Below, one piece after another: positions 1 to 64,000 of a stretch of 64,000 bases of DNA. The translations under genes were made by a program, and so were the position numbers. The stretch's first letter is position 1, and each line of letters begins with the position of its first letter. The stretch comes from Candidatus Sulfuritelmatomonas gaucii (GTDB lineage: Bacteria; Acidobacteriota; Terriglobia; Terriglobales; Acidobacteriaceae): NCBI GenBank assembly GCA_900290245.1, contig OKRB01000013.1:1-64000 (forward strand). Reading direction: 5' to 3'. The notes beneath the pieces are model-generated. The model ran no database searches, was not told the DNA's origin, and saw only the letters and a list, made by a program, of their open reading frames with translations.

Positions 1-106
1 AATCATCGCAGGAGATTTCGCGAGGGGCCATGCGAGTACCACTTCGCATTCGGGTAAACTAGGCGAGCCCGTAGACATTGTCCCAGAGATAGACTAAAGT
101 GCGCAT

Positions 107-1630
107 GTGACTTACCGACCCGCGCAACTGCCCATCATCGCGCGCGCTCAGTGTAATAAAAGACTTGTCGCCGCCATCGATATCCGGAGAACTTGCACCT
201 ATAACGAACTCCTTGATGCATCCATGCGCGTCGCCAAAGCATTGCTTGCCGGGCGCGCGGATCTCCATGAGGAACGCGTAGCCTTTCTCCTGCCGCCTGG
301 AATCCCATGGATCGCAACCCTTTGGGGAATCTGGCAAGCTGGCGGAATTGCGGTTCCCTTGGCGCTTGGCTCGGCGCGTCCGGAGTTGGAGCATTACATA
401 GGCGACGCCGGCGCATCGGCAATAATCTTCGATGCGGCCACTGAGGCAATGGCCGAACCGATTGCTTCTGCACAGAACATCGCCACGCTTACTTACAAAG
501 AAATTCAAAATGGAGCGCTGATTGAGTTGCCGGATGTCGCTATTGAGCGGCGGGCGATGATTCTCTACACGAGCGGCACCACGAACCGGCCGAAGGGAGT
601 GGTTGCCACTCACGCCAACATTGCCGCACAGATCTCGACTCTGGTGGAGGCCTGGGAGTGGCAGGCCGATGATCGTACTCTGCTTTGCCTGCCTCTGCAT
701 CATGTTCATGGAATTATCAATGTCGTCTCTTGCGCGCTCTGGTCGGGGGCGACCTGCGAGATGATGACGCGCTTCGATGCCAATGTCGTGTGGGAACGAA
801 TCGCCAGCGGCGTTTTAACGGTATTCATGGCTGTTCCGACCATCTATCTCCGTCTCATCTCTGCCTGGGAGGCGGCCCCGGCCCTGCGGCAATTGGAGTT
901 GAGCCATGCGGCGGCCAAGTTGCGCTTGATGGTCTCCGGTTCCGCGGCGCTTCCGGTAAGCACGCTGGAGCGCTGGAAGGAGATCAGTGGGCACATTCTG
1001 CTGGAACGCTACGGCATGACGGAGATCGGCATGGCCCTTTCCAATCCGTTGCACGGCAAACGCGTCCCCGGTAGCGTCGGCATTCCGTTGCCTGGCGTCC
1101 AGGTTCGGTTGTGCGGACAGGACGGCGAGCCGGTGGCCGAAGGTATTCCTGGTGAGATCGAAGTGCGCGGTCCCAGCGTTTTCTCAGAGTATTGGGGTAA
1201 GCCCGAGGCCACGCGAGAGGCTTTCCACGAGGGCTGGTTTCGCACTGGCGATACGGCTGTTGCAGAAAATAGTGTCTATCGCATTCTCGGCCGCACCAGC
1301 ATCGATATTCTCAAGACCGGCGGACATAAGGTTTCCGCGTTAGAGATCGAGGAGGTGCTACTCCAGCATCCTGGGATCGCAGAGTGTGCGGTGGTCGGCG
1401 TCGCCGATGAGGAGTGGGGACAACGAGTTGCTGCCGCCGTCGTTTTGCGGGCCGGTGCGGCGCTCAGTTTGGATTCACTCCGGGCCTGGGCCAGGGAACT
1501 ACTTGCGGGTCATGAGTTGCCTTCCCGACTCCTGGTGCTGGAAGCTCTTCCTCGCAATGCCATGGGCAAGGTGATGAAGCCGGCGGTCACTAATCTCTTC
1601 AGCGAGACGACCATTCAAATGAGAAGTTAG
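107..1630 (+). CDS. AMP-dependent acyl-CoA synthetase, malonyl-CoA synthetase (MatB)-like
   Basis: The 507-residue protein is an ANL-superfamily adenylate-forming enzyme that would activate a carboxylic acid with ATP and load it onto CoA in the cytosol. Visible motifs in order are the P-loop YTSGTTNRPKGV (about residue 154), the substrate-pocket segment PLHHVHGI (about 198), GSAALP, the A5 motif ERYGMTEIGMALSNP (about 300) and GWFRTGDT (about 376), with the C-terminal lysine in MGKVMKP. The RYGMTE.xMALSNP block together with PGSVGIPLPGV resembles malonyl-CoA/methylmalonyl-CoA synthetases (MatB/ACSF3) more than acetyl-CoA synthetases, so a short dicarboxylate is the likely substrate. The start is GTG, because an in-frame TAA lies 12 bases upstream; no strong ribosome binding site is visible. 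No malonate decarboxylase or transporter lies next to it, so its role here is open. Confidence 0.85.
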   Translation: MTYRPAQLPIIARAQCNKRLVAAIDIRRTCTYNELLDASMRVAKALLAGRADLHEERVAFLLPPGIPWIATLWGIWQAGGIAVPLALGSARPELEHYIGDAGASAIIFDAATEAMAEPIASAQNIATLTYKEIQNGALIELPDVAIERRAMILYTSGTTNRPKGVVATHANIAAQISTLVEAWEWQADDRTLLCLPLHHVHGIINVVSCALWSGATCEMMTRFDANVVWERIASGVLTVFMAVPTIYLRLISAWEAAPALRQLELSHAAAKLRLMVSGSAALPVSTLERWKEISGHILLERYGMTEIGMALSNPLHGKRVPGSVGIPLPGVQVRLCGQDGEPVAEGIPGEIEVRGPSVFSEYWGKPEATREAFHEGWFRTGDTAVAENSVYRILGRTSIDILKTGGHKVSALEIEEVLLQHPGIAECAVVGVADEEWGQRVAAAVVLRAGAALSLDSLRAWARELLAGHELPSRLLVLEALPRNAMGKVMKPAVTNLFSETTIQMRS

Positions 1631-1654
1631 GGATTGGTCTGGCCTTTAAGTGGC

Positions 1655-1753
1655 CTAGACATCAAGGGCGAAAGCAGTGGTTGCGTGGCCGAGCTGTTCT
1701 GAGATCACCGTTGCCGGGACGTCGGCCGAAAGTGCCAGGGTACCCGCGATTGA
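1655..1753 (-). pseudogene. Tyrosine recombinase (phage-type integrase) C-terminal remnant
   Basis: The last 32 codons of a minus-strand frame read as the C-terminal box of a tyrosine recombinase: LALSADVPATVISEQLGHATTAFALDV followed by TAG. In family members this stretch is usually LLxAGVPxKVVSERLGHSSxxxTLDxY, where the conserved Gly-His precedes the nucleophilic tyrosine. Here the codon that should give the tyrosine is a stop (GTC TAG instead of GTC TAC or TAT). The rest of the protein (the Arg and His-x-x-Arg boxes) is absent upstream, so this is a decayed stump. It matches the idea that the 1.6-5.5 kb stretch once carried an integrative element, as does the AlpA-like gene at 4559-4783. 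Confidence 0.5.
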
Positions 1754-2490
1754 GCAGAAGAAAGCACGGGGAAAGGTGAAATGAGCTTTTTGGTGTTTGG
1801 CACGATCCCTGAACCAGCCCCGCCCGCCACAACACACACTGGTTGTTTTTGTTTTTTTCACCGCCCTAGCACAATCGTTTTTTCGATGATCAACGGCTTT
1901 GGGTGAAGCTCCGCAGCGCGTTTGTGTATGGCGGGAGGAAACCCACCAACAACCCGCAATCCGTCCGCCAGCCTCATCCCTCCGCGCAGATGATCGTGCG
2001 GACACGCTCCTTTTCCGGTCGAATCCTCTACGGGAATTGACCAGACCGGCGATGAAGCCGCACTCCTGTGCGCCTCCGCGTACTCTTCTCGACGTTCAGT
2101 GTTGAGGCCTGCAAGGTGGCTCAGAGAAGGAAAGCTCTTGACGCCACTGACGAAAAAGCAAATCAAGGCCGTGGAAAAGACGTTGAGAGCAAAAGTCCCA
2201 AAACAGACTTTCCCTCTCAACTTGCAAATCCCGCACACTACGCGGGATTCGCACTTTCACACCGCCTCTACTACGGCTAACTTTTAACAACCGGACTCTT
2301 CATTTGTTCCAAAAAGCGGACATTTTCACTTGCTAACGACACTGCCGAGTTGGCGACAACCCAACCACAATTCGGGTGGTCTTGTAGGACTTGTGCTGCA
2401 TGGGCGACAACCGTTGGAACGATGCAACATGGCGAGGACGGACCGAGGACAGAATCGGCTCGCATGGCGCATGAGAACTGGTTCTTGCAC
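1754..2490. other. Gene-poor stretch next to the integrase remnant
   Basis: About 740 bases with only short, mutually overlapping ORFs (for example 1858-2238 minus and 2099-2287 plus) that show no recognisable domain or convincing start signal. It contains a T-rich run (tggttgtttttgttttttt near 1840-1860) and otherwise unremarkable sequence. It is best read as degraded accessory DNA. No tRNA, CRISPR or intact insertion sequence was seen. Confidence 0.4.
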
Positions 2491-3390
2491 TTACGCCCAG
2501 AGCCGCCGTGGATAGTACCCCGCCTCGATCATGTGGTGAATGTTCTGCATCGCGCGCGAATGATCCTCACGATAGGTCATCCCAAACCAGGAATCTGCGC
2601 TGGGAAGCACTTTCACTCGCATCCTTCCTTCGGTGATCAGCTCGTGCACTGTGTTCGGCAAATAGCATTCGGAGTCGGGGTCGCCGCCATGGCTCTTCAG
2701 GAAGTTCTCGAACTTCTCGGCCATGGGGTTGAGAGCATCCGGTCGGAAGCCCCACATGTTCAACGAGACCACCTCGTTGCCGGAGAGCTTCATTTCCTGC
2801 CCGGCTGCGTCGACGCAGACCGCGTGGCCGCCCTGGCGTTCCACATTCTTGTGCTCAAGAATCCCCTTGAGGAAGCCTTCCTCATCGAGTTGGCAAATTC
2901 CGCGCGCGACCGGCCCGCTCTCCGGCAGCGTGTTGCGCAAGACGTAGCCCACCATGGCGCAATCGTCGGTGCCTGCCTGGAGATGACGCGCCAGAGCCGA
3001 ATAGCTCTGAGCCCCGTAAAAGTCATCCACGTTGATCACTGCGAAGGGCTCGCGAATCTGGCTTACGGCGGAAAGCACAGCGTGTGTTGTGCCCCAGGGC
3101 TTGTTCCTTCCGTGCGGTACCTGGAATCCCCACGGAATCCGCATCACGTCCTGATAGACGTACTCGACCGCGAAGTTGCGGATGAGTCGCGCGCCCAGTG
3201 TTTCCCTCACCGCACGGTCGATGTCTCTGCGGATCACGAAGACAATCTTGACGAAGCCGGCCTTTCGGGCGTCGTAGAGTGAGTACTCGAGAAGGGTCTC
3301 TCCCTGCGGGCCTACCGGTTCTATGACCTTAACGCCGCCGTACCGGTTGCCCTTGCCGGCGGCAAGAACGAGCAATGTTGAGCCGAACAT
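2491..3390 (-). CDS. NDP-sugar pyrophosphorylase-like nucleotidyltransferase
   Basis: A GT-A type nucleotidyltransferase of about 299 residues. From the chosen start it opens with MFGSTLLVLAAGKGNRYGG, the glycine-rich NTP-binding loop of sugar-1-phosphate nucleotidyltransferases, followed by a downstream lysine region (VKVIEPVGPQGETLLEYSL) and the metal-binding acidic motif AVINVDDFYG near residue 115. The protein would join a nucleoside triphosphate and a phosphorylated sugar or related compound in the cytosol. The ORF track start at 3498 is too long: the ATG at 3390 places the glycine loop at the N terminus as in the family and has an AAGGAGA-type site eight bases upstream. No other NDP-sugar pathway genes flank it, so substrate and pathway are unknown. 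Confidence 0.8.
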   Translation of the reverse strand: MFGSTLLVLAAGKGNRYGGVKVIEPVGPQGETLLEYSLYDARKAGFVKIVFVIRRDIDRAVRETLGARLIRNFAVEYVYQDVMRIPWGFQVPHGRNKPWGTTHAVLSAVSQIREPFAVINVDDFYGAQSYSALARHLQAGTDDCAMVGYVLRNTLPESGPVARGICQLDEEGFLKGILEHKNVERQGGHAVCVDAAGQEMKLSGNEVVSLNMWGFRPDALNPMAEKFENFLKSHGGDPDSECYLPNTVHELITEGRMRVKVLPSADSWFGMTYREDHSRAMQNIHHMIEAGYYPRRLWA

Positions 3391-3933
3391 GACGACTCTC
3401 CTTTTTCGGTCGAGGGCAGTGAGGCCGCGCCGCAGCCGCGCGGCTTTACACGCGTTGCCGAAGCGCTCCTGCTTCCGCCGCCAGACTGTCCCGGTCACCG
3501 GTAGTGTACAGCGCCAAATGCGAGGGATTCGAGGACGGTTGAAGCCAAGTAGCCTTATGAGGGACCGCCAAACGCATGGATGCGGACGGACTAAAGCGCA
3601 ACTAAAGCGCGCATGCCGCTCGTGCGTTTTTCAAGGGATTATTTGGACCTTCGCGGGAGGTTTACGGTTTGGGGGCGGTGTGTGGTTTGTGGTTGTATTA
3701 CAGAGCCCCCTTACCCCCACAATTTCATAAACAGAGAATGGTTTCAATCAGCCTGGCAATTTCACCGGTCAAATTCGAGCGTTGACCAACCAAGTTGTAT
3801 GCCTGAGGCGGAGGCTTTTGGACCTCCGCCCCTTGTGGTTTGAGTAGTTGAGTTGCTCTGCAATTCGCCCGGCAACTGGCGAAACGTGAAAACATTAGTG
3901 CGAATTTTGGCCGCCGCGCGCTTATGCCTCCTC
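3391..3933. other. Intergenic stretch, nothing coding recognised
   Basis: Upstream flank of the minus-strand nucleotidyltransferase. The overlapping ORFs here (3323-3730 and 3613-3843 plus) are compositional and resemble no known protein. The only structure noted is the hairpin listed at 3807-3830. Confidence 0.4.
3807..3830. terminator. GC-rich hairpin (possible terminator)
   Basis: Perfect 8-bp inverted repeat GGCGGAGG / CCTCCGCC separated by an 8-base loop (cttttgga). No clear T-run follows on either strand, so the terminator role is a guess; it may be a remnant structure of the old mobile element. Confidence 0.3.
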
Positions 3934-4044
3934 GATTGGTTGATTAGTTGATTGGGTAATTCTCTGATCAAATGATTTCTGATTGAATGATTCAGAGATT
4001 GAATGATTCAGAGATTGAATGATTTGGAGATTGAAAGATTAAGT
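3934..4044. repeat. 16-bp tandem repeat (GATT-rich minisatellite), about 7 units
   Basis: Seven consecutive units of 16 bases (one of 15) can be lined up: gattggttgattagtt, gattgggtaattctct, gatcaaatgatttct, then gattgaatgattcaga twice, gattgaatgatttgga and gattgaaagattaagt. The central copies are identical or nearly so and the outer ones are degenerate, as expected when a minisatellite grows by slippage and its edges decay. It is AT-rich against a GC-rich background and lies outside any gene. Confidence 0.85.
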
Positions 4045-4558
4045 GATTCGGGATGCGTGTTCTTCGTTTTCATCTCAGCTCGATTTTCAGAATATCGGTC
4101 ACGCGGCTGTACACTAGCACATCAGGCTTGGTGCCTTCCTTTGCATCTGCCGTGCAGTCCGCTATTCGCACCAAATAGACAACAAACGGGTCTGTGAACT
4201 TGTCCAGCGCCATATCCTGTCCATTGCGGGGAGGTGATCCGTTTGCTAGACTCCAAGCCTTCTAAAACTTCGACCGCCGTCCTTGTGGTCGCGGGACAGA
4301 CTTGTCACCGAAATTGAGAAAGTAACTCACGAGTGTTACGGAGTCGAGTAAAGAAAACTCCAACCTGAGGCTCCAGCGCCGGAAGGCTACGCACCACACC
4401 GGGCCTTACGAGCCGACGCAGACGGCCTGATATTCGCCTGGAGCAACGCGCGGCAGGTCCACTCCCTGCCTGGTCAGGCTGGGGCTCTCTTTTGGGTTGC
4501 GCACCATTGAATGGCTTCTCCATTTACCCCTGCTCCAGGTCCGCAAACAATTCGGCGG
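4045..4558. other. Intergenic stretch, nothing recognised
   Basis: Between the minisatellite and the AlpA-like gene no frame shows a domain or a convincing start. The 4474-5055 minus ORF overlaps the AlpA-like gene in another frame and looks like a shadow. Confidence 0.35.
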
Positions 4559-4783
4559 TCACCAAGTCTCCTCCAGCCGCGGCCGTCTTCCCTGAGTCCT
4601 GCGGCTCTGTTCAATCTGGCCAGCAAGCCATGCCCCCACTTCGGCTTCGACACGACCCACCGCGCGTGCACCCAAGGAGGCAGGCCTTGGAAAGCTGCCT
4701 TCTGTGATGCGGAGGTAGATGGTTGAACGAGAGAGTCCGGTTCGTGCCTTGACGGCCGGGAGCCGGAGAATAATGTGAGCCAT
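4559..4783 (-). CDS. AlpA-family phage/island regulator (excisionase-like HTH protein)
   Basis: This 74-residue protein is a short DNA-binding regulator of the AlpA/MerR-like excisionase group. The sequence IILRLPAVKARTGLSRSTIYLRITEGSFPRPASLGARAVGRVEAEVGAWLAGQIEQ matches the family almost word for word: a helix-turn-helix (TGLSRSTIY), the wing (GSFPRPxxLGxRAVG) and a terminal helix (EVxAWLAxxI). Such proteins control integrase or excision genes of prophages and genomic islands, acting in the cytosol. The ATG has a GGGGGA site eight bases upstream. The intact small regulator sits 2.8 kb from a ruined integrase end, which suggests that the element decayed but this gene has survived. Confidence 0.8.
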   Translation of the reverse strand: MAHIILRLPAVKARTGLSRSTIYLRITEGSFPRPASLGARAVGRVEAEVGAWLAGQIEQSRRTQGRRPRLEETW

Positions 4784-4998
4784 GTTTGAATCCCCCTGTA
4801 CTCAGTGAGAATAGAATCGGAGGACAGAAACCCAATGGACAGAACCCATGCCACACTTGTGTCCGCTTCGGGAGGAGACAAATCGTCGTGTCCGCCGGTA
4901 CGAGAGATCCGGTAGCGAGAGCCTTTAATGGGCTTCATACCAACAACCCCCTGAATCAACTCGATGATTCGAACTGCAAATTCTTGTGGGCGCTGTTG

Positions 4999-5517
4999 AT
5001 GATGTATGCCGAGGTAACCAGCCCGAGGAAGACAAGGAATGCGGTTCTTGATCAATTGGAGCGCGTATCCAAAACGGTGTCTAAGGTTGTGGCTGATGCT
5101 ACAAAAGTGGCGGCAAGATTGGAATCAGAGATATTTCTAGGGCCTTTTGTTGAGCCACTCCGCCCGTTCCTCGTCGGCTTCGAGGATCTCCCGATGCGGC
5201 TCGTGCAGTTCTCGAATCGGCTAGAAATGGTGCTCGATTCAACTGGAAAGTGCGGTCATAAGCGCCAGAACCTTGCAGCCCAGTTTCTGATCCAAGCGTC
5301 CGAGTTCGTCCGATTGAAGACCGGCCAGCACAATGATGAGCATGTCGCCGACCTGTTTCAGCAGATCGGGAAACGCTCCGTGAAACTGGATCTATCAGGA
5401 GACGCGATCCGCAAGAAGAGAAAGTACCTCAAGGACCAGAATCCGATCGCCTTGGCTAGCGCAGTGAGAAGGGCTAGGCGCCATTGCCAAGATTCAAAGC
5501 CCTCGACCGCATCTTAG
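4999..5517 (+). CDS. Hypothetical protein, probably N-terminally degraded
   Basis: The C-terminal 170 residues of the 4786-5517 ORF look coding: MMYAEVTSPRKTRNAVLDQLERVSKTVSKVVADATK, then a block rich in amphipathic helices (AAQFLIQASEFVRLKTGQHNDEHVADLFQQIGKRSVKLDLSGDAIRKKRKYLKDQNP). I do not recognise a family. The ATG at 4999 is chosen because the residues before it look like non-coding sequence, but the ribosome binding site is poor, so the true start may lie upstream or be lost. It lies between the AlpA-like regulator and the GH2 gene and probably belongs to the old mobile element. No transmembrane segment or signal peptide is visible. Confidence 0.4.
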   Translation: MMYAEVTSPRKTRNAVLDQLERVSKTVSKVVADATKVAARLESEIFLGPFVEPLRPFLVGFEDLPMRLVQFSNRLEMVLDSTGKCGHKRQNLAAQFLIQASEFVRLKTGQHNDEHVADLFQQIGKRSVKLDLSGDAIRKKRKYLKDQNPIALASAVRRARRHCQDSKPSTAS

Positions 5518-5794
5518 CTCGGACTTGCGAGAGGTCAGCGGTCGTGCTTCAGCAACCAGCCGCAACCGGCGCCAGATACGCCATGCGCCGCACCAAGGCC
5601 GTCCCTGGCTCGCGTGGCACTGCCCCAAGGAAATCGACGCGTTTCGAAATCCATTGGCACTTCGGTGGAGGAGGAGGCCAGTTTATGTCTCCAGTATGTC
5701 TCCGGGGGAGCACGTTTTCTAAATGCCTCATGAATATTGACGATTCTCGCGTTTTCCACTTTTTGCATCGGAAAGTGACAGCTTTTTACATTTT

Positions 5795-8209
5795 CTAGCT
5801 CTCGAGATTGGCTGCTTCTGCAGCCAGCGACACGGCACCGGAATGCAGTCCCGGTGAGGACGCCGTTACTACGATGCTGCCGTGGTTCGCTTGCGCCCTG
5901 ATGAATGCGATACAGCGTCCCTCATAGGCACTGCGCTTGTTTGCCTGGAAGGGTTCGTGGGTGGTGTTGTCGCCGTTGTCTACCGCAGCAACCAGCCCTG
6001 GCCCGCGCACGGTGAAGCTGATGAGATTATCTGAGTTGGGAACAACGACTCCATGCGCATCGACGACTTTCGCCTCGATATAATCCACGTGATCCCAGCC
6101 AGGCGCAATCTGTCTGCGATCAGCCGAGAGCACGATCTTCGCCGGAGCCCCCGCAGTACGCAGTTCGTCGGCGGCGACAACGCGGCCGCTATTGGTGGCG
6201 ATCGCGCGCAGCGTGCCCGGAACGAAAGGAACCTGCCAGGTGCGCGGCGAAGCGTCAGGATGAATCGCCTGCGTACCCAGCGACTTGCCATTCAACATCA
6301 ATTCCACCTGCTCAACGTTGCTGTAGACTTCCACGGTTTCTGTGTGCGGACTTGTATGGAGCGGCGTCCAGTCGGCGAAGAGAACCTGGCGAGGGCGCCT
6401 GGGATCTGTGGCTTCACCGGGATCCACGGGTGCTGCCGCGCCAGGCGCAACACGGCGCACGATACGGACCATCGGCGTAGCCGACCACCAGCTGTCTCGC
6501 TTCAGGCCGTCGATATGCGGATCGTCGGTGCGGTCGACCAGGCCGGAGCTGTTGCCGATGTACGGCCACGCATGTGCCTCACCGAGATAATCGGCTGCTG
6601 ACCAAATGAACTGACCGGCACACGGCGGGTTGTCGCGCAGGGCCAGCCAAGCTTCGCGGCCATGGCCGTTTTCTGTGCCGATAATCTTGCGCGTCAGCTT
6701 TTGCTCGTGCGCAGCGAGGATTTCATTCTCGCGGTAGTTTTGGCCGACGACGTCGAGCATATCGGCCAGGCCGTTGTCGTAGTCGTGGCTGACGTTGGGA
6801 CGGAAAAGCGCCATGGTTACCGGTCGCGTGGGATCGTACTGGTGAAAGACCTGAATGAGAGAGGCAAGAATGGAATGCGCGAGCGGGGCATTGGGAGTGT
6901 CGTGAATCTCGTTGCCCGCACTCCACAGGATGATGCTGGGATGATTGCGGTCGCGTAGAACAGTGTCGCGCGTGTCGGCCGCAGACCACTGGTTGAAGTA
7001 GAGGTGATAGTCGTAGCGATTCTTGCCCACTGTCCAGCAATCAAACATCTCGTCCATCACGAGAAAACCCATCTGATCGCAGAGTTCGAGAAAATCCGGC
7101 GAGGGCGGATTGTGCGCAGTACGAATCGCATTGACGCCGAGTCTGCGCAGGGCCGTGAGCCGATGGCGCCATGCATCGAGTGGGACAGCCGCGCCGAATG
7201 CACCATATTCGGCGTGAAGGCACGCACCTTTGATCTTGAAATTCCGTCCGTTCAGCCAGAAGCCAGTGGCAGGATCGAAGTGAAACTCGCGGATGCCAAA
7301 GGCGACAGAATCCTGATCGACGGCGCGGCCGTGGTCGAGCACGTCAACTTCGGCGCGATAGAGAACGGGATGATCTATGTCCCAGCGGTCGGGGTGCGGA
7401 ACAGGAATCTCGGCGGTGAAGACTGAAGAGCTACCAGGCGCGACGTCCTGCGCTGGAGTAGTGATGCGCTCGGCAAGCTTTCCCTCGGGACCGAAAAGAG
7501 ATATGCGCAAGAACGAGTTACGCGCGGTGTCAGATTGATTGATGACCGTGCTTTCGACGCGCACGGTGGCATGTTCAGCGGACACGGACTGTGTGCTGAC
7601 AAAGGTTCCCCATCCCTGTACATGCAAATCGCCGGTTTCAATCAGATGCACGTGGCGATAGATGCCTGCACCCGGCGCCCAGCGAGATGCTGGCTCTTCG
7701 GAGTCATCGCAGCGGACGGCGAGGACATTGGTTTCGCCGGCGCCGAAGCGGAGGTGGCCGGTGAGCTCGTAGCGGAAGCTGACGTAGCCATAGGGGCGAC
7801 GGCCGAGATGCGTGCCATTGATCCACACGTCGCTGTTGGCCATTACACCATCGAACACAATGAAAATGCGCTTATGGGCCGCACTCTGCGGCAACACGAA
7901 GTGCTTGCGATACCAGCCAATGCCTGCGGGAAGGAAAGCGCCGGCGGCGCCAGTTGGATTGGATTTGTCGAAGGGACCGGCAATGCTCCAGTCGTGGGGG
8001 ACATTCAGAGTCTGCCAGGCGGAGTCACTGAAGGCGGGCTCTTTAGCATTGGCAATGTCGCCGCGGGTGAATTGCCAGTTGGCGTCGAAGGACTGCGTTG
8101 AGCGCAGAGCGGGCTGAACGGCATTTCCTGCGGAAGACTGAGCGTGGGCCCAGGCAACGTTGCAGCAGGAGGCCGCGCCGAGCAGGAAGATGGACCAGAG
8201 CATTCGCAT
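5795..8209 (-). CDS. Glycoside hydrolase family 2 (beta-galactosidase type), exported
   Basis: An exported GH2 enzyme of about 804 residues that would remove terminal beta-linked sugars, probably galactose, from glycans outside the cytoplasm. It begins with a signal peptide (MRMLWSIFLLGAASCCNVAWAHAQ), then the jelly-roll sugar-binding domain (FDANWQFTRGD, VPHDWSIAGPF), an immunoglobulin-like domain and the TIM barrel with RTAHNPPSPDFLELCDQMGFLVMDEMFDCW. The acid/base glutamate is in LWSAGNEIHD and the nucleophile glutamate in IIGTENGHG. C-terminal to the barrel come a DUF4982-type sandwich (EVYSNVEQVELMLNGKSLG) and an invasin/Ig-like GH2 end. The ORF track start is 42 codons too early: the ATG at 8209 has a GAGG site and starts directly on the signal peptide. 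A glucuronidase or other GH2 specificity cannot be excluded. Confidence 0.9.
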   Translation of the reverse strand: MRMLWSIFLLGAASCCNVAWAHAQSSAGNAVQPALRSTQSFDANWQFTRGDIANAKEPAFSDSAWQTLNVPHDWSIAGPFDKSNPTGAAGAFLPAGIGWYRKHFVLPQSAAHKRIFIVFDGVMANSDVWINGTHLGRRPYGYVSFRYELTGHLRFGAGETNVLAVRCDDSEEPASRWAPGAGIYRHVHLIETGDLHVQGWGTFVSTQSVSAEHATVRVESTVINQSDTARNSFLRISLFGPEGKLAERITTPAQDVAPGSSSVFTAEIPVPHPDRWDIDHPVLYRAEVDVLDHGRAVDQDSVAFGIREFHFDPATGFWLNGRNFKIKGACLHAEYGAFGAAVPLDAWRHRLTALRRLGVNAIRTAHNPPSPDFLELCDQMGFLVMDEMFDCWTVGKNRYDYHLYFNQWSAADTRDTVLRDRNHPSIILWSAGNEIHDTPNAPLAHSILASLIQVFHQYDPTRPVTMALFRPNVSHDYDNGLADMLDVVGQNYRENEILAAHEQKLTRKIIGTENGHGREAWLALRDNPPCAGQFIWSAADYLGEAHAWPYIGNSSGLVDRTDDPHIDGLKRDSWWSATPMVRIVRRVAPGAAAPVDPGEATDPRRPRQVLFADWTPLHTSPHTETVEVYSNVEQVELMLNGKSLGTQAIHPDASPRTWQVPFVPGTLRAIATNSGRVVAADELRTAGAPAKIVLSADRRQIAPGWDHVDYIEAKVVDAHGVVVPNSDNLISFTVRGPGLVAAVDNGDNTTHEPFQANKRSAYEGRCIAFIRAQANHGSIVVTASSPGLHSGAVSLAAEAANLES

Positions 8210-8492
8210 AAGAGACCTCGATTTGGTAAGCCGCGCAGAGTTGCAGGCGGCGATGCAGATCATTCGCACCAAGGTTATACTGCCGAGAGACCTGGCCGTT
8301 TTCGCACCGTCAATGACCCAACGACAGCGGACCACTCTTGGATTGCCTGTTTGTAGTTACTTCCTCGCGGGAACTGGTCGAAGGGCCATGGAATATCAGC
8401 ACGTGATCGAGACAGCGCCGCACCAGTGCGTAGCTAGGAGCGAGTCGCTGATTCGCTAGCCGGCCGGCGATTGAGTGCGTGGAGTGGATTGA

Positions 8493-9046
8493 ATGGCTAC
8501 GGAGATGCTCCGATCAACTGAGCGACTGAGTCTCGCAGACTCCTTGCGCGAGTTTCATACCGAGACTGGCCGCCCGCTGCTCGACCTCGTCGATGAATCA
8601 CCGGTGCTCCCGTGTTTCTTCGCCACTTTGCCTGCGCTTTTTGTGCGCAGGCCCTGGACCGCGTTTCCCAGGCGCATTCGCAGATTGAGGCGAAAGGCGT
8701 GCGGCCCGTCTTTGTGCATCTCGGCTCGCCGGAACGGGCGAAGCCTTACTTCGACTACTACCATCTCTCTGATGTGGAGAGGATCAGTAATCCGGAGGCA
8801 ACGCTGTATCAGCTTCCCGCCTTTGGTTTGTCGCGCACCAACCCTTATCTGCACTCGTTGCACCCGGCGGTCTTGATGGGCTGGCTCAGGGGCGCGCTGT
8901 TCAAGTATGGAATCGGGCTGATCAAGGAAGATGCGGAGCAGATGCCGGGCGTGTTCTTTCTGAAAGAGCGGAAGATTGTGCGTGCCTTTCGGCATCGAAC
9001 GATCGCCGATGAACCAGATTACCTGAAGCTGGTTGGCGCGGGATAA
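8493..9046 (+). pseudogene. Peroxiredoxin-like (AhpC/TSA 2) protein, frameshifted
   Basis: Two frames together make one SelL/AhpC-TSA-type redox protein of about 184 residues. The first frame gives MATEMLRSTERLSLADSLREFHTETGRPLLDLVDESPVLP, and from 8612 the second frame continues as VFLRHFACAFCAQALDRV and runs to the stop at 9046 (HRTIADEPDYLKLVGAG). In homologs the motif SPVLxVFLRHFxCxFC is continuous, so a one-base change near the ctcccg at 8606-8611 has broken the reading frame. The thioredoxin-fold Cys-x-x-Cys (CAFC) is intact. Either the gene is a recent pseudogene or the read has a single-base error; a GTG at 8612 could only yield a protein lacking the N-terminal strand. It would act in thiol redox chemistry. 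Confidence 0.65.
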
Positions 9047-9355
9047 TGCGAATTCAGTAGCCCCATGCTCTCCCAGATCTCATCATCTGGACCTCCGCCA
9101 CATGGACGTCGTGCTGTCCGTGGAGCCCTGGACATGGGGGCGCCCATGGTTGCGCCTGATTTGCATCCCTAGAGCCGAGCCACCCGCCAGCCCGAACGCA
9201 TTCCTTTTATTGCCGGATGGTTTGGGGAATTTCAAAAGACTTCCACAGTTCTCTTATAGGTTTTGCCAACGTCCTGACTGATCATATTCTCATTACTACG
9301 CGAGATGGAGATCTCTGGAGATTTCTCGTCTTCCAGTTGACCCAGATCTTGTTCG
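9047..9355. other. Intergenic region upstream of the APC permease
   Basis: No gene seen. The last 100 bases are more AT-rich (ttctcattactacgcgagatgg) and probably carry the permease promoter, but no clear -35/-10 pair can be fixed by eye. Confidence 0.3.
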
Positions 9356-10765
9356 GTGAGTGCAGTCAGTGGGAATGCCAGCGCAAGTATGAGCAAACTG
9401 ATTGGCGAATCGTCGGCGTCCCCCACTGGCCCTCATCTGAGGCGTGTTCTCTCTCTTCGCGATCTATTCTTCTACGGAATCGTTGCTGTGACGCCCAGCG
9501 CGCCGGCAACGGTCTTCGGACTTGCAGACGTCCGGTCACGCGGCCATGTGGTTGTGACCATACTCGCCGCCATGGCAGCAATGGTTCTCACAGCCGTCAG
9601 TTACGGCCGGCTTGCTTCGCTGTATCCCTCTGCCGGATCCGCTTACACCTACGTTAGCAACGGCATTCATCCGCTTCTTGGATTCGTGGCCGGCTGGGCG
9701 ATGCTTCTGGACTACATCGTGATTCCGCTGTTTTGCGTTCTTTACGGAACGCTTTCGCTGGAGCGGGCCCTGTCCTGGATGCCGCTTTGGGCGGGAGCGG
9801 CGTTGTTCGCGGGCGGAATTACTTTGCTCAACCTCCGCGGAATACGGTCGACGGCGAGAACCAACGAACTGCTGCTCGTGATGATGTTTATTGTTCTTGG
9901 CGCGTTCATTGTGCTCGCGGTGCGGTATATTTGCTTGCGACAAGGACTGGCCGGCCTCTTCTCCATTCGCCCCTTCTACAACCCCGAAACTTTCAGCGTG
10001 CGCGAGATTGGTGCGGCCACCTCGTTTGCCGCTCTCACTTACCTTGGATTTGACGCAGTGACGACACTGGCCGAGGAGGTTGACAATCCCCGCAGAAACG
10101 TCCTGCTGGCTTCTGTCGGCGTTTGCGTTTTTACGGGCTTGTTTGGCGGGCTGCTGGTTTACCTTGGCCAGCTTGCCTGGCCTGACTACCTGTCATTCCA
10201 GAACGTCGATACTGCATTCATCGATGTGACGGGGCGGGTGGGCGGAGTGGCATTGCTGAAAGCTACGGCGATTATGCTGGTGGTCGCGAACATCGGCGCC
10301 GGCCTGACGGCGCAGGTGGGCGCGGCGCGATTGCTATTCGGCATGGGACGCGAAAATGTGATTCCGGAGAAGATCTTTGGGCGTCTCCATCCGGTTCATA
10401 AGACGCCCGACTTCAATGTAATTCTGATCGGAGTGCTGGCCTACGTGGGCGCGCAGTTCCTCAGTTATGAGCTGACCGCAGAGATTCTCAACTTCGGCGC
10501 CTTTCTCGGGTTCATGTGTGTAAACCTGGCGGCTTTCTGGAAATTTGGCGTGCAACAACGTCACCGCCATTGGGAAAGCGTAGTGGTCGACGCTGCGTTG
10601 CCGTCGCTGGGCTTCGTCTTTTGCGCAGCCATCTGGTGGGGATTGGCGATGCCGGCAAAGATCACGGGAGGCGTCTGGCTCGTGGCAGGAATCGTGGTGC
10701 TTGGCATCCGCTCGAATTGGTTCCGCGAACCCTTGCACATGCCCAATCCCACTCTATACCAATGA
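9356..10765 (+). CDS. APC-superfamily amino acid/polyamine permease
   Basis: An integral membrane carrier of 469 residues with about 12 hydrophobic segments, of the amino acid-polyamine-organocation superfamily. The first segment carries the family motif (LSLRDLFFYGIVAVTPSAPATVFGLA), a glycine-containing break in helix 1, and the region LTYLGFDAVTTLAEEVDNPRRNV is the well known helix 6/loop signature. It would import an amino acid or amine by proton or cation coupling. The GTG at 9356 has only weak spacing to a possible site, and the ATG at 9389 (MSKLIGESS) is an equally good start. The 3' end is 11 bases from the convergent SMP-30 gene. Substrate is not predictable. Confidence 0.85.
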   Translation: MSAVSGNASASMSKLIGESSASPTGPHLRRVLSLRDLFFYGIVAVTPSAPATVFGLADVRSRGHVVVTILAAMAAMVLTAVSYGRLASLYPSAGSAYTYVSNGIHPLLGFVAGWAMLLDYIVIPLFCVLYGTLSLERALSWMPLWAGAALFAGGITLLNLRGIRSTARTNELLLVMMFIVLGAFIVLAVRYICLRQGLAGLFSIRPFYNPETFSVREIGAATSFAALTYLGFDAVTTLAEEVDNPRRNVLLASVGVCVFTGLFGGLLVYLGQLAWPDYLSFQNVDTAFIDVTGRVGGVALLKATAIMLVVANIGAGLTAQVGAARLLFGMGRENVIPEKIFGRLHPVHKTPDFNVILIGVLAYVGAQFLSYELTAEILNFGAFLGFMCVNLAAFWKFGVQQRHRHWESVVVDAALPSLGFVFCAAIWWGLAMPAKITGGVWLVAGIVVLGIRSNWFREPLHMPNPTLYQ

Positions 10766-10775
10766 ACTGTAGAGG

Positions 10776-11669
10776 TTATGAATTCCCGTGACGCAAGCGG
10801 AATCGCCCGGCGGGAACACCACGAACCTGCGTTTGCAGCGCAAAGACACTCCCCGAGTATTGCTCGGCCGATCGCGCGCTTGTGATGTAGAGAGTCTTAA
10901 GGTCGTCACCGCCAAATGCGCACGTCGTCGGGCGCGACACCGGCAATTTCACGGTCTGCTCGACGTGGCCATTGGGCGCGATTCGGAGCAGGCAGCCGGC
11001 GCCGGGCCGTGCGTTCCAGAGAAATCCTTCCGCATCCATCGCTGAGCCGTCGGGCGCTCCATGTTCATAACCGTTCAGAAGCGGCCGTTCCTCTGAGATT
11101 GCCCCGGTCGCTTCATCATACGCAAACTGGCTGATGGTGTTTGCCCGCGTATCTCCGAAATAAAATCGCTTGTGGTCGGGACTCCAAGCCACTGTGTTGG
11201 AAAGACGGACGCCTTTCTTCCATTCCATGGCGGCACCATCGGGATCGATTCGATAGAGAACGCCGTCTGAAAAAGTGACATCCAGTTCCTCTCCATGCGG
11301 ACCAACGTTATTGCGCATGGTGCCCGCCCAAAGCGAGCCCCGCGGATCGACGCCGGCGTCATTGAATCGCATTTCAGGCGCAGTGGGCAGCTTGTAGATC
11401 GTGTCAACTCGCGGATGATCGCGGGGCGACCAAAGTCCTATCTTAGACGCGAGGACGAGGAGGAGCAGTTCGCTGTCTTCTGTAAGGCTCACTGATGTTA
11501 CTGGCTCATCGAACATCCAGGTTCTTATCGACGACGTGGCCGGCGTGAACTGATGGACCAGAAACCGATTGATGTCGGCCCAGTACAAAGCAGACTGTTC
11601 CGGATGCCATACGGCGCCTTCTCCGCAGATGTCCCCGGCTGGAACCGCACATCGAATTTCATTTGCCAT
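10776..11669 (-). CDS. SMP-30/gluconolactonase family sugar lactonase
   Basis: A six-bladed beta-propeller of 297 residues, the SMP-30/GNL/LRE family, that would hydrolyse sugar lactones to aldonates in the cytosol. The metal ligands typical of the family are visible: the Glu in DICGEGAVWHP (about residue 17), the Asn in MRFNDAGVDPRGSLWAGTM, the Asn in GVRLSNTVAWSPD and the Asp in GAPDGSAMDAEGFLW. No signal peptide. It is 41 bases downstream of the SSS transporter on the same strand, so uptake and lactone opening of one sugar may be co-expressed. The product of an upstream dehydrogenase (none is directly adjacent) would be the substrate. Confidence 0.85.
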   Translation of the reverse strand: MANEIRCAVPAGDICGEGAVWHPEQSALYWADINRFLVHQFTPATSSIRTWMFDEPVTSVSLTEDSELLLLVLASKIGLWSPRDHPRVDTIYKLPTAPEMRFNDAGVDPRGSLWAGTMRNNVGPHGEELDVTFSDGVLYRIDPDGAAMEWKKGVRLSNTVAWSPDHKRFYFGDTRANTISQFAYDEATGAISEERPLLNGYEHGAPDGSAMDAEGFLWNARPGAGCLLRIAPNGHVEQTVKLPVSRPTTCAFGGDDLKTLYITSARSAEQYSGSVFALQTQVRGVPAGRFRLRHGNS

Positions 11670-11710
11670 TTACTTGACCATTGCCGAATTCAGACCTTTT
11701 TGAGAATGCC

Positions 11711-13324
11711 TCAGAAGAAGGCAAGGTTCAACGCCGCAAACAAACCCACCACGATTGCAGCATAGAACCACGGCTGCCGGAACCAAGCAAGATTTGGCTC
11801 ACCTACGGCGAGATCGCGTCCGCGAGCGGCAACCAGCCCTTTCAGACGCTCAGCGTCCGGAGGTCGCGTGAGGAGGGAAAGAGTGACCATCACGACCACG
11901 CCGCCGGAAAGCCCCCATACAGCCGACCACAGGTTCGCCGCCATGGGCGAAACGAAATGAAGGATTCCACAGCGGTAAAGGACATATTCACCGGATGCTG
12001 AACTGAGCCCGCCCAACATGCCGAAGAATCCGGCGGTCGCGGAGGGCCGCTTCCAAAGCATTCCGATCAGGAAGATGGCAAAAAATGGCGAGATGAACAG
12101 GCTTGCGACCAGGGCCATGTAATCCATCAGGTTATTGAAGTACGCGACGATGAGCGAGGAGCCACATGCCAAGAGCGTGCCGACAATCGTGGCTGCCTTT
12201 CCCAAGGCCAGGTAGTGCCTGTCAGATTTTCCTCCGGCGATATATGTCTGGTAGATGTCGTAGGTGAAGACCGTATTGAACGCAGTGATGTTGCCTGCCA
12301 TACCGGACATGAAGCTGGCAAGTAACGCTGTGATGCCAATACCCAGCATGCCGTGGCCATAGAAAGTCGACAGCATCACAGGCAATGCAAGGTTGTAGTT
12401 ATGGCTTACGACCGACGGGGCAATTGCGAGCGCGATCATTCCCTGCACGGTGACGATGAACGGGAAGAACATCTTGGGAATTGCAGCGACCAGGGGCGTC
12501 TTGCGCGCGGCTGCCAAATCGCGCGCAGCCATCGCACGTTGCACCAGCAGGAAGTCAGTACACCAATAGGCTGGAGCCGCGCATAGCCCTTCGCCAACAA
12601 TCATCACCCACCAAGGCACGCCCAGAGGATCTCCGGGGCCGCTCATCCCAGCCCATGTGTGGACATATCCGGCAGGCAATTTAGCCAGAAGGGCGTGCCA
12701 GCCACCTACGGCATGCAATCCGATAAATGTGAGGGGCAGAAACCCGGCGATGATCAGGAAGAATTGGATGCACTCGTTGTAGATGGACGAGGAGAGCCCT
12801 CCCCAGAAGACGAACAAAAGCACTACGGATCCGGCCAGGCACACGCTGAGGGCGAACGGCCAGTTGAGCATGCTATGAAAGATGACCGCGAAGGCAAACA
12901 TGTCGATTCCGGCCATCAATACGGTGACCACGGCAAAGCTGAGTGCGCTCAGCAGATGCGCGCGGTGGTCGAAACGCAGGCGCAGATACTCCGGCACGCT
13001 GCGAATCCCGTTGGTGTAGTAAAAGCGCACCATGAACAGACCCAGGAAGACCATCGCCGGAATCGCGCCGATCCAGTACCAGTGATTGGTCCGCATGCCA
13101 TACTTTGCGCCGTTCGCAACCATGCCCATCACTTCAAGCGCGCCGAGATTCGCCGACATAAACGCGATGCCGGTAAACCAGTGGGAGAAGTTACGGCGGG
13201 AAAGAAGAAAGTCCGAGGAGGTCTTCATCTTCCCCTTCAGCGAGAAGCCGACGCCGAGTACCACCAAAAAGTAGCAGGCAATGATGGCGAGATCGGCGAT
13301 TGCGAGATGGACATGCATCGGCAT
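11711..13324 (-). CDS. Sodium:solute symporter (SSS family)
   Basis: A 537-residue polytopic membrane protein with about 13 hydrophobic segments, of the SSS family (LeuT fold), which uses the sodium gradient to import sugars, organic acids or similar solutes. Recognisable parts are the N-terminal helix ADLAIIACYFLVVLGVGFSLKGKMKTSSDFLLSRRNFSHW, the repeated-helix segment GALEVMGMVANGAKYGM, and the central SSFMSGMAGNITAFNTVFTYDIYQTYI, which holds the sodium-site helix. The start may be the ATG at 13324 or the next one two codons later. It is followed by the SMP-30 lactonase and preceded by the DUF4038 gene, so a sugar or sugar-acid substrate is likely. Confidence 0.9.
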   Translation of the reverse strand: MPMHVHLAIADLAIIACYFLVVLGVGFSLKGKMKTSSDFLLSRRNFSHWFTGIAFMSANLGALEVMGMVANGAKYGMRTNHWYWIGAIPAMVFLGLFMVRFYYTNGIRSVPEYLRLRFDHRAHLLSALSFAVVTVLMAGIDMFAFAVIFHSMLNWPFALSVCLAGSVVLLFVFWGGLSSSIYNECIQFFLIIAGFLPLTFIGLHAVGGWHALLAKLPAGYVHTWAGMSGPGDPLGVPWWVMIVGEGLCAAPAYWCTDFLLVQRAMAARDLAAARKTPLVAAIPKMFFPFIVTVQGMIALAIAPSVVSHNYNLALPVMLSTFYGHGMLGIGITALLASFMSGMAGNITAFNTVFTYDIYQTYIAGGKSDRHYLALGKAATIVGTLLACGSSLIVAYFNNLMDYMALVASLFISPFFAIFLIGMLWKRPSATAGFFGMLGGLSSASGEYVLYRCGILHFVSPMAANLWSAVWGLSGGVVVMVTLSLLTRPPDAERLKGLVAARGRDLAVGEPNLAWFRQPWFYAAIVVGLFAALNLAFF

Positions 13325-13525
13325 TCAGGCTCTTCAAGAAACGCAACGAATTCTGGCGTTCAGCAGCAGCGAAGTTGTGTTCAGCGGAAAACTCTGTCGG
13401 GGCCAGAACCGCAATCATGCAGGAAGGGCGCCGGCATCCTGCGAGTGATGTTCAAAGGATCCGATGAACAGCAGGCCTATATCGACAGAGCTTTCGACCC
13501 TCCAGTTACCGTGAATCCGCGGCTT

Positions 13526-15073
13526 TCAACAGAAGGACCCAGTCGCTTTCGCGCGCGTGGTTTTGCTTTGGTGGAGTAAACTCGCGCGAGCCGGAGTTGG
13601 GGAAGGGTCCTCCGGCGATCGGCTTGCGTGCGCCACGCGCGAGCCGGAGTTGGGGAAGGGTCCTCCGGCGATCGGCTTGCGTGCGCCATTTGTGGGGTCG
13701 AACCATTCGGCGCTCGCCGCGCCGCGCATGCGAGACATATCGACAGTCACGGTCCGCGATGTGGGCATATAGATGACGACGTAAGCGCCATCGTCGGCCC
13801 GCGCCGCGGTGGCGTAGTCGCTTTGGCTTACCCGGAGAGTGAGGTTGGTTCCGAGATCATTTTTGTCGAAGTGAACTTCATTGCCCCCGAACGTACCGTA
13901 GCCGGAGGTGAGAGTTGTGTGCTGCTGATCGGGGACCAAGTCCTGCCACGGCAGTGAAGAAAAGAATTTCTTCCAGATCTCCATCTGCGTGACGCCCAGC
14001 GTATCCAGATAAGAATCCCAACCGGGCGTAAGGCTCCAAGTATAGCGGCTGCCATAGAACTGGCCAGTTCCTCCGCTCAGCATCGTCCAATATTCCTGGC
14101 GCCGGAGAACGTCAGGTGTTCCATAGTCGTACGGCGTACCAACAGCCTCAAGGTCGTAATGAGCCTCGACAAGATAAGCGGGCATCACCGGAGTCTGGTT
14201 ATAGCTGTGCAGCATTTGAATGTATGTTGCCGCGTAAATGTAGGTGCCATTCAGCGAAATGATCGGCGCCCAGGCCTGATCGTCGAGCGAAGAACTGGCG
14301 TTGTAGTTGATCTCGACGGTCTGGAGCTGCTGCGGAGCGACGGACTGTATGCCTTTGGCCACCGCGAGCACGAGCGCATCGTCGGATGGAATGCGCCACC
14401 GGTTGAAATCGTTGCCGTTGAGCCAGCCTACGTTCGCGTATTTCCCATAGCGTCGCCCGAGATACTGGCCATAGGCGTACGATGCGTCAGGTCCGTTGTT
14501 GCGAAGTGTCGCCAGCCACCCGATGGTCTCTACGGGATCGATGAAGACGAATATGCCGTGATGTGCCGCGCTTTCGATCACGTGATCGAGTCGCACAAAG
14601 TACGCTTCGTTGGGCTTCGAGAGATCGTAGTGCGTGAAGTCGGTACCGCCTGCAATATAACCGGTGAATGGGAGAATTCCGTCGTAGGTGCCCGCGGTCG
14701 TGTTGTCTGGAAAATCTCTTCCGGCGCAAGCGACATCGATCCACCCGGCAGTATTGAAGCCATGCGCCTGCCGGTCGGCGAAGTATTTCTCCACCTCATC
14801 GGGACTCAATCGGCCCATCAGCCCCTGCGGCGAATCGCCCACGATCAGGAAGGGTTTGTTTTTCTGGTCTACAAGATAGCGGTGATTCGCACTGAGCTTG
14901 AGTGGAAATGCTGGCGTGGAGGTACCCGCTGTTGCGGCGTGCGCGGAGCTACGCTTGGCATTTGCGGCGGGCGGCTGAGCGCCCGCTGGTGCTACCAACG
15001 CTGCGCAAAGACACGAGAGCAGGAGATTTCTGATGATCGTGATGGGCAATTCTTCCCTCTTGAGTTGTGCCAT
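13526..15073 (-). CDS. DUF4038 glycoside hydrolase-like (GH140-like) protein, C-terminus scrambled by a duplication
   Basis: Exported TIM-barrel protein of the DUF4038 group, which includes GH140 apiosidases. After a signal peptide (NLLLSCLCAALVAPAGAQ) come FPLKLSANHRYLVDQKNKPFLIVGDSPQGLM, the barrel strands, NVGWLNGNDFNRW (likely acid/base Asp region) and YLVEAHYD (likely nucleophile Glu region). The last about 35 residues are out of frame: a 53-bp tandem duplication at 13583-13688 makes the end VAHASRSPEDPS... instead of EFTPPKQNHARESDWVLLLKAADSR, which survives in another frame ending at 13506. A paralog at 41942-43402 has the expected ending. Start uncertain: ATG at 15073, or TTG near LPITIIRNLL with GAGGGAA before it. 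Function may be damaged. Confidence 0.75.
   Translation of the reverse strand: MAQLKREELPITIIRNLLLSCLCAALVAPAGAQPPAANAKRSSAHAATAGTSTPAFPLKLSANHRYLVDQKNKPFLIVGDSPQGLMGRLSPDEVEKYFADRQAHGFNTAGWIDVACAGRDFPDNTTAGTYDGILPFTGYIAGGTDFTHYDLSKPNEAYFVRLDHVIESAAHHGIFVFIDPVETIGWLATLRNNGPDASYAYGQYLGRRYGKYANVGWLNGNDFNRWRIPSDDALVLAVAKGIQSVAPQQLQTVEINYNASSSLDDQAWAPIISLNGTYIYAATYIQMLHSYNQTPVMPAYLVEAHYDLEAVGTPYDYGTPDVLRRQEYWTMLSGGTGQFYGSRYTWSLTPGWDSYLDTLGVTQMEIWKKFFSSLPWQDLVPDQQHTTLTSGYGTFGGNEVHFDKNDLGTNLTLRVSQSDYATAARADDGAYVVIYMPTSRTVTVDMSRMRGAASAEWFDPTNGARKPIAGGPFPNSGSRVAHASRSPEDPSPTPARASLLHQSKTTRAKATGSFC
13583..13688. repeat. Exact 53-bp tandem duplication inside the DUF4038 gene
   Basis: Two identical adjacent copies, 13583-13635 and 13636-13688, of cgcgcgagccggagttgggg... 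ending cgtgcgcca. The unit length is not a multiple of three, so it shifts the reading frame of the overlapping gene. The two copies show no mismatch, which points to a recent event. Confidence 0.95.
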
Positions 15074-15123
15074 GATTGCGCGGCTTGTTCTTCCTTTCCC
15101 GATCTATGTTTCGCGTGTTCCCG

Positions 15124-17532
15124 CTACGCCGGCCAGCGCAGATGCTTCTTCAGAAATGCGAATGTTCCTTTTCCATGAATCTCGTGCGGGCCATTGAAGA
15201 ATTCAATTTCCGTCCGATCTCCGATGTTCATCTTGTCGTAGAATTCGCGCACCTTTGCATATTCGAAGGCGACTTCTTCGTCCACACTGACGGGATCATC
15301 ATGTCCGCGCTCGACCATGAATGGGCGAGGCGCCATGAGATTTGCGAGGTCGGAGTAGTTCACCGTGTTGGCAAAGTTGAACTCGTACATGTCATATTCC
15401 TTCGTCAGCAAATAGCTCTGCGGAGCCAGCACGGTTGTCGTTTTCCAAACCCACTCGTTAAAATCGCCCGCACAGATAGAGAGTGCGTATCCATCGAGAA
15501 GCGGAGGCACGCGTACGGCTGTCTTACCTCCGTAGGAAAGTCCGTAAAAGCCGATGCGTTCCGGATCGACAAACGGCTGCGCCGAGAGCCAAGTCAGTGA
15601 TAGTTCATGCTGGCCAAGGATGTATGAAAAAAGAGAGAGCTTGATTGGATGGCCCATGCGCTGGATGATTCGGAACCTGTCCTCGCCGATGTAAGGATTT
15701 TGCGGGGCGTAGACGACAAAGCCTTCGTCGGCCAGCGATGCTCCGAAGTGGTGATAGAAATGGCTGTCGACCTTCGGATCCGCGACATCCGTCGGCCTTC
15801 CCTCAAGTCCGTGCTGGCACACCACGACCGGCCTGCGCTCGCCGGGCTTCAGATCTTTCGGCAACAGGAGAATGCCATATGCGAAAACCCCGGGCCACAC
15901 ATCGAGCACAACTTCATATCCGCGAAAACCGAGGGCATCGATTGTCATGCGGGTGCGCGCGTTGGGCGGCTCGGTGCTAGATGGCAGCCGTCCAATCACT
16001 TCGGACCAGATGAACTCGCGATAGAACTGCGTCGATTTTTTCCAACTCTCGATCGATGAGGCATCCGCCTTGCTCCAGAATTCCTCCCTGACATCGGGGG
16101 ACTTCCGGATTAGCGCCTGCGTGAAGTCGACCAGCTCGTTGAACTGCGCTTGCACGTTTGAAGACGAGTCGTAACCGGGATCGGCCTTCGCCGGCGCGAT
16201 GGCGCTGGGAGGAAGAACGTCTCCGGCGCCGAGCGCCTGCAGAAATGCACGCAGCGTTTGTTCTGAACCCGGAAGACCGGAACCATCTGCGCTCGCAACA
16301 AGCTGTAGCGCGTTTTCCACGCGAAGACTCTTGAAGATCGGCCGTGCTCGATCGATCTCGACCTTCACGTTCTCGAGCGACGGCGTTTTGAGGGTGCCAT
16401 TCGGACAGGCAAATGGTTTATGGCCATCCGTTGCCGGTGGTGGACCCGTGATCTGCGCGCCTTGACTCGCTTCGACGATCAGCGCTCGAGGCGCGATCAA
16501 CCCTGCCAGCTCGGCGTCGCCAAATTCCTTCACCAGTTCCCACACATCGCGATAGATCGGCTCCTCCCACACACCCTCGCGAGGTTGAAAGTAGCCGCTG
16601 ACCATTGCCGCGGCAATGCGTGTGTCAATCGCCGCACTGTACAAGGCGAGCAATCCGCCTTCTCCATAGCCCATCACGCCGATCGGAAGCCGCCGATCGG
16701 CATTTTCGCGCTCAAACCAGTCAACCGCTGCCAGAATCTCCTGCACTTCGAATCCGATTATGTGCCTGCCGGCCTCAAAAGCCATGCGGTAAATCCACTC
16801 GCGATGCGGCATGTTGGTCATGCCGACGCCAGGAATGCCCGAGAATCTGTCATTGCGATTGATAATCAACGGCACAATGACCTGGACGCCGCACTCGGCA
16901 AGCCTGCGGGCAAACTGCGCTTGCGACGGGGCACCGGGCTCGATCCCGACAAGCATTTCGGGCGTGCAGTCGGCATCGGGAATGGCAACAACGCGAGCGA
17001 GTGGCGGATCCTTCGGCTGAAGCAGCAGGCCTCGAGCCATCATTCCGTTCGAATCAGCGGTCACCGGCGCAAATACGCGCCATTGGATTGCGTAAATGGT
17101 GTAGCGAGAGGTCGTAGCAATTTCGTTCTGCGATGCGAATGCTACCTCGGGAGCCTGTGCTGCCACGCGCTGGTCCACCGCGCCAATGATTCGGCGAAAG
17201 CGCTCGCGGTTCGCCGCAACGGATTGCTCATAGCTGGCCGCGGAGCTAAAGTCGCGGCTCCACAATCGAGGCCGATTCGCGGCCAGTTGCGCTGTTTGTG
17301 CGAGCAGATGCTGGTAAATGCCGTCGACCATCTGCATGGCAAGGTCGCCTTGCGCGGTGAGCGGCGAAGTACCAGGCAATGTAGGAATGGGATTGACGGA
17401 TGCTGACGTTCCCGTTTCTTGGATCGGTCTTGGAATTGACTCGCTCGGGATGGGCGCGCCATGAAGCGAATGTCGGATTCCAACCGCAATCGCCGCGCCT
17501 GCCGATTGCTTCAAGAATTCCCGTCGCCTCAC
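15124..17532 (-). CDS. Tat-exported double alpha/beta hydrolase (acetyl-xylan/dienelactone type)
   Basis: About 802 residues with a twin-arginine signal (RRREFLKQSAGAAIAVGI) and two consecutive alpha/beta-hydrolase domains, so it acts outside the cytoplasm, probably removing ester groups from glycans. In the N-terminal domain the nucleophile elbow reads GVMGYGEGG: the position usually held by Ser is Gly. In the C-terminal domain the elbow GFYGLSYGGKT has its serine, with ERGHDDPVSVDEE (acid) and NGPHEIHG (His). Thus only the C-terminal half has a complete triad. The GTG at 17532 puts the Tat motif at the N terminus and follows a GGAGACGAGGA stretch; the track start at 17646 adds 38 unlikely residues. 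It sits between the TonB receptor and the DUF4038 gene. Confidence 0.8.
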   Translation of the reverse strand: MRRREFLKQSAGAAIAVGIRHSLHGAPIPSESIPRPIQETGTSASVNPIPTLPGTSPLTAQGDLAMQMVDGIYQHLLAQTAQLAANRPRLWSRDFSSAASYEQSVAANRERFRRIIGAVDQRVAAQAPEVAFASQNEIATTSRYTIYAIQWRVFAPVTADSNGMMARGLLLQPKDPPLARVVAIPDADCTPEMLVGIEPGAPSQAQFARRLAECGVQVIVPLIINRNDRFSGIPGVGMTNMPHREWIYRMAFEAGRHIIGFEVQEILAAVDWFERENADRRLPIGVMGYGEGGLLALYSAAIDTRIAAAMVSGYFQPREGVWEEPIYRDVWELVKEFGDAELAGLIAPRALIVEASQGAQITGPPPATDGHKPFACPNGTLKTPSLENVKVEIDRARPIFKSLRVENALQLVASADGSGLPGSEQTLRAFLQALGAGDVLPPSAIAPAKADPGYDSSSNVQAQFNELVDFTQALIRKSPDVREEFWSKADASSIESWKKSTQFYREFIWSEVIGRLPSSTEPPNARTRMTIDALGFRGYEVVLDVWPGVFAYGILLLPKDLKPGERRPVVVCQHGLEGRPTDVADPKVDSHFYHHFGASLADEGFVVYAPQNPYIGEDRFRIIQRMGHPIKLSLFSYILGQHELSLTWLSAQPFVDPERIGFYGLSYGGKTAVRVPPLLDGYALSICAGDFNEWVWKTTTVLAPQSYLLTKEYDMYEFNFANTVNYSDLANLMAPRPFMVERGHDDPVSVDEEVAFEYAKVREFYDKMNIGDRTEIEFFNGPHEIHGKGTFAFLKKHLRWPA

Positions 17533-17823
17533 TCCTCGTCTCCCACCAGGCGGATCATCTGTCTGGCACTGCGTCTCGTGGTTGCGTGGTCTTTCATATG
17601 AGATGGGCGGTTTGGCAAATGGAGCCGCGCGGCTGCCCGGGACCATTTAACAGTACGCGACTGGAATTCGTGTTGCTGCCCAAATTCCGCTGCGGCAGTT
17701 CAATAAACCAATCCACTATACCCCTGTTTAACAAGGTGCACGTCGCTCATTTCGGTCGCGCGCTGCGGATCTCACATTCCCGACTCATCGCGTTCGTTGC
17801 CTGGACCACTTCGAGGTTGACGG

Positions 17824-17879
17824 GCTCAGTGCGGGCAATGCGGCGTTATAATCGCGTCTGCATTGCCCGTGTGCTGAGC
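17824..17879. terminator. Long imperfect hairpin downstream of the TonB-receptor gene
   Basis: GCTCAG-TGC-GGGCAATGC and GCATTGCCCG-TGTG-CTGAGC form a stem with a perfect 9-bp inner part (GGGCAATGC) and a 6-bp outer part, around an 18-base loop. It starts 19 bases after the receptor stop on the minus strand. There is no T-run, so it may stabilise or end the receptor mRNA rather than act as a classical intrinsic terminator. Confidence 0.5.
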
Positions 17880-17897
17880 TCATCACCGGCCGCCCCG

Positions 17898-20800
17898 CTA
17901 CCAGTAGAATTTCGCCGCGAATTGGATCTGCCGTGCGATGTCTGCTAAGACGATCGACCCTGCGTTACTGGTGCCTGGCGTTGTATTCGTCGACGCTCCG
18001 AGGTTGACATGGTTGAAAGTGTTGAAGAACTCCGCGCGGAATTGCATGCGGACGGAATCGCCCAGGTTTGTCCACTTCGAAAGGGAGATGTCCGTGTCGT
18101 AGTAGGGAGGCGTGCGCAAGTTTGAGAAATACCGCGGCGCGTTGCCGAAGGTGCCGGCTGAAGCCGCCACGAATGCGCAGGGGTTGTACCAGTGCGTGAT
18201 GTTCCTGAGCGTAGTGGGCCCAATGCAGCCTGAGTTCGCCGCGAAGTTACCTGGCACGTTGGGATTGCCGACCACATTTGCATGCTGCCCGCCGCCGTAC
18301 ACGCTCGCCGAATTTAGATTTGCACTGATTCCCATCGGCAAACCTTCTCTGAAGGAAGTGTCTCCGGCAACCTGCCATCCGCCGAACGCCGAGTCAGTTA
18401 TCTTGCCCCAGTTTTGGCCGATCAACTTTCCTCTGCCCACGGGAAGCGCATAGATGTAGCTGACGACCGCGCCATTTGGCTGATCTGCGTAAGCCACGGA
18501 TTTTTCCTGGGCAAGGTTATAGTTATTACGAACAACCTCGCCGTAGAACACTTCAAATGCCGAGCCGCCGATGGTATCGTCCAACGCCTTGCCGCGCGTG
18601 TAAGTGCCCATGATGGTGAGGTCATTGCTCAGGCGATGCTGGTATTTCACATTGAGCGCGTCGTAGAACGAAAAGGCAGTATTGTCTTTTGCGTTTGTAA
18701 CGCTATCGCAGAATTCCGGCATCGGCAACATAAGCTGAAAGGCGGGAACCGTTGCGCCGGCCAAACCGCAGCCGCTGCCGGTAACCGGGCCCAAGCCGAA
18801 GAATGGGTTGGTCTTAGCAGCGGTAAGCGCGCTACTGCCCAGCGCAAGATCCGCGGGAGGAAGCTGATTGATGTTCAAACCGCTGATCACAAATTTGAGA
18901 GCGTGACTTCCCACATAGTCGGCTTCAATCATGTCCCGCGGCGCGAGCGAGTATTGCAGGCCGAACATCCACTGTTCGACATAAGACGAGGGCCTTTTGA
19001 AAACGCTCGTGGCAAAGGATTGTCCCACGTTCGTCAGACCGCCTTGTGAACTTCCGATCACTGGAAGAATCCCTTGCGGAAACGGATTGCTCAGAGTCGA
19101 CGAAGGATTGAGCCCTCCGTTCAAAGAAGAGACAAGGCTCGTTGTTTGCGCGTATCCAGGCATGGTCGGGTCTCCTGCCCACTCATCCGGGAAGAACAGT
19201 GCGCCGCCTCCGCGCACATCAAGTTTCTTGGTCGCCATGTACGAGAATCCAAAGCGCGGCGAGAAATTGGTGTAGGAGTTTTGATAGAAGTACCTGTTTC
19301 CCGGAGTGTTGTAAACGAGTTGTCCATAATACGGGCCGCCGCTGGCAAACGAACTGATCGGATTGACCTGGTTTGGCATAAAGTACGCCTGCTTGTTATG
19401 CCTCTCCGTGGGAGCGAGCTGGATATCGTAGCGCAACCCCAGGTTCAGCGTCAGGTTCTTCGTTGCCTTCCAGTCATCCTGCAAATACCACCCGAAGTAA
19501 TGTTTGCTGAGCGCGGGATATTGATAAATGCCCGTTGTTCCGCTTGCTGCCGCGCCCATCAGGAATGAGCCGAAGGCATTTCCCGTCCCAGTCGTTGCGT
19601 GATTCGGATCCGGGCCGGCTGAAAATGCCGAATTGAAGCCAAACGTGGTATGGGCCGGGGCGCCACCGAGAACCATGCTCAGGATGCCCATGTATCCGAA
19701 GGTGAATGTGTGGTTCCCCTTCACCTTGACGACATCTGCGCTGATGGTTCCCTCATCAAGCGCAGTCGCCTCGGTTGTCGCGTTTCCTAAGGGAAGAAAC
19801 CCGCTGATATTCACGAGTGGGAAGTACGGCGAGACCGAGTCGAGCACAGCGGGCAATCCGAGTGTCGACGATTTAAACCCGGCTCCCTGGCCGACATTGC
19901 CCTCGACCCAGCGGTTATAGCCAAAGTTCACGCTCAATGTGAGCGTCGGGCTCAGTACCTGGCTGTAGCCTGAAGCCACGCTATAGCGGTTGTTCGGATT
20001 GGTCTGCCCTGGACCGGCAGGATTCGACGCTCCAAAAAGTGGCGCCGACTGCACCTTCGCTTCCCATTTCCTGGAGTACCGTGCATAGAACCGCGAATTA
20101 TCCGTCAGGATCTGGTCGATGCGAATATTCATCTCGTTCGAGGTGGTTGGAACGCTCGCATCGGCGAAAAAGTTGCTGGATAAGCCGGAACCCGTTGTGC
20201 CCGGGAAGTAGGTCGCCATTTTCTTGGCAACCGGGTCCTCCAAACCGGCCAAAGCGGCAATGTTGTTGCCGGGTACGGGATCGCGAATCTGTACCGTTTG
20301 CCCGGCTGTGCTATTTGCCGTGTTGCATGTAGAAACGACCGACCGTGTGCTGAACGGATTGTAGATCTGTCCCGTATAAATCGGGCGGCAAAGTGCATCT
20401 GTCCCAGGCAATTGCGCACCCAGAAACGCGGACAAATCTCCACCAACCATCCCAGATGTCGGCACCGTACCGGGCAACTGCGAGACAGCGCCCAGGCGCA
20501 GCCCCTCATACCCACCGAAGAAAAACGTCTTGTTCGTCCTGTGCATGAGGCCCGGAATATACAACGGGCCACCCTCGGTCGCTCCAAACTGATTCATGCG
20601 CGTCGGCGTTTTCGCCTGATTGTTGATCTTGTTGAAGATAAGGGTGGCGTCCAGCGCATAATTCCGCAAGAACTCGTACATGTCGCCGTGGAATTGCTCC
20701 GTGCCGCCCTTGGTCACCACACTGATGACGTTGCCTTGACTCATCGCATATTGCGCGGAAAAGGTGTTCGTCGACATTTTGAATTCCTGCACCGTATCGA

Positions 20801-21488
20801 TCGACGGCACATACATGACGCCGTTATAGGCCATCATGCCATTCCACGAACCATCCAGCAGGAAGGAGTTGGCTGCGAATAACTGTCCGCCCACCGCCAT
20901 CAGCGAATAATCCTGGTCAGCGGTGTCAACCGTGTTGCCAAGAGCGCCCTGATCGAACCATCTGTTCTGGGAGTCGAGGAAAACCAGGGCCAGTGAGCTG
21001 CGGAAGTTCAGCGGCATCTCAAGCATCTGCTTTCCCGAGACTTCATCGCCCAAATCGGGAGTATCCGTTGTAAGCAATGGCGCCTCAGTTGAAACCACCA
21101 CCTGCGACGACGCATTTCCCATAGCGAGTGTCGGGTTCAGCTCCACCGTCTGATCAACCGCAAGAACAATACCACGCTGCTCAAATGGGGCAAATCCGGC
21201 GACCGCGATCTTCAGGGTGTAGGTGGCCGGCGGCAGCAAGCTGAACGAATAGGTTCCTGTCGAAGTTGTCGTGAACGTGCGCGTAATTCCCTCTTCTTGA
21301 CTCGCAAGCGTAAGCGTGGCCCCAGTCACGCGCGCGCCTTGTGGGTCAGTCACGATTCCGGATATAGATGCGGTTGAGGCCAAGTTCTGGCCCAAAAGCG
21401 GGGTAGTGATCTGAGCGAGAAGCAACGTTACGACGCCGGAGATCAGCGCCACATGCAGAATCGGTCGGGAAGGGAAGAATCTGCTCAC
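17898..21488 (-). CDS. TonB-dependent receptor, Oar-like with carboxypeptidase-regulatory domain
   Basis: A 1,196-residue outer-membrane receptor of the kind common in Acidobacteria. After a signal/anchor (PILHVALISGVVTLLLAQ) comes a carboxypeptidase-regulatory-like beta-sandwich (SISGIVTDPQGARVTGATLTL ... TYSFSLLPPATYTLKIAVAGF), then a plug domain (VSTEAPLLTTDTPDLGDEVSGKQMLEMPLNFRSSL, VISVVTKGGTEQFHGDMYEFLRNYALDA) and a long barrel ending in FAAKFYW, with the C-terminal aromatic residue typical of outer-membrane proteins. It would bring glycan fragments or other large solutes into the periplasm using TonB energy. The GTG at 21488 has a perfect AGGAGG seven bases ahead; the track start at 21521 is too early. 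It is transcribed away from the GntR regulator, which may control it. Confidence 0.9.
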   Translation of the reverse strand: MSRFFPSRPILHVALISGVVTLLLAQITTPLLGQNLASTASISGIVTDPQGARVTGATLTLASQEEGITRTFTTTSTGTYSFSLLPPATYTLKIAVAGFAPFEQRGIVLAVDQTVELNPTLAMGNASSQVVVSTEAPLLTTDTPDLGDEVSGKQMLEMPLNFRSSLALVFLDSQNRWFDQGALGNTVDTADQDYSLMAVGGQLFAANSFLLDGSWNGMMAYNGVMYVPSIDTVQEFKMSTNTFSAQYAMSQGNVISVVTKGGTEQFHGDMYEFLRNYALDATLIFNKINNQAKTPTRMNQFGATEGGPLYIPGLMHRTNKTFFFGGYEGLRLGAVSQLPGTVPTSGMVGGDLSAFLGAQLPGTDALCRPIYTGQIYNPFSTRSVVSTCNTANSTAGQTVQIRDPVPGNNIAALAGLEDPVAKKMATYFPGTTGSGLSSNFFADASVPTTSNEMNIRIDQILTDNSRFYARYSRKWEAKVQSAPLFGASNPAGPGQTNPNNRYSVASGYSQVLSPTLTLSVNFGYNRWVEGNVGQGAGFKSSTLGLPAVLDSVSPYFPLVNISGFLPLGNATTEATALDEGTISADVVKVKGNHTFTFGYMGILSMVLGGAPAHTTFGFNSAFSAGPDPNHATTGTGNAFGSFLMGAAASGTTGIYQYPALSKHYFGWYLQDDWKATKNLTLNLGLRYDIQLAPTERHNKQAYFMPNQVNPISSFASGGPYYGQLVYNTPGNRYFYQNSYTNFSPRFGFSYMATKKLDVRGGGALFFPDEWAGDPTMPGYAQTTSLVSSLNGGLNPSSTLSNPFPQGILPVIGSSQGGLTNVGQSFATSVFKRPSSYVEQWMFGLQYSLAPRDMIEADYVGSHALKFVISGLNINQLPPADLALGSSALTAAKTNPFFGLGPVTGSGCGLAGATVPAFQLMLPMPEFCDSVTNAKDNTAFSFYDALNVKYQHRLSNDLTIMGTYTRGKALDDTIGGSAFEVFYGEVVRNNYNLAQEKSVAYADQPNGAVVSYIYALPVGRGKLIGQNWGKITDSAFGGWQVAGDTSFREGLPMGISANLNSASVYGGGQHANVVGNPNVPGNFAANSGCIGPTTLRNITHWYNPCAFVAASAGTFGNAPRYFSNLRTPPYYDTDISLSKWTNLGDSVRMQFRAEFFNTFNHVNLGASTNTTPGTSNAGSIVLADIARQIQFAAKFYW

Positions 21489-21780
21489 GATACGGCCTCC
21501 TGAATCTGAATCGCATGACAAGTGCCCGAATCCGTCACAACTGACATTGCAGTTTTCAGAAGCCTAGCTAGAGATGAACAAAGAGGTCTATGAAATTCTC
21601 TGCTTTTTTTGTTGTTTTTTCAAGTAGTTTGTTTTGAGGTAGTTGATGAGATAATTCGGTGTGAAATGGGTCATTTTGCATGGGGTTGCGCACCTGTATT
21701 TCTTGAGTTTGATCACTGTTTGACGCCTCTAGTTGATCTGCGTTCATCAAATATTGACATCGCAAAAGAAACAGGGTTGA
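21489..21780. promoter_or_regulatory. Divergent promoter region between the TonB-receptor and GntR genes
   Basis: A 292-base AT-rich intergenic region that separates two divergently transcribed genes and must hold both promoters. AT-rich tracts (ttctctgcttttttt, caaatattgacatcgc) are visible but I cannot define boxes with confidence. An operator for the adjacent GntR/FCD protein would be expected here. The 21568-21765 ORF is probably not real. Confidence 0.5.
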
Positions 21781-22554
21781 ATGGCTAGGATGGCAAACGG
21801 GAATGCACCAGACGCACGGAATGGGTTCTCCCCTTCTTTGTGGAACAAAGCCTATTACCGGATTCGCGAGCGAATCTTACGCGGGGAACTGAGTCCGGGA
21901 GAGGCATTGTCGGCCCGCCGTCTGGCAGAGGAATTCGGCATGAGCCTGTTGCCGATCTCCCAGGCCTTTCGGCAACTGGAAAACGACCGCTTGCTGGAAA
22001 GCCGGCCGCGTGCCGGAACTCGCGTTCGCATCCCCCAAGCTGACGAGATTCGTGGGCGCTGTATTGTCCGCGAAGCGCTTGAGGCTCAGTCTGCTCGCCT
22101 TTGCTCCTTGAATGCCACGATGAAGGAGCGCGTGGAGCTAATGCGCCTGGCTGAGCAGCTTGACACACTTTATGGCCGGTTCGGACAAGGCGGAGATCCG
22201 GAGATGCAGTACGCAGTTCACACGCTTCATTTCGAACTTCACATGCGCATCGCTGAGTACGGCCGCTGCCAGGAGCTGAAGGAAGCGATTGAAATGAACC
22301 AGGTGCTCATCTACAACTGGTTCTTCGACGTTGCGACGAATCGCCGCACACTGCCGCCGGGATTTCATGTCAAGTTGCTCGAAGTCGTAACTGGATCGGA
22401 TCCGATCGCCGCCGACGAGGCGATGCGTGAACATGTGCAGTACGGCGTTACGGAATCGCTTAATCAGGCTGTGCCCGCAATTTCGACCGATTGGAGGCAG
22501 AGACGATCACAGTCCAACGAGAAAGAAGCTGGTCAGGGACCTGAGAAGCTATAG
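21781..22554 (+). CDS. GntR-family transcriptional regulator (FCD/FadR subfamily)
   Basis: A 257-residue regulator. The N-terminal winged helix is visible as YYRIRERILRGELSPGEALSARRLAEEFGMSLLPISQAFRQLENDRLLESRPRAGTRVRIP (about residues 23-85). The rest is an all-alpha FCD ligand-binding domain (REALEAQSARLCSLNA...; HTLHFELHMRIAEYG...). Such proteins bind small carboxylates or sugar acids and repress nearby catabolic genes. Its divergent position against the TonB receptor makes the receptor cluster the most likely target. The start is the ATG at 21781 or the one at codon 4; the AGGGTTG before it is a weak ribosome binding site. The tail after residue 235 is low in complexity. Confidence 0.85.
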   Translation: MARMANGNAPDARNGFSPSLWNKAYYRIRERILRGELSPGEALSARRLAEEFGMSLLPISQAFRQLENDRLLESRPRAGTRVRIPQADEIRGRCIVREALEAQSARLCSLNATMKERVELMRLAEQLDTLYGRFGQGGDPEMQYAVHTLHFELHMRIAEYGRCQELKEAIEMNQVLIYNWFFDVATNRRTLPPGFHVKLLEVVTGSDPIAADEAMREHVQYGVTESLNQAVPAISTDWRQRRSQSNEKEAGQGPEKL

Positions 22555-22589
22555 CGCCGATTCTTTCCGCCGGTTGCCCGACCCTTGCA

Positions 22590-24836
22590 TCATCCCGCCT
22601 TTCGCTTTTCAAAGATCACCGCGGCCAGTTCAAATGGTTCGAGGGGTATTGAACCTTTGAGAATGTTTTCCTTCTTCGCTGCGATCTTCTCCTCGTTACC
22701 CCCGTTTGAAGTGATCAAGGAGTACGACTCCGTCTCAACACCGTAACGCGACATATCGAAATCAAATTGGAAGGTCGAGCCATCCTCGGTCAGGTTGGCC
22801 GCCATGATTGCCACGTGCTGTTCTGTTTCATAGACCTTTGCGAAAGCGCCGGACGCCATCAGACCGATGTCGTCCTCAAAGGATCCATTGACCCAAAACT
22901 CTTCCGTCTTCTTTCTGAATTCTGCAAGGCGCCGGATGTGCGCTGCGAACACGGGAAAGTCGCTGAGGCTTTTGCCGTTCTCCAGCCCACCGGCGATGAT
23001 GGCCAACCGAAGACCGAGAATCACGTACTTGTTCGCCAGTCCCATATCGACGGGCACTGCGGACGTATTTATCACCCATGGCAGCGTGTATTGCAGGACT
23101 TCGGGATTCGGAGGCATCCGCCAGACCCACCCCGAATCGAGATGCTGGCTCGCCAGGATTTCCCAACCTTCCCCAATCAGGATTGCCTCCGGGTTGTCTG
23201 CCTTCATTCCCGCGCGTAGTTCCTCAGCGAAACCTGGAGTAGCAATGGAGGGAGCACTCACGTCCGCGTGATTGTGCCTCGCGCTGAAACACAAGTTGCC
23301 CTCGACCACCTGGTCGTAAAACATCATGGAGTAGCCGCCCTGTTGCAAGACCCTCCGCACGTTGCGTACGGCAAATTCGCAATACCCGTTGACCGCGCTG
23401 CACATCACGTAATCCAGTTGGCCAAATGATTGCTGACGGTTGCTCCATCGCGCCGCGCCAAAATGCTGATGATCCCACGACTCCCAGATGGGATCGCCCG
23501 ATTCCCTGCGAATGGCCCACTCTTCCGCGAGGTTGTGCAATTCCGGTGTCAGCGTGGCCTTGTTCCACAAGCGCTGCGAGAAGATGATACCTGTGCTTAC
23601 ACCCAAATCCCGGGCCTTCTGGTTCGCGGCCTGGAGCCTGGGCGGTCCACCCCACTGCGCCGCGAACTGCCCCAGCCGCGGCGGATCAACAGAGAGATCG
23701 TCGGGTTCCAGAACTTTGGGATAGTAATCGCCAAAGTTCCACATCACCAGGTGATGGATGCCGTACTTGCGAATGTCCTCGGCCAACTCCGCGATCTGCA
23801 TGAAGTCACGATGCGTGAAAAAGCTGTTGAAGGTCCCGAGGGCACGCCGGAATTCCAGCGGCGTATCGGCCTTGCGATACCAGCCTTCAAGGCTTGCGCG
23901 ATACTTAGCCGCGGCGGCGTGCCAGTCGCCCTGGTGCAGGCTCACAACCAGCTCGGGCGAGCGCCACGATTTGCCCGGTCCGATGTATGATTCGAACGCC
24001 CATGCAAACGAGAGAATCGGATGCGTCACGGCGCCGTAATCCTGAATCATGAGCCTGTGCTGAATTCCAGTCCGAACCATGCTTGCAAAGTACAGCCCTT
24101 CCGATTTGCCGCCGTAATTCATCCACGGCATGGCGAGGCTGTAGCCATCGGGCCACTTGGGAATGTCGAGAAGAAATGGATATTCTTCCCAGTTGGCATC
24201 TGCATTGAAATGATTGCGAAGATCGGCTCCGCGATAGATCATGCTCGGCGCTACAAATGTGTCAGTGGCTCGATCCTCGATCTCGCCTACGCCCGAAATC
24301 CAAGGAAAGAAAACCTCCCTTATTTCGAACCTTGACCGGTTGTCGATCTGCAACTGAAGCTTTGCTTCGTCGGACCCGTCGTCGAGGCGAATTGTGTAGA
24401 TCGCTGCGATCGGGAAGTTTCCAGCTTCTGATTTCAGCTCAGGATAGCTGATCCTCAGGATCTGGCCTTTTGCATCGCGTTCGCGCGTAATTGCGCAATC
24501 GCTCTGCAGCCAGGAATCAAACGAGTTTGCGGAGTAATCGGCGTTGAAGCCGGTGATCAGCCCGGGGATAGGCACATTCAGCCGGAAGACCTTCGCCCAT
24601 TTTGTCGTAGCGATGTAATCCCGGCCGCTTCGTTTGTTGCGCAGTCCGATGATGTCTCCGCTGCGCGAGTCCACCGAAATAGAGACGAATTCATTCTCAA
24701 TCGTTGCCGCGTGTGCAAGGTCTTGCTCGCCATTCTGCGCAGCAAAAGCCGGCAACGCCGCTCCTGAAGCAAACAGCGATGCGCCTCCGAGAGCGGTGCT
24801 CCGGATGAATTGGCGCCGGCTGACGTTCCGAACCAT
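22590..24836 (-). CDS. Tat-exported glycoside hydrolase-like protein (DUF6259-type)
   Basis: About 748 residues with a twin-arginine signal (VSRRQFIRSTALGGASLFASGAALPAFA), so exported folded. The N-terminal half is a beta-sandwich typical of glycosidase accessory domains (ENEFVSISVDSRSGDIIGLRNKRSGRDYIATT), and the second half has barrel-like segments: LVMWNFGDYYPKV, VSTGIIFSQRLWNKA, GQLDYVMCSAVNGYCEFAVRNVRRVLQQGGYSMMFYDQVVEG and NPEAILIGEGWEI. The FYDQ and GEGWE pieces are candidate catalytic-acid strands, but I cannot assign the residues. I match it by memory to DUF6259-like proteins, whose activity is not firmly known. The ATG at 24836 follows GAGGGA. The next gene upstream on the minus strand is the esterase. 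A role in degrading plant polysaccharide is inferred. Confidence 0.6.
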   Translation of the reverse strand: MVRNVSRRQFIRSTALGGASLFASGAALPAFAAQNGEQDLAHAATIENEFVSISVDSRSGDIIGLRNKRSGRDYIATTKWAKVFRLNVPIPGLITGFNADYSANSFDSWLQSDCAITRERDAKGQILRISYPELKSEAGNFPIAAIYTIRLDDGSDEAKLQLQIDNRSRFEIREVFFPWISGVGEIEDRATDTFVAPSMIYRGADLRNHFNADANWEEYPFLLDIPKWPDGYSLAMPWMNYGGKSEGLYFASMVRTGIQHRLMIQDYGAVTHPILSFAWAFESYIGPGKSWRSPELVVSLHQGDWHAAAAKYRASLEGWYRKADTPLEFRRALGTFNSFFTHRDFMQIAELAEDIRKYGIHHLVMWNFGDYYPKVLEPDDLSVDPPRLGQFAAQWGGPPRLQAANQKARDLGVSTGIIFSQRLWNKATLTPELHNLAEEWAIRRESGDPIWESWDHQHFGAARWSNRQQSFGQLDYVMCSAVNGYCEFAVRNVRRVLQQGGYSMMFYDQVVEGNLCFSARHNHADVSAPSIATPGFAEELRAGMKADNPEAILIGEGWEILASQHLDSGWVWRMPPNPEVLQYTLPWVINTSAVPVDMGLANKYVILGLRLAIIAGGLENGKSLSDFPVFAAHIRRLAEFRKKTEEFWVNGSFEDDIGLMASGAFAKVYETEQHVAIMAANLTEDGSTFQFDFDMSRYGVETESYSLITSNGGNEEKIAAKKENILKGSIPLEPFELAAVIFEKRKAG

Positions 24837-24929
24837 AAAGACCAATCCCTCGATAGCCCGTTCCTCTGCTGCCCGGGCCGGCGTTCGGAGTTGTGGCCTC
24901 AGGTGCGTGCTTGCGCCAATTAATCGGAG

Positions 24930-26816
24930 CTAGCGGAACAGCAGTGGAGCGAGACTCGCCAGGTTGCGGCGCCACACCATCCACGTGTGATTTCCCGGGG
25001 TTTCAACTGCCGTGTGGTTGATGCCTTCGTCGGTCATCCACTTGTTAAAGGCGCGATTGATGCCGAGCAGCCCATCGTCAGTGCCGCATGCGACCCAAAG
25101 CAGATGCAGTTGCGAGTTTGCCGCGCTTTTCAGGCCGGGAAATTCCTGATCGAAGTTCTCCCGCAAACCGCCGGAGCTGAAGGAGCCGACCCAGCCGAAT
25201 TTGTCAAGATTGTTCAGGCCGATCAGGAGGGATTGTGCGCCGCCCATCGAGAGTCCGGCGATGGCCCGTGCATCGCGGCCGGGCTCGACTTTGTAGTCCT
25301 TTTCCACCTGCGGAATCACTTCGTCGAAGAGAGAATTGGCGAAGCGACCGAAGTTGCGAGTCCGAATCGTGTCATTCCAATATGCGCCGTGACCAAGAAT
25401 GTCTTCTCCGCCATATCCATCGGGCATTACGACAATCATCGGCCTGGCGTTGCCTTCGTCGATCAGATGATCCAGGATGCGATTGGCGAACCCGACTTCC
25501 AACCAGCTTCGCGTGACCTGCCCGAAGCCGTGGAGGAGATAGAGCACTGGGTATTTGACATTGCTCGCCGAATCGTATCCCGGCGGAGTATAGACATAGA
25601 AATCGCGCTCATCTCCGATCGCCTTCGATTGAAAAAAGTGATGGTGCACAGTTCCGTGGGGTCCGTCGCCGATCTCCCACGGCAACGAAGACGGTCCCGG
25701 CACGTGGACCATGTTCTCGGTTTGCAGAAGATTTGGAAGGATAAGAGGATTCGACGGATCGATCACCGGAACACCGGTGTCCTGGAAGATGTACCCGTAG
25801 TAGTCCGGCGCCAGCGGCTTTGTCGTAAGACTCCACACGCCCAGGTCATCCTTCTGCATGATGACCTGTTTCTCGCCCTCGAGCTGAACAAATACCTCGA
25901 GGGACGCGGGCGCAAATGCGCGAAACGTCACGCTGCCGTCGGCGTGGACTTCGGGCGAAACGAGAGGCCCGGGAACCGGGGGCAGATCGGGATGATCGCC
26001 TTCTGCAATGGTCGCGAACCAGCGGCCCGATGGATTGTGGTTGTTCCAATGCCCCGGCCATGACCACGTTCCGATGCCGGTGATGCGATCGCCGCGCAAT
26101 GTTCCTGTATAAAGAGCCGTCAAGCCCGGCGACACGCTGTCGGGGAATTCCGTGCGGCGCAACACGATTCCGTCCGAGTCAAACTTTTGTACATCGAGCT
26201 TGAAGTGGGCGCCATTGCGGCAACGCGATTCTGCCTGACGGCCATTGAACGTCCAAAGGCATCCACCCTGCCGGCCCGCCGCGCATTGGTCTGCTTCGCA
26301 TTCGATCAGCGCATTGGGAATCCTGATCGCCTCCACTGGTGGCGGCAAAGGCGCCGATCTTTGTATCACGGCGGTCCAATGACCGATGGGATGTTCGTCA
26401 TTCCAATGGCCGCTCCAGGACCATACAACGTCGCCTTCAATTCGATTGCCGTGCATTGTTCCCGTGTAGACCGCGGTCAGACCGTAGGAAGTGCTTAGCG
26501 GCATGTCGATACGGCGAATGTCGACGCCATCCGCATCGAACCGTTCGACCACAACCCTCGCCTCGGCGCCGTTGTTCCAGTCTGCGGCGCCCAGGACTCC
26601 GCTGAATTTCCAGGTCCCGCTGATCTTTGGATCAGGAACGCATTGACTCCCCATGCATTCTATCTCAGCGATCACGGCCGGAACCGCAATTGCAGCGGGA
26701 GTAGCCGGTTGTGCGGCCTGGCTCTGAGCGAACGCCGGCGCAAGAGATGCAAAAAGGGCTGGAATCGCGGCAAACGTCGCGGTTGCTGTTCGAAGATCGA
26801 GGAGATTCATGTGCAT
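24930..26816 (-). CDS. Exported CE1-like esterase with duplicated N-terminal modules
   Basis: A 628-residue exported esterase. After the signal peptide (ATFAAIPALFASLAPAFAQ) two related modules follow, about residues 45-155 and 160-270; both end in a WSW-GHWN-P-G-W signature (VWSWSGHWNDEHPIGHWTAVI and TWSWPGHWNNHNPSGRWFATI) and share YTGT and FD.DG..RR. An E-set domain (VTFRAFAPASLEVFVQLEGE) then precedes the alpha/beta hydrolase catalytic domain: DFYVYTPPGYDSASNVKYPVLYLLHGFGQ, the serine in GLSMGGAQS, the acid in CGTDDGLL and the His in NHTWMVW. This order matches enterochelin-esterase-like or feruloyl/acetyl esterases that trim hemicellulose. The duplicated modules may bind carbohydrate, but I know of no named family for them. 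Confidence 0.8.
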   Translation of the reverse strand: MHMNLLDLRTATATFAAIPALFASLAPAFAQSQAAQPATPAAIAVPAVIAEIECMGSQCVPDPKISGTWKFSGVLGAADWNNGAEARVVVERFDADGVDIRRIDMPLSTSYGLTAVYTGTMHGNRIEGDVVWSWSGHWNDEHPIGHWTAVIQRSAPLPPPVEAIRIPNALIECEADQCAAGRQGGCLWTFNGRQAESRCRNGAHFKLDVQKFDSDGIVLRRTEFPDSVSPGLTALYTGTLRGDRITGIGTWSWPGHWNNHNPSGRWFATIAEGDHPDLPPVPGPLVSPEVHADGSVTFRAFAPASLEVFVQLEGEKQVIMQKDDLGVWSLTTKPLAPDYYGYIFQDTGVPVIDPSNPLILPNLLQTENMVHVPGPSSLPWEIGDGPHGTVHHHFFQSKAIGDERDFYVYTPPGYDSASNVKYPVLYLLHGFGQVTRSWLEVGFANRILDHLIDEGNARPMIVVMPDGYGGEDILGHGAYWNDTIRTRNFGRFANSLFDEVIPQVEKDYKVEPGRDARAIAGLSMGGAQSLLIGLNNLDKFGWVGSFSSGGLRENFDQEFPGLKSAANSQLHLLWVACGTDDGLLGINRAFNKWMTDEGINHTAVETPGNHTWMVWRRNLASLAPLLFR

Positions 26817-26931
26817 GATGTGTGCAGCAAAATGCTAGGGCGCTGAGCCTGATCCGGAATAGTGGATTTCCATAATTGTCTCTTGGAAAGACACGGGCGG
26901 TCGCAATCCGAAATCTCTTGCAAAATCTCCA

Positions 26932-27630
26932 CTACCCGCCAGTTTCACCATATGCGTGAACCTTTTGGCAAATGAGCCGAAGCTTTGACTCAACATCACC
27001 CGACGCAGTCTTGAATGATTCAGCGTCGATTGTGAGCGGAGCGCCGAGCACAACCAACGGTGCGCCGTATTCGGGAGTACGAACTGCTTGCTCAACAGAG
27101 AGTCCGCCCACGGCCTGGACGGGTAACTTTACCGCGGCGGCAATCTCCCGCAGTTGATCAAGAGGACTCGGACACGGAAGGCCCGCCGCCGCAAGCCCAC
27201 GGCGCTCGTCGTAGCCGATGTGATGAATCACGAAGTCGCAGCCGAAATTTTCGAGCCGCTTGGCTGCTGCAACCTTGTCGCGGGCGCCCAGATTGTCGCC
27301 CATTACTTTTACGCCAAAGTCTCTTCCAGCGCGCACTACCATCTTGATGGTTTCAGGGTGCGCACGCTCCATGACCACAACGTGCGTAGCGCCAGCTCGG
27401 GCCATCAATTCCGCTTCAAGCCAGCCGCCGTCCATCGTTTTCAGGTCGGCAACGATGGGTGTTTCGGGAAACTCCGCGCGCAGTGCTTTCACGCCGTTCA
27501 TTCCTTCGGCGATGATGAGCGGTGTCCCTGCTTCCAGCCAATCCACCCCGGCACGCATTGCCATACGCGCGGTATCGAGAGCCTCGGGAATCGTGGTTAC
27601 GTCGAGCGAGATTTGGACGACGGTCTTCAT
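26932..27630 (-). CDS. 3-hexulose-6-phosphate synthase-like enzyme (OMP decarboxylase superfamily)
   Basis: A 232-residue TIM-barrel protein of the OMPDC superfamily, in the branch with 3-hexulose-6-phosphate synthase and 3-keto-L-gulonate-6-phosphate decarboxylase. Strand 1 has the conserved Asp (VVQISLDV), strand 2 the Glu in DWLEAGTPLIIAEGM, strand 3 the Asp-x-Lys-x-x-Asp core VADLKTMDGG, and HHIGYDER stands where decarboxylases have HRSRD-type residues. The phosphate-side motif is VGGLS...LGAPLT, lacking the Arg seen in KGPDC. This pattern favours HPS-like aldol chemistry, but the partner isomerase (6-phospho-3-hexuloisomerase) is not next to it, so formaldehyde fixation is not implied. 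The ATG overlaps the stop of the upstream isomerase by 4 bases (ATGA), showing coupled translation. Last gene of a four-gene operon. Confidence 0.8.
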   Translation of the reverse strand: MKTVVQISLDVTTIPEALDTARMAMRAGVDWLEAGTPLIIAEGMNGVKALRAEFPETPIVADLKTMDGGWLEAELMARAGATHVVVMERAHPETIKMVVRAGRDFGVKVMGDNLGARDKVAAAKRLENFGCDFVIHHIGYDERRGLAAAGLPCPSPLDQLREIAAAVKLPVQAVGGLSVEQAVRTPEYGAPLVVLGAPLTIDAESFKTASGDVESKLRLICQKVHAYGETGG

Positions 27631-28526
27631 TGTGAATTTGCCTGAGCACCAAAGTGGAGATCAATTTTGTTCTTGAGAAAGCAAACGGATTCGCGCAGAT
27701 CGTTCATCCCGTTCATCCCGTCTTCAATCGAGATCCAGGAGTCAAATCCAACGGAGCGCAATGTCGAGAAGATCCGGTCGTAATCATTCAGCCCTTTGCC
27801 GATGACGCCATGCGCCAGCCGGTTTGCATAGCCGAGTGAGGACTCCTCTCGGCGCAGGTCTTCGATGGTTCCGGCCTTCAAGTAACGATCGCTTGCATGC
27901 ATCGTGACGACCCGTTCTCTCACGCGCTCCAGCAGCACAAGCGGATCTTCGCCTGCGAGGATTGCATTCGATGGATCGTAGTTGACACCGAACCACGGCG
28001 ACTCAATCTGATCCACAATCTCGACGAAGACGTCCATTTTCTGCGCGAACTCGGGATACTCCCAGTAATTGTCCTTGTAGTGGTTTTCCATGGTGAGGAT
28101 CACACCGTGTTCCTCGGCAAAAGGCAATAGAGATTTCAGTACGCGCACTACCTGCGCCACTCCATCTTTGAGTCCGAGTCCAGGCCGTCGCTGGCCTGAC
28201 AGTACGCGGCAATAGCGGCCTCCAAAAAACGCGGTCATCCGGATCATTTGCTTTTCCCGTTCCACTTCCCTTTCGAGAAGCAGCGGGTCCGGCTGGGTGA
28301 AATCGGGCGAACAGCACAGCATCGGCATCGCGAGACCGTGCTGCTCGAGGGCGGCTTTCACCTCATTCAAAAACGCTTCATCGTCACGCAAGAATCCGGA
28401 ATAGAATTCCAGGCCTTCAACACCGAGCGTCGCCGCAAGCTCGATCCATTGCACAACGGTCATGGTGCGATGAATGCACAGCTCGTCCATGAAGCATTTA
28501 GGGAATACCGCCAAGCGCGGCTTCAC
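27627..28526 (-). CDS. Sugar phosphate isomerase/epimerase (xylose-isomerase-like TIM barrel)
   Basis: About 299 residues from the GTG at 28526. A xylose-isomerase-like TIM barrel (AP endonuclease 2 superfamily): VKPRLAVFPKCFMDELCIHRTMTVVQWIELAATLGVEGLEFYSGF, HGVILTMENHYKDNYWEYPEFAQ, WFGVNYDPSNAILAGEDP, MHASDRYLK and SWISIEDGMNGMNDL. The ENH, DPSN, HASD and IED segments carry the metal-binding Glu, Asp, His and Glu expected for family members. It probably isomerises or epimerises a keto sugar, or acts as a metal-dependent decarboxylase. The first 59 residues of the track ORF are an artefact: the GTG overlaps the TGA of the upstream SDR as GTGA, and the stop overlaps the next ATG as ATGA. The specific substrate is unknown. 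Confidence 0.8.
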   Translation of the reverse strand: MKPRLAVFPKCFMDELCIHRTMTVVQWIELAATLGVEGLEFYSGFLRDDEAFLNEVKAALEQHGLAMPMLCCSPDFTQPDPLLLEREVEREKQMIRMTAFFGGRYCRVLSGQRRPGLGLKDGVAQVVRVLKSLLPFAEEHGVILTMENHYKDNYWEYPEFAQKMDVFVEIVDQIESPWFGVNYDPSNAILAGEDPLVLLERVRERVVTMHASDRYLKAGTIEDLRREESSLGYANRLAHGVIGKGLNDYDRIFSTLRSVGFDSWISIEDGMNGMNDLRESVCFLKNKIDLHFGAQANSQ

Positions 28527-29332
28527 GGCTCGACTGCCTTGGGCGGATTGCGCCCGATCATCGGATACTGACTCAAGTCGAGAACTGTGCCATTGACCAG
28601 CGCCGCCTCGTCGGAGAGAAAATAAACGGCGGCCCACGCAACGTCTTCGGGAGATAGCAGGCGACCCGCGGGAGCAAACACCTTTGGGAGCCTCGTCGGC
28701 CAATCTTCAGGCAGGCCTTCTTTCATTTTCAATGCGTACTCGTTCGGCGTCAGCGTCCAGCCCACATTCAAGAGGTTCACGCGGATTCCTTCTGCTCCGT
28801 GGGCGTCCGCAACATTGCGCGTGAGTGTCATCAGCGCGCCTTTGCATGTGGAGTAAATGCACTGGGACCGCTCGCCGCAATAAGCATTCACTGAGCCGAT
28901 ATTGAGGATCCGTCCGCCACCCTGCCTGCGAAAGTGCGGCAACACAGAACGAATCAGGAAGAATGGCGCCTTCAGATTGACGGCAATCGTGCGGTCGAAT
29001 GCCTCGAAATCCGTCTCTTCGATGGTGCCGCGCGTCATGAGGGCCGCATTGTTCACAAGGCCATCGATTCTTCCGAAGCGAGCCACGGTTTTGTCAATTA
29101 GCGCTGCGGGAACTTCGGGATCTTCGAGCGCACCGACAACAAAGGCAGCATTGCTTCCAATCTCTTCCGCCAGCTTTTCTGCTTGATCGCGGCGGCGCCC
29201 ATGAATCATCACCTGCGCGCCTTCACGCGCAAAGATGCGCACCATGCCTTCGCCGATCCCAGTGGTTGACCCGGTCACCAGGATGACCTTGTCCTTGAGG
29301 CGTGTGCTCGCGGGCAATTTCGATTCGCTCAT
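28523..29332 (-). CDS. Short-chain dehydrogenase/reductase (SDR)
   Basis: A classical SDR of 269 residues: Rossmann motif VILVTGSTTGIGEGM (TGxxxGxG), NNAALM (NNAG-like) and the active site SVNAYCGERSQCIYSTCKGA, with Ser, Tyr-x-x-x-Lys. The basic segment IHGRRRDQAEKL after strand 2 suggests NADP preference. It would oxidise or reduce a sugar or sugar-acid hydroxyl in the cytosol. It overlaps the start of the isomerase by 4 bases (GTGA), and its own ATG overlaps the stop of the upstream alcohol dehydrogenase as ATGA. The tight order ADH-SDR-isomerase-lyase indicates one pathway. Confidence 0.85.
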   Translation of the reverse strand: MSESKLPASTRLKDKVILVTGSTTGIGEGMVRIFAREGAQVMIHGRRRDQAEKLAEEIGSNAAFVVGALEDPEVPAALIDKTVARFGRIDGLVNNAALMTRGTIEETDFEAFDRTIAVNLKAPFFLIRSVLPHFRRQGGGRILNIGSVNAYCGERSQCIYSTCKGALMTLTRNVADAHGAEGIRVNLLNVGWTLTPNEYALKMKEGLPEDWPTRLPKVFAPAGRLLSPEDVAWAAVYFLSDEAALVNGTVLDLSQYPMIGRNPPKAVEP

Positions 29333-30363
29333 GGCCTCAACACACCTTTCACGATCGAGCCCGAATGCATGGCTTCAAACGACACGCGCCAGTCATCGAG
29401 AGGAGCCACACGGTTGAGGATAGGACGGAGATCGATTTTACCTGACGTCAGTAACACGAGCACGCTTTCCCACATCGACCAGTTATGCGAAAAGCTGCCC
29501 TGCAAGGTAACGGCTTTCTGCACGAGCTGGTCAAGCGAGAAGTTCAGTGGTTGCGGCCCCCACCCCACCTTTGTAATCTGCCCTGCCGGCCGCACAATGT
29601 CGAGGGCCAGCTTGAGCGACGCCGACACACCCGCAGCGTCGATAACGAGGTCGACTCCATAGCCATCGCCGTGGCCTCTCAACCATTCCGGAACATTCTC
29701 TCCTTGCGCTCCGAGAACTGTGTCAGCGCCGATCTGCCCCGCAACTTCGAGCCGCTTTGCGTCGGCAGCCGTTCCAATTACAATCAGGTGCCCGGCCCCG
29801 GACAGCTTTGCCATAGCTGCGCACAGCAGTCCGATTGGGCCTGGTCCGATGACCGCAACTGTATCGCCCGGGCGCACGCGTGAGTTCGCGCAAACCGCGT
29901 TATACGCCACGCAACACGGCTCTGTGAGAGCAGCGCTCTCGAGTGGCAGTGAAGCCGGAACATGATGAAGGCATCGCGATGGCACTTTCACATATGAAGC
30001 CATCGCGCCGTCCACTCCATACCCGAAGCCGAGGCGCCCCGGTTCAAGGTTGTAGAGGCCGCGGCGAATAAGCGCCGAATCCCTGGGCAGCACCGCCGCA
30101 GTTTCGCTGACCACGCGATCGCCTTCTTTGAATTCGGAAACGCGTTTCCCTGCCTTTGCAATGACGCCTGCGAATTCATGACCCAGGACCACGGGATAAT
30201 TCACTTTCCAGCTTTGGCTGCCGTGATACTGATGCAGGTCACTTCCGCAGATCCCGACAGAATCCACGCTTAACAAGACGTCCTCTTCGCCAATCTCCGG
30301 AACGGGTAGGTCCCGAAGCTCCACCGAGCCGGGATCTTTCGCGAAGTTCACCAAACCGACCAT
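29329..30363 (-). CDS. Medium-chain zinc-type alcohol/polyol dehydrogenase lacking the structural zinc cysteines
   Basis: About 344 residues of the medium-chain dehydrogenase family (threonine/sorbitol/galactitol-type). The catalytic-zinc side chains are present: Cys in SVGICGSDLHQYHG, His-Glu in VVLGHEFAGVI, and the GEGDRV-like loop EFKEGDRVVSE. The cofactor fold has AVIGPGPIGLLCAAMAKLSGAGHLIVIG. However, the structural-zinc lobe, normally CxxCxxCxxxxxxxC, reads VLPRDSALIRRGLYNLEPGRLGFG and contains no cysteine. The start at 30363 (MVGLVNFAKDPGSVELRD) aligns with family N termini; a GTG at 30378 with GGAG before it is an alternative. The track start at 30453 adds 30 atypical residues. First gene of the four-gene operon, ending in a 4-base overlap (ATGA) with the SDR. 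Confidence 0.8.
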   Translation of the reverse strand: MVGLVNFAKDPGSVELRDLPVPEIGEEDVLLSVDSVGICGSDLHQYHGSQSWKVNYPVVLGHEFAGVIAKAGKRVSEFKEGDRVVSETAAVLPRDSALIRRGLYNLEPGRLGFGYGVDGAMASYVKVPSRCLHHVPASLPLESAALTEPCCVAYNAVCANSRVRPGDTVAVIGPGPIGLLCAAMAKLSGAGHLIVIGTAADAKRLEVAGQIGADTVLGAQGENVPEWLRGHGDGYGVDLVIDAAGVSASLKLALDIVRPAGQITKVGWGPQPLNFSLDQLVQKAVTLQGSFSHNWSMWESVLVLLTSGKIDLRPILNRVAPLDDWRVSFEAMHSGSIVKGVLRP

Positions 30364-30560
30364 GGATTGTGCTGACACAAGAACTCCGGTGTTAGGTTGG
30401 TTGCTGCCGGTGCGAGCGCAAGTCTCGGCATCGATTAATGTAGCGAAACGCAATTCGCTACGACTAGGGACATCACACGATTTTTTCCCGTAAGCCTACG
30501 CACTGGCCGGTTCATCGAATCCCTCCGCCCAAGTTCTACTGGCGCCACAATCGAGCCCGC

Positions 30561-32933
30561 TCATTTTAGCGCAAGCTTCAATTCGATTTTCTTGCCCACG
30601 TAATCCGCAACCGCATCCGCATCGTTGGAGACACTCTCGCCGATGCCATGCCCGTGGCCTACCAGAACAATCCGGAAGGCGATGTGTTCGGACATATCTC
30701 GAAATGACCCAGCACGTTCGCCGAGGGTCAACGTCGCCGAAGCATCATCCCACTGAATGGGTATCACGGAGGATGCGCCGTGTTCGTAACCGTAGCCGTC
30801 TCCCTCGTCCTGGTAGAGATCGAATGTGCCGTCCGCGCCGCGATAGATGCGCAGCTCGATAGGCCAGGCAGTCCGCTGTCCAGCGTACTCGATCTCCGGC
30901 CCAAGGGGTACAATCGATCCCGCGCGTATGAATAGTGGAATCCTGTCGAGCGGAGCGTCCGCCTCAAGCTCCTGCCTGCTCGTGGTCTTGTCACCGCTCC
31001 AGAAGTTGTACCAGGCAGGCGCGGCCGGCAGATAGACATCCCGCTTTTTCGCTCCCTGCTTCCATACCGGGCTCACCAGGAAAGCCGGTCCGAACATATA
31101 CTCATCCGCGATGTCCGCGACTTTGGGATCGGTCCGCCAATCGATGATCAGAGGCCGCTGCATGGTGTAGTCGTCGTGCGTCACCTTCCACGCCAGCGAA
31201 TAAATATACGGCAACATCCGGTAGCGCAGCCGGTCGTATTCTTCGAGGGCAGGCTCGACCTTGTCGTAGGTCCAAATCTCGTTGTGCGGGCGATGACCAT
31301 GCGTCCGGAATATGGGGCAGAATACCCCAAACTCAAACCACCTCAGGTACAGTTCCTGATACTCCGGCGACGTCATTGATGCGCTTTCATCGTAGGGGAA
31401 GTATCCGGCCACGTCGGTTGTCCAGTAGGGCATCCCACTGACAGCGAAATTCAACCCCGCCGCAATTTGTCGGCGCAGCGCCCAGTTGGTGGGATACACG
31501 TCGCCACTCCAAACAATTGCTCCGTTGCGCTGCTCTCCTAAAAAGGCCGATCGCGTGAGAAGCAGTACTCGCTTTTCTTGCGACACCTGCTTCCAGTGCT
31601 CCGCGATCCCTCCGGTGTGGAGCAAAGGATAGATATTCGTGTACATCGTACCGCTGCCGATCGCCAGCTTCTTACCCAAGAGCAGCGCGTCACCCTCATG
31701 AGGACCAAAGTCCGGCTCCGATGCATCCAGCCAGAACGCATCCCACCCCTCGGCCAAAAGCGGTCCGGGAAGGCTCTTCCAGAAGAAGTCGCGGGCCGCA
31801 GGATTCGTCGCGTCGTATTGTTCCGTCCCTGGAATCAGCCAACCGTTCTTCTTCATCGTTTCGAGATCCACGGAGCCATCTTTGTATCCGCCCCACACCG
31901 AAAGCATGGTGTGCACATGCGCATCATGCAGTTCTTTCAGCTCCGCAGGCACGTCGGTATACTCTGGCCGGAACTCCGGATCGCCCTTCACCTTCCACCA
32001 GCCTCCATCCTGCACGATGCAGTCGAGCGGGATATGCTCCGACCGGTAGCGCCGGGGCACATCAAGAATTGCCGCTTGCGACTCGTACGTGTCCTTCGAC
32101 TGGAAAAATCCGTACGCCCACGCAGGCAGCATAGGGGCATGCCCGGTCATCTGCCGATAGTGGTGAATGATCTGGTCGAAATCAGGTCCGTAAATGAAGT
32201 AGTAGTCCACTGCCTGAGCGGCCGCCGAGCTGAAACTGAACACCTGCGCGTAGCGGTTGTCGAAGGTTGTCAGCGACGCTGTATTCCAGAGCAAGCCATA
32301 GCCCTTGCTTGAAAGCAACAGAGGCACGGCAACGTCAGTGTTGTTCTGTGCAAGCTCAACTGTTGCGCCGCGATAGTTGAACATGCCGTTCTGATGCTGG
32401 CCCAGGCCATAGAGCCCCTCGGTCATGCCGGGTGAAAAGCGGTCTTCCGTGTGGAAAGCACTCATGCCATCGACTTGCACAGGTTCGTAGGTGCGCGGAA
32501 TCCGCGCGAACTCCTTCAATAGGTCAACACCGTCAGTTGAGGAGAAGGTCAGATTGCCTCCCGGATCCTGAATGTTCACCAGCAATTTGGCTGTCTTGAG
32601 CGACGGGGCCGCTGCATCGCGTGTGAAGGTGAAGCTGGCGCCGGGGCATGACGCCGATCGATCCAGCATCCACGGCTGTGCTGGCGAGGCGCCCTGCGCC
32701 GGGGCATTGCTCGGGAAAGCCACAACATGAATCACCGAATCGCCGCACGCCATCACCCGTACGGTCTCGCTCCCCACTTCCGCTTCGAATCCATCCGCCG
32801 TCTGGTGGACCGCCATCGGCGGTGCAGGAGTGACGTCGCTCGTTGCGGCGGCTCTCGCTTGAAAGCCGATCGCAAGACAAGCGATCAACGTTCCATGTCG
32901 AACAAATGACGGCTGTGCCTTAAGCGAAGGCAT
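30561..32933 (-). CDS. Glycoside hydrolase family 31 (alpha-glucosidase/alpha-xylosidase type), exported
   Basis: A GH31 retaining alpha-glycosidase of about 790 residues with a signal peptide (LIACLAIGFQARAAA). The galactose-mutarotase-like N-terminal domain (FSPGMTEGLYGLGQHQNGMFNYRG) precedes the TIM barrel: PAWAYGFFQSKDTY, DGGWW, the nucleophile Asp in EGWDAFWLDASEPDFGP and the acid/base Asp in AIVWSGDVYPTN, then WTTDVAGYF. C-terminal beta-sheet domains follow. The ASEPD variant instead of the common MNEP is seen in several xylosidase/galactosidase GH31 members, so alpha-xylosidase or alpha-galactosidase is as likely as alpha-glucosidase. The ATG at 32933 has GGAG four bases ahead; the 15 residues before it are dismissed. 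It follows the four-gene operon on the same strand with a 197-base gap. Confidence 0.9.
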   Translation of the reverse strand: MPSLKAQPSFVRHGTLIACLAIGFQARAAATSDVTPAPPMAVHQTADGFEAEVGSETVRVMACGDSVIHVVAFPSNAPAQGASPAQPWMLDRSASCPGASFTFTRDAAAPSLKTAKLLVNIQDPGGNLTFSSTDGVDLLKEFARIPRTYEPVQVDGMSAFHTEDRFSPGMTEGLYGLGQHQNGMFNYRGATVELAQNNTDVAVPLLLSSKGYGLLWNTASLTTFDNRYAQVFSFSSAAAQAVDYYFIYGPDFDQIIHHYRQMTGHAPMLPAWAYGFFQSKDTYESQAAILDVPRRYRSEHIPLDCIVQDGGWWKVKGDPEFRPEYTDVPAELKELHDAHVHTMLSVWGGYKDGSVDLETMKKNGWLIPGTEQYDATNPAARDFFWKSLPGPLLAEGWDAFWLDASEPDFGPHEGDALLLGKKLAIGSGTMYTNIYPLLHTGGIAEHWKQVSQEKRVLLLTRSAFLGEQRNGAIVWSGDVYPTNWALRRQIAAGLNFAVSGMPYWTTDVAGYFPYDESASMTSPEYQELYLRWFEFGVFCPIFRTHGHRPHNEIWTYDKVEPALEEYDRLRYRMLPYIYSLAWKVTHDDYTMQRPLIIDWRTDPKVADIADEYMFGPAFLVSPVWKQGAKKRDVYLPAAPAWYNFWSGDKTTSRQELEADAPLDRIPLFIRAGSIVPLGPEIEYAGQRTAWPIELRIYRGADGTFDLYQDEGDGYGYEHGASSVIPIQWDDASATLTLGERAGSFRDMSEHIAFRIVLVGHGHGIGESVSNDADAVADYVGKKIELKLALK

Positions 32934-32984
32934 AACACTCCATACCTTTAAGAATTGGTCAATTCGTGTCCCTGGCACCGGCGC

Positions 32985-34040
32985 TCATCCTGCGGCTGGA
33001 ATCATCGACATCGGGGGATTACGATTTACGCCCCATCCTGCGGCTGCGCGTTGGTGCCAATACGGATAAACAAGCGTCTGCTCGCTCGCGTAATCCAGTC
33101 TCGCGACCTGACTCGGCGTCAACTTCCAGCCTGCAGCATCCAGATTCTCCTTGAGCTGAGCTTCATTGCGCGCGCCCAGAATGACGCTTGCCACCGTGGG
33201 CCGCTGCAGAAGCCAGTTAAACGAAAGTTGCGCAACCGTTTTGCCGGTTTCCCGGGCAAGCTCCTCAAGAACATCCATGACGCGATAAAGATATTCACTC
33301 TCGACCGGCGGTCCAGCCTCTGCCGTTTTGTGCAGCCTGCTGAGCTCAGGCAGCGGTTGTCCGCGGTGAATTCTACCTGTCAGGCGCCCCCAGCCTAGCG
33401 GGCTCCAGATCAGGGCACCAACTCCCTGATCGACCCCGAGCGGCATCAACTCCCATTCGTATTCGCGGCCGATCAGCGAGTAGTACACCTGGTGCGCCAC
33501 GTAGCGCGCCCATCCAAAGCGATCTGAAACCGCCAGCGACTTCATCAAATGCCACCCGGAAAAATTCGAGCAGGCGATATAGCGAACCTTGCCCGCGCGG
33601 ACCAGCGTGTTCAGGGTGTCGAGCGTTTCCTCGACGGGCGTGACCGCGTCGAATCCGTGAATGTGATAGACGTCGATGTGATCGGTCTCCAGCCGTCGCA
33701 GGCTTCCTTCGCATTGCTCAATCAGGTGAACGCGTGACGCTCCCTGGTCATTGGGGCCGTCGCCCATCGGAAAGAATGCCTTGGTCGAAATGTAGACCCG
33801 ATTTCGTTTTTCCTTGAGCGCCTTGCCTAGAACCTCTTCCGCCAGCCCGTTCGAGTAGTTGTTCGAAACGTCCACGAGATTAATGCCGGTGTCGAGGCAC
33901 ATGTCGAGCATGCGTTTCCCTTCGTCCACGCCCACCTGTCCCCACGCGCGAAAGAGCTCGCTGCCGCCGCCGAATGTAGCCGTCCCCAGGCTCAATGCCG
34001 AGACATTCAGGCCCGACCGGCCAAGAAATCGGTACTCCAT
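32985..34040 (-). CDS. Aldo/keto reductase
   Basis: An aldo/keto reductase of about 351 residues in the cytosol, which uses NAD(P)H to reduce aldehydes or ketones, for example keto sugars. The catalytic tetrad is present: Asp and Tyr in INLVDVSNNYSNGLAEEVLG, Lys in RVYISTKAF and His in DVYHIHGFD. The sequence YRFLGRSGLNVSALSLGTATFGG is the typical start, hence the ATG at 34040 with AAGGAGG six bases upstream. The C-terminal part has SVILGARNEAQLKENLDAAGWKL, the usual cofactor end. It lies between GH31 and GH29 on the same strand, 58 bases from the GH29 stop, so a common transcript is likely. Specificity cannot be inferred. Confidence 0.9.
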   Translation of the reverse strand: MEYRFLGRSGLNVSALSLGTATFGGGSELFRAWGQVGVDEGKRMLDMCLDTGINLVDVSNNYSNGLAEEVLGKALKEKRNRVYISTKAFFPMGDGPNDQGASRVHLIEQCEGSLRRLETDHIDVYHIHGFDAVTPVEETLDTLNTLVRAGKVRYIACSNFSGWHLMKSLAVSDRFGWARYVAHQVYYSLIGREYEWELMPLGVDQGVGALIWSPLGWGRLTGRIHRGQPLPELSRLHKTAEAGPPVESEYLYRVMDVLEELARETGKTVAQLSFNWLLQRPTVASVILGARNEAQLKENLDAAGWKLTPSQVARLDYASEQTLVYPYWHQRAAAGWGVNRNPPMSMIPAAG

Positions 34041-34098
34041 TTCGAACCTCCTTGCATGGCGAATCCTGCCTGGCGCGGAATAAAAGGGAAAGAACGCG

Positions 34099-35631
34099 CT
34101 ATCCGTTTGCCGCTTCAAACTTCAGCGTCCATGCGTGTTCGCAGGGGCGGTTAGCGGCTGATTGCAGTTTTTCGGGAAGGCTGATAATGGTGCCCCGGCT
34201 CGAATCAAACCGCCATTCGAGCGCAGCATCCGATCCCATCAGAGTCACGCGGGATCTTTCGGCAGGCCGCACGGATTTGAGCGCAAGCTCCGTCCCTGGC
34301 CATTCCGTCAGAATCGCAAACACAAATTGGCGGTCCTTGGAACGCGTGAAGCGGACTGTATCGCCTTCTGCCCACCGCCCACCGTCGCGCGGGCGCGTGG
34401 CATAGATCGCTTCGCCATTCACTTTCAACCACGCGCCGGCCGCCTTCATCTGCCGGACGGCTTCGGGATGAAACTCGCCGAGCGCACTGGGTCCGACACC
34501 CACCATCAGGCCTCCCCCTTTGGCAACCGTATCAACGAGCGTGCTCACAATCCAGCCGGTGCCTTTGTAATTCGCAGCTTTTGGATCGTAGGAGAAATCC
34601 GTTCCCAGCGGGTTGATGCAGAACCACGGCTTGTCTGATCCAACCATCGACGCGGGAATGGCGCGCTCCGGCGTGAAATAGTCGCCGTAGTTCCCGATGC
34701 CGCGATTGCGGAGCATGACATCGGGCTGCAATTCGCGCAGCTTCATAACGGTTTCGCGCAATTCGGGCCACACCTTCGCACCCAGCCACATATCCAGGCA
34801 GAGCATGTCGATCCGGCCGTAGTTTGTCAGCAATTCCTCAAGCTGCTCGCGATGGCGTCGCAACATGTGCGCCACTTCAGCATCGCTTGGGTCCGGAACG
34901 ATGACCGGGTGGCCGTGGTACGTGCGCTGCGTTCTTTCCCAATCAACAGGCGCCATCAAGATTCGCGAAGACGGGACCTGCAGCGGATGCACCACGTAGG
35001 GTCGAAAATCCGCGTCGTACCAGTCGGGGTGCGAGAAGTAGAGATCGATCTTGATGCCGCGCTTGTGCGCCGCATCGCAAAGCTCCTTCACCACGTCGCG
35101 GCGAAACGGAGTCTCCATGATCGAGTACGCCAGGTCGCACGATTCGATCTTGGGACCGCCCGCGGCCATCCAGTTCGCCCGGTTCTTGACCCTCGTCCGC
35201 GTGTCAAACATGGAGAAGCCTTCATGATGTTTTGAGGTGAAGGCAAACATCTTCATGCCGCTTTCGGCAAAGATGTCCATCCACCGGCCGGCGTCAAAGC
35301 CGACAGGATTCCAGGTTTTGTAGAGGTCGTTGTACTTTTGCCGGTCGGCGAACGACATCTCAAGAAACGGCCAGGACTCGGCGCCCCTGCTCCAGATGGA
35401 GTAAATTCCCCAGTGAATCCGAATCCCGAACTTCATGTCCTGAAAAGCTTCGTAAGCGCTGGCGGGAGCTGAATGGTAGCCGGCGATCGGCGTGGTTTCG
35501 ATATACGGGGTGTCCTTCAACTGCGATTCCGGGAACCCGGGAGTCCGCTCCGGCACCTGCTGGATGCCCCGGCAGGTGCAAGCACCCGTGAAAGCTGCCG
35601 CAGTTGTGGCGAGAAATTCTCTTCGATTCAT
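34099..35631 (-). CDS. Alpha-L-fucosidase (GH29), Tat/lipoprotein-type export signal
   Basis: A GH29 enzyme of about 510 residues that would remove alpha-linked L-fucose or L-galactose-like residues from glycans outside the cytoplasm. The N terminus MNRREFLATTAAAFTGACTC has a twin-arginine-like RRE motif and a lipobox-like cysteine (TGAC), so surface anchoring is possible. GH29 landmarks are MKFGIRIHWGIYSI (the usual FGxFxHWG, here FGIRIHWG), AFTSKHHEGFSMFDT (His-His), FSHPDWYD and IDMLCLDMWLG (nucleophile Asp). The ATG at 35631 is chosen because it begins the signal; the track start adds 16 residues. Its 5' end faces the SDR gene across an AT-rich divergent region. Confidence 0.85.
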   Translation of the reverse strand: MNRREFLATTAAAFTGACTCRGIQQVPERTPGFPESQLKDTPYIETTPIAGYHSAPASAYEAFQDMKFGIRIHWGIYSIWSRGAESWPFLEMSFADRQKYNDLYKTWNPVGFDAGRWMDIFAESGMKMFAFTSKHHEGFSMFDTRTRVKNRANWMAAGGPKIESCDLAYSIMETPFRRDVVKELCDAAHKRGIKIDLYFSHPDWYDADFRPYVVHPLQVPSSRILMAPVDWERTQRTYHGHPVIVPDPSDAEVAHMLRRHREQLEELLTNYGRIDMLCLDMWLGAKVWPELRETVMKLRELQPDVMLRNRGIGNYGDYFTPERAIPASMVGSDKPWFCINPLGTDFSYDPKAANYKGTGWIVSTLVDTVAKGGGLMVGVGPSALGEFHPEAVRQMKAAGAWLKVNGEAIYATRPRDGGRWAEGDTVRFTRSKDRQFVFAILTEWPGTELALKSVRPAERSRVTLMGSDAALEWRFDSSRGTIISLPEKLQSAANRPCEHAWTLKFEAANG

Positions 35632-35856
35632 TGGTCGTTCGTATCTGGCCCCTGCCGGACTACCTGGGCTCAATTCCATGGGAAAGGAGCTGGGCGCACC
35701 TCTGAAGGCCGAGAATTAATATGTCAGAAAGTCTCCTGTTCGTGCAAGTAATTTCGTATTTTCCATTATTTTCATATAGTTCTTGCTTTGATCGCTGTTT
35801 TTTGCTATGTCAGTAATTGGGCCCAATAGCCTTTCACCCCTACTTTGCGAGGGTTA
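35632..35856. promoter_or_regulatory. Divergent promoter region with 12-bp palindrome
   Basis: AT-rich spacer between the GH29 gene (minus) and an SDR (plus). It contains a perfect palindrome ATTGGGCCCAAT at 35816-35827, about 30 bases ahead of the SDR start, a plausible operator. The stretch tttccattattttcatatagttcttg at 35760-35786 is the likely promoter core. The regulator is unknown; the AraC gene downstream and the GntR gene at 21.8 kb are candidates. Confidence 0.5.
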
Positions 35857-36603
35857 ATGGATCTCCACGGCAAGGTTTGCCTGGTTACAGGAGGCAGCAG
35901 CGGGATCGGCGCTTCGACCGCTTTACGACTGGCGCGCAAGGGCGCTCGCGTGATTTCGGCTTCCAGGCGAGGTTCATGGCAAGCCCGAAGCCCACTCTCT
36001 CGCGAGAGCATTGGCCTCGATGTCCATTTTCTGAAGGCAGACGTCAGCGAGCCTGAAGCCTGTCGGAGCTGTGTTGATCAGGTCGCACGAGATTTTGGCC
36101 GCCTCGACATTCTGGTTCACGCGGCAGGCAGCCCGGTGCCCGGTGGGCTCTATGAAGTGTCTGACGAATGCTGGATGAGCGCCTTTGCGGTCCACGTGCA
36201 TTCCGTTTTTCACCTTTCCAAGGCAGCGGCTCCCCACATGGCAAAGCAAGGCGAGGGGGCCATTATCCTGCTCAGCTCGGCGGCGGGGCTGCGCGGCTGC
36301 CAGGGCGCGCTGGCATATGGAGTCGTGAAAGGCGCGCTGCCGCAGTTTGCGCGCGCGCTGGCTCGCGAGCTCGCCCAAGAGAACATTCGCGTGAACTGCG
36401 TGTCCCCTGGCATTATTCGGACACCCTTTCAGGACCACCTGACTCCCGAGCAGATTTCCACGAACGTTCGCAACCGCATCCCCCTGCGCAGGGAAGGCCA
36501 GCCCGATGAGGTCGCCCGCCTGATCGAATCTCTCATTGAAAATGACTTCATCACGGGAGAAAATTTTGTGATCGATGGCGGCATGAGCATGCGGATTGTC
36601 TGA
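35857..36603 (+). CDS. Short-chain dehydrogenase/reductase (SDR)
   Basis: A classical SDR of 248 residues. It begins MDLHGKVCLVTGGSSGIGAS (TGxxxGxG) and has HAAGS where NNAG is usual. The active site is LLSSAAGLRGCQGALAYGVVKGAL with Ser and Tyr-x-x-x-Lys, and the end FVIDGGMSMRIV carries the cofactor/tetramer motif. The residue string ISASRRGSWQ after strand 2 favours NADP. The ORF-track start is a TTG; the ATG at 35857 follows a GAGGG site. It converges on the AraC gene with 38 bases between stops. Substrate unknown, most likely a sugar or keto acid of the surrounding pathway. Confidence 0.85.
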   Translation: MDLHGKVCLVTGGSSGIGASTALRLARKGARVISASRRGSWQARSPLSRESIGLDVHFLKADVSEPEACRSCVDQVARDFGRLDILVHAAGSPVPGGLYEVSDECWMSAFAVHVHSVFHLSKAAAPHMAKQGEGAIILLSSAAGLRGCQGALAYGVVKGALPQFARALARELAQENIRVNCVSPGIIRTPFQDHLTPEQISTNVRNRIPLRREGQPDEVARLIESLIENDFITGENFVIDGGMSMRIV

Positions 36604-36641
36604 CTTCCGGTGCAAGCCAGTTTGCATTCCAGCGCGGACTT

Positions 36642-37772
36642 CTAGCGCTGCAGCCCCGCAGAAGCGCTTGCCGATGAAGTGTGTGATGCTCCGTCGATCA
36701 CCGGACGAATGTGACTGGCGCGTCCCTGAATTGCGCCTGGCTGGGAACGAACGCGACGGCGATAGGCTGCCGGAGTCATGCCGGCAATCTTGCGAAACAC
36801 CGTGCCGAAATAGCTCTGATCGCAGAAGCCTACTTGCTGGCTGATGCTCACCATGGACTCATCTGATTGCGCGAGGAGCCGCTGAGCCTGCTCGATGCGG
36901 AAGTGATTCAGGTAGGCGACAAACGACAGGCCGGTCACTTGCTTGAAGAAGTTCATGAAATACGATTCACTCATTCCGCACATGCGCGCGGCCTGGCGAA
37001 CCTGGACCGAGCTACCCAGGTTGTCACCGATGAATCGGAAGAGGGGCCTGAGCCGGTCGAGCGCACGCTCCTGGCGCCGAAACGTCTCGATGGTGCCCGC
37101 GTAGGCGGCGTACTGGTTCACGAGCAGCATGAGCACCATCTTCAAGTACGTTTTTACGGCGAGCCGTGCGCGCGGCGTCGACGCGGGTAGTTCCGCCTGA
37201 ATGCTTAGCATCAGGTCCAGCACCTGGCGGGGAATTCCTGCTTTGGCCGGCACAATGTGGGGGAACTCGGCGTCCTGCAACAGGAAGGGCGTCAGATATC
37301 CTGCGCTATCGTCCGCTCCATCGCAGCAGATAAACTCGGGTTCAAAGAAGAGGGCTGCGATCGTCAACGGAGATTCCGATTGGCACTCAATCCGGTGATA
37401 GAGCGTGCTGCCGATTACGGCCAGATCGCCTTCATGGAAGGGCAACAGCCGATCCTGGATGTGACACACGCCATAGCCGGAGCAGAGATACAGAATCTCA
37501 AAGTAACCGTGACGGTTCATCCGTACGCGCTGGCGGTCATGCGTCGTCATAAACAGCACGTCGACCGGACACGATTTACTGAACGGCCAGATGTGCACCC
37601 CCTCAGCGTTGATCTGGGGCTCGACCAGGCTGAAGGTATCCTTCAATGGTTTGCGCGGCGTTTGCACGCGGGGAGATTCCCTGCTCGAACCAGGCAACAG
37701 CCGTAGCCAATTCGAGACTTTGCGGTTCTTCAAGTCAGTGTTCGATTCGGAAGACTTCTTCGACCTCGCCAT
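36642..37772 (-). CDS. AraC-family transcriptional regulator
   Basis: A 376-residue regulator with an N-terminal cupin (HGYFEILYLCSGYGVCHIQDRLLPFHEGDLAVIGSTLYHRIE, about residues 88-132) that probably senses a small molecule, and a C-terminal double helix-turn-helix: VRQAARMCGMSESYFMNFFKQVTGLSFVAYLNHFRIEQAQRLL and VSISQQVGFCDQSYFGTVFRKIAGMTPAAYRRR. It overlaps the end of the PLP-enzyme gene on the same strand by 38 bases, so it lies at the 3' end of the operon (lactonase, DhaK, DhaL, ABM, PLP enzyme) and probably controls that operon. The first 60 residues are low in complexity and the start may be internal. Confidence 0.9.
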   Translation of the reverse strand: MARSKKSSESNTDLKNRKVSNWLRLLPGSSRESPRVQTPRKPLKDTFSLVEPQINAEGVHIWPFSKSCPVDVLFMTTHDRQRVRMNRHGYFEILYLCSGYGVCHIQDRLLPFHEGDLAVIGSTLYHRIECQSESPLTIAALFFEPEFICCDGADDSAGYLTPFLLQDAEFPHIVPAKAGIPRQVLDLMLSIQAELPASTPRARLAVKTYLKMVLMLLVNQYAAYAGTIETFRRQERALDRLRPLFRFIGDNLGSSVQVRQAARMCGMSESYFMNFFKQVTGLSFVAYLNHFRIEQAQRLLAQSDESMVSISQQVGFCDQSYFGTVFRKIAGMTPAAYRRRVRSQPGAIQGRASHIRPVIDGASHTSSASASAGLQR

Positions 37773-38793
37773 TTCTCACTCCGTACATGCGCGAATGCAG
37801 GTTGACAGTTGCATCGCTGTATTGCACCCAAACTTCCAGCTTTTTGCCAACTTCAAAGCCCGACGATGAATCCGAATGAATATCGATGAGTGCGTGTTCA
37901 GCATGCAATGCCGCCAGCTTCGCGGAGGGAACCCCCTTGAGCTCAGGTAAACCCCGCTCACTACTGATTGCCTTCACCCCGCAATCCAGAACGGCATGCC
38001 CCGGATCTCGTTTGCTGATGACGGTGGCCAGCATACTAATCGCGCGGCAAAAAGGCGCGCCAAGATTCATGTACCGCGTGTCCATCAACAGGTAAGAACC
38101 CACCTGAACTTCGGTAATGCCCGGGCAATCGCCGGAAATGGAATACGTGCCGGTGCCGCCGGTGGAAACAATCGCCATCGGAATCCCCGATGCCTCGATC
38201 AGCGCGGCGGAATCGGCGAGCACTCTGCAACCGTTCCGCACCATTTCGTCGCGCTGCGGGCTTGGCGACTCCGACTGCAGATGCCCGTCGTAACCCATGA
38301 TTCCGCGCACATTCAATCCCTGCCGCGCAGCGCTTTTCGCCAACTGAACTGCCGGCTCGCCCGGCGGAACGCCGCAGCGGTCCAGTCCGATATTGATGTC
38401 CACCAGCACTTCGAACTGTGTCTTCCGGTTCCGCTGCACCCTGGCCATGTCCGAGAGTACGCGTTCGTTATCCACCGCTACCATGATGGACGCGCGACGT
38501 GAAAGTTCGGCGAGGCGGTCAAATTTGGCTTCGTCCGCAATCTCGTTCGCGATCAGTACGCTCGGCACTTCATGTTCCACCAGGATCTCGGCCTCGCGAA
38601 GTGTTGCGCAGGTCATCCCGATGGCGCCTGAGTCCAATTGTTTGCGTGCGAAAGCCGGCGTTTTGTGATTCTTGAAATGGGGACGCGCCTTGCATTTCCG
38701 GCCCGCGAAGTAGCCCGCCATCTTCTTCAAATTGCCTTCCATCACATCCAGGTCGACCAACAGCGCCGGAGTTTCAATATCCTGCACTTTCAT
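37735..38793 (-). CDS. D-threonine aldolase/D-serine dehydratase-like PLP enzyme (DSD1 type)
   Basis: A fold-type III PLP enzyme (alanine-racemase-like N-terminal barrel) of 352 residues. It opens MKVQDIETPALLVDLDVMEGNLKKMAGYF and has the PLP lysine in ARPHFKNHKTP; the C-terminal metal-type region HAEHALIDI and ISGDCPGITEVQVGSYLLMD fits the DSD1/D-threonine aldolase group, which splits D-beta-hydroxy amino acids or removes water and ammonia from D-serine with a divalent metal. The start at 38793 is firm. It shares 38 bases with the AraC gene and lies 55 bases after the ABM gene. Its place beside a sugar-kinase pair suggests that a hydroxy-aldehyde made by aldol cleavage enters the pathway. 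Confidence 0.85.
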   Translation of the reverse strand: MKVQDIETPALLVDLDVMEGNLKKMAGYFAGRKCKARPHFKNHKTPAFARKQLDSGAIGMTCATLREAEILVEHEVPSVLIANEIADEAKFDRLAELSRRASIMVAVDNERVLSDMARVQRNRKTQFEVLVDINIGLDRCGVPPGEPAVQLAKSAARQGLNVRGIMGYDGHLQSESPSPQRDEMVRNGCRVLADSAALIEASGIPMAIVSTGGTGTYSISGDCPGITEVQVGSYLLMDTRYMNLGAPFCRAISMLATVISKRDPGHAVLDCGVKAISSERGLPELKGVPSAKLAALHAEHALIDIHSDSSSGFEVGKKLEVWVQYSDATVNLHSRMYGVRNGEVEEVFRIEH

Positions 38794-38848
38794 CGATGCT
38801 CGCGTAACCTCTCAGAACAATTGGCAGCATTTGGCCCTGCCGTCGCTA

Positions 38849-39160
38849 TTATGAAAGAACTTCCCAGTACAGCTTGACTTCAAAGCGCTCGACGAACGTG
38901 GGGCGAACATGATCAAAAAAATTCTTTATGTAGGACGTCGCACAGTGTTGATCAAAAGCGTCTCGATCTTTCCATTTCTCGACAAAAGTGATGCGCCGCG
39001 GATCATCGCAATCCTGATTCAGTTCATAACGCAGGCAACCCGGCTCTTTGTGAGTAGGGCCCATGAGAGAGTGGAGCACTGCGAGAAGCTCCTGCTCCTT
39101 GCCATTCAAAGCAAAAAATTCCGCAATGCAAACCAACTGGGTTGTGTCTTTTTTACACAT
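38849..39160 (-). CDS. Antibiotic biosynthesis monooxygenase (ABM) domain protein
   Basis: A small dimeric alpha/beta-barrel protein of about 103 residues. It matches the ABM/YgiN type: QLVCIAEFFALNGKEQELLAVLHSLMGPTHKEPGCLRYELNQDCDDPRRITFVEKWKDRDAFDQHCATSY, with the conserved EPGCLRYEL and WKDRDAFDQH motifs. Family members are quinol or flavin-independent monooxygenases or sugar mutarotase/isomerase-like proteins (LsrG type). The ATG at 39160 is preferred over a TTG at 39178. It sits between DhaL and the PLP enzyme, which argues for a small accessory role in sugar processing rather than antibiotic synthesis. Confidence 0.75.
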   Translation of the reverse strand: MCKKDTTQLVCIAEFFALNGKEQELLAVLHSLMGPTHKEPGCLRYELNQDCDDPRRITFVEKWKDRDAFDQHCATSYIKNFFDHVRPTFVERFEVKLYWEVLS

Positions 39161-39174
39161 AGCTCTCGCTTTCG

Positions 39175-39651
39175 TCAACTGAATTGAGGTGCGATCTGTC
39201 TCGCCGCTCCTTCTTGTGCAAGGGCGGAGCCGAATGCGGCGAAAAGCAGGGCGATGGAGGCCGCTCCGGGGTCAATATGGCCCAGGCTTCGCTCGCCAAG
39301 AGACTTGGCGCGCCCATAACGAGCAATCATTTGCTTTGTCGCATCCGCGCCTCGCTCCGCGGCCGCCGCGGCCGAATTCATAGCAATTTCCGCTGTTTGG
39401 CCTGATGAAGCGGCCTGCTCAAATGCTTCGACTGCTGGAAAGAGTGCGTCCATCATCGTCTTGTCACCCTGCGTGGCCTTGGTATGGCGCAGAACTGCCC
39501 GCAGCCCAGCATCAAAGCTTTTGGCGAGGCACAAGCAGTCCATTTCTTCTCCGATCTCCACCTCTCCCAGGGCGGCCACAAAGGTTCCCAGAATTGCGCT
39601 GGATGCTCCTCCATCCGCGTCCATAGCGCTCCATCCGGCTTCTTTCAGCAT
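39175..39651 (-). CDS. DhaL domain, C-terminal part (split dihydroxyacetone kinase L subunit)
   Basis: This frame holds the second part of an ADP-binding DhaL domain: EAGWSAMDADGGASSAILGTFVAALG (GGASG-like loop), AFDAGLRAVLRHTKATQGDKTMMDALFPAVEAFE (nucleotide-binding helix with GDKTMMDAL), ERGADATKQMIARYGRAKSLGERSLGHIDPGAAS (R-x-x-Y-x-G-R-A motif). Its first codons overlap the stop of the preceding frame as ATGCTGA. Together with the 66-residue preceding part it makes a normal-length DhaL of about 211-220 residues. So this is either a gene broken by a frameshift or a split, translationally coupled pair. Confidence 0.7.
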   Translation of the reverse strand: MLKEAGWSAMDADGGASSAILGTFVAALGEVEIGEEMDCLCLAKSFDAGLRAVLRHTKATQGDKTMMDALFPAVEAFEQAASSGQTAEIAMNSAAAAAERGADATKQMIARYGRAKSLGERSLGHIDPGAASIALLFAAFGSALAQEGAARQIAPQFS

Positions 39652-39845
39652 CGCGCTGCACTTTTCGAGTCGGCATCATCCATCGCCTGTTCCAGTCTTT
39701 CCATGAAGCGAACCATCGTGGCGCCGTGATCGCCATCGCCGCCGACGGAATCAAGCTGCGACAACATGGTGCTGCGATCCCGGATCAGTTGTGCCGCTGC
39801 GGAAAACATCTGCTTTAGCACAGTCTTTGAAGGCGAATTCTTCAT
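39645..39845 (-). CDS. DhaL domain, N-terminal part (split from the following frame)
   Basis: A 66-residue frame: MKNSPSKTVLKQMFSAAAQLIRDRSTMLSQLDSVGGDGDHGATMVRFMERLEQAMDD. The GDGDHGATM motif carries the Asp residues that bind the magnesium-ATP in DhaL proteins. It begins 1 base inside the end of dhaK (ATGA overlap) and ends after SKSAARC, where the next frame goes on with the rest of the domain. Alone it lacks most of the nucleotide fold. See the following entry for the two explanations. Confidence 0.7.
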   Translation of the reverse strand: MKNSPSKTVLKQMFSAAAQLIRDRSTMLSQLDSVGGDGDHGATMVRFMERLEQAMDDADSKSAARC

Positions 39846-40828
39846 GGTTTTGCGAAATACGGCGCATCTGCAGTCGCATCCCACAACTGGAGCAATTGTT
39901 CGTCCATACGCGCGATGGTCATTTGAAATCCTGCCTGTTCCTGCGTCGTGATGAATTCCCCGATCAAACTGCGCGCCAGTTTGATCCTATTCGCCTCAAG
40001 CAGCTGGGCGACGCGTCGAAAGACGATGAAGAGTTCCATATGCGTTGTCGCTCCAGCGCCGTTTAGCAGAACCAGTACTTGTTCACCAGGAGCAACAGCC
40101 AGATCCTCGAGCAACCTTGTGAGCATGATCTCCGCCGTTTCGTCCGCGGTCTTCAGCGGCATTCGGCCCGTGCCGGCCTCCCCGTGCTGGCCCATGCCGA
40201 TCTCCATCTCGTCTTCAGCCATTTCAAAGATCGGATGGCCGGTTGCGGGATGAGTCGCGGTTCGCACAGCGACGGCAAGTGTGCGCATATTCCGCTGCAT
40301 TCGCTCCGCTATTTCGCAACATGTCTCAAGCGATTCTCCTTGTTCGGCCGCCGCGCCGGCGACTTTATACACCAGCACGCAACCAGCCAGCCCGCGGCGA
40401 TCGCCCGGCGGACCAGAGATATCCTCTTCCGTGAGCACCATCTTTACCGGCAGGGACTCGCGAAGAGTGGACTCCATTACGATATTCGCGGTGAGCACAT
40501 CGCCGGCGTGATTCAAAACAATGAGCAGCGCACTCGAGCCGTGTGAGCACGCAGCGCGAATTGCATCGAGGCATTTTGGCGCACCAGGTGCCGCAAATAT
40601 CTCACCCGCGACGCTCACATCGAGCATGCCGGTCCCGACAAAGCCGCTCAGCCCAGGCTCGTGCCCGCTGCCGCCCAACGTGATGAGTCTTACCTTACCC
40701 TCAGCCTTGGGCTTCGCGCGGACAACCGTGCTTGGCCCGGACAAGCGCACTTTGTCTCGGTACGCGACCGTAAATCCTTCCAGCAGCTCTCGAACAAGTC
40801 GCCGAGGATCATTCAAGAATTTCTTCAT
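39842..40828 (-). CDS. Dihydroxyacetone kinase-like K subunit (DhaK)
   Basis: About 328 residues of the DhaK family, which binds dihydroxyacetone or related ketoses such as erythrulose covalently and receives phosphate from ATP bound to DhaL. Seen are MKKFLNDPRRLVRELLEGF, the GGSGHEPGLSGFVGTGMLDVSVAGEIFAAP loop and EMEIGMGQHGEAGTGRM with the hemiaminal-forming His (consensus GMGIHGEPG). No phosphotransferase DhaM gene lies nearby, so ATP is the likely donor. The start is the ATG at 40828 or a GTG at 40834, which has a better-placed GGAGGAG. The track ORF start at 40900 overlaps the lactonase gene and is rejected. Part of the lactonase-DhaK-DhaL-ABM-PLP-AraC operon, so the ketose may be something other than dihydroxyacetone. 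Confidence 0.85.
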   Translation of the reverse strand: MKKFLNDPRRLVRELLEGFTVAYRDKVRLSGPSTVVRAKPKAEGKVRLITLGGSGHEPGLSGFVGTGMLDVSVAGEIFAAPGAPKCLDAIRAACSHGSSALLIVLNHAGDVLTANIVMESTLRESLPVKMVLTEEDISGPPGDRRGLAGCVLVYKVAGAAAEQGESLETCCEIAERMQRNMRTLAVAVRTATHPATGHPIFEMAEDEMEIGMGQHGEAGTGRMPLKTADETAEIMLTRLLEDLAVAPGEQVLVLLNGAGATTHMELFIVFRRVAQLLEANRIKLARSLIGEFITTQEQAGFQMTIARMDEQLLQLWDATADAPYFAKP

Positions 40829-40863
40829 ATGCACAGTTTTCCGCTCCTCCCTTGCTTGCCCAT

Positions 40864-41796
40864 TCAGCTCGCCCCGTCCCAAAGGCGCAACCCGTCGCAT
40901 TCGACGGGGAAGGTCTCCATTTGCGCATGCTGGTACTCCGTGACGTTAATCGAGCGGCTGCCCGGCAGTGCGAACGCAAGGTTCGTCGGCAACATTCCCT
41001 GAGTTTCGATTTGTTTGACCACTTTTCCGCCGGGCCCCAGCACGGTCACGTCGCCTTGTCCGAAAACCGCAACATAAAGAAAGCCCCGCTCGTCGAATGC
41101 CATCCCATCCGGGCCTTTCCAACCAGGCGGCGCGCCGGGGCGAATCACGTTTCCGTAAAGTTCTCGCGGAGAAGCAATCTTCCCGTCGCGCCAACCATAG
41201 CGGTAGATATTTCCCGTCAGAGTTTCATTCACATAAAGCCGGTCATCCGGGCCGAATGCAATGCCGTTTGTGAACCGGATTCCGCGATCGATCAGGCTGA
41301 CGGATCCGGTTCGCGGTTCGACGCGATACACCCGCCCGTCGTAATTCACGTCCATGTAATCCGGTCGGATCGTACCATTGGGCGCAAAGCTATCGATATG
41401 AACACCTGAATCGGTGAGGTAGAGCGCCCCGTCGGGGCCGAAGCAAAGATCATTTGGAAAAAGAAACGGCTCACCGTCACATTCGGTCGCCACCACCGCG
41501 CAGTCGCCGCCCATGGTTAGGCGAAGGAGCGACGGCACCTTCGATTCGGCAACCCAGATTGCTCCGCCGGCATCGACGGCCAGACCATTCGGCCTTCCCG
41601 TCTTGCGGATTATCGACCTTGCCCTTCCATCGTGGCTCAAGCGCGTCACGCAGCCACGCTCAGCGCTTCCTTCCACGATCAACCATGTTCCGTCGGGTAA
41701 GGCGACCGGACCCTCGGGCTTCTGGACATCTTCAGAGAAGATCATGGTCGCGGTCGATTCCTTTGTCGCTTCGCTCGAGGCAGCAAACACCTGCAT
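40864..41796 (-). CDS. SMP-30/gluconolactonase family sugar lactonase (second copy)
   Basis: A 310-residue beta-propeller lactonase: KPEGPVALPDGTWLIVEG (metal-ligand Glu), RPNGLAVDAGGAIWVAES, FPNDLCFGPDGALYLTDSG, FTNGIAFGPDDRLYVNE and GPDGMAFDERGFLYVA, with the usual Asn and Asp ligands. It would hydrolyse an aldonolactone or similar lactone; it differs clearly from the first SMP-30 gene at 10776. The start is the ATG at 41796 or the internal one at MIFSEDV with AAGGA in front. It is the first gene of the operon leading to DhaK, 36 bases ahead, and faces the second DUF4038 gene across a 145-base divergent promoter region. Confidence 0.85.
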   Translation of the reverse strand: MQVFAASSEATKESTATMIFSEDVQKPEGPVALPDGTWLIVEGSAERGCVTRLSHDGRARSIIRKTGRPNGLAVDAGGAIWVAESKVPSLLRLTMGGDCAVVATECDGEPFLFPNDLCFGPDGALYLTDSGVHIDSFAPNGTIRPDYMDVNYDGRVYRVEPRTGSVSLIDRGIRFTNGIAFGPDDRLYVNETLTGNIYRYGWRDGKIASPRELYGNVIRPGAPPGWKGPDGMAFDERGFLYVAVFGQGDVTVLGPGGKVVKQIETQGMLPTNLAFALPGSRSINVTEYQHAQMETFPVECDGLRLWDGAS

Positions 41797-41941
41797 CGTG
41801 AATCATGGGCGACGAACGCGGCTATAAGGATTCCACGAATGACTTTTGAAATTCCCCAGCGGGCCATTCTTGATCACAAATTCATGAGACGATTTTCGAT
41901 GTAGGTTTCCGTCATAGTGACCACGAAGGGATCGGACCGTC

Positions 41942-43402
41942 ATGCAAAGAACGGCCAGTAACGGGAATGGTGGAGCAAGCGTGACCGTTCTGCTGTTGAC
42001 GATCAGCTTCTTCGCAAGCGTTCGAGCATTCGCTCAAACAGCAGGAGACTCTGCATCTTCGTCACATGCCGCGAGCTCGGCTGCCTATCCGCTCAAAGTC
42101 AGTTTCAATGGCCGGTATCTTGTCGACCAGAACAACGCGCCCTTCCTGATCGTCGGCGATGTTCCTCAGACCCTGGTCACGCGGATCTCAGCGGCAGATG
42201 CCGACGCGTACCTTGCGAATCGCGAGGCTCGCGGCTTCAATGCGCTTTGGATCAACGTCCTGAATGCCGGCCCGTATTACCACAACAGTCCCGACGACGG
42301 CAGCACCTATGACGGCATCCGGCCCTTCACCGGTTATTCAGCAGGCGGTTCCGATACGGCGCACTACGATCTTGCCCATCCGAACGAAGCTTATTTCGCC
42401 CGCGTCGATCAGATGATTACTCTTGCGGCGAATCATGGCATGCTCGTCTTCCTAGATCCGATTGAAACCGGACAGTGGCTTCCGACATTGCGCAACAACG
42501 GACCGGTGGCCGCTCGCGAATACGGACGCTATCTGGGCAACCGCTACAGGCGCTTCGATGATATCGTCTGGCTTAACGGAAATGACTTTAATCATTGGAA
42601 AGCGCCCGCAGACGATGAAGTCGTCAAAGCCGTTGCCCTCGGAATTCAATCCGCCGATCCGCGGCACCTGCAGACGATTGAGCTGAATGTCGAGACCAGC
42701 TCTTCTTCCGATGACCCGGCGTGGGAATCCATTATTTCCATCAATGGCACATACACTTACTCGCCAACCTATTTCCAAATGTGGCATAGCTACAATCACG
42801 CACCAGTCGCGCCGACATTCCTGCTTGAAGGACACTATGACCTGATGGACTATGGGCATCCGGTGGATTACGGAACGCCCTCCGTTCTGCGGCGTCAGGA
42901 ATATTGGGCGATGCTCAGCGGCGGCAAAGGACAACTCTATGGAAATGGCTACACGGTCGAATTCCTATCGGGATGGAAAGATTATGTGGATACCGTCGCT
43001 GTGTCGCAGCTGATGATCTGGCACAGTTTCTTCACTTCTCTTCCCTGGCAGGACCTCGTTCCCGACGAAGATCATACGGTCGTAACCGCCGGACTGGGAG
43101 ATGCGGGCGACATGAACAGCCGCGCAAGCGGAACCAATTTTTGTACTGCAGCGCGCACGCCAGATGGTTCATATGTGGTGGCCTACCTGCCCACTCCGCG
43201 GGAAATCACGGTGAACATGAATTCGCTGAACAGCCCCGCAATCGGGAAGTGGTTTGATCCCACGAACGGCGTGTATGTGCCGATCTCCGGTGGGCCCTTT
43301 CCAAACAACGGCGAGCGGCGCTTTATGCCTCCCACAAAAAATCGCGGCGGCGACGATAACGATTGGGTCTTGTTGCTCCAGGCCACAGCAATTTCCCGTT
43401 AA
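41942..43402 (+). CDS. DUF4038 glycoside hydrolase-like (GH140-like) protein, intact paralog
   Basis: A 486-residue exported DUF4038 protein with signal peptide (VTVLLLTISFFASVRAFAQ). It is collinear with the damaged copy at 13526-15073: YPLKVSFNGRYLVDQNNAPFLIVGDVPQTLV, DGIRPFTGYSAGGSDTAHYDLAHPNEAYFARVDQMI, DIVWLNGNDFNHWKAP (likely acid/base Asp) and FLLEGHYD (likely nucleophile Glu), then a beta-sandwich end (WFDPTNGVYVPISGGPFPNNGERRFMPPTKN...DNDWVLLLQ). GH140 apiosidases belong to this group; which glycoside it cuts is not decided by the sequence. It lies divergent from the lactonase/DhaK operon and before an SDR and a GH39-like gene on the plus strand. Confidence 0.85.
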   Translation: MQRTASNGNGGASVTVLLLTISFFASVRAFAQTAGDSASSSHAASSAAYPLKVSFNGRYLVDQNNAPFLIVGDVPQTLVTRISAADADAYLANREARGFNALWINVLNAGPYYHNSPDDGSTYDGIRPFTGYSAGGSDTAHYDLAHPNEAYFARVDQMITLAANHGMLVFLDPIETGQWLPTLRNNGPVAAREYGRYLGNRYRRFDDIVWLNGNDFNHWKAPADDEVVKAVALGIQSADPRHLQTIELNVETSSSSDDPAWESIISINGTYTYSPTYFQMWHSYNHAPVAPTFLLEGHYDLMDYGHPVDYGTPSVLRRQEYWAMLSGGKGQLYGNGYTVEFLSGWKDYVDTVAVSQLMIWHSFFTSLPWQDLVPDEDHTVVTAGLGDAGDMNSRASGTNFCTAARTPDGSYVVAYLPTPREITVNMNSLNSPAIGKWFDPTNGVYVPISGGPFPNNGERRFMPPTKNRGGDDNDWVLLLQATAISR

Positions 43403-43532
43403 GACGCCGACCATTCTAAGTTGATTGCCAGCTGTGTTGAAGAACTCTGAAATCCGATGAAATTCCTGTTGCGATTCTGCTGCTTATGCGTGCGATGAGA
43501 TTCATGCGGCTTCAACAAAAACCTGTTTAATC

Positions 43533-43563
43533 CTTAGAGACGCCTCTCGTTAGGCGGCCTAAG
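43533..43563. terminator. Possible hairpin/terminator after the DUF4038 gene
   Basis: CTTAGAGACGCC and GGCGGCCTAAG pair in two short stems (CGCC/GGCG and CTTAG/CTAAG) with internal mismatches, followed by attcttt. Weak evidence for a terminator 130 bases after the upstream gene. Confidence 0.25.
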
Positions 43564-43645
43564 ATTCTTTGAAAAACCGGTGATTCGGGGCTATCCCGCA
43601 TTGCTGCTTAGCGTTCCGAAGGTAACGAGAAAAGGCGTAAGGTCC

Positions 43646-44407
43646 ATGAGGCTTCTTGGAAAGGTTGCGGTCGTAACGGGAGCCGCGGTTGGCCTGGGCC
43701 GCGCGATTGCCACGCGATATGCGCAGGAAGGCGCATCGGTTGTGGCAGCGGATACGAATGTGACGGAAGGGGAGGAACTGGTCCGCGATCTGTCGGAGCA
43801 GGGCCACAATGCAATGTTCGTCGAAGCCGACGTCGCAAACGACGGCGCAGTTCGAGATCTCTTTGCGGCGGCTTTCGCGCGCTACAAACACATCGACGTG
43901 CTTTGCAACAACGCGGCGATTCTCCTCTACGACCGCGACTCCGAAGCCCATGAGCTCAGCCTCGACACCTGGGACAATGTGATGAACGTGAACCTGCGAG
44001 GCTCATTCTTGTGCACAAAGCATGCGATTCCGCTCATGTTAAACAATGGCGGCGGATCGATCGTCTACATGGGCTCGCCCACCGGCCTCTACGGCTGTGC
44101 GCCGAAACTGACTGCCTATAGCGCAAGCAAAGCCGGCGTGATGGGCCTGGCGCGCGTAACTGCAGTTGCCTATGCCCAAAAGAATATCCGTGTGAACGCA
44201 ATCGTCCCTGGCACCATGGAAACGCCGATGAATCACAGCGTCTTGTCTGATCAGGAATCGCGCGACCAGCTCAGCCGTGCAGTGCCGCTGGGCCGTTTGG
44301 GACAGCCGGATGACATTTCGGGCCTGGCGGTCTTTCTGGCTTCAGATGAGTCGGCATACTGCACCGGCGGTTTTTACATGTGCGACGGCGGACTTACAGC
44401 GGTTTAA
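43646..44407 (+). CDS. Short-chain dehydrogenase/reductase (SDR)
   Basis: A classical SDR of about 253 residues: MRLLGKVAVVTGAAVGLGRAIATRY, the Asp in VVAADTNVTEG that suggests NAD, NNAAILL, and the catalytic MGSPTGLYGCAPKLTAYSASKAGV with Ser and Tyr-x-x-x-Lys; the end FYMCDGGLTAV is the usual last strand. The ATG at 43646 is chosen, because the 22 residues before it in the track do not resemble SDR N termini. It is 15 bases ahead of the GH39-like gene, so both probably share a transcript with or after the DUF4038 gene. Probably a sugar dehydrogenase that acts on the product of the hydrolases. Confidence 0.85.
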   Translation: MRLLGKVAVVTGAAVGLGRAIATRYAQEGASVVAADTNVTEGEELVRDLSEQGHNAMFVEADVANDGAVRDLFAAAFARYKHIDVLCNNAAILLYDRDSEAHELSLDTWDNVMNVNLRGSFLCTKHAIPLMLNNGGGSIVYMGSPTGLYGCAPKLTAYSASKAGVMGLARVTAVAYAQKNIRVNAIVPGTMETPMNHSVLSDQESRDQLSRAVPLGRLGQPDDISGLAVFLASDESAYCTGGFYMCDGGLTAV

Positions 44408-44422
44408 GAATTCGTTCTCATC

Positions 44423-45898
44423 ATGATCCCGAGACATGGCAGCCACTTCGCATTTGAGAAAACTCTTGTGGGTGCGTCACGACTACTGGCTGTAATATTC
44501 ATTGTCGTTGCTCTTGCGCCTGCATTAGCCCAGTCGGGTGCGGCAACCCTCGATCTCGACTTCACAAAAAAACTCGGCTCGATGGAGATGGATCGTATCG
44601 GTCTCGGCCAGGGAGGTTTGTCGCCAAACCCGATGTGGGACAGCCGCATCGCTGAGATTCGCGCCCTTCGTCCGCATCTCATTCGGCTCTTTGTAAGCGA
44701 GTATTTCAATATCTCGTCTCCGGGCGGGAAGTATCACTTCACCACTCTCGACCAGTCGGTGAACGAAATTGTGCGGGCCGGCGCGATCCCGCTGATGTGC
44801 ATTGCGATCAAGCCCAAAGCGCTCTTCCCGAAGATTGATCAGGATCAAGTCGACCCGAACGATTATGGAAAATGGGAAGAATTGATTTCCGCGATAGTGA
44901 ATCATTACAAACAGCAGGGGCTTCGCGAGATCTATTGGGAAGTCGGAAATGAAGGGGACATCGGCGAACTGGGCGGCTCGCCTTACCGGTTCACGCCCGA
45001 GGATTACGTCCGATATTACCGGCATACAGCAGCGGCGATTCTAAGAGCGGACCCTAAGGCTCACGTCGGCGGGCCGGCACTCGCGAGTTGCAGGTCAGCG
45101 ATTCTGCCCGCATTGCTGAGTGCCGCTGACGGAGATAGATTGCCGCTCAGTTTTGTCTCATGGCATATCTACAGCAGCGATCCCAAAGCAATTCAGACAA
45201 CCATCGAATACGTGAAAGATTTGCTTGCGCAACATCCTTCGCTTCATCCTGAAACGATCCTGGATGAATGGAACATGGCACTGACAGCGCCTCCAAAGGA
45301 CCCCCGCATCCAGCCGGCCTTTGTTGCAGAAACCGCATGGCGCATGAAACAGTCCGGCCTGACCTACTCGTGCTATTACCATATTCGCGATTATCACGTA
45401 GATCGCGATCTTTTTGCCTCGACGGTTTCATCGGGCGGCGCATCCTTCATGGCAAGCTGGTGGAATCGGATGCCGCAGTATTCGGGCCTGTTCGATTATC
45501 AGAATGTGATGAGGCCTGCGTATTTCACTTTCGATTTGCTGGCACGGGTGACGGGCGACAGGCTCGAGGCCGAAAGTGACGATGACTCTGTCCACGCTTT
45601 TCTCGCCTACGATAAGCTTTACAACTACTACAGCCTGATGTTCTGGAACTTCTCAGCGACACCGGTATCGCTCACTCTTCGGCTACATGGCCTTCCAGGA
45701 ACACTGACTGCCCACCGCCGCATGCTGGATGCCGAAACGCCCTCGCAGGACGAGAATGCGCGTCTCCGTCCGCTTGACGACGTCTTGCTCGCTCCCGACG
45801 CGATCCCGGCTGAGATCAATCTCGCGCCATACGAAATTCAGTTCTGGTCTTTAGAACCGCTTCACTGGCGGGCGCAAATCATGAATCAAGCGCCATAA
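44423..45898 (+). CDS. GH39-like exported glycoside hydrolase
   Basis: A 491-residue exported clan-A TIM-barrel glycosidase. After a signal segment (LLAVIFIVVALAPALAQSG) follow a barrel with LRPHLIRLFVSEYFNISSPGG, REIYWEVGNEGDIGE (acid/base Glu in the GNE), RLPLSFVSWHIYSSDPKAI and ETILDEWNM (nucleophile Glu), then a C-terminal beta-sandwich. This is the order seen in GH39 beta-xylosidases and related families, but the overall similarity is modest, so other clan-A families such as GH30 or GH51 are possible. The ATG at 44423 is close behind the SDR (15 bases) without a strong ribosome binding site, consistent with coupled translation. Confidence 0.75.
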   Translation: MIPRHGSHFAFEKTLVGASRLLAVIFIVVALAPALAQSGAATLDLDFTKKLGSMEMDRIGLGQGGLSPNPMWDSRIAEIRALRPHLIRLFVSEYFNISSPGGKYHFTTLDQSVNEIVRAGAIPLMCIAIKPKALFPKIDQDQVDPNDYGKWEELISAIVNHYKQQGLREIYWEVGNEGDIGELGGSPYRFTPEDYVRYYRHTAAAILRADPKAHVGGPALASCRSAILPALLSAADGDRLPLSFVSWHIYSSDPKAIQTTIEYVKDLLAQHPSLHPETILDEWNMALTAPPKDPRIQPAFVAETAWRMKQSGLTYSCYYHIRDYHVDRDLFASTVSSGGASFMASWWNRMPQYSGLFDYQNVMRPAYFTFDLLARVTGDRLEAESDDDSVHAFLAYDKLYNYYSLMFWNFSATPVSLTLRLHGLPGTLTAHRRMLDAETPSQDENARLRPLDDVLLAPDAIPAEINLAPYEIQFWSLEPLHWRAQIMNQAP

Positions 45899-46062
45899 TC
45901 CCGACCATCAAGGCCGGTTCGGGTAGTGCGCTCTCAACCGCAAAGAATCATTCTGCTGTTTTCTTTCCAGATCCAGCTGCTTCACTGCGATCTGCCGTTT
46001 GAAACGGTAGCATCGTTGCGGGCCAGCGGTCAGGTTGCGCATCCAGGTTCGGCGCCACTGCG

Positions 46063-46749
46063 GTGTCGAGACTTCTTGATCCAAAGGAGATATCGCTCGA
46101 CGACTATCTTCAGCCCGATTTTCGCGAGAGCTTGTTCCCATTGCGCCACGACGAGAGCTTCGATCGAATGCTCACTTATCTATCTCATTCTGAGCTCACC
46201 TCCTTCGCAGATATCGCTGTAGTCTCCGTACTTGAAAAACTGGTGGGGAACGACAGCGATCAGGTCTCGCTTACGTCGGCGCGAGATCTCGATCGCCGCG
46301 ATCTTGAGAAGGGCAACTTTGTTTTTGTCGGGAGCGCTATTTCGAACCCATGGGTTTCGTTGTTCGCCGACAAACTCAATTTCAAGATGGTAGAAGAGGG
46401 CGTCGGCGGCAGAATGTACTTTCGGAATCGGAGTCCTCAGCCCGGAGAACAGCAGGAATACGAAGGTTTGGTTCGGACCGGATCGCCGGGCGACGACTTC
46501 GCCACGATCTCTCTGCTTCCAAGCAGCCTGGGCCAGGGGAACGTCCTGATTCTTCAAGGGTTTCGCCAGGAAGGTACAGAAGCCTTGGGTGCCCTGCTTA
46601 GCAATGCGAGTGATCGCGCGCGGTTAGAGCAAGCGGTGCGCCATGCTACGAATGGTTCGCCGTACTTTGAAGCTCTGATTCGTTCCCGCGCGATAGCGGG
46701 AGCTCCTGTTTCCATCGAGATCGTAGCCACCCGTGATATTCGGCCATGA
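46063..46749 (+). pseudogene. C-terminal fragment of a conserved acidobacterial-type hypothetical protein
   Basis: The frame gives about 228 residues starting from a GTG, with no good ribosome binding site: DDYLQPDFRESLFPLRHDESFDRMLTYLSHSELTSFADIAVVSVLEKLVGNDSDQVSLTSARDLDRRDLEKGNFVFVGSAISNPWVSLFADKLNFKM ... GNVLILQGFRQEGTEALGALLSNASD. From memory, proteins with N-terminal extensions before a FVFLGSPxSNPWxxLF-type core are found in Acidobacteria, but the function is not known to me. In frame, a TGA stops the upstream reading at 46000-46002, so the N terminus appears lost. The gene is either truncated or has a short alternative start. Confidence 0.5.
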
Positions 46750-46833
46750 TCAGTCGGAAGTACTATATCGTCCGTCATCCGGAAGTCAACCGTCTGCTGA
46801 GTTTCAGCATCGAATGCTCAGAGATACGTCTAA

Positions 46834-47046
46834 ACGGAGAATATCTATATTACAGGCGGAATTATCGACATCCTTCGGAACACGCTCGATCGGCTTGAAG
46901 AGACCGCAACCTTCGAGCAAGGCGACCCCGCTGTCATTCAACTGAAGAGGCACATCGTTCAGTCGATTGCAGAACTTGAGGTTATGAAGGAAGCCCAGCC
47001 CCGCTCCGCACCGGAAAAGCGAGAACCGGCCCTTCGCACCCGCTAA
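46834..47046 (+). pseudogene. Small conserved-looking frame, no start codon seen
   Basis: After an in-frame TAA at 46831 the frame reads ITGGIIDILRNTLDRLEETATFEQGDPAVIQLKRHIVQSIAELEVMKEAQP and ends in TAA at 47046. The first ATG comes late, so if it was a small gene its start has been lost or shifted (another frame carries MLRDTSKRRIS just before it). The amphipathic composition is gene-like. It may be a small accessory protein remnant in front of the kinase operon; low certainty. Confidence 0.3.
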
Positions 47047-47270
47047 CGTCGGCCGGCATTCATCTTCCGGCGCACCGCGGTCTCATTGTTCCTCCACTCT
47101 GACGAGGTTTCGAGCGCCGGGGGTCGATTTCAAAAAAGGCGGGCCTCAGACAACCTGGGCCAAGCCGCAGGCATCACTTTTTCAGCTTCGCTCGGAGGGG
47201 GAATGGGGAGGTGTGTCCCCATTTGCTCCTCACCCATCTGACTTCCCCGCCTTCCCTAGGAGGCCCGACA

Positions 47271-53591
<6,321 letters not shown>

Positions 53592-53636
53592 GATTTGCTC
53601 GAACTTGAAACAGCTCACTGCCGAGGAGAAGACGCG

Positions 53637-55319
53637 ATGTCTGCAGATGAGAAAGTCAACATCCTGATGGTCGACGACCAGCCAGCGAAGCTCCTGAGCT
53701 ACGAGGTGATTCTTGCGGACCTTGGCGAAAACCTGATCAAGGCCAGCTCGGCAAGCGAGGCACTGAATATCTTATTGAAGACCGACGTCGCCGTGGTTTT
53801 GATGGACGTAAGCATGCCCGACGTAGATGGCTTCGAGCTCGCAGAGGTGATCCGACAGCATCCACGGTTTCAGAGAACCGCGATCATCTTCATTTCCGGT
53901 GTCCATCTCACGGTTTCTGACATGATTCAGGGATATGGCCGCGGCGCTGTCGACTACATCTCGGTCCCTGTGGTCCCGGAGGTGTTGCGAGCCAAGATCA
54001 GCATCTTTGTCGAGTTGCATCGCAAGACTCGCATGTTGGAGAACCTCAACAGAGAGCTTGAGAAGCGCGTCGAAGAGCGCACCGAGGAACTGAGGAAAAG
54101 CGAGGCCCAATTCCGCATGCGAGCCGAGCTGCTCGACCTCACCTCTGAGGCCATTATCGTGCGCGATTTCGACGGGAAGATTCAATTCTGGAATTCCGGC
54201 GCCGAGCGAACCTATGGTTGGACTCGCGAAGAAGCTCTCGGGCAGGATCTTCATACACTGTTGCAGACCATATCTCCCATTCCGATTGAGCAGATCGACC
54301 AGGAGCTTCGTGAGCGTCATACGTGGCATGGCCGGTTCACACAAACTACGAAGAGCGGTAACAGGATCGTCACTGGTTGCCATAAAAACACCAACCTGGA
54401 TGGAGACGCGATTCTCGAAGTGAATCGCGACATGACCCTCGAGCTGCGAACTCAAGACGCCCTTCGCGAGACAGAGAAACTGGCGGCGATGGGACGCGTG
54501 GCCGGAATCATTGCGCATGAAATCAACAATCCGCTGGAGGCCATCACCAACATCTTCTATCTGCTGCGGAATCATCCTTCGCTGAGCGAAGATGCGCGGA
54601 CTTATGCCGATATGGCGGAGCAGGAACTGCAACGCGTCAGCCATATTACACGTCAGACGCTGAGCTTTTACCGTGAATCGAAGCAGCCGATACAGGTCTT
54701 CCTGCCTCAACTGCTCAATGACGTTCTCGAGTTGCAGAATCGAGCCCTCAGCTCAAGTCGCATTGCAGTTCGCAAAGATTACTCCGCAGCAGCGTCTGTG
54801 ACGGGATTTCCGGTAGAGTTGAGGCAGATTTTTCTCAACCTGATTGGCAACGCGATCCAGGCGATGCCGGAAGGCGGCGTGCTTGGCGTCTTTGTGCGCG
54901 AAGCCACTGACTGGACGAGAAACCTCCGCGGCATCGCGATCTCGGTGCTGGATACCGGCAATGGCATTCATCCTGACGCCACTGAGCAACTTTTTCAGCC
55001 ATTTTTCAGCACCAAGTCGACCAAAGGCACCGGACTGGGACTTTGGATCAGCAACGGCATTGTGCAGAAATATGATGGAAGGATTACTTGCCGGAGTGTT
55101 CGCAGGAAAGATGGGTGCGTAACCTGTTTCCGCGTGTTCTTGCCGGGCTCCGGAACTCTTGACCGCGGTGCAGCGCCAGAAGAAGAGACGGCGAAAGTGG
55201 GAAGCGAGAGCTTTGACAGCAGCGATGGCGCTGCCGGTTTGATGCCCGCGTCCAAGAGTCCAGTCGCGCGGACGACAGGTCAACGCGAGCAGGCTCTTCC
55301 TTTAAGCGCTAACGCTTAG
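53637..55319 (+). CDS. REC-PAS-histidine kinase (response regulator/sensor hybrid)
   Basis: A cytosolic kinase of 560 residues: receiver NILMVDDQPAKLL (about residues 8-125) with LMDVSMPDVDG as phospho-acceptor, a coiled coil (NLNRELEKRVEERTEELRK), a PAS domain (FRMRAELLDLTSEAIIVRDFDGKIQFWNSGAERTYGWTREEALG, about 160-280), HisKA with AAMGRVAGIIAHEINNPLEAI (about 283-345) and HATPase with NLIGNAIQAMPEGG, DTGNGIH and KGTGLGLWIS (up to 520). The tail is disordered. It would receive phosphate on its own receiver and pass signals through its kinase. The ATG at 53637 has GAGGAGAAGACGCG in front. It is 45 bases downstream of the giant HAMP kinase, so the two probably share a transcript and phosphorelay. 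Confidence 0.92.
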   Translation: MSADEKVNILMVDDQPAKLLSYEVILADLGENLIKASSASEALNILLKTDVAVVLMDVSMPDVDGFELAEVIRQHPRFQRTAIIFISGVHLTVSDMIQGYGRGAVDYISVPVVPEVLRAKISIFVELHRKTRMLENLNRELEKRVEERTEELRKSEAQFRMRAELLDLTSEAIIVRDFDGKIQFWNSGAERTYGWTREEALGQDLHTLLQTISPIPIEQIDQELRERHTWHGRFTQTTKSGNRIVTGCHKNTNLDGDAILEVNRDMTLELRTQDALRETEKLAAMGRVAGIIAHEINNPLEAITNIFYLLRNHPSLSEDARTYADMAEQELQRVSHITRQTLSFYRESKQPIQVFLPQLLNDVLELQNRALSSSRIAVRKDYSAAASVTGFPVELRQIFLNLIGNAIQAMPEGGVLGVFVREATDWTRNLRGIAISVLDTGNGIHPDATEQLFQPFFSTKSTKGTGLGLWISNGIVQKYDGRITCRSVRRKDGCVTCFRVFLPGSGTLDRGAAPEEETAKVGSESFDSSDGAAGLMPASKSPVARTTGQREQALPLSANA

Positions 55320-55398
55320 GGCAGTTTCCCGACACTGCAGGAAAACCGCAAGAGCAAACTATCTCATGCAGCCCAACTTAAGTTGGCCAGGGACCCGG

Positions 55399-57117
55399 TC
55401 AGGATGGCAGCGTCGCGCCACGTCCGCTGCCCGGTATTCCCGGCAGTCGCGTTCTTTTCGAGCCGACGAAGCTTGCGATGAGAAGAACGATGCAAACCAG
55501 AATCCCCATGGCGCTCATCCAGGCTCCAATCTGTTCATCGAGGCCGCGAGGCAGGTTCAGCAGAATTTGATGGCGGCCCGGGGGCACTTGCACTTTAAGC
55601 AGCCCTTGCGGAAGCACCGGTTCGATAGGCAACAGCTTGCCCTCCGGAGAAAGTTGCGCTTTCCACTTTGGATAGTAGAGCTGGTTCACGATTAACGGTC
55701 CGCACACGTCGCACTCTGTCAGCACTTCAATGTGGCGCGGTTTCCAAAGCAACACTTGAGCGGTGCCTTGTCCTGCCGGGAATCTCGCGGGTGGCAGAGC
55801 GGCGGACTCGAGTGCGCTCGCCAGGTCGGTGCCGCTCGGCGTCCAGGCGGCGAACCAGCCGTCATATACCCTCCACTCGGATCCTGCATCGTTACCATCT
55901 CGAGTGAGTTGTTTGACGGCATCGACGTAGCCCCCGAGCCATGTCATGGCGAAGAGGCCAACGACAATGAGGACGCCCACTCTGGATCGCGCCGGCAATT
56001 GCATCACGTCTGTGAGCAGAAAAGCTGCAAGCGGAAGTGCCGCGATGCACAAAACGACACCGAATCTAAAAGGGAATTGAACCGCGCTTGCAAGTGCCGG
56101 AAAAGCTTTCCAAAGCCATTGGCTTGTGCCCAACATGAGAAAGATCGGAATAGGGCAAACCGCAAGCCACAGCCAAGCCCGCCCACGGCGGCTCCGCGGG
56201 CCTTTCTTCAGCGCGATGAAGCCACAGAGCGCGATAAACGCGACCGTATCCACCGTGACCAGTGAAACTGCGTGGACAAACCCCGACTTCGCCGAGTGCC
56301 TCGTAAAAAGATCCCAGCCAACATCGAGAAGGTCTCCGTGTGGGCCATTGTCGATCGGGATGTCCAGTTTGGAAACAGGGAAGTATCTCGCATTAGCGAA
56401 AGCGGGCACCAGATACGCGGCCGCCACGACAGTACCGAGGGCAAGGCCGCCCATCACTATGAAAAGTGCCCTTGCTTTTCTGCCGCGTTCCGCGATCGTT
56501 AAAGCAAGAAGAAGCGGCAGCGCTGAAAGGATTACGACGCTTATCAGGTGACTCACAATGAGCAATGCGTAGGCGAGAGCGAGCCCAGCGACGGCGTAGC
56601 GCTTCTTTTGTACTGCCTGCGTTGTGAAGTACAGCACCAAAGGCATCCAGGCGAGCGCCCAACATTCCGAAAGCGCATCTCGCCGATAGAAGTCGATCGC
56701 AAGGTGATATGGCAGGAGCATGTAGAGGGTTGCGGCGATCAGCGAAATCCGCCGGCTCGCGATCGTCGTCATCCACAGAAAGGCACCCAGCCCCGATGCG
56801 AACAGGCAGAGATATTCGCCAAGGCAAAAGGCGTTCGCGTGAACGAAATGCGCGAGCGGCAGCAGCAATGCATAAACATAGGACGGAAACGGGGGATAGA
56901 CGAAGAACGACGCGCTTCCCAGGCCGTGATTCATGTTCAGGAGCCAGCGCGGATACAGGTCGCCTTGCCAGAATTGCTCGGCGAAATATGTCCCGAAGGC
57001 GAGGTGTTCCTTGGTGTCGTGCCCTGAATACATCGGGCCATGAATGAAGATCGGCAACGACAGGGCGAGGGCTGCCACAGCGAGTACCAGGATTTCCTTC
57101 ACTCGCTTCAACGGCAT
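55399..57117 (-). CDS. Polytopic membrane protein, PTPS-related/YfhO-like (dolichol-type glycosyltransferase fold)
   Basis: A 572-residue inner-membrane protein with about 11-12 hydrophobic segments. The loop SGHDTKEHLAFGTYFAEQFWQGDLYPRWLLNMNHGLGSASFFVYPPFPSYVYALLLPL is the conserved region of the PTPS-related (6-pyruvoyl-tetrahydropterin synthase-related) membrane family, in which WYPRWxxDxxxGLGxPxFxxYPP is typical. These proteins are thought to be GT-C-like glycosyltransferases or lipid-linked sugar handlers, but no activity is known for this one. A periplasmic-domain part (KQLTRDGNDAGSEWRVYDGWFAAWTPSGTDLAS...VLTECDVCGPLIVNQLYYPKWKAQLSPEGKLLP) follows the last helices. The start at 57117 follows GGTGAG, and it lies 39 bases after the ALDH stop on the same strand. 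Confidence 0.75.
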   Translation of the reverse strand: MPLKRVKEILVLAVAALALSLPIFIHGPMYSGHDTKEHLAFGTYFAEQFWQGDLYPRWLLNMNHGLGSASFFVYPPFPSYVYALLLPLAHFVHANAFCLGEYLCLFASGLGAFLWMTTIASRRISLIAATLYMLLPYHLAIDFYRRDALSECWALAWMPLVLYFTTQAVQKKRYAVAGLALAYALLIVSHLISVVILSALPLLLALTIAERGRKARALFIVMGGLALGTVVAAAYLVPAFANARYFPVSKLDIPIDNGPHGDLLDVGWDLFTRHSAKSGFVHAVSLVTVDTVAFIALCGFIALKKGPRSRRGRAWLWLAVCPIPIFLMLGTSQWLWKAFPALASAVQFPFRFGVVLCIAALPLAAFLLTDVMQLPARSRVGVLIVVGLFAMTWLGGYVDAVKQLTRDGNDAGSEWRVYDGWFAAWTPSGTDLASALESAALPPARFPAGQGTAQVLLWKPRHIEVLTECDVCGPLIVNQLYYPKWKAQLSPEGKLLPIEPVLPQGLLKVQVPPGRHQILLNLPRGLDEQIGAWMSAMGILVCIVLLIASFVGSKRTRLPGIPGSGRGATLPS

Positions 57118-57156
57118 AGCTCACCCTTGGTGAAGTTCAGATGTCAGCGCCCGTGA

Positions 57157-59556
57157 TTACTCCCCGTATGGCACCCAGATGTTCTTCACCTGCGTGGCGT
57201 GTTGCAGGAACCAGCGGCCTTCAGCCTGCGCGGGATTAAACCAGTCGTACTCGTGGCCGTCGTTGGTGAAAACCTGCTTCATGTTGCCGATGGACGCGGC
57301 GCGCACCGCGTTTGCTTCCTCATCGCTGCGGAAGCACCAGATGGCCTCAATGCCATCATGCTCGGCGAGCGTCTTTGCCAGCTCTGCGGGGCGGCCGGCG
57401 ACCAGGTTCACCACGCCGCCAGGTAGATCGCTTGTGTCGAGGAGCTGATACACGTCGCCGATGACCAGCGGATAGCGCTCAGAGGGAACGGCGACGACCG
57501 TGTTGCCGACGGCGATGGCAGGCAGCACCAGCGAGAGCAAGCCGAGCAATGGCGCTTCGCTCGGTGCGAGGATTCCGATGGCGCCGACGGCTTCAGGCAT
57601 GGCGATGGTGATATTGCGTCCCGGCGGATGGTGCACCACGCCCTCGTATTTGTCGGCCCATGCGGCATAGCTGAAGATGCGTTGAATGGAGAGATCGACC
57701 TCGACCGCGGCCTGGTCTTCACCGACGGCGCGTGCCAGCCCATGCGCGATCTCGTCGCGGCGCTGGATCATGTTTTCAGCAATGTAGTAGATGACCTGTG
57801 CGCGATTGTGCGCCGATGTTCGTGCCCAGCCGGACGCGTTGCGCGCCGCTTCTACCGCGTTGCGAATGTCTTTGCGATTGCCCAGCGGCGCCTCGCCGAG
57901 CAACTCGCCTTCACGTCCATAGACCGGGAACGAGTAACCGGAATCAGGCCGCGCCTGCTTGCCGCCGATGTACTGCTTGACGGTGCGATCAATATTCGCG
58001 TGGGGCGGCTCGCCCGCCGGTTCGAATCCTTCCTCCTCGTCGGGGACAGATATCTTGACAGCCGCATGCGGAGCCGCGGGCAGCGAATGCAGCCACTTCG
58101 GCGTTAGATATTCGAGCATGCCTTCGCGCCCGCCTTCGCGGCCATAGCCGCTTTCGCGATAGCCCCCGAATCCGCAAGCTGCGTCGAACTGATTCGTGCA
58201 GTTGACCCACACTACTCCGGCCTTTACCTGCGAGGCCAGGTCGAGCGCCACGTTGATGTTCTCGCTCCAGACGCTGGCGGCCAAGCCATACACGGTATTG
58301 TTGGCGAGCTCCGCGGCCTCGGATGGCGTGCGGAAGGTCATCCCCACCAGCACCGGCCCGAATATCTCTTCTTGCACGACGGTGGCCGCTGGATGCACAT
58401 CCGTGAGCAGCGTCGGCGGGAAGAAGCAGCCCTTTTCCGGCAACGAATTGCTCGGTTGCCAGCACTTCGCGCCTTCTGCTACGCCCTGATCGACCATCTT
58501 GCGAATGGTCTCAAGCTGCACTGGCGAAACGATGGCGCCAATGTCGATCGCCTTATCGAGCGGCGGTCCCACCCGCAGTGTTTCCATGCGCGCGCGAACC
58601 TTTGTATAGAGCATCTCGGCGACGCGTTCCTGCACCAGCAGCCGCGAGCCTGCGCAGCACACCTGGCCCTGGTTGAACCAGATTGCATCCACCAGTCCCT
58701 CAACCGCCGAGTCTAGATCGGCATCGTCGAAAACGACGAAGGGCGATTTGCCACCCAGTTCAAGCGAGAGTTTCTTGGTCGAGTTGGCGGTGGCTTTGCG
58801 AATCACGCGGCCGATCTCAGTCGATCCGGTAAACGCAACCTTGTCGATGCCTGGATGTTCAATGAGCGCCTGCCCGGTCTTCGCGTCGCAGGTGAGCACG
58901 TTGAGCACGCCAGGCGGCAGGCCCACTTCCATCGCCAGCTCAGCAAACGCCAGCGCGGTCATCGGCGTGTACTTCGCCGGCTTGATGACGACCGTGTTCC
59001 CCGCCGCCAGCGCCGGTGCCACCTTCCACGCAAACATCAGGAGCGGAAAGTTCCACGGAATCACCTGGCCCACGACACCGCATGCCGTGTAATTCGGAAA
59101 CTCCTGATCGAGCAACTGCGCCCATCCGGCATGGTGATAAAAATGCCGCGCGACGAGAGGAATATCGATGTCGCGGCTCTCGCGGATGGGCTTGCCGTTG
59201 TCCATCGTCTCGAGAACTGCGAGCCGCCGCGAGTGCTTCTGCACCTGGCGGGCCAATGCGTAGAGATAGCGCGCGCGCTCGTGGCCACTCAGCGCCTGCC
59301 ATGCAGGAAAAGCCTTGCGTGCAGCCGCCACGGCGGCTTCCACGTCTGCGGTATTACCCTTGGCCACTTCGGCCAAGGTCTCGCCGGTCGAAGGATCGCT
59401 GGTCGTCTGGTACTCGCCGCTCGCCGGCGCAACCCACGCGCCGCCAATGAACTCCTCAAAGCGGCGATGATGCCGCTCAAGCCACTGATTCACTTCTTTG
59501 GGATCTTCCGGCGCGGCGCCGTACTCCATGGTGTAGAACTTTTCCGCAATGCTCAC
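57157..59556 (-). CDS. ALDH16-type double aldehyde dehydrogenase
   Basis: A 799-residue aldehyde dehydrogenase with two ALDH-fold domains. The N-terminal domain (about residues 30-490) is complete: PWNFPLLMFAWKVAPALAAGNTVVIKPAKYTP, the catalytic Glu in KLSLELGGKSPFVVFDDADLD and the catalytic Cys in NQGQVCCAGSRLLVQE; the C-terminal half (about 520-770) has an ALDH-like fold (YIGGKQARPDSGYSFPVYGREGELLGEAPLGNRKDIRNAVEAARNA, AVGAIGILAPSEAPLLGLLSLVLPAIAVGNTVVAVPSE) but no GQ.C motif, so it is probably inactive. This order equals the ALDH16 family. It would oxidise an aldehyde with NAD(P). The GTG at 59556 has GGAG five bases ahead, and it is 48 bases downstream of deoC, which supports a shared job in disposing of acetaldehyde. 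Confidence 0.85.
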   Translation of the reverse strand: MSIAEKFYTMEYGAAPEDPKEVNQWLERHHRRFEEFIGGAWVAPASGEYQTTSDPSTGETLAEVAKGNTADVEAAVAAARKAFPAWQALSGHERARYLYALARQVQKHSRRLAVLETMDNGKPIRESRDIDIPLVARHFYHHAGWAQLLDQEFPNYTACGVVGQVIPWNFPLLMFAWKVAPALAAGNTVVIKPAKYTPMTALAFAELAMEVGLPPGVLNVLTCDAKTGQALIEHPGIDKVAFTGSTEIGRVIRKATANSTKKLSLELGGKSPFVVFDDADLDSAVEGLVDAIWFNQGQVCCAGSRLLVQERVAEMLYTKVRARMETLRVGPPLDKAIDIGAIVSPVQLETIRKMVDQGVAEGAKCWQPSNSLPEKGCFFPPTLLTDVHPAATVVQEEIFGPVLVGMTFRTPSEAAELANNTVYGLAASVWSENINVALDLASQVKAGVVWVNCTNQFDAACGFGGYRESGYGREGGREGMLEYLTPKWLHSLPAAPHAAVKISVPDEEEGFEPAGEPPHANIDRTVKQYIGGKQARPDSGYSFPVYGREGELLGEAPLGNRKDIRNAVEAARNASGWARTSAHNRAQVIYYIAENMIQRRDEIAHGLARAVGEDQAAVEVDLSIQRIFSYAAWADKYEGVVHHPPGRNITIAMPEAVGAIGILAPSEAPLLGLLSLVLPAIAVGNTVVAVPSERYPLVIGDVYQLLDTSDLPGGVVNLVAGRPAELAKTLAEHDGIEAIWCFRSDEEANAVRAASIGNMKQVFTNDGHEYDWFNPAQAEGRWFLQHATQVKNIWVPYGE

Positions 59557-59604
59557 AGCGTCTCCTTCTGATCCGCTAGTCCCTACGTCCCTATGTCTCT
59601 GTCT

Positions 59605-60633
59605 TTACGCAATCGGATGCCGGTACGTCGCCGAATACCGTCCAGTTAAATGATGCTCCAGTTGTCTCTCAATATCGCCCAACATTCCGCTGGCGCCGAA
59701 CCGAAAGAGTGACGGCTCCAGCCACGGCCGGCCCAACTCGTCCTTCATCAGCGCCAGCCAGTCCGTCGCCTGCTTTGCAGTGCGAATGCCGCCCGCCGGC
59801 TTGAATCCCACCGCCATGCCTGTGCGCTCCGCATAATCGCGAATGCAGCGCACCATCACCAGCGATACGGGCAACGTGGCGTTCACGCTCTCCTTGCCTG
59901 TCGACGTTTTGATGAAGTCCGCGCCAGCCATCATGGCCACCCAGCTTGCGCGCGCCACGTTGCGCAGCGTCATCAAATCACCGGTGCCCAAAATCGCCTT
60001 CAAATGTGCTGGCCCTGCCGCCTCCTTGAAGGCCGCAACCTCGTCGTAGAGCGCCTGCCACTCTCCGTTGAAGACATGCGCGCGCGTGATCACAATATCA
60101 ATCTCCTGCGCGCCAGCCTCCACCGAACGATGAATCTCCTCGACGCGCTCGGCCAGCGGATTCAGGCCTGCCGGAAATCCCGCAGAAACCGCAGCCACAG
60201 GAATCCCCGACCCTTCGAGCGCCTTTACCGCCGTCTCGACAAACGCGTGATACACGCACACAGCGCCGACGGTCAGATGCAGCTCCTCGATCCCGAGTCC
60301 CTCCACAATGTGACGCTGCAGCGGATTGCGCGCCTTGGCGCATAGCCGCCGCACGCGGTCGGCCGAGTCATCGCCGCTCAGCGTGGTCAGGTCCATACAC
60401 GCAATGGCGCGAAGCAGCCAAGCCGCCTGCGTCTCCTTTTTCACGGTGCGCCGCGCAACATGCGTCGCGGCACGTCGCTCCACGGCGCTGGTGTTCACGC
60501 GCACGGCTTCTACCCAGTCGGTGTTGAGCGGCATTCGCCGGTTGTGCTCGAGCGTGCGCCCGTTCAGAATCACCGGAATGGGCTGCACGGTGTGGGGTGC
60601 ATGATTCGTGGATGTGATGGGTTGTACAGCCAT
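59605..60633 (-). CDS. deoC: Deoxyribose-phosphate aldolase (DeoC)
   Basis: A class I aldolase of about 342 residues, splitting 2-deoxyribose-5-phosphate into acetaldehyde and glyceraldehyde-3-phosphate. The Schiff-base lysine is in MAGADFIKTSTGKE and the second Lys in AVGFKPAGGIRT; TVGAVCVYHAFVETAVKAL is the matching segment of the family's CVxPxxVxxA region. The first 119 residues of the track ORF are non-coding: the ATG at 60633 (MAVQPITSTNHAPHT) follows GGAGAACG. The N-terminal extension of about 100 residues relative to the short bacterial DeoC is normal for the long type. It and ALDH16 are linked on the same strand, 48 bases apart, so acetaldehyde produced here can be oxidised next. Confidence 0.88.
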   Translation of the reverse strand: MAVQPITSTNHAPHTVQPIPVILNGRTLEHNRRMPLNTDWVEAVRVNTSAVERRAATHVARRTVKKETQAAWLLRAIACMDLTTLSGDDSADRVRRLCAKARNPLQRHIVEGLGIEELHLTVGAVCVYHAFVETAVKALEGSGIPVAAVSAGFPAGLNPLAERVEEIHRSVEAGAQEIDIVITRAHVFNGEWQALYDEVAAFKEAAGPAHLKAILGTGDLMTLRNVARASWVAMMAGADFIKTSTGKESVNATLPVSLVMVRCIRDYAERTGMAVGFKPAGGIRTAKQATDWLALMKDELGRPWLEPSLFRFGASGMLGDIERQLEHHLTGRYSATYRHPIA

Positions 60634-60812
60634 GGAACGTTCTCCGCGAAAGCAATGAAAAGGCCAAAATCGATGAAAAAGACTGGCTCCTCCGCATCGC
60701 AGAGGAGCCCGTTGTTCAGAAACGATCTGAAAGAGCAGGATAAATCGCCCCCAGCCGCAAAGCAACAGCGGATTCGCAGGCGCGGGGCTTTTGGTAATCG
60801 GCCGCGGGTTGC

Positions 60813-62537
60813 TTACCAGGTAAGCCGCAGCAGCGACACCGACTGGCGCGGGAGAGTCGTCTCGATGATCACTTTTCCGTTTGCCACGTCGAGCCACTCG
60901 GGAGAAGTGAAAAGCTGCAATTGGCCAGCAGCCTTCAGGTCGGCGTATTGCTCCGGCGTGGGCTCCTGCGGCGAGCCCATGTTCTTCCATACGGTATACG
61001 CATTGCTCTTTGTCTCGTCGATGCGGTAGTGATCGAGGAGCACGCGCTTCACACCCGCCGGAATTCCTGTGATGGCTACGTGGACATCGATGGCCGGAGC
61101 TGGGACATCATCATCGTGATAGTTCCACACCATCACGGCCGCTTCGCGATCGGCCTTCGTAGCGAAAGCGTCCACGTCCGGCGACTGGCGCACCCCTGCG
61201 CTCACAAGCTCGTCGAGCGGAATCTCGCTGGTGCTGGTCGTCCTCACACGCTCGCCCGACATCAGCCCCGCCATGCGAAAGAGATTCAGAATGGGCTTGT
61301 CGACGCCGTTTGTCGCCAACGTGCGATATCCCTCGAAGTAGCCTTTGTTTTCGAACTCGAACGCCCAGGTGAGCATGGCGATCAGGTTCACCTTCGTCTC
61401 GTCCTGCAAACCGAAGAGCGCCTTCATCACGGTCGCTGTATACGAGGCGTAGAGCGGCCCGTTGCGATAGGCGTTCGCCGGATTCTCCCTGGCCGAGCAG
61501 GCTGCGCAGCCTTCCGGATCGGCCTCGCTCAGAATGATGGGCACGTGTCGTAGCTGCGGATATTTCGCGACAATTTGGAATCCGGCATCTGCCGCGCGCA
61601 GCTCATTCGAGATCCCCATGCGGACATGGCCATCCACGAGAACCGGTCGACCTTTGGGATGAAACGAAATGAAGTCGAGCGGAATCCGTCCACCGGTCGC
61701 AGCGCTCTTGTCGTGCAGGCAGTGTTGCAAAAAGTGATCGAGAAACGCGCCAGCGTTCGCACCGCTTGGTCCCGTGCTCGCCGGCCCGCCCACCTTCGCA
61801 TCAGGCAACGCCGCCCTCACGCCCGCTGCGGCGAAGTCGTAGAGCTTGAAATACTCCTCTGGCGTGCCGTGCCAATAGCTGATGTCCGGCTCGTTCCACA
61901 CTTCGAAGTACCACATGCTCACCTGCTGGCGGCCGTAGCGCTGCACAAGATGCGCGACGTAGTGACGCACCAGCTCGCCCCACATTTTGTAATCTTTCGG
62001 CGGATTGTTCGACGCGCCGCCCATCGTCGGCTTGGGATAGTGAAGCTGATACTCCGTGATCCCCGGTACAGTCGCCGCCAGATCCTTGGGCATAAAGCCC
62101 AGCTCCACCATCGGCCGCACCCCTGCTCTCATGTACTCATCGAAGGTCCGGTCGGTGATGGTGAAGTCGTAGATGGGCTTTCCGTCCTCGTCGAGGCTGA
62201 ACACGTTCGAGGAGCTCCATTTGAGCTCAGCTACGCCGTTGCCCGATGTGAGCAAATGGTGCGCGCGGATGTTGACCGGCACAGGGCTCAGGTCGTGCAG
62301 CTCGCTAAGAAGCTGCTCACCATATTTCATCGTGGTGTAGTTTGACTCGTCGTAGCCAAACCAGCTTGAGATCGGGCTGTAGACGCCGATTGGCTTGGCA
62401 AGATCCACGTGGATCGACACCGGGCCCGCAGCAGAGTCCTGCCCCCCGCCTTGGACGGCGGCAGCAAAGACAAGAATCGCCGCAATGTTGCGCATCGCTT
62501 TGGCTCGTAGCGCAGAACGCATTGTGAAGAGTGTCAT
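60813..62537 (-). CDS. GH39-family beta-xylosidase-like enzyme, exported
   Basis: An exported GH39 protein of about 574 residues: a signal peptide (MRNIAAILVFAAAVQGG), then VSIHVDLAKPIGVYSPISSWFGYDESNYTTMKYG, the barrel with VSMWYFEVWNEPDISYWHG (acid/base Glu in WNEPD), DFISFHPKG and VPIILSEADPEGCAAC (nucleophile Glu), and a C-terminal beta-sandwich (AAVMVWNYHDDDVPAPAIDVHVAITGIP). It would release xylose or similar beta-linked sugars from hemicellulose-type chains. Several ATGs occur before the signal peptide; the one at 62537 (MTLFTMRSAL) is used, but one near MRNIAAIL would give a more typical signal. It follows the GH5-like gene by 41 bases on the same strand. Confidence 0.85.
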   Translation of the reverse strand: MTLFTMRSALRAKAMRNIAAILVFAAAVQGGGQDSAAGPVSIHVDLAKPIGVYSPISSWFGYDESNYTTMKYGEQLLSELHDLSPVPVNIRAHHLLTSGNGVAELKWSSSNVFSLDEDGKPIYDFTITDRTFDEYMRAGVRPMVELGFMPKDLAATVPGITEYQLHYPKPTMGGASNNPPKDYKMWGELVRHYVAHLVQRYGRQQVSMWYFEVWNEPDISYWHGTPEEYFKLYDFAAAGVRAALPDAKVGGPASTGPSGANAGAFLDHFLQHCLHDKSAATGGRIPLDFISFHPKGRPVLVDGHVRMGISNELRAADAGFQIVAKYPQLRHVPIILSEADPEGCAACSARENPANAYRNGPLYASYTATVMKALFGLQDETKVNLIAMLTWAFEFENKGYFEGYRTLATNGVDKPILNLFRMAGLMSGERVRTTSTSEIPLDELVSAGVRQSPDVDAFATKADREAAVMVWNYHDDDVPAPAIDVHVAITGIPAGVKRVLLDHYRIDETKSNAYTVWKNMGSPQEPTPEQYADLKAAGQLQLFTSPEWLDVANGKVIIETTLPRQSVSLLRLTW

Positions 62538-62578
62538 GGCCGCTGGATCTCGAGAAGATAAATTCACAACTTACGCCA

Positions 62579-63745
62579 TCATAACGGCGCCTGCTTGCCG
62601 CTGGTCAGGTCGCGGATGATTTCCACTTCGCGCTCGCGGTACGGCGTTCCGTCGGGATGAAACACATCGTGGAACCAGATGGGCGGCTGCTCCACCACGT
62701 ATGGCCGCTTCCAGGAGTCCCATGGAAGATATGTCTGGCTCTTCCCTGCGACCAGTCCCCAGTTGATGGCGCCCACGCGGTACTTTTGCGCGATGGGCAG
62801 GATCGTGTCGAAGGTGCTGCCATTGCCGCGTGCCATGTACTCCGTACAGATCAGCGGCCGATGAAACTGTTCAAGCTCGTGCACGCTTTTCTCGAAGTGC
62901 TCCGGCCAGCCGTAGTCGTGAAAGGTGATCACGTCGGACTGCTCAATTTGCACGCGCGCCATGGGCGGCATGGCATCGAGCGACGTCCAGTCGCCGCGCC
63001 AGACACCACTGGTCAACGGCTGCGTGGGATGCACGTTGCGCGCCCATGCGAACACCTGCGGCAGGAGCTTTAGCACCATCTCGTCCTTGTCGCGTGGTTC
63101 CTCTTTTGAGTAAGAGCCCATATTGCCGTTGTCCGGCTCGTTCCAGATGTCCCACGCGAGAATGCGCGGATCGTTGGCGAATGCGCCCACGACTCCTTTT
63201 ACATATTGCTCGAGCTTCGGATATTGCGAGGGGTCTTCGAGCACCGCCGCGCCCGGCGCCTGCACCCATCCTGAGTTGTGCACGCCTGGAATCGGCGGAT
63301 GCTGCGGGCCGAGCTTCGGGTACGGATCCCAGCACGAATCAAAAAGCACGAAGATGGGCCGAATATGATGACGCGCGGCAATCGCGAGAAAAATGTCGAT
63401 GCGCTTCTTGAATTCTTCCGGATCCTGCTCCCAAAGCTGGTTGTGCAGAAACACGCGCATCGTGTTCATGCCGATTCCTTCGGCCCACCCCAGCTCGCGG
63501 TCGATGGTCTTCTCGTCGAAAGTATCGGCCTGCCACATCTCCAATTCGTTGATCGCCGTGGACGGCAAAAAATCTGCGCCCACCGGCCACGGCTGCCCGG
63601 CGTACCACGCATTCGCCTGCGTCTCGGTCCAGCGCTGCGGAGTCGCTTCGCTTTGGCGTTCCTGCGCTTGCACGCCGTTGAACGCCAAACAAAGAAGTAC
63701 CAGCGCCGGCAAGATTCGCCGAGCAGCTTGCGACATCCGGCCCAT
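62579..63745 (-). CDS. GH5-like exported glycosidase (clan A TIM barrel)
   Basis: An exported glycosidase of about 388 residues: signal peptide (RRILPALVLLCLAFNGVQAQ), then a (beta/alpha)8 barrel with MNTMRVFLHNQLWEQDPEEFKKRID, IRPIFVLFDSCWDPYP, ILAWDIWNEPDNGNMG (acid/base Glu), VITFHDYG and PLICTEYMARGN (nucleophile Glu). The family is GH5 or a near relative; substrates could be beta-mannan, xylan or glucan. The ATG at 63745 has GAGGAAGC nine bases ahead and is preferred to the track start at 63775. It lies 31 bases after parB, which is odd for a hydrolase, and leads to the GH39 gene. Confidence 0.8.
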   Translation of the reverse strand: MGRMSQAARRILPALVLLCLAFNGVQAQERQSEATPQRWTETQANAWYAGQPWPVGADFLPSTAINELEMWQADTFDEKTIDRELGWAEGIGMNTMRVFLHNQLWEQDPEEFKKRIDIFLAIAARHHIRPIFVLFDSCWDPYPKLGPQHPPIPGVHNSGWVQAPGAAVLEDPSQYPKLEQYVKGVVGAFANDPRILAWDIWNEPDNGNMGSYSKEEPRDKDEMVLKLLPQVFAWARNVHPTQPLTSGVWRGDWTSLDAMPPMARVQIEQSDVITFHDYGWPEHFEKSVHELEQFHRPLICTEYMARGNGSTFDTILPIAQKYRVGAINWGLVAGKSQTYLPWDSWKRPYVVEQPPIWFHDVFHPDGTPYREREVEIIRDLTSGKQAPL

Positions 63746-63776
63746 GGATTGCTTCCTCGATTCCCTTCGTTTCATT

Positions 63777-64000
63777 TCACGCCAAACCGTTCCATCAAGG
63801 CATCGAAATCTTCCAAACGAGCGTATTCGATAATCACTTTGCCGTGTCCGCTGTGGTCTTCGACGGTGACTTTCAGGCCGAGGGTACGCTGCAATCGCTC
63901 CTGGGCGTCGCGCACATTGGCATCGACGGGAGGCGCGGGTTTGGGTTCTTTATTCGGCTTTCGGCTGGGATCGATCAGCCCCTGGATATAGCTCTCCGTT
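63777..64000 (-). CDS. parB: ParB C-terminal part (chromosome partition protein), cut by the window edge
   Basis: The reverse-strand frame that ends with TGA at 63777 reads ESYIQGLIDPSRKPNKEPKPAPPVDANVRDAQERLQRTLGLKVTVEDHSGHGKVIIEYARLEDFDALMERFGVK. This is the C-terminal dimerisation domain of ParB (NVRxxExxLQxxLGxxVxI...GxGxIxIxYxSLEDFDxLxxx). The 5' part, with the ParB/Noc nuclease-like CTP-binding domain and the HTH, lies outside the window. ParB binds parS sites and helps separate chromosomes. It is not in the ORF track because it has no start here. Confidence 0.9.

What the first reader, a model, noticed from the sequence alone, without database searches (positions are those of the whole stretch)
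26932..30363. Four-gene ATGA-coupled operon with an HPS-like OMP decarboxylase-superfamily enzyme but no kinase or phospho-hexuloisomerase
The genes ADH, SDR, TIM-barrel isomerase and HPS-like enzyme overlap by 4 bases at all three junctions (ATGA, GTGA, ATGA). The HPS-like protein keeps the Asp, Glu and Asp-Lys-Asp core of the superfamily, with HPS-type rather than decarboxylase-type flanking residues. A formaldehyde-fixing or ascorbate pathway would need a 6-phospho-3-hexuloisomerase or a kinase/epimerase set; neither is visible beside it. Two dehydrogenases and an isomerase feeding a carbon-carbon lyase suggests a so far unnamed route for a sugar or sugar acid. The chemistry is inferred, not shown.
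Basis: partly seen in the sequence, partly recalled or inferred. Interest (0 to 1): 0.75.

Follow-up and report, generated by a model that had tools for sequence, protein, structure and literature searches.

The report
Unnamed conserved sugar-acid breakdown operon
Four overlapping genes, found together in soil and water bacteria of at least five phyla, encode what looks like an unstudied pathway that oxidises a sugar acid, removes carbon dioxide with a distant cousin of a formaldehyde-fixing enzyme, and passes the remaining sugar on to central metabolism.

Summary
Four minus-strand genes (30363-26932) for a zinc alcohol dehydrogenase, an SDR, a xylose-isomerase-type TIM barrel and an HPS-like protein overlap by ATGA, GTGA and ATGA. 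Orthologous modules lie in Acidobacteriota, Verrucomicrobiota, Planctomycetota, Armatimonadota and Bacteroidota. The lyase stays 74-85% identical across phyla. Of 64 loci with at least 5 kb on both sides, 46 have both ADH and TIM within 6 kb. The lyase forms its own clade (support 100/100) apart from HxlA and UlaD/SgbH, and it misses every curated HPS and KGPDC cut-off. The isomerase HxlB is absent at cut-off from all 31 module genomes searched, so the RuMP cycle is excluded. Best reading (inferred): the ADH makes a 3-keto sugar acid, the lyase decarboxylates it to a ketose, the TIM barrel epimerises the ketose, and a kinase encoded elsewhere phosphorylates it. That would be an unphosphorylated parallel of the UlaD/SgbH ascorbate route. 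Outside Bacteroidota, 27 of 29 module genomes carry xylulokinase, against 14 of 30 same-phylum controls. Scattered neighbours (GntP permease, nickel hexonate epimerase, SMP-30 lactonase, FGGY/PfkB/DAK kinases) point to sugar acids. The substrate, and whether it is phosphorylated, remain open.

The parts
29329..30363 (-). Zinc-dependent medium-chain dehydrogenase, closest to L-threonine 3-dehydrogenase and scyllo-inosose 3-dehydrogenase (IolM) but far below their cut-offs; proposed C3 dehydrogenase of a sugar acid
28523..29332 (-). Short-chain dehydrogenase; N119, Y160 and K164 invariant and S147 conserved; just passes the broad subfamily NF004847 (241.6 vs 240 bits); the least conserved of the four and absent from some loci
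27627..28526 (-). Xylose-isomerase-like TIM barrel (AP_endonuc_2) with a conserved E147/D184/H210/E268 metal set; proposed ketose epimerase or isomerase
26932..27630 (-). HPS-like OMP decarboxylase (HUMPS) family lyase; own clade apart from HxlA and UlaD/SgbH; proposed 3-keto sugar-acid decarboxylase
39175..39651 (-). Dak2-domain protein (DhaL-like); possible ketose kinase subunit; not part of the operon
39842..40828 (-). Dak1-domain protein (DhaK-like, 307 bits, cut-off 406); possible ketose kinase subunit; not part of the operon
10776..11669 (-). SMP-30/gluconolactonase-like protein; possible sugar lactonase of the same regulon (inferred)
21781..22554 (+). GntR/FCD regulator; possible regulator of the region (inferred); weak GntR-family matches also lie directly upstream of the lyase in L182 and L186

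Best explanation
The operon encodes a catabolic module for a sugar acid (aldonate). The ADH oxidises the C3 hydroxyl of the aldonate to a 3-keto acid. The HPS-like protein, using the Mg2+/Asp-x-Lys-Asp site of its superfamily, decarboxylates it through a 1,2-enediolate to a ketose one carbon shorter. The metal-dependent TIM-barrel enzyme epimerises or isomerises that ketose. A kinase encoded elsewhere (xylulokinase, or a DAK or PfkB kinase) phosphorylates it for the pentose phosphate pathway. The SDR either oxidises the aldose at C1, with an SMP-30 or cyclase-family lactonase following, or adjusts another carbon. The logic is that of E. coli sgbH-sgbU and ulaD-ulaE (dehydrogenase, 3-keto-acid decarboxylase, TIM-barrel 3-epimerase), but without the phosphate. 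The most specific candidate is 3-keto-D-gluconate -> D-ribulose + CO2, then D-xylulose; I put that at only about 0.2. Shown: genes, overlaps, conservation, clade, absence of HxlB, conserved catalytic core. Inferred: every reaction and the substrate.
For: Superfamily core conserved (D10, E33, D62, K64, D67, D112, H137). The predicted fold matches HPS and KGPDC best. The ADH is nearest to TDH and IolM for all 22 members scanned; TDH makes a beta-keto acid by oxidising C3 (own knowledge). The TIM barrel keeps the metal ligands of ketose 3-epimerases, and UlaE and tagatose/allulose/L-ribulose 3-epimerases are among its fold neighbours. E. coli pairs decarboxylase with a TIM-barrel epimerase in the same way. 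ADH and TIM accompany the lyase in 46 of 64 well-flanked loci, the SDR in 39. Sugar-acid neighbours: a nickel hexonate epimerase 3 bp after the lyase in L002 (573 vs 500 bits; its group is hypothesised to act on a hexonate in PMC7583248); a GntP permease and UxuA-like gene in L039; SMP-30 genes near the lyase in L019, L074, L081 and L145. Kinase supply: the own genome has a xylulokinase (532 vs 380 bits). Outside Bacteroidota 27 of 29 module genomes have it against 14 of 30 controls; at 4-9 Mb 25 of 25 against 12 of 23, Fisher p about 6e-5. The two exceptions (G307 and G310, loci L036 and L047) carry a PfkB kinase gene beside the module.
Against: No substrate or reaction is shown. The loops that bind phosphate in HPS and KGPDC (GG after strand 7, G after strand 8) are kept, so a phosphorylated substrate is not excluded. 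The sugar-acid neighbours each occur in one or a few loci. The nickel epimerase is present in 14 of 58 module genomes and adjacent in only one of them. The FGGY pentulose kinase beside the module in L142 shows no general co-occurrence: 3 of 40 module against 3 of 40 control genomes. Only 1 of 11 Bacteroidota module genomes has a xylulokinase over the cut-off. The controls were not phylogenetically matched. Nine of 64 well-flanked loci have the lyase without any of the three partners.
Confidence: 0.45

Rival explanations
1. The same decarboxylase/epimerase logic on a phosphorylated substrate: a 3-keto-hexonate-6-phosphate (KGPDC-like) whose kinase is encoded elsewhere.
For: Phosphate-binding loop glycines are retained. 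All characterised HPS and KGPDC relatives use phosphorylated substrates (own knowledge). PfkB kinases are in or beside the module in several loci, inside the operon in L003.
Against: A kinase lies within 6 kb in only 3 of 64 well-flanked loci. KGPDC cut-offs are not met. The Arg that follows the strand-8 Gly in UlaD/SgbH (GR) is Ala-Pro in this family.
Confidence: 0.2
2. The module is the cytoplasmic sink of the 3-keto-glycoside pathway: 3-keto-glucose released by periplasmic GMC dehydrogenases and DUF1080 hydrolases is oxidised at C1 by the SDR or ADH, opened by a lactonase and decarboxylated by the HPS-like enzyme to D-ribulose.
For: GMC oxidoreductases, some with gluconate-2-dehydrogenase subunit 3, plus DUF1080 or Gfo/Idh genes lie near the module in several Bacteroidota and Acidobacteriota loci (L057, L058, L066, L124, L126, L127, L142, L143). 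The fate of 3-ketogalactose is stated to be unknown in PMC9007349.
Against: These families are common in these phyla and are absent near most loci (GMC in 5 of 64, DUF1080 in 3 of 64), including the window.
Confidence: 0.15
3. In this genome the module serves plant cell-wall pentose use, for example D-apiose or another pentose via a pentonate, giving a tetrulose phosphorylated by the DAK kinase.
For: The window holds two apiosidase-like GH140 genes, SMP-30 lactonase-like genes and split Dak1/Dak2 genes. Dak1/Dak2 also lie near the module in L062.
Against: No homologue of the window's GH140 genes was found in the other loci examined. Dak genes recur in one other locus only. PF13204 covers more than apiosidases (own knowledge).
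Confidence: 0.1
4. A formaldehyde-handling enzyme: HPS running forward (RuMP fixation) or in reverse (hexulose-6-phosphate cleavage supplying pentose phosphate).
For: HPS families are the nearest curated relatives (172 and 137 bits), D112 is HPS-type, and the best structure match is annotated HPS.
Against: TIGR03128 cut-off 200 bits is not met in any of 30 module genomes. HxlB is over its cut-off in none of 31. The clade is separate. Annotated hxlA genes examined on plasmids sit beside hxlB or an SIS-domain gene.
Confidence: 0.05

Closest known systems
3-Keto-L-gulonate-6-phosphate decarboxylase modules UlaD-UlaE and SgbH-SgbU (E. coli ascorbate / 2,3-diketogulonate pathways)
   Same: Same OMPDC-superfamily fold and Asp/Glu/Asp-x-Lys-Asp core; lyase encoded next to an AP_endonuc_2 TIM-barrel epimerase; dehydrogenase upstream in sgb (yiaK)
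   Different: 24-25% identity in the lyase; separate clade; Asp not Glu at 112, Tyr not Arg at 139, Val not Thr at 169; no PTS, no in-operon kinase in most loci, no 4-epimerase; zinc ADH plus SDR instead of YiaK
3-Hexulose-6-phosphate synthase (HxlA, RuMP pathway)
   Same: Nearest curated families by score; Asp112 and the HxGYD motif as in some HxlA; same fold
   Different: 29-33% identity; below the family cut-off; no HxlB in the genome; family-specific N113, R143/R144, V174, insertion and C-terminal extension; not a formaldehyde context
L-threonine 3-dehydrogenase and scyllo-inosose 3-dehydrogenase IolM
   Same: Nearest curated families of the ADH; both oxidise a secondary alcohol to a ketone
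   Different: Scores about half of the equivalog cut-offs; different operon
Thermotoga-type myo-inositol route (IolM, IolO) and IolE
   Same: ADH resembles IolM; TIM barrel weakly resembles IolE and IolO
   Different: All far below cut-offs; no C-C lyase of this family belongs to that route (own knowledge)
D-apionate pathways with 3-oxo-isoapionate decarboxylases (own knowledge; the primary paper is not in the held library)
   Same: An oxidised branched sugar acid is decarboxylated to a tetrulose that a kinase phosphorylates; GH140 and DAK genes are in this window
   Different: As recalled, the known decarboxylases there are not HPS-like; GH140 homologues are not found at the other loci

Membership tests
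HxlA, 3-hexulose-6-phosphate synthase (TIGR03128) | Score over the curated cut-off of 200 bits | tested here: not met
   136.8 bits; 0 of 30 module genomes over the cut-off
HxlA, 3-hexulose-6-phosphate synthase (TIGR03128) | Partner 6-phospho-3-hexuloisomerase (HxlB) in the genome | tested here: not met
   0 of 31 module genomes over the TIGR03127 cut-off
HxlA, 3-hexulose-6-phosphate synthase (TIGR03128) | Groups with HxlA in a tree | tested here: not met
   Own clade 100/100 on a branch of 4.85 changes per site; HxlA rows fall outside (long branches, so deep order unsure)
HxlA, 3-hexulose-6-phosphate synthase (TIGR03128) | Condenses formaldehyde with ribulose-5-phosphate | not testable with these tools
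   Needs an enzyme assay
KGPDC (UlaD/SgbH) | Score over the curated cut-offs (250 and 294 bits) | tested here: not met
   74.2 and 55.5 bits
KGPDC (UlaD/SgbH) | Glu112, Arg139, Thr169 (UlaD numbering) | tested here: not met
   D112, Y140, V174 in the aligned columns
OMPDC superfamily / HUMPS (PF00215) | Pfam gathering score and TIM-barrel fold with HPS/KGPDC as best structural matches | tested here: met
   69.8 vs 27 bits; pLDDT 89.2, best matches 3f4w, 9lj9, 3ajx, then KGPDC
OMPDC superfamily / HUMPS (PF00215) | Catalytic Asp, Glu, Asp-x-Lys-x-x-Asp | tested here: met
   D10, E33, D62, K64, D67 invariant in 34 family members and shared with UlaD and HxlA
L-threonine 3-dehydrogenase (ADH gene) | Score over the curated cut-offs (458 and 380 bits) | tested here: not met
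   210 and 209 bits
myo-Inosose-2 dehydratase IolE (TIM gene) | Score over the cut-off of 290 bits | tested here: not met
   38 bits
Ketose 3-epimerase-like AP_endonuc_2 enzymes (TIM gene) | Family score plus conserved Glu/Asp/His/Glu metal set | tested here: met
   133.2 vs 31.1 bits; E147, D184, E268 invariant and H210 nearly invariant; activity not tested

The most novel reading that the evidence does not exclude
A third functional branch of the HPS/KGPDC group works on unphosphorylated 3-keto sugar acids and, with a zinc dehydrogenase and a TIM-barrel epimerase, forms an uncharacterised oxidative decarboxylation route from aldonates to pentuloses, used across at least five phyla. It would be a phosphate-free counterpart of 6-phosphogluconate dehydrogenase and of the ascorbate pathway.
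Probability: 0.35. Interest if true: 0.8.

Novelty: new variant of a known kind. Interest (0 to 1): 0.6.

Why it matters
Annotation pipelines tend to label such lyases hxlA, which would wrongly predict formaldehyde fixation in many uncultured soil and freshwater bacteria. If the reading is right, it gives a testable carbon route from sugar acids (or 3-keto sugars) to pentose phosphate in Acidobacteriota, Planctomycetota, Verrucomicrobiota and Bacteroidota. It would also bear on what happens to 3-keto sugars, an open point in the cited literature (PMC9007349), and on how the OMPDC superfamily explores new substrates.

Tried and rejected
RuMP/formaldehyde fixation: rejected (no HxlB, below the HPS cut-off, separate clade). 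KGPDC/ascorbate membership: rejected. D-ribulokinase (TIGR01315) as the general partner kinase, suggested by L142: no co-occurrence, 3 of 40 against 3 of 40. Apiose as the general substrate: GH140 homologues were not found near other modules. Nickel hexonate epimerase as a constant partner: adjacent in one locus only, present in 14 of 58 genomes. Literature searches found no description of this cluster (the held library lacks most subscription papers). Promoter and terminator scan: nothing above chance. Profile search of the ADH against the PDB at 1e-60 gave nothing. My first ORF clustering picked wrong-frame ORFs in high-GC loci and was replaced by a codon-usage gene caller; neighbour counts rest on that caller and may miss genes.
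Full report
OBSERVATION. The four minus-strand genes are exactly as described. ADH is 30363-29329, SDR 29332-28523, TIM barrel 28526-27627 (GTG start) and the HPS-like gene 27630-26932, with overlaps ATGA, GTGA and ATGA. Pfam assigns ADH_N/ADH_zinc_N, adh_short, AP_endonuc_2 and OMPdecase/HUMPS. No promoter-like site was found, and terminator-like sites did not exceed chance.

CONSERVATION. A search of one genome per species gave 262 relatives; the best 80 loci come mostly from Acidobacteriota, Verrucomicrobiota, Planctomycetota, Armatimonadota and Bacteroidota, with single records named Chloroflexi and Actinomycetes. The lyase is 74-84% identical to the window's in the 33 other members of the family alignment, 75-85% in the locus list. 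ADH is 58-80%, TIM barrel 47-79% and SDR 43-70% identical. Two gene orders occur: ADH-SDR-TIM-HPS in acidobacteria, and HPS-ADH-SDR-TIM elsewhere. Of 64 loci with at least 5 kb on both sides, 51 have TIM, 49 ADH, 39 SDR, 46 both ADH and TIM, 37 all three, and 55 at least one. The module is patchy within phyla. Lyase relatives occur in 8 of 297 Acidobacteriota genomes at E 1e-20 (two of these only weak HPS-like matches), 16 of 294 in the Planctomycetota sample, 9 of 346 in the Bacteroidota sample and 13 of 289 in the Verrucomicrobiota sample, one of them weak. The own genome has one copy.

THE LYASE. Nearest curated families are bifunctional hexulose-6-phosphate synthase/ribonuclease regulator (172 bits, cut-off 593) and HxlA (137 bits, cut-off 200). 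KGPDC models score 74 and 56 bits against 250 and 294. The predicted structure (pLDDT 89) matches solved HPS (3f4w, 9lj9, 3ajx), then KGPDC. In alignment with E. coli UlaD and SgbH and five plasmid-encoded HxlA-type proteins, D10, E33, D62, K64, D67 and H137 are shared. UlaD Glu112 is Asp, as in HxlA; UlaD Arg139 is Tyr, as in some HxlA; UlaD Thr169 (Ala in HxlA) is Val. N113, R143, R144 and P198 are invariant in the family, which also has a 7-residue insertion after the DERRG motif and a C-terminal extension. In a maximum-likelihood tree the family forms its own clade (100/100, branch 4.85), separate from HxlA and from UlaD/SgbH. The tool warns that long branches meet, so the deep order is unsure, though the clade itself is not in doubt. 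The glycines of the two phosphate-binding loops are kept, so the sequence does not decide whether the substrate carries phosphate.

THE PARTNERS. The ADH is closest to L-threonine 3-dehydrogenase and IolM in all 22 members scanned, at about half the cut-offs. The TIM barrel matches IolE in all 23 members and IolO in 22, only weakly. It keeps E147, D184, H210 and E268, the metal-ligand pattern of ketose epimerases. Its fold neighbours include the isomerase Art22, a 2-hydroxy-3-keto-glucal hydratase, tagatose/allulose/L-ribulose 3-epimerases and UlaE. The SDR has the usual catalytic residues and just passes one broad subfamily model. In E. coli, ulaD-ulaE and sgbH-sgbU pair a 3-keto-acid decarboxylase with a TIM-barrel epimerase, which is the same pairing as here.

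WHAT IS MISSING OR ELSEWHERE. HxlB is over its cut-off in none of 31 module genomes, and no family member in 30 genomes passes the HxlA cut-off. A kinase lies within 6 kb in only 3 of 64 well-flanked loci. PfkB kinases, far below all curated kinase cut-offs, occur beside or in the module in Opitutae, L003, L023 and L040. L062 has FGGY plus DAK genes, and L142 has an FGGY pentulose kinase over the cut-off. The pentulose-kinase family does not co-occur generally (3 of 40 against 3 of 40). Xylulokinase does: 28 of 40 module genomes against 14 of 40 controls; outside Bacteroidota 27 of 29 against 14 of 30; within 4-9 Mb 25 of 25 against 12 of 23. The two exceptions outside Bacteroidota, G307 (L036) and G310 (L047), have the PfkB gene near the module. 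The control genomes were taken in listed order and not matched by phylogeny, so this is support, not proof. The own genome's xylulokinase passes its cut-off and lies on the same contig, about 125 kb away.

SUBSTRATE CLUES. Directly downstream of the lyase in L002 is a nickel-dependent putative hexonate epimerase (573 vs 500 bits). Its group is hypothesised to epimerise a hexonate in PMC7583248. L039 carries a GntP permease and a UxuA-like gene downstream. SMP-30 genes lie near the module in L019, L074, L081 and L145, and PF04199 cyclase-family hydrolases near it in several Opitutae loci, L003, L127 and L141. GMC/subunit-3/DUF1080 genes of the 3-keto-glycoside type lie near it in several Bacteroidota and Acidobacteriota loci. 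The window itself is a polysaccharide-utilisation region: TonB receptor-like protein (17898-21521, by sequence inspection), GntR, GH31, GH29, two GH140-like, GH39, esterase, SMP-30, SSS transporter, Dak1/Dak2. No single clue recurs often enough to fix the substrate.

CONCLUSION. I commit to a 3-keto sugar-acid decarboxylation module, most likely on an unphosphorylated aldonate, giving a ketose that is epimerised and then phosphorylated by an outside kinase (confidence 0.45 for the mechanism class; about 0.2 for 3-keto-D-gluconate specifically). Established: gene structure, cross-phylum conservation, separate clade, conserved catalytic core, absence of the RuMP partner. Inferred: each reaction, the order of steps, the substrate, the role of the SDR.

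Noticed in passing
window 39175-40828 (-): A dihydroxyacetone-kinase-like pair on separate genes: Dak2 (39175-39651) and Dak1 (39842-40828), with an ABM-domain gene at 38849-39178 and a 3-hydroxy-D-aspartate-aldolase-like gene (225 bits, cut-off 690) at 37735-38793; possible tetrulose or ketose kinase.
   Followed up: partly
window 13526-15073 (-) and 41942-43402 (+): Two apiosidase-like (PF13204, GH140-type) genes with collagen-bind_2 domains in one polysaccharide-utilisation region, together with GH31, GH29, GH39, an esterase and SMP-30 genes.
   Followed up: partly
G000 contig C118:32830-34047 (locus L154): The own genome encodes a nickel-dependent putative hexonate epimerase (NF052594, 631 bits), a family hypothesised but not shown to act on a hexonate.
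   Followed up: no
L086, L087, L109-L112: Diverged lyase homologues (52-64% identical) branching at the base of the clade; L138 and L139 lack the three partner genes nearby, while L140 and L141 keep them in another order (TIM-SDR-HPS-ADH).
   Followed up: partly
L090, L091, L092 (G275, G291, G235): A second HPS-like protein in three acidobacterial genomes of one family; it groups with UlaD/SgbH in the tree but scores 162-175 bits on the HxlA model, just under its cut-off of 200; a possible further uncharacterised group.
   Followed up: no
L034, L043, L046, L059, L061, L063, L003, L016: A second AP_endonuc_2 TIM-barrel gene (TIM2) is found in module loci of several Planctomycetota, inserted next to the SDR; weakly like fructoselysine 3-epimerase, IolO and hydroxypyruvate isomerase.
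   Followed up: partly
window 22590-24845 (-): A 751-aa secreted-looking protein with only a weak DUF6259 match; an unassigned probable glycoside hydrolase in the same region.
   Followed up: no
L049:2074-2961: A nucleoside-hydrolase-like gene just upstream of the lyase in a Verrucomicrobiota locus, a hint of ribose-related substrates at that locus.
   Followed up: no
window 47211-53591 (+): A very long open frame of 2126 aa just beyond the carbohydrate region; not examined.
   Followed up: no
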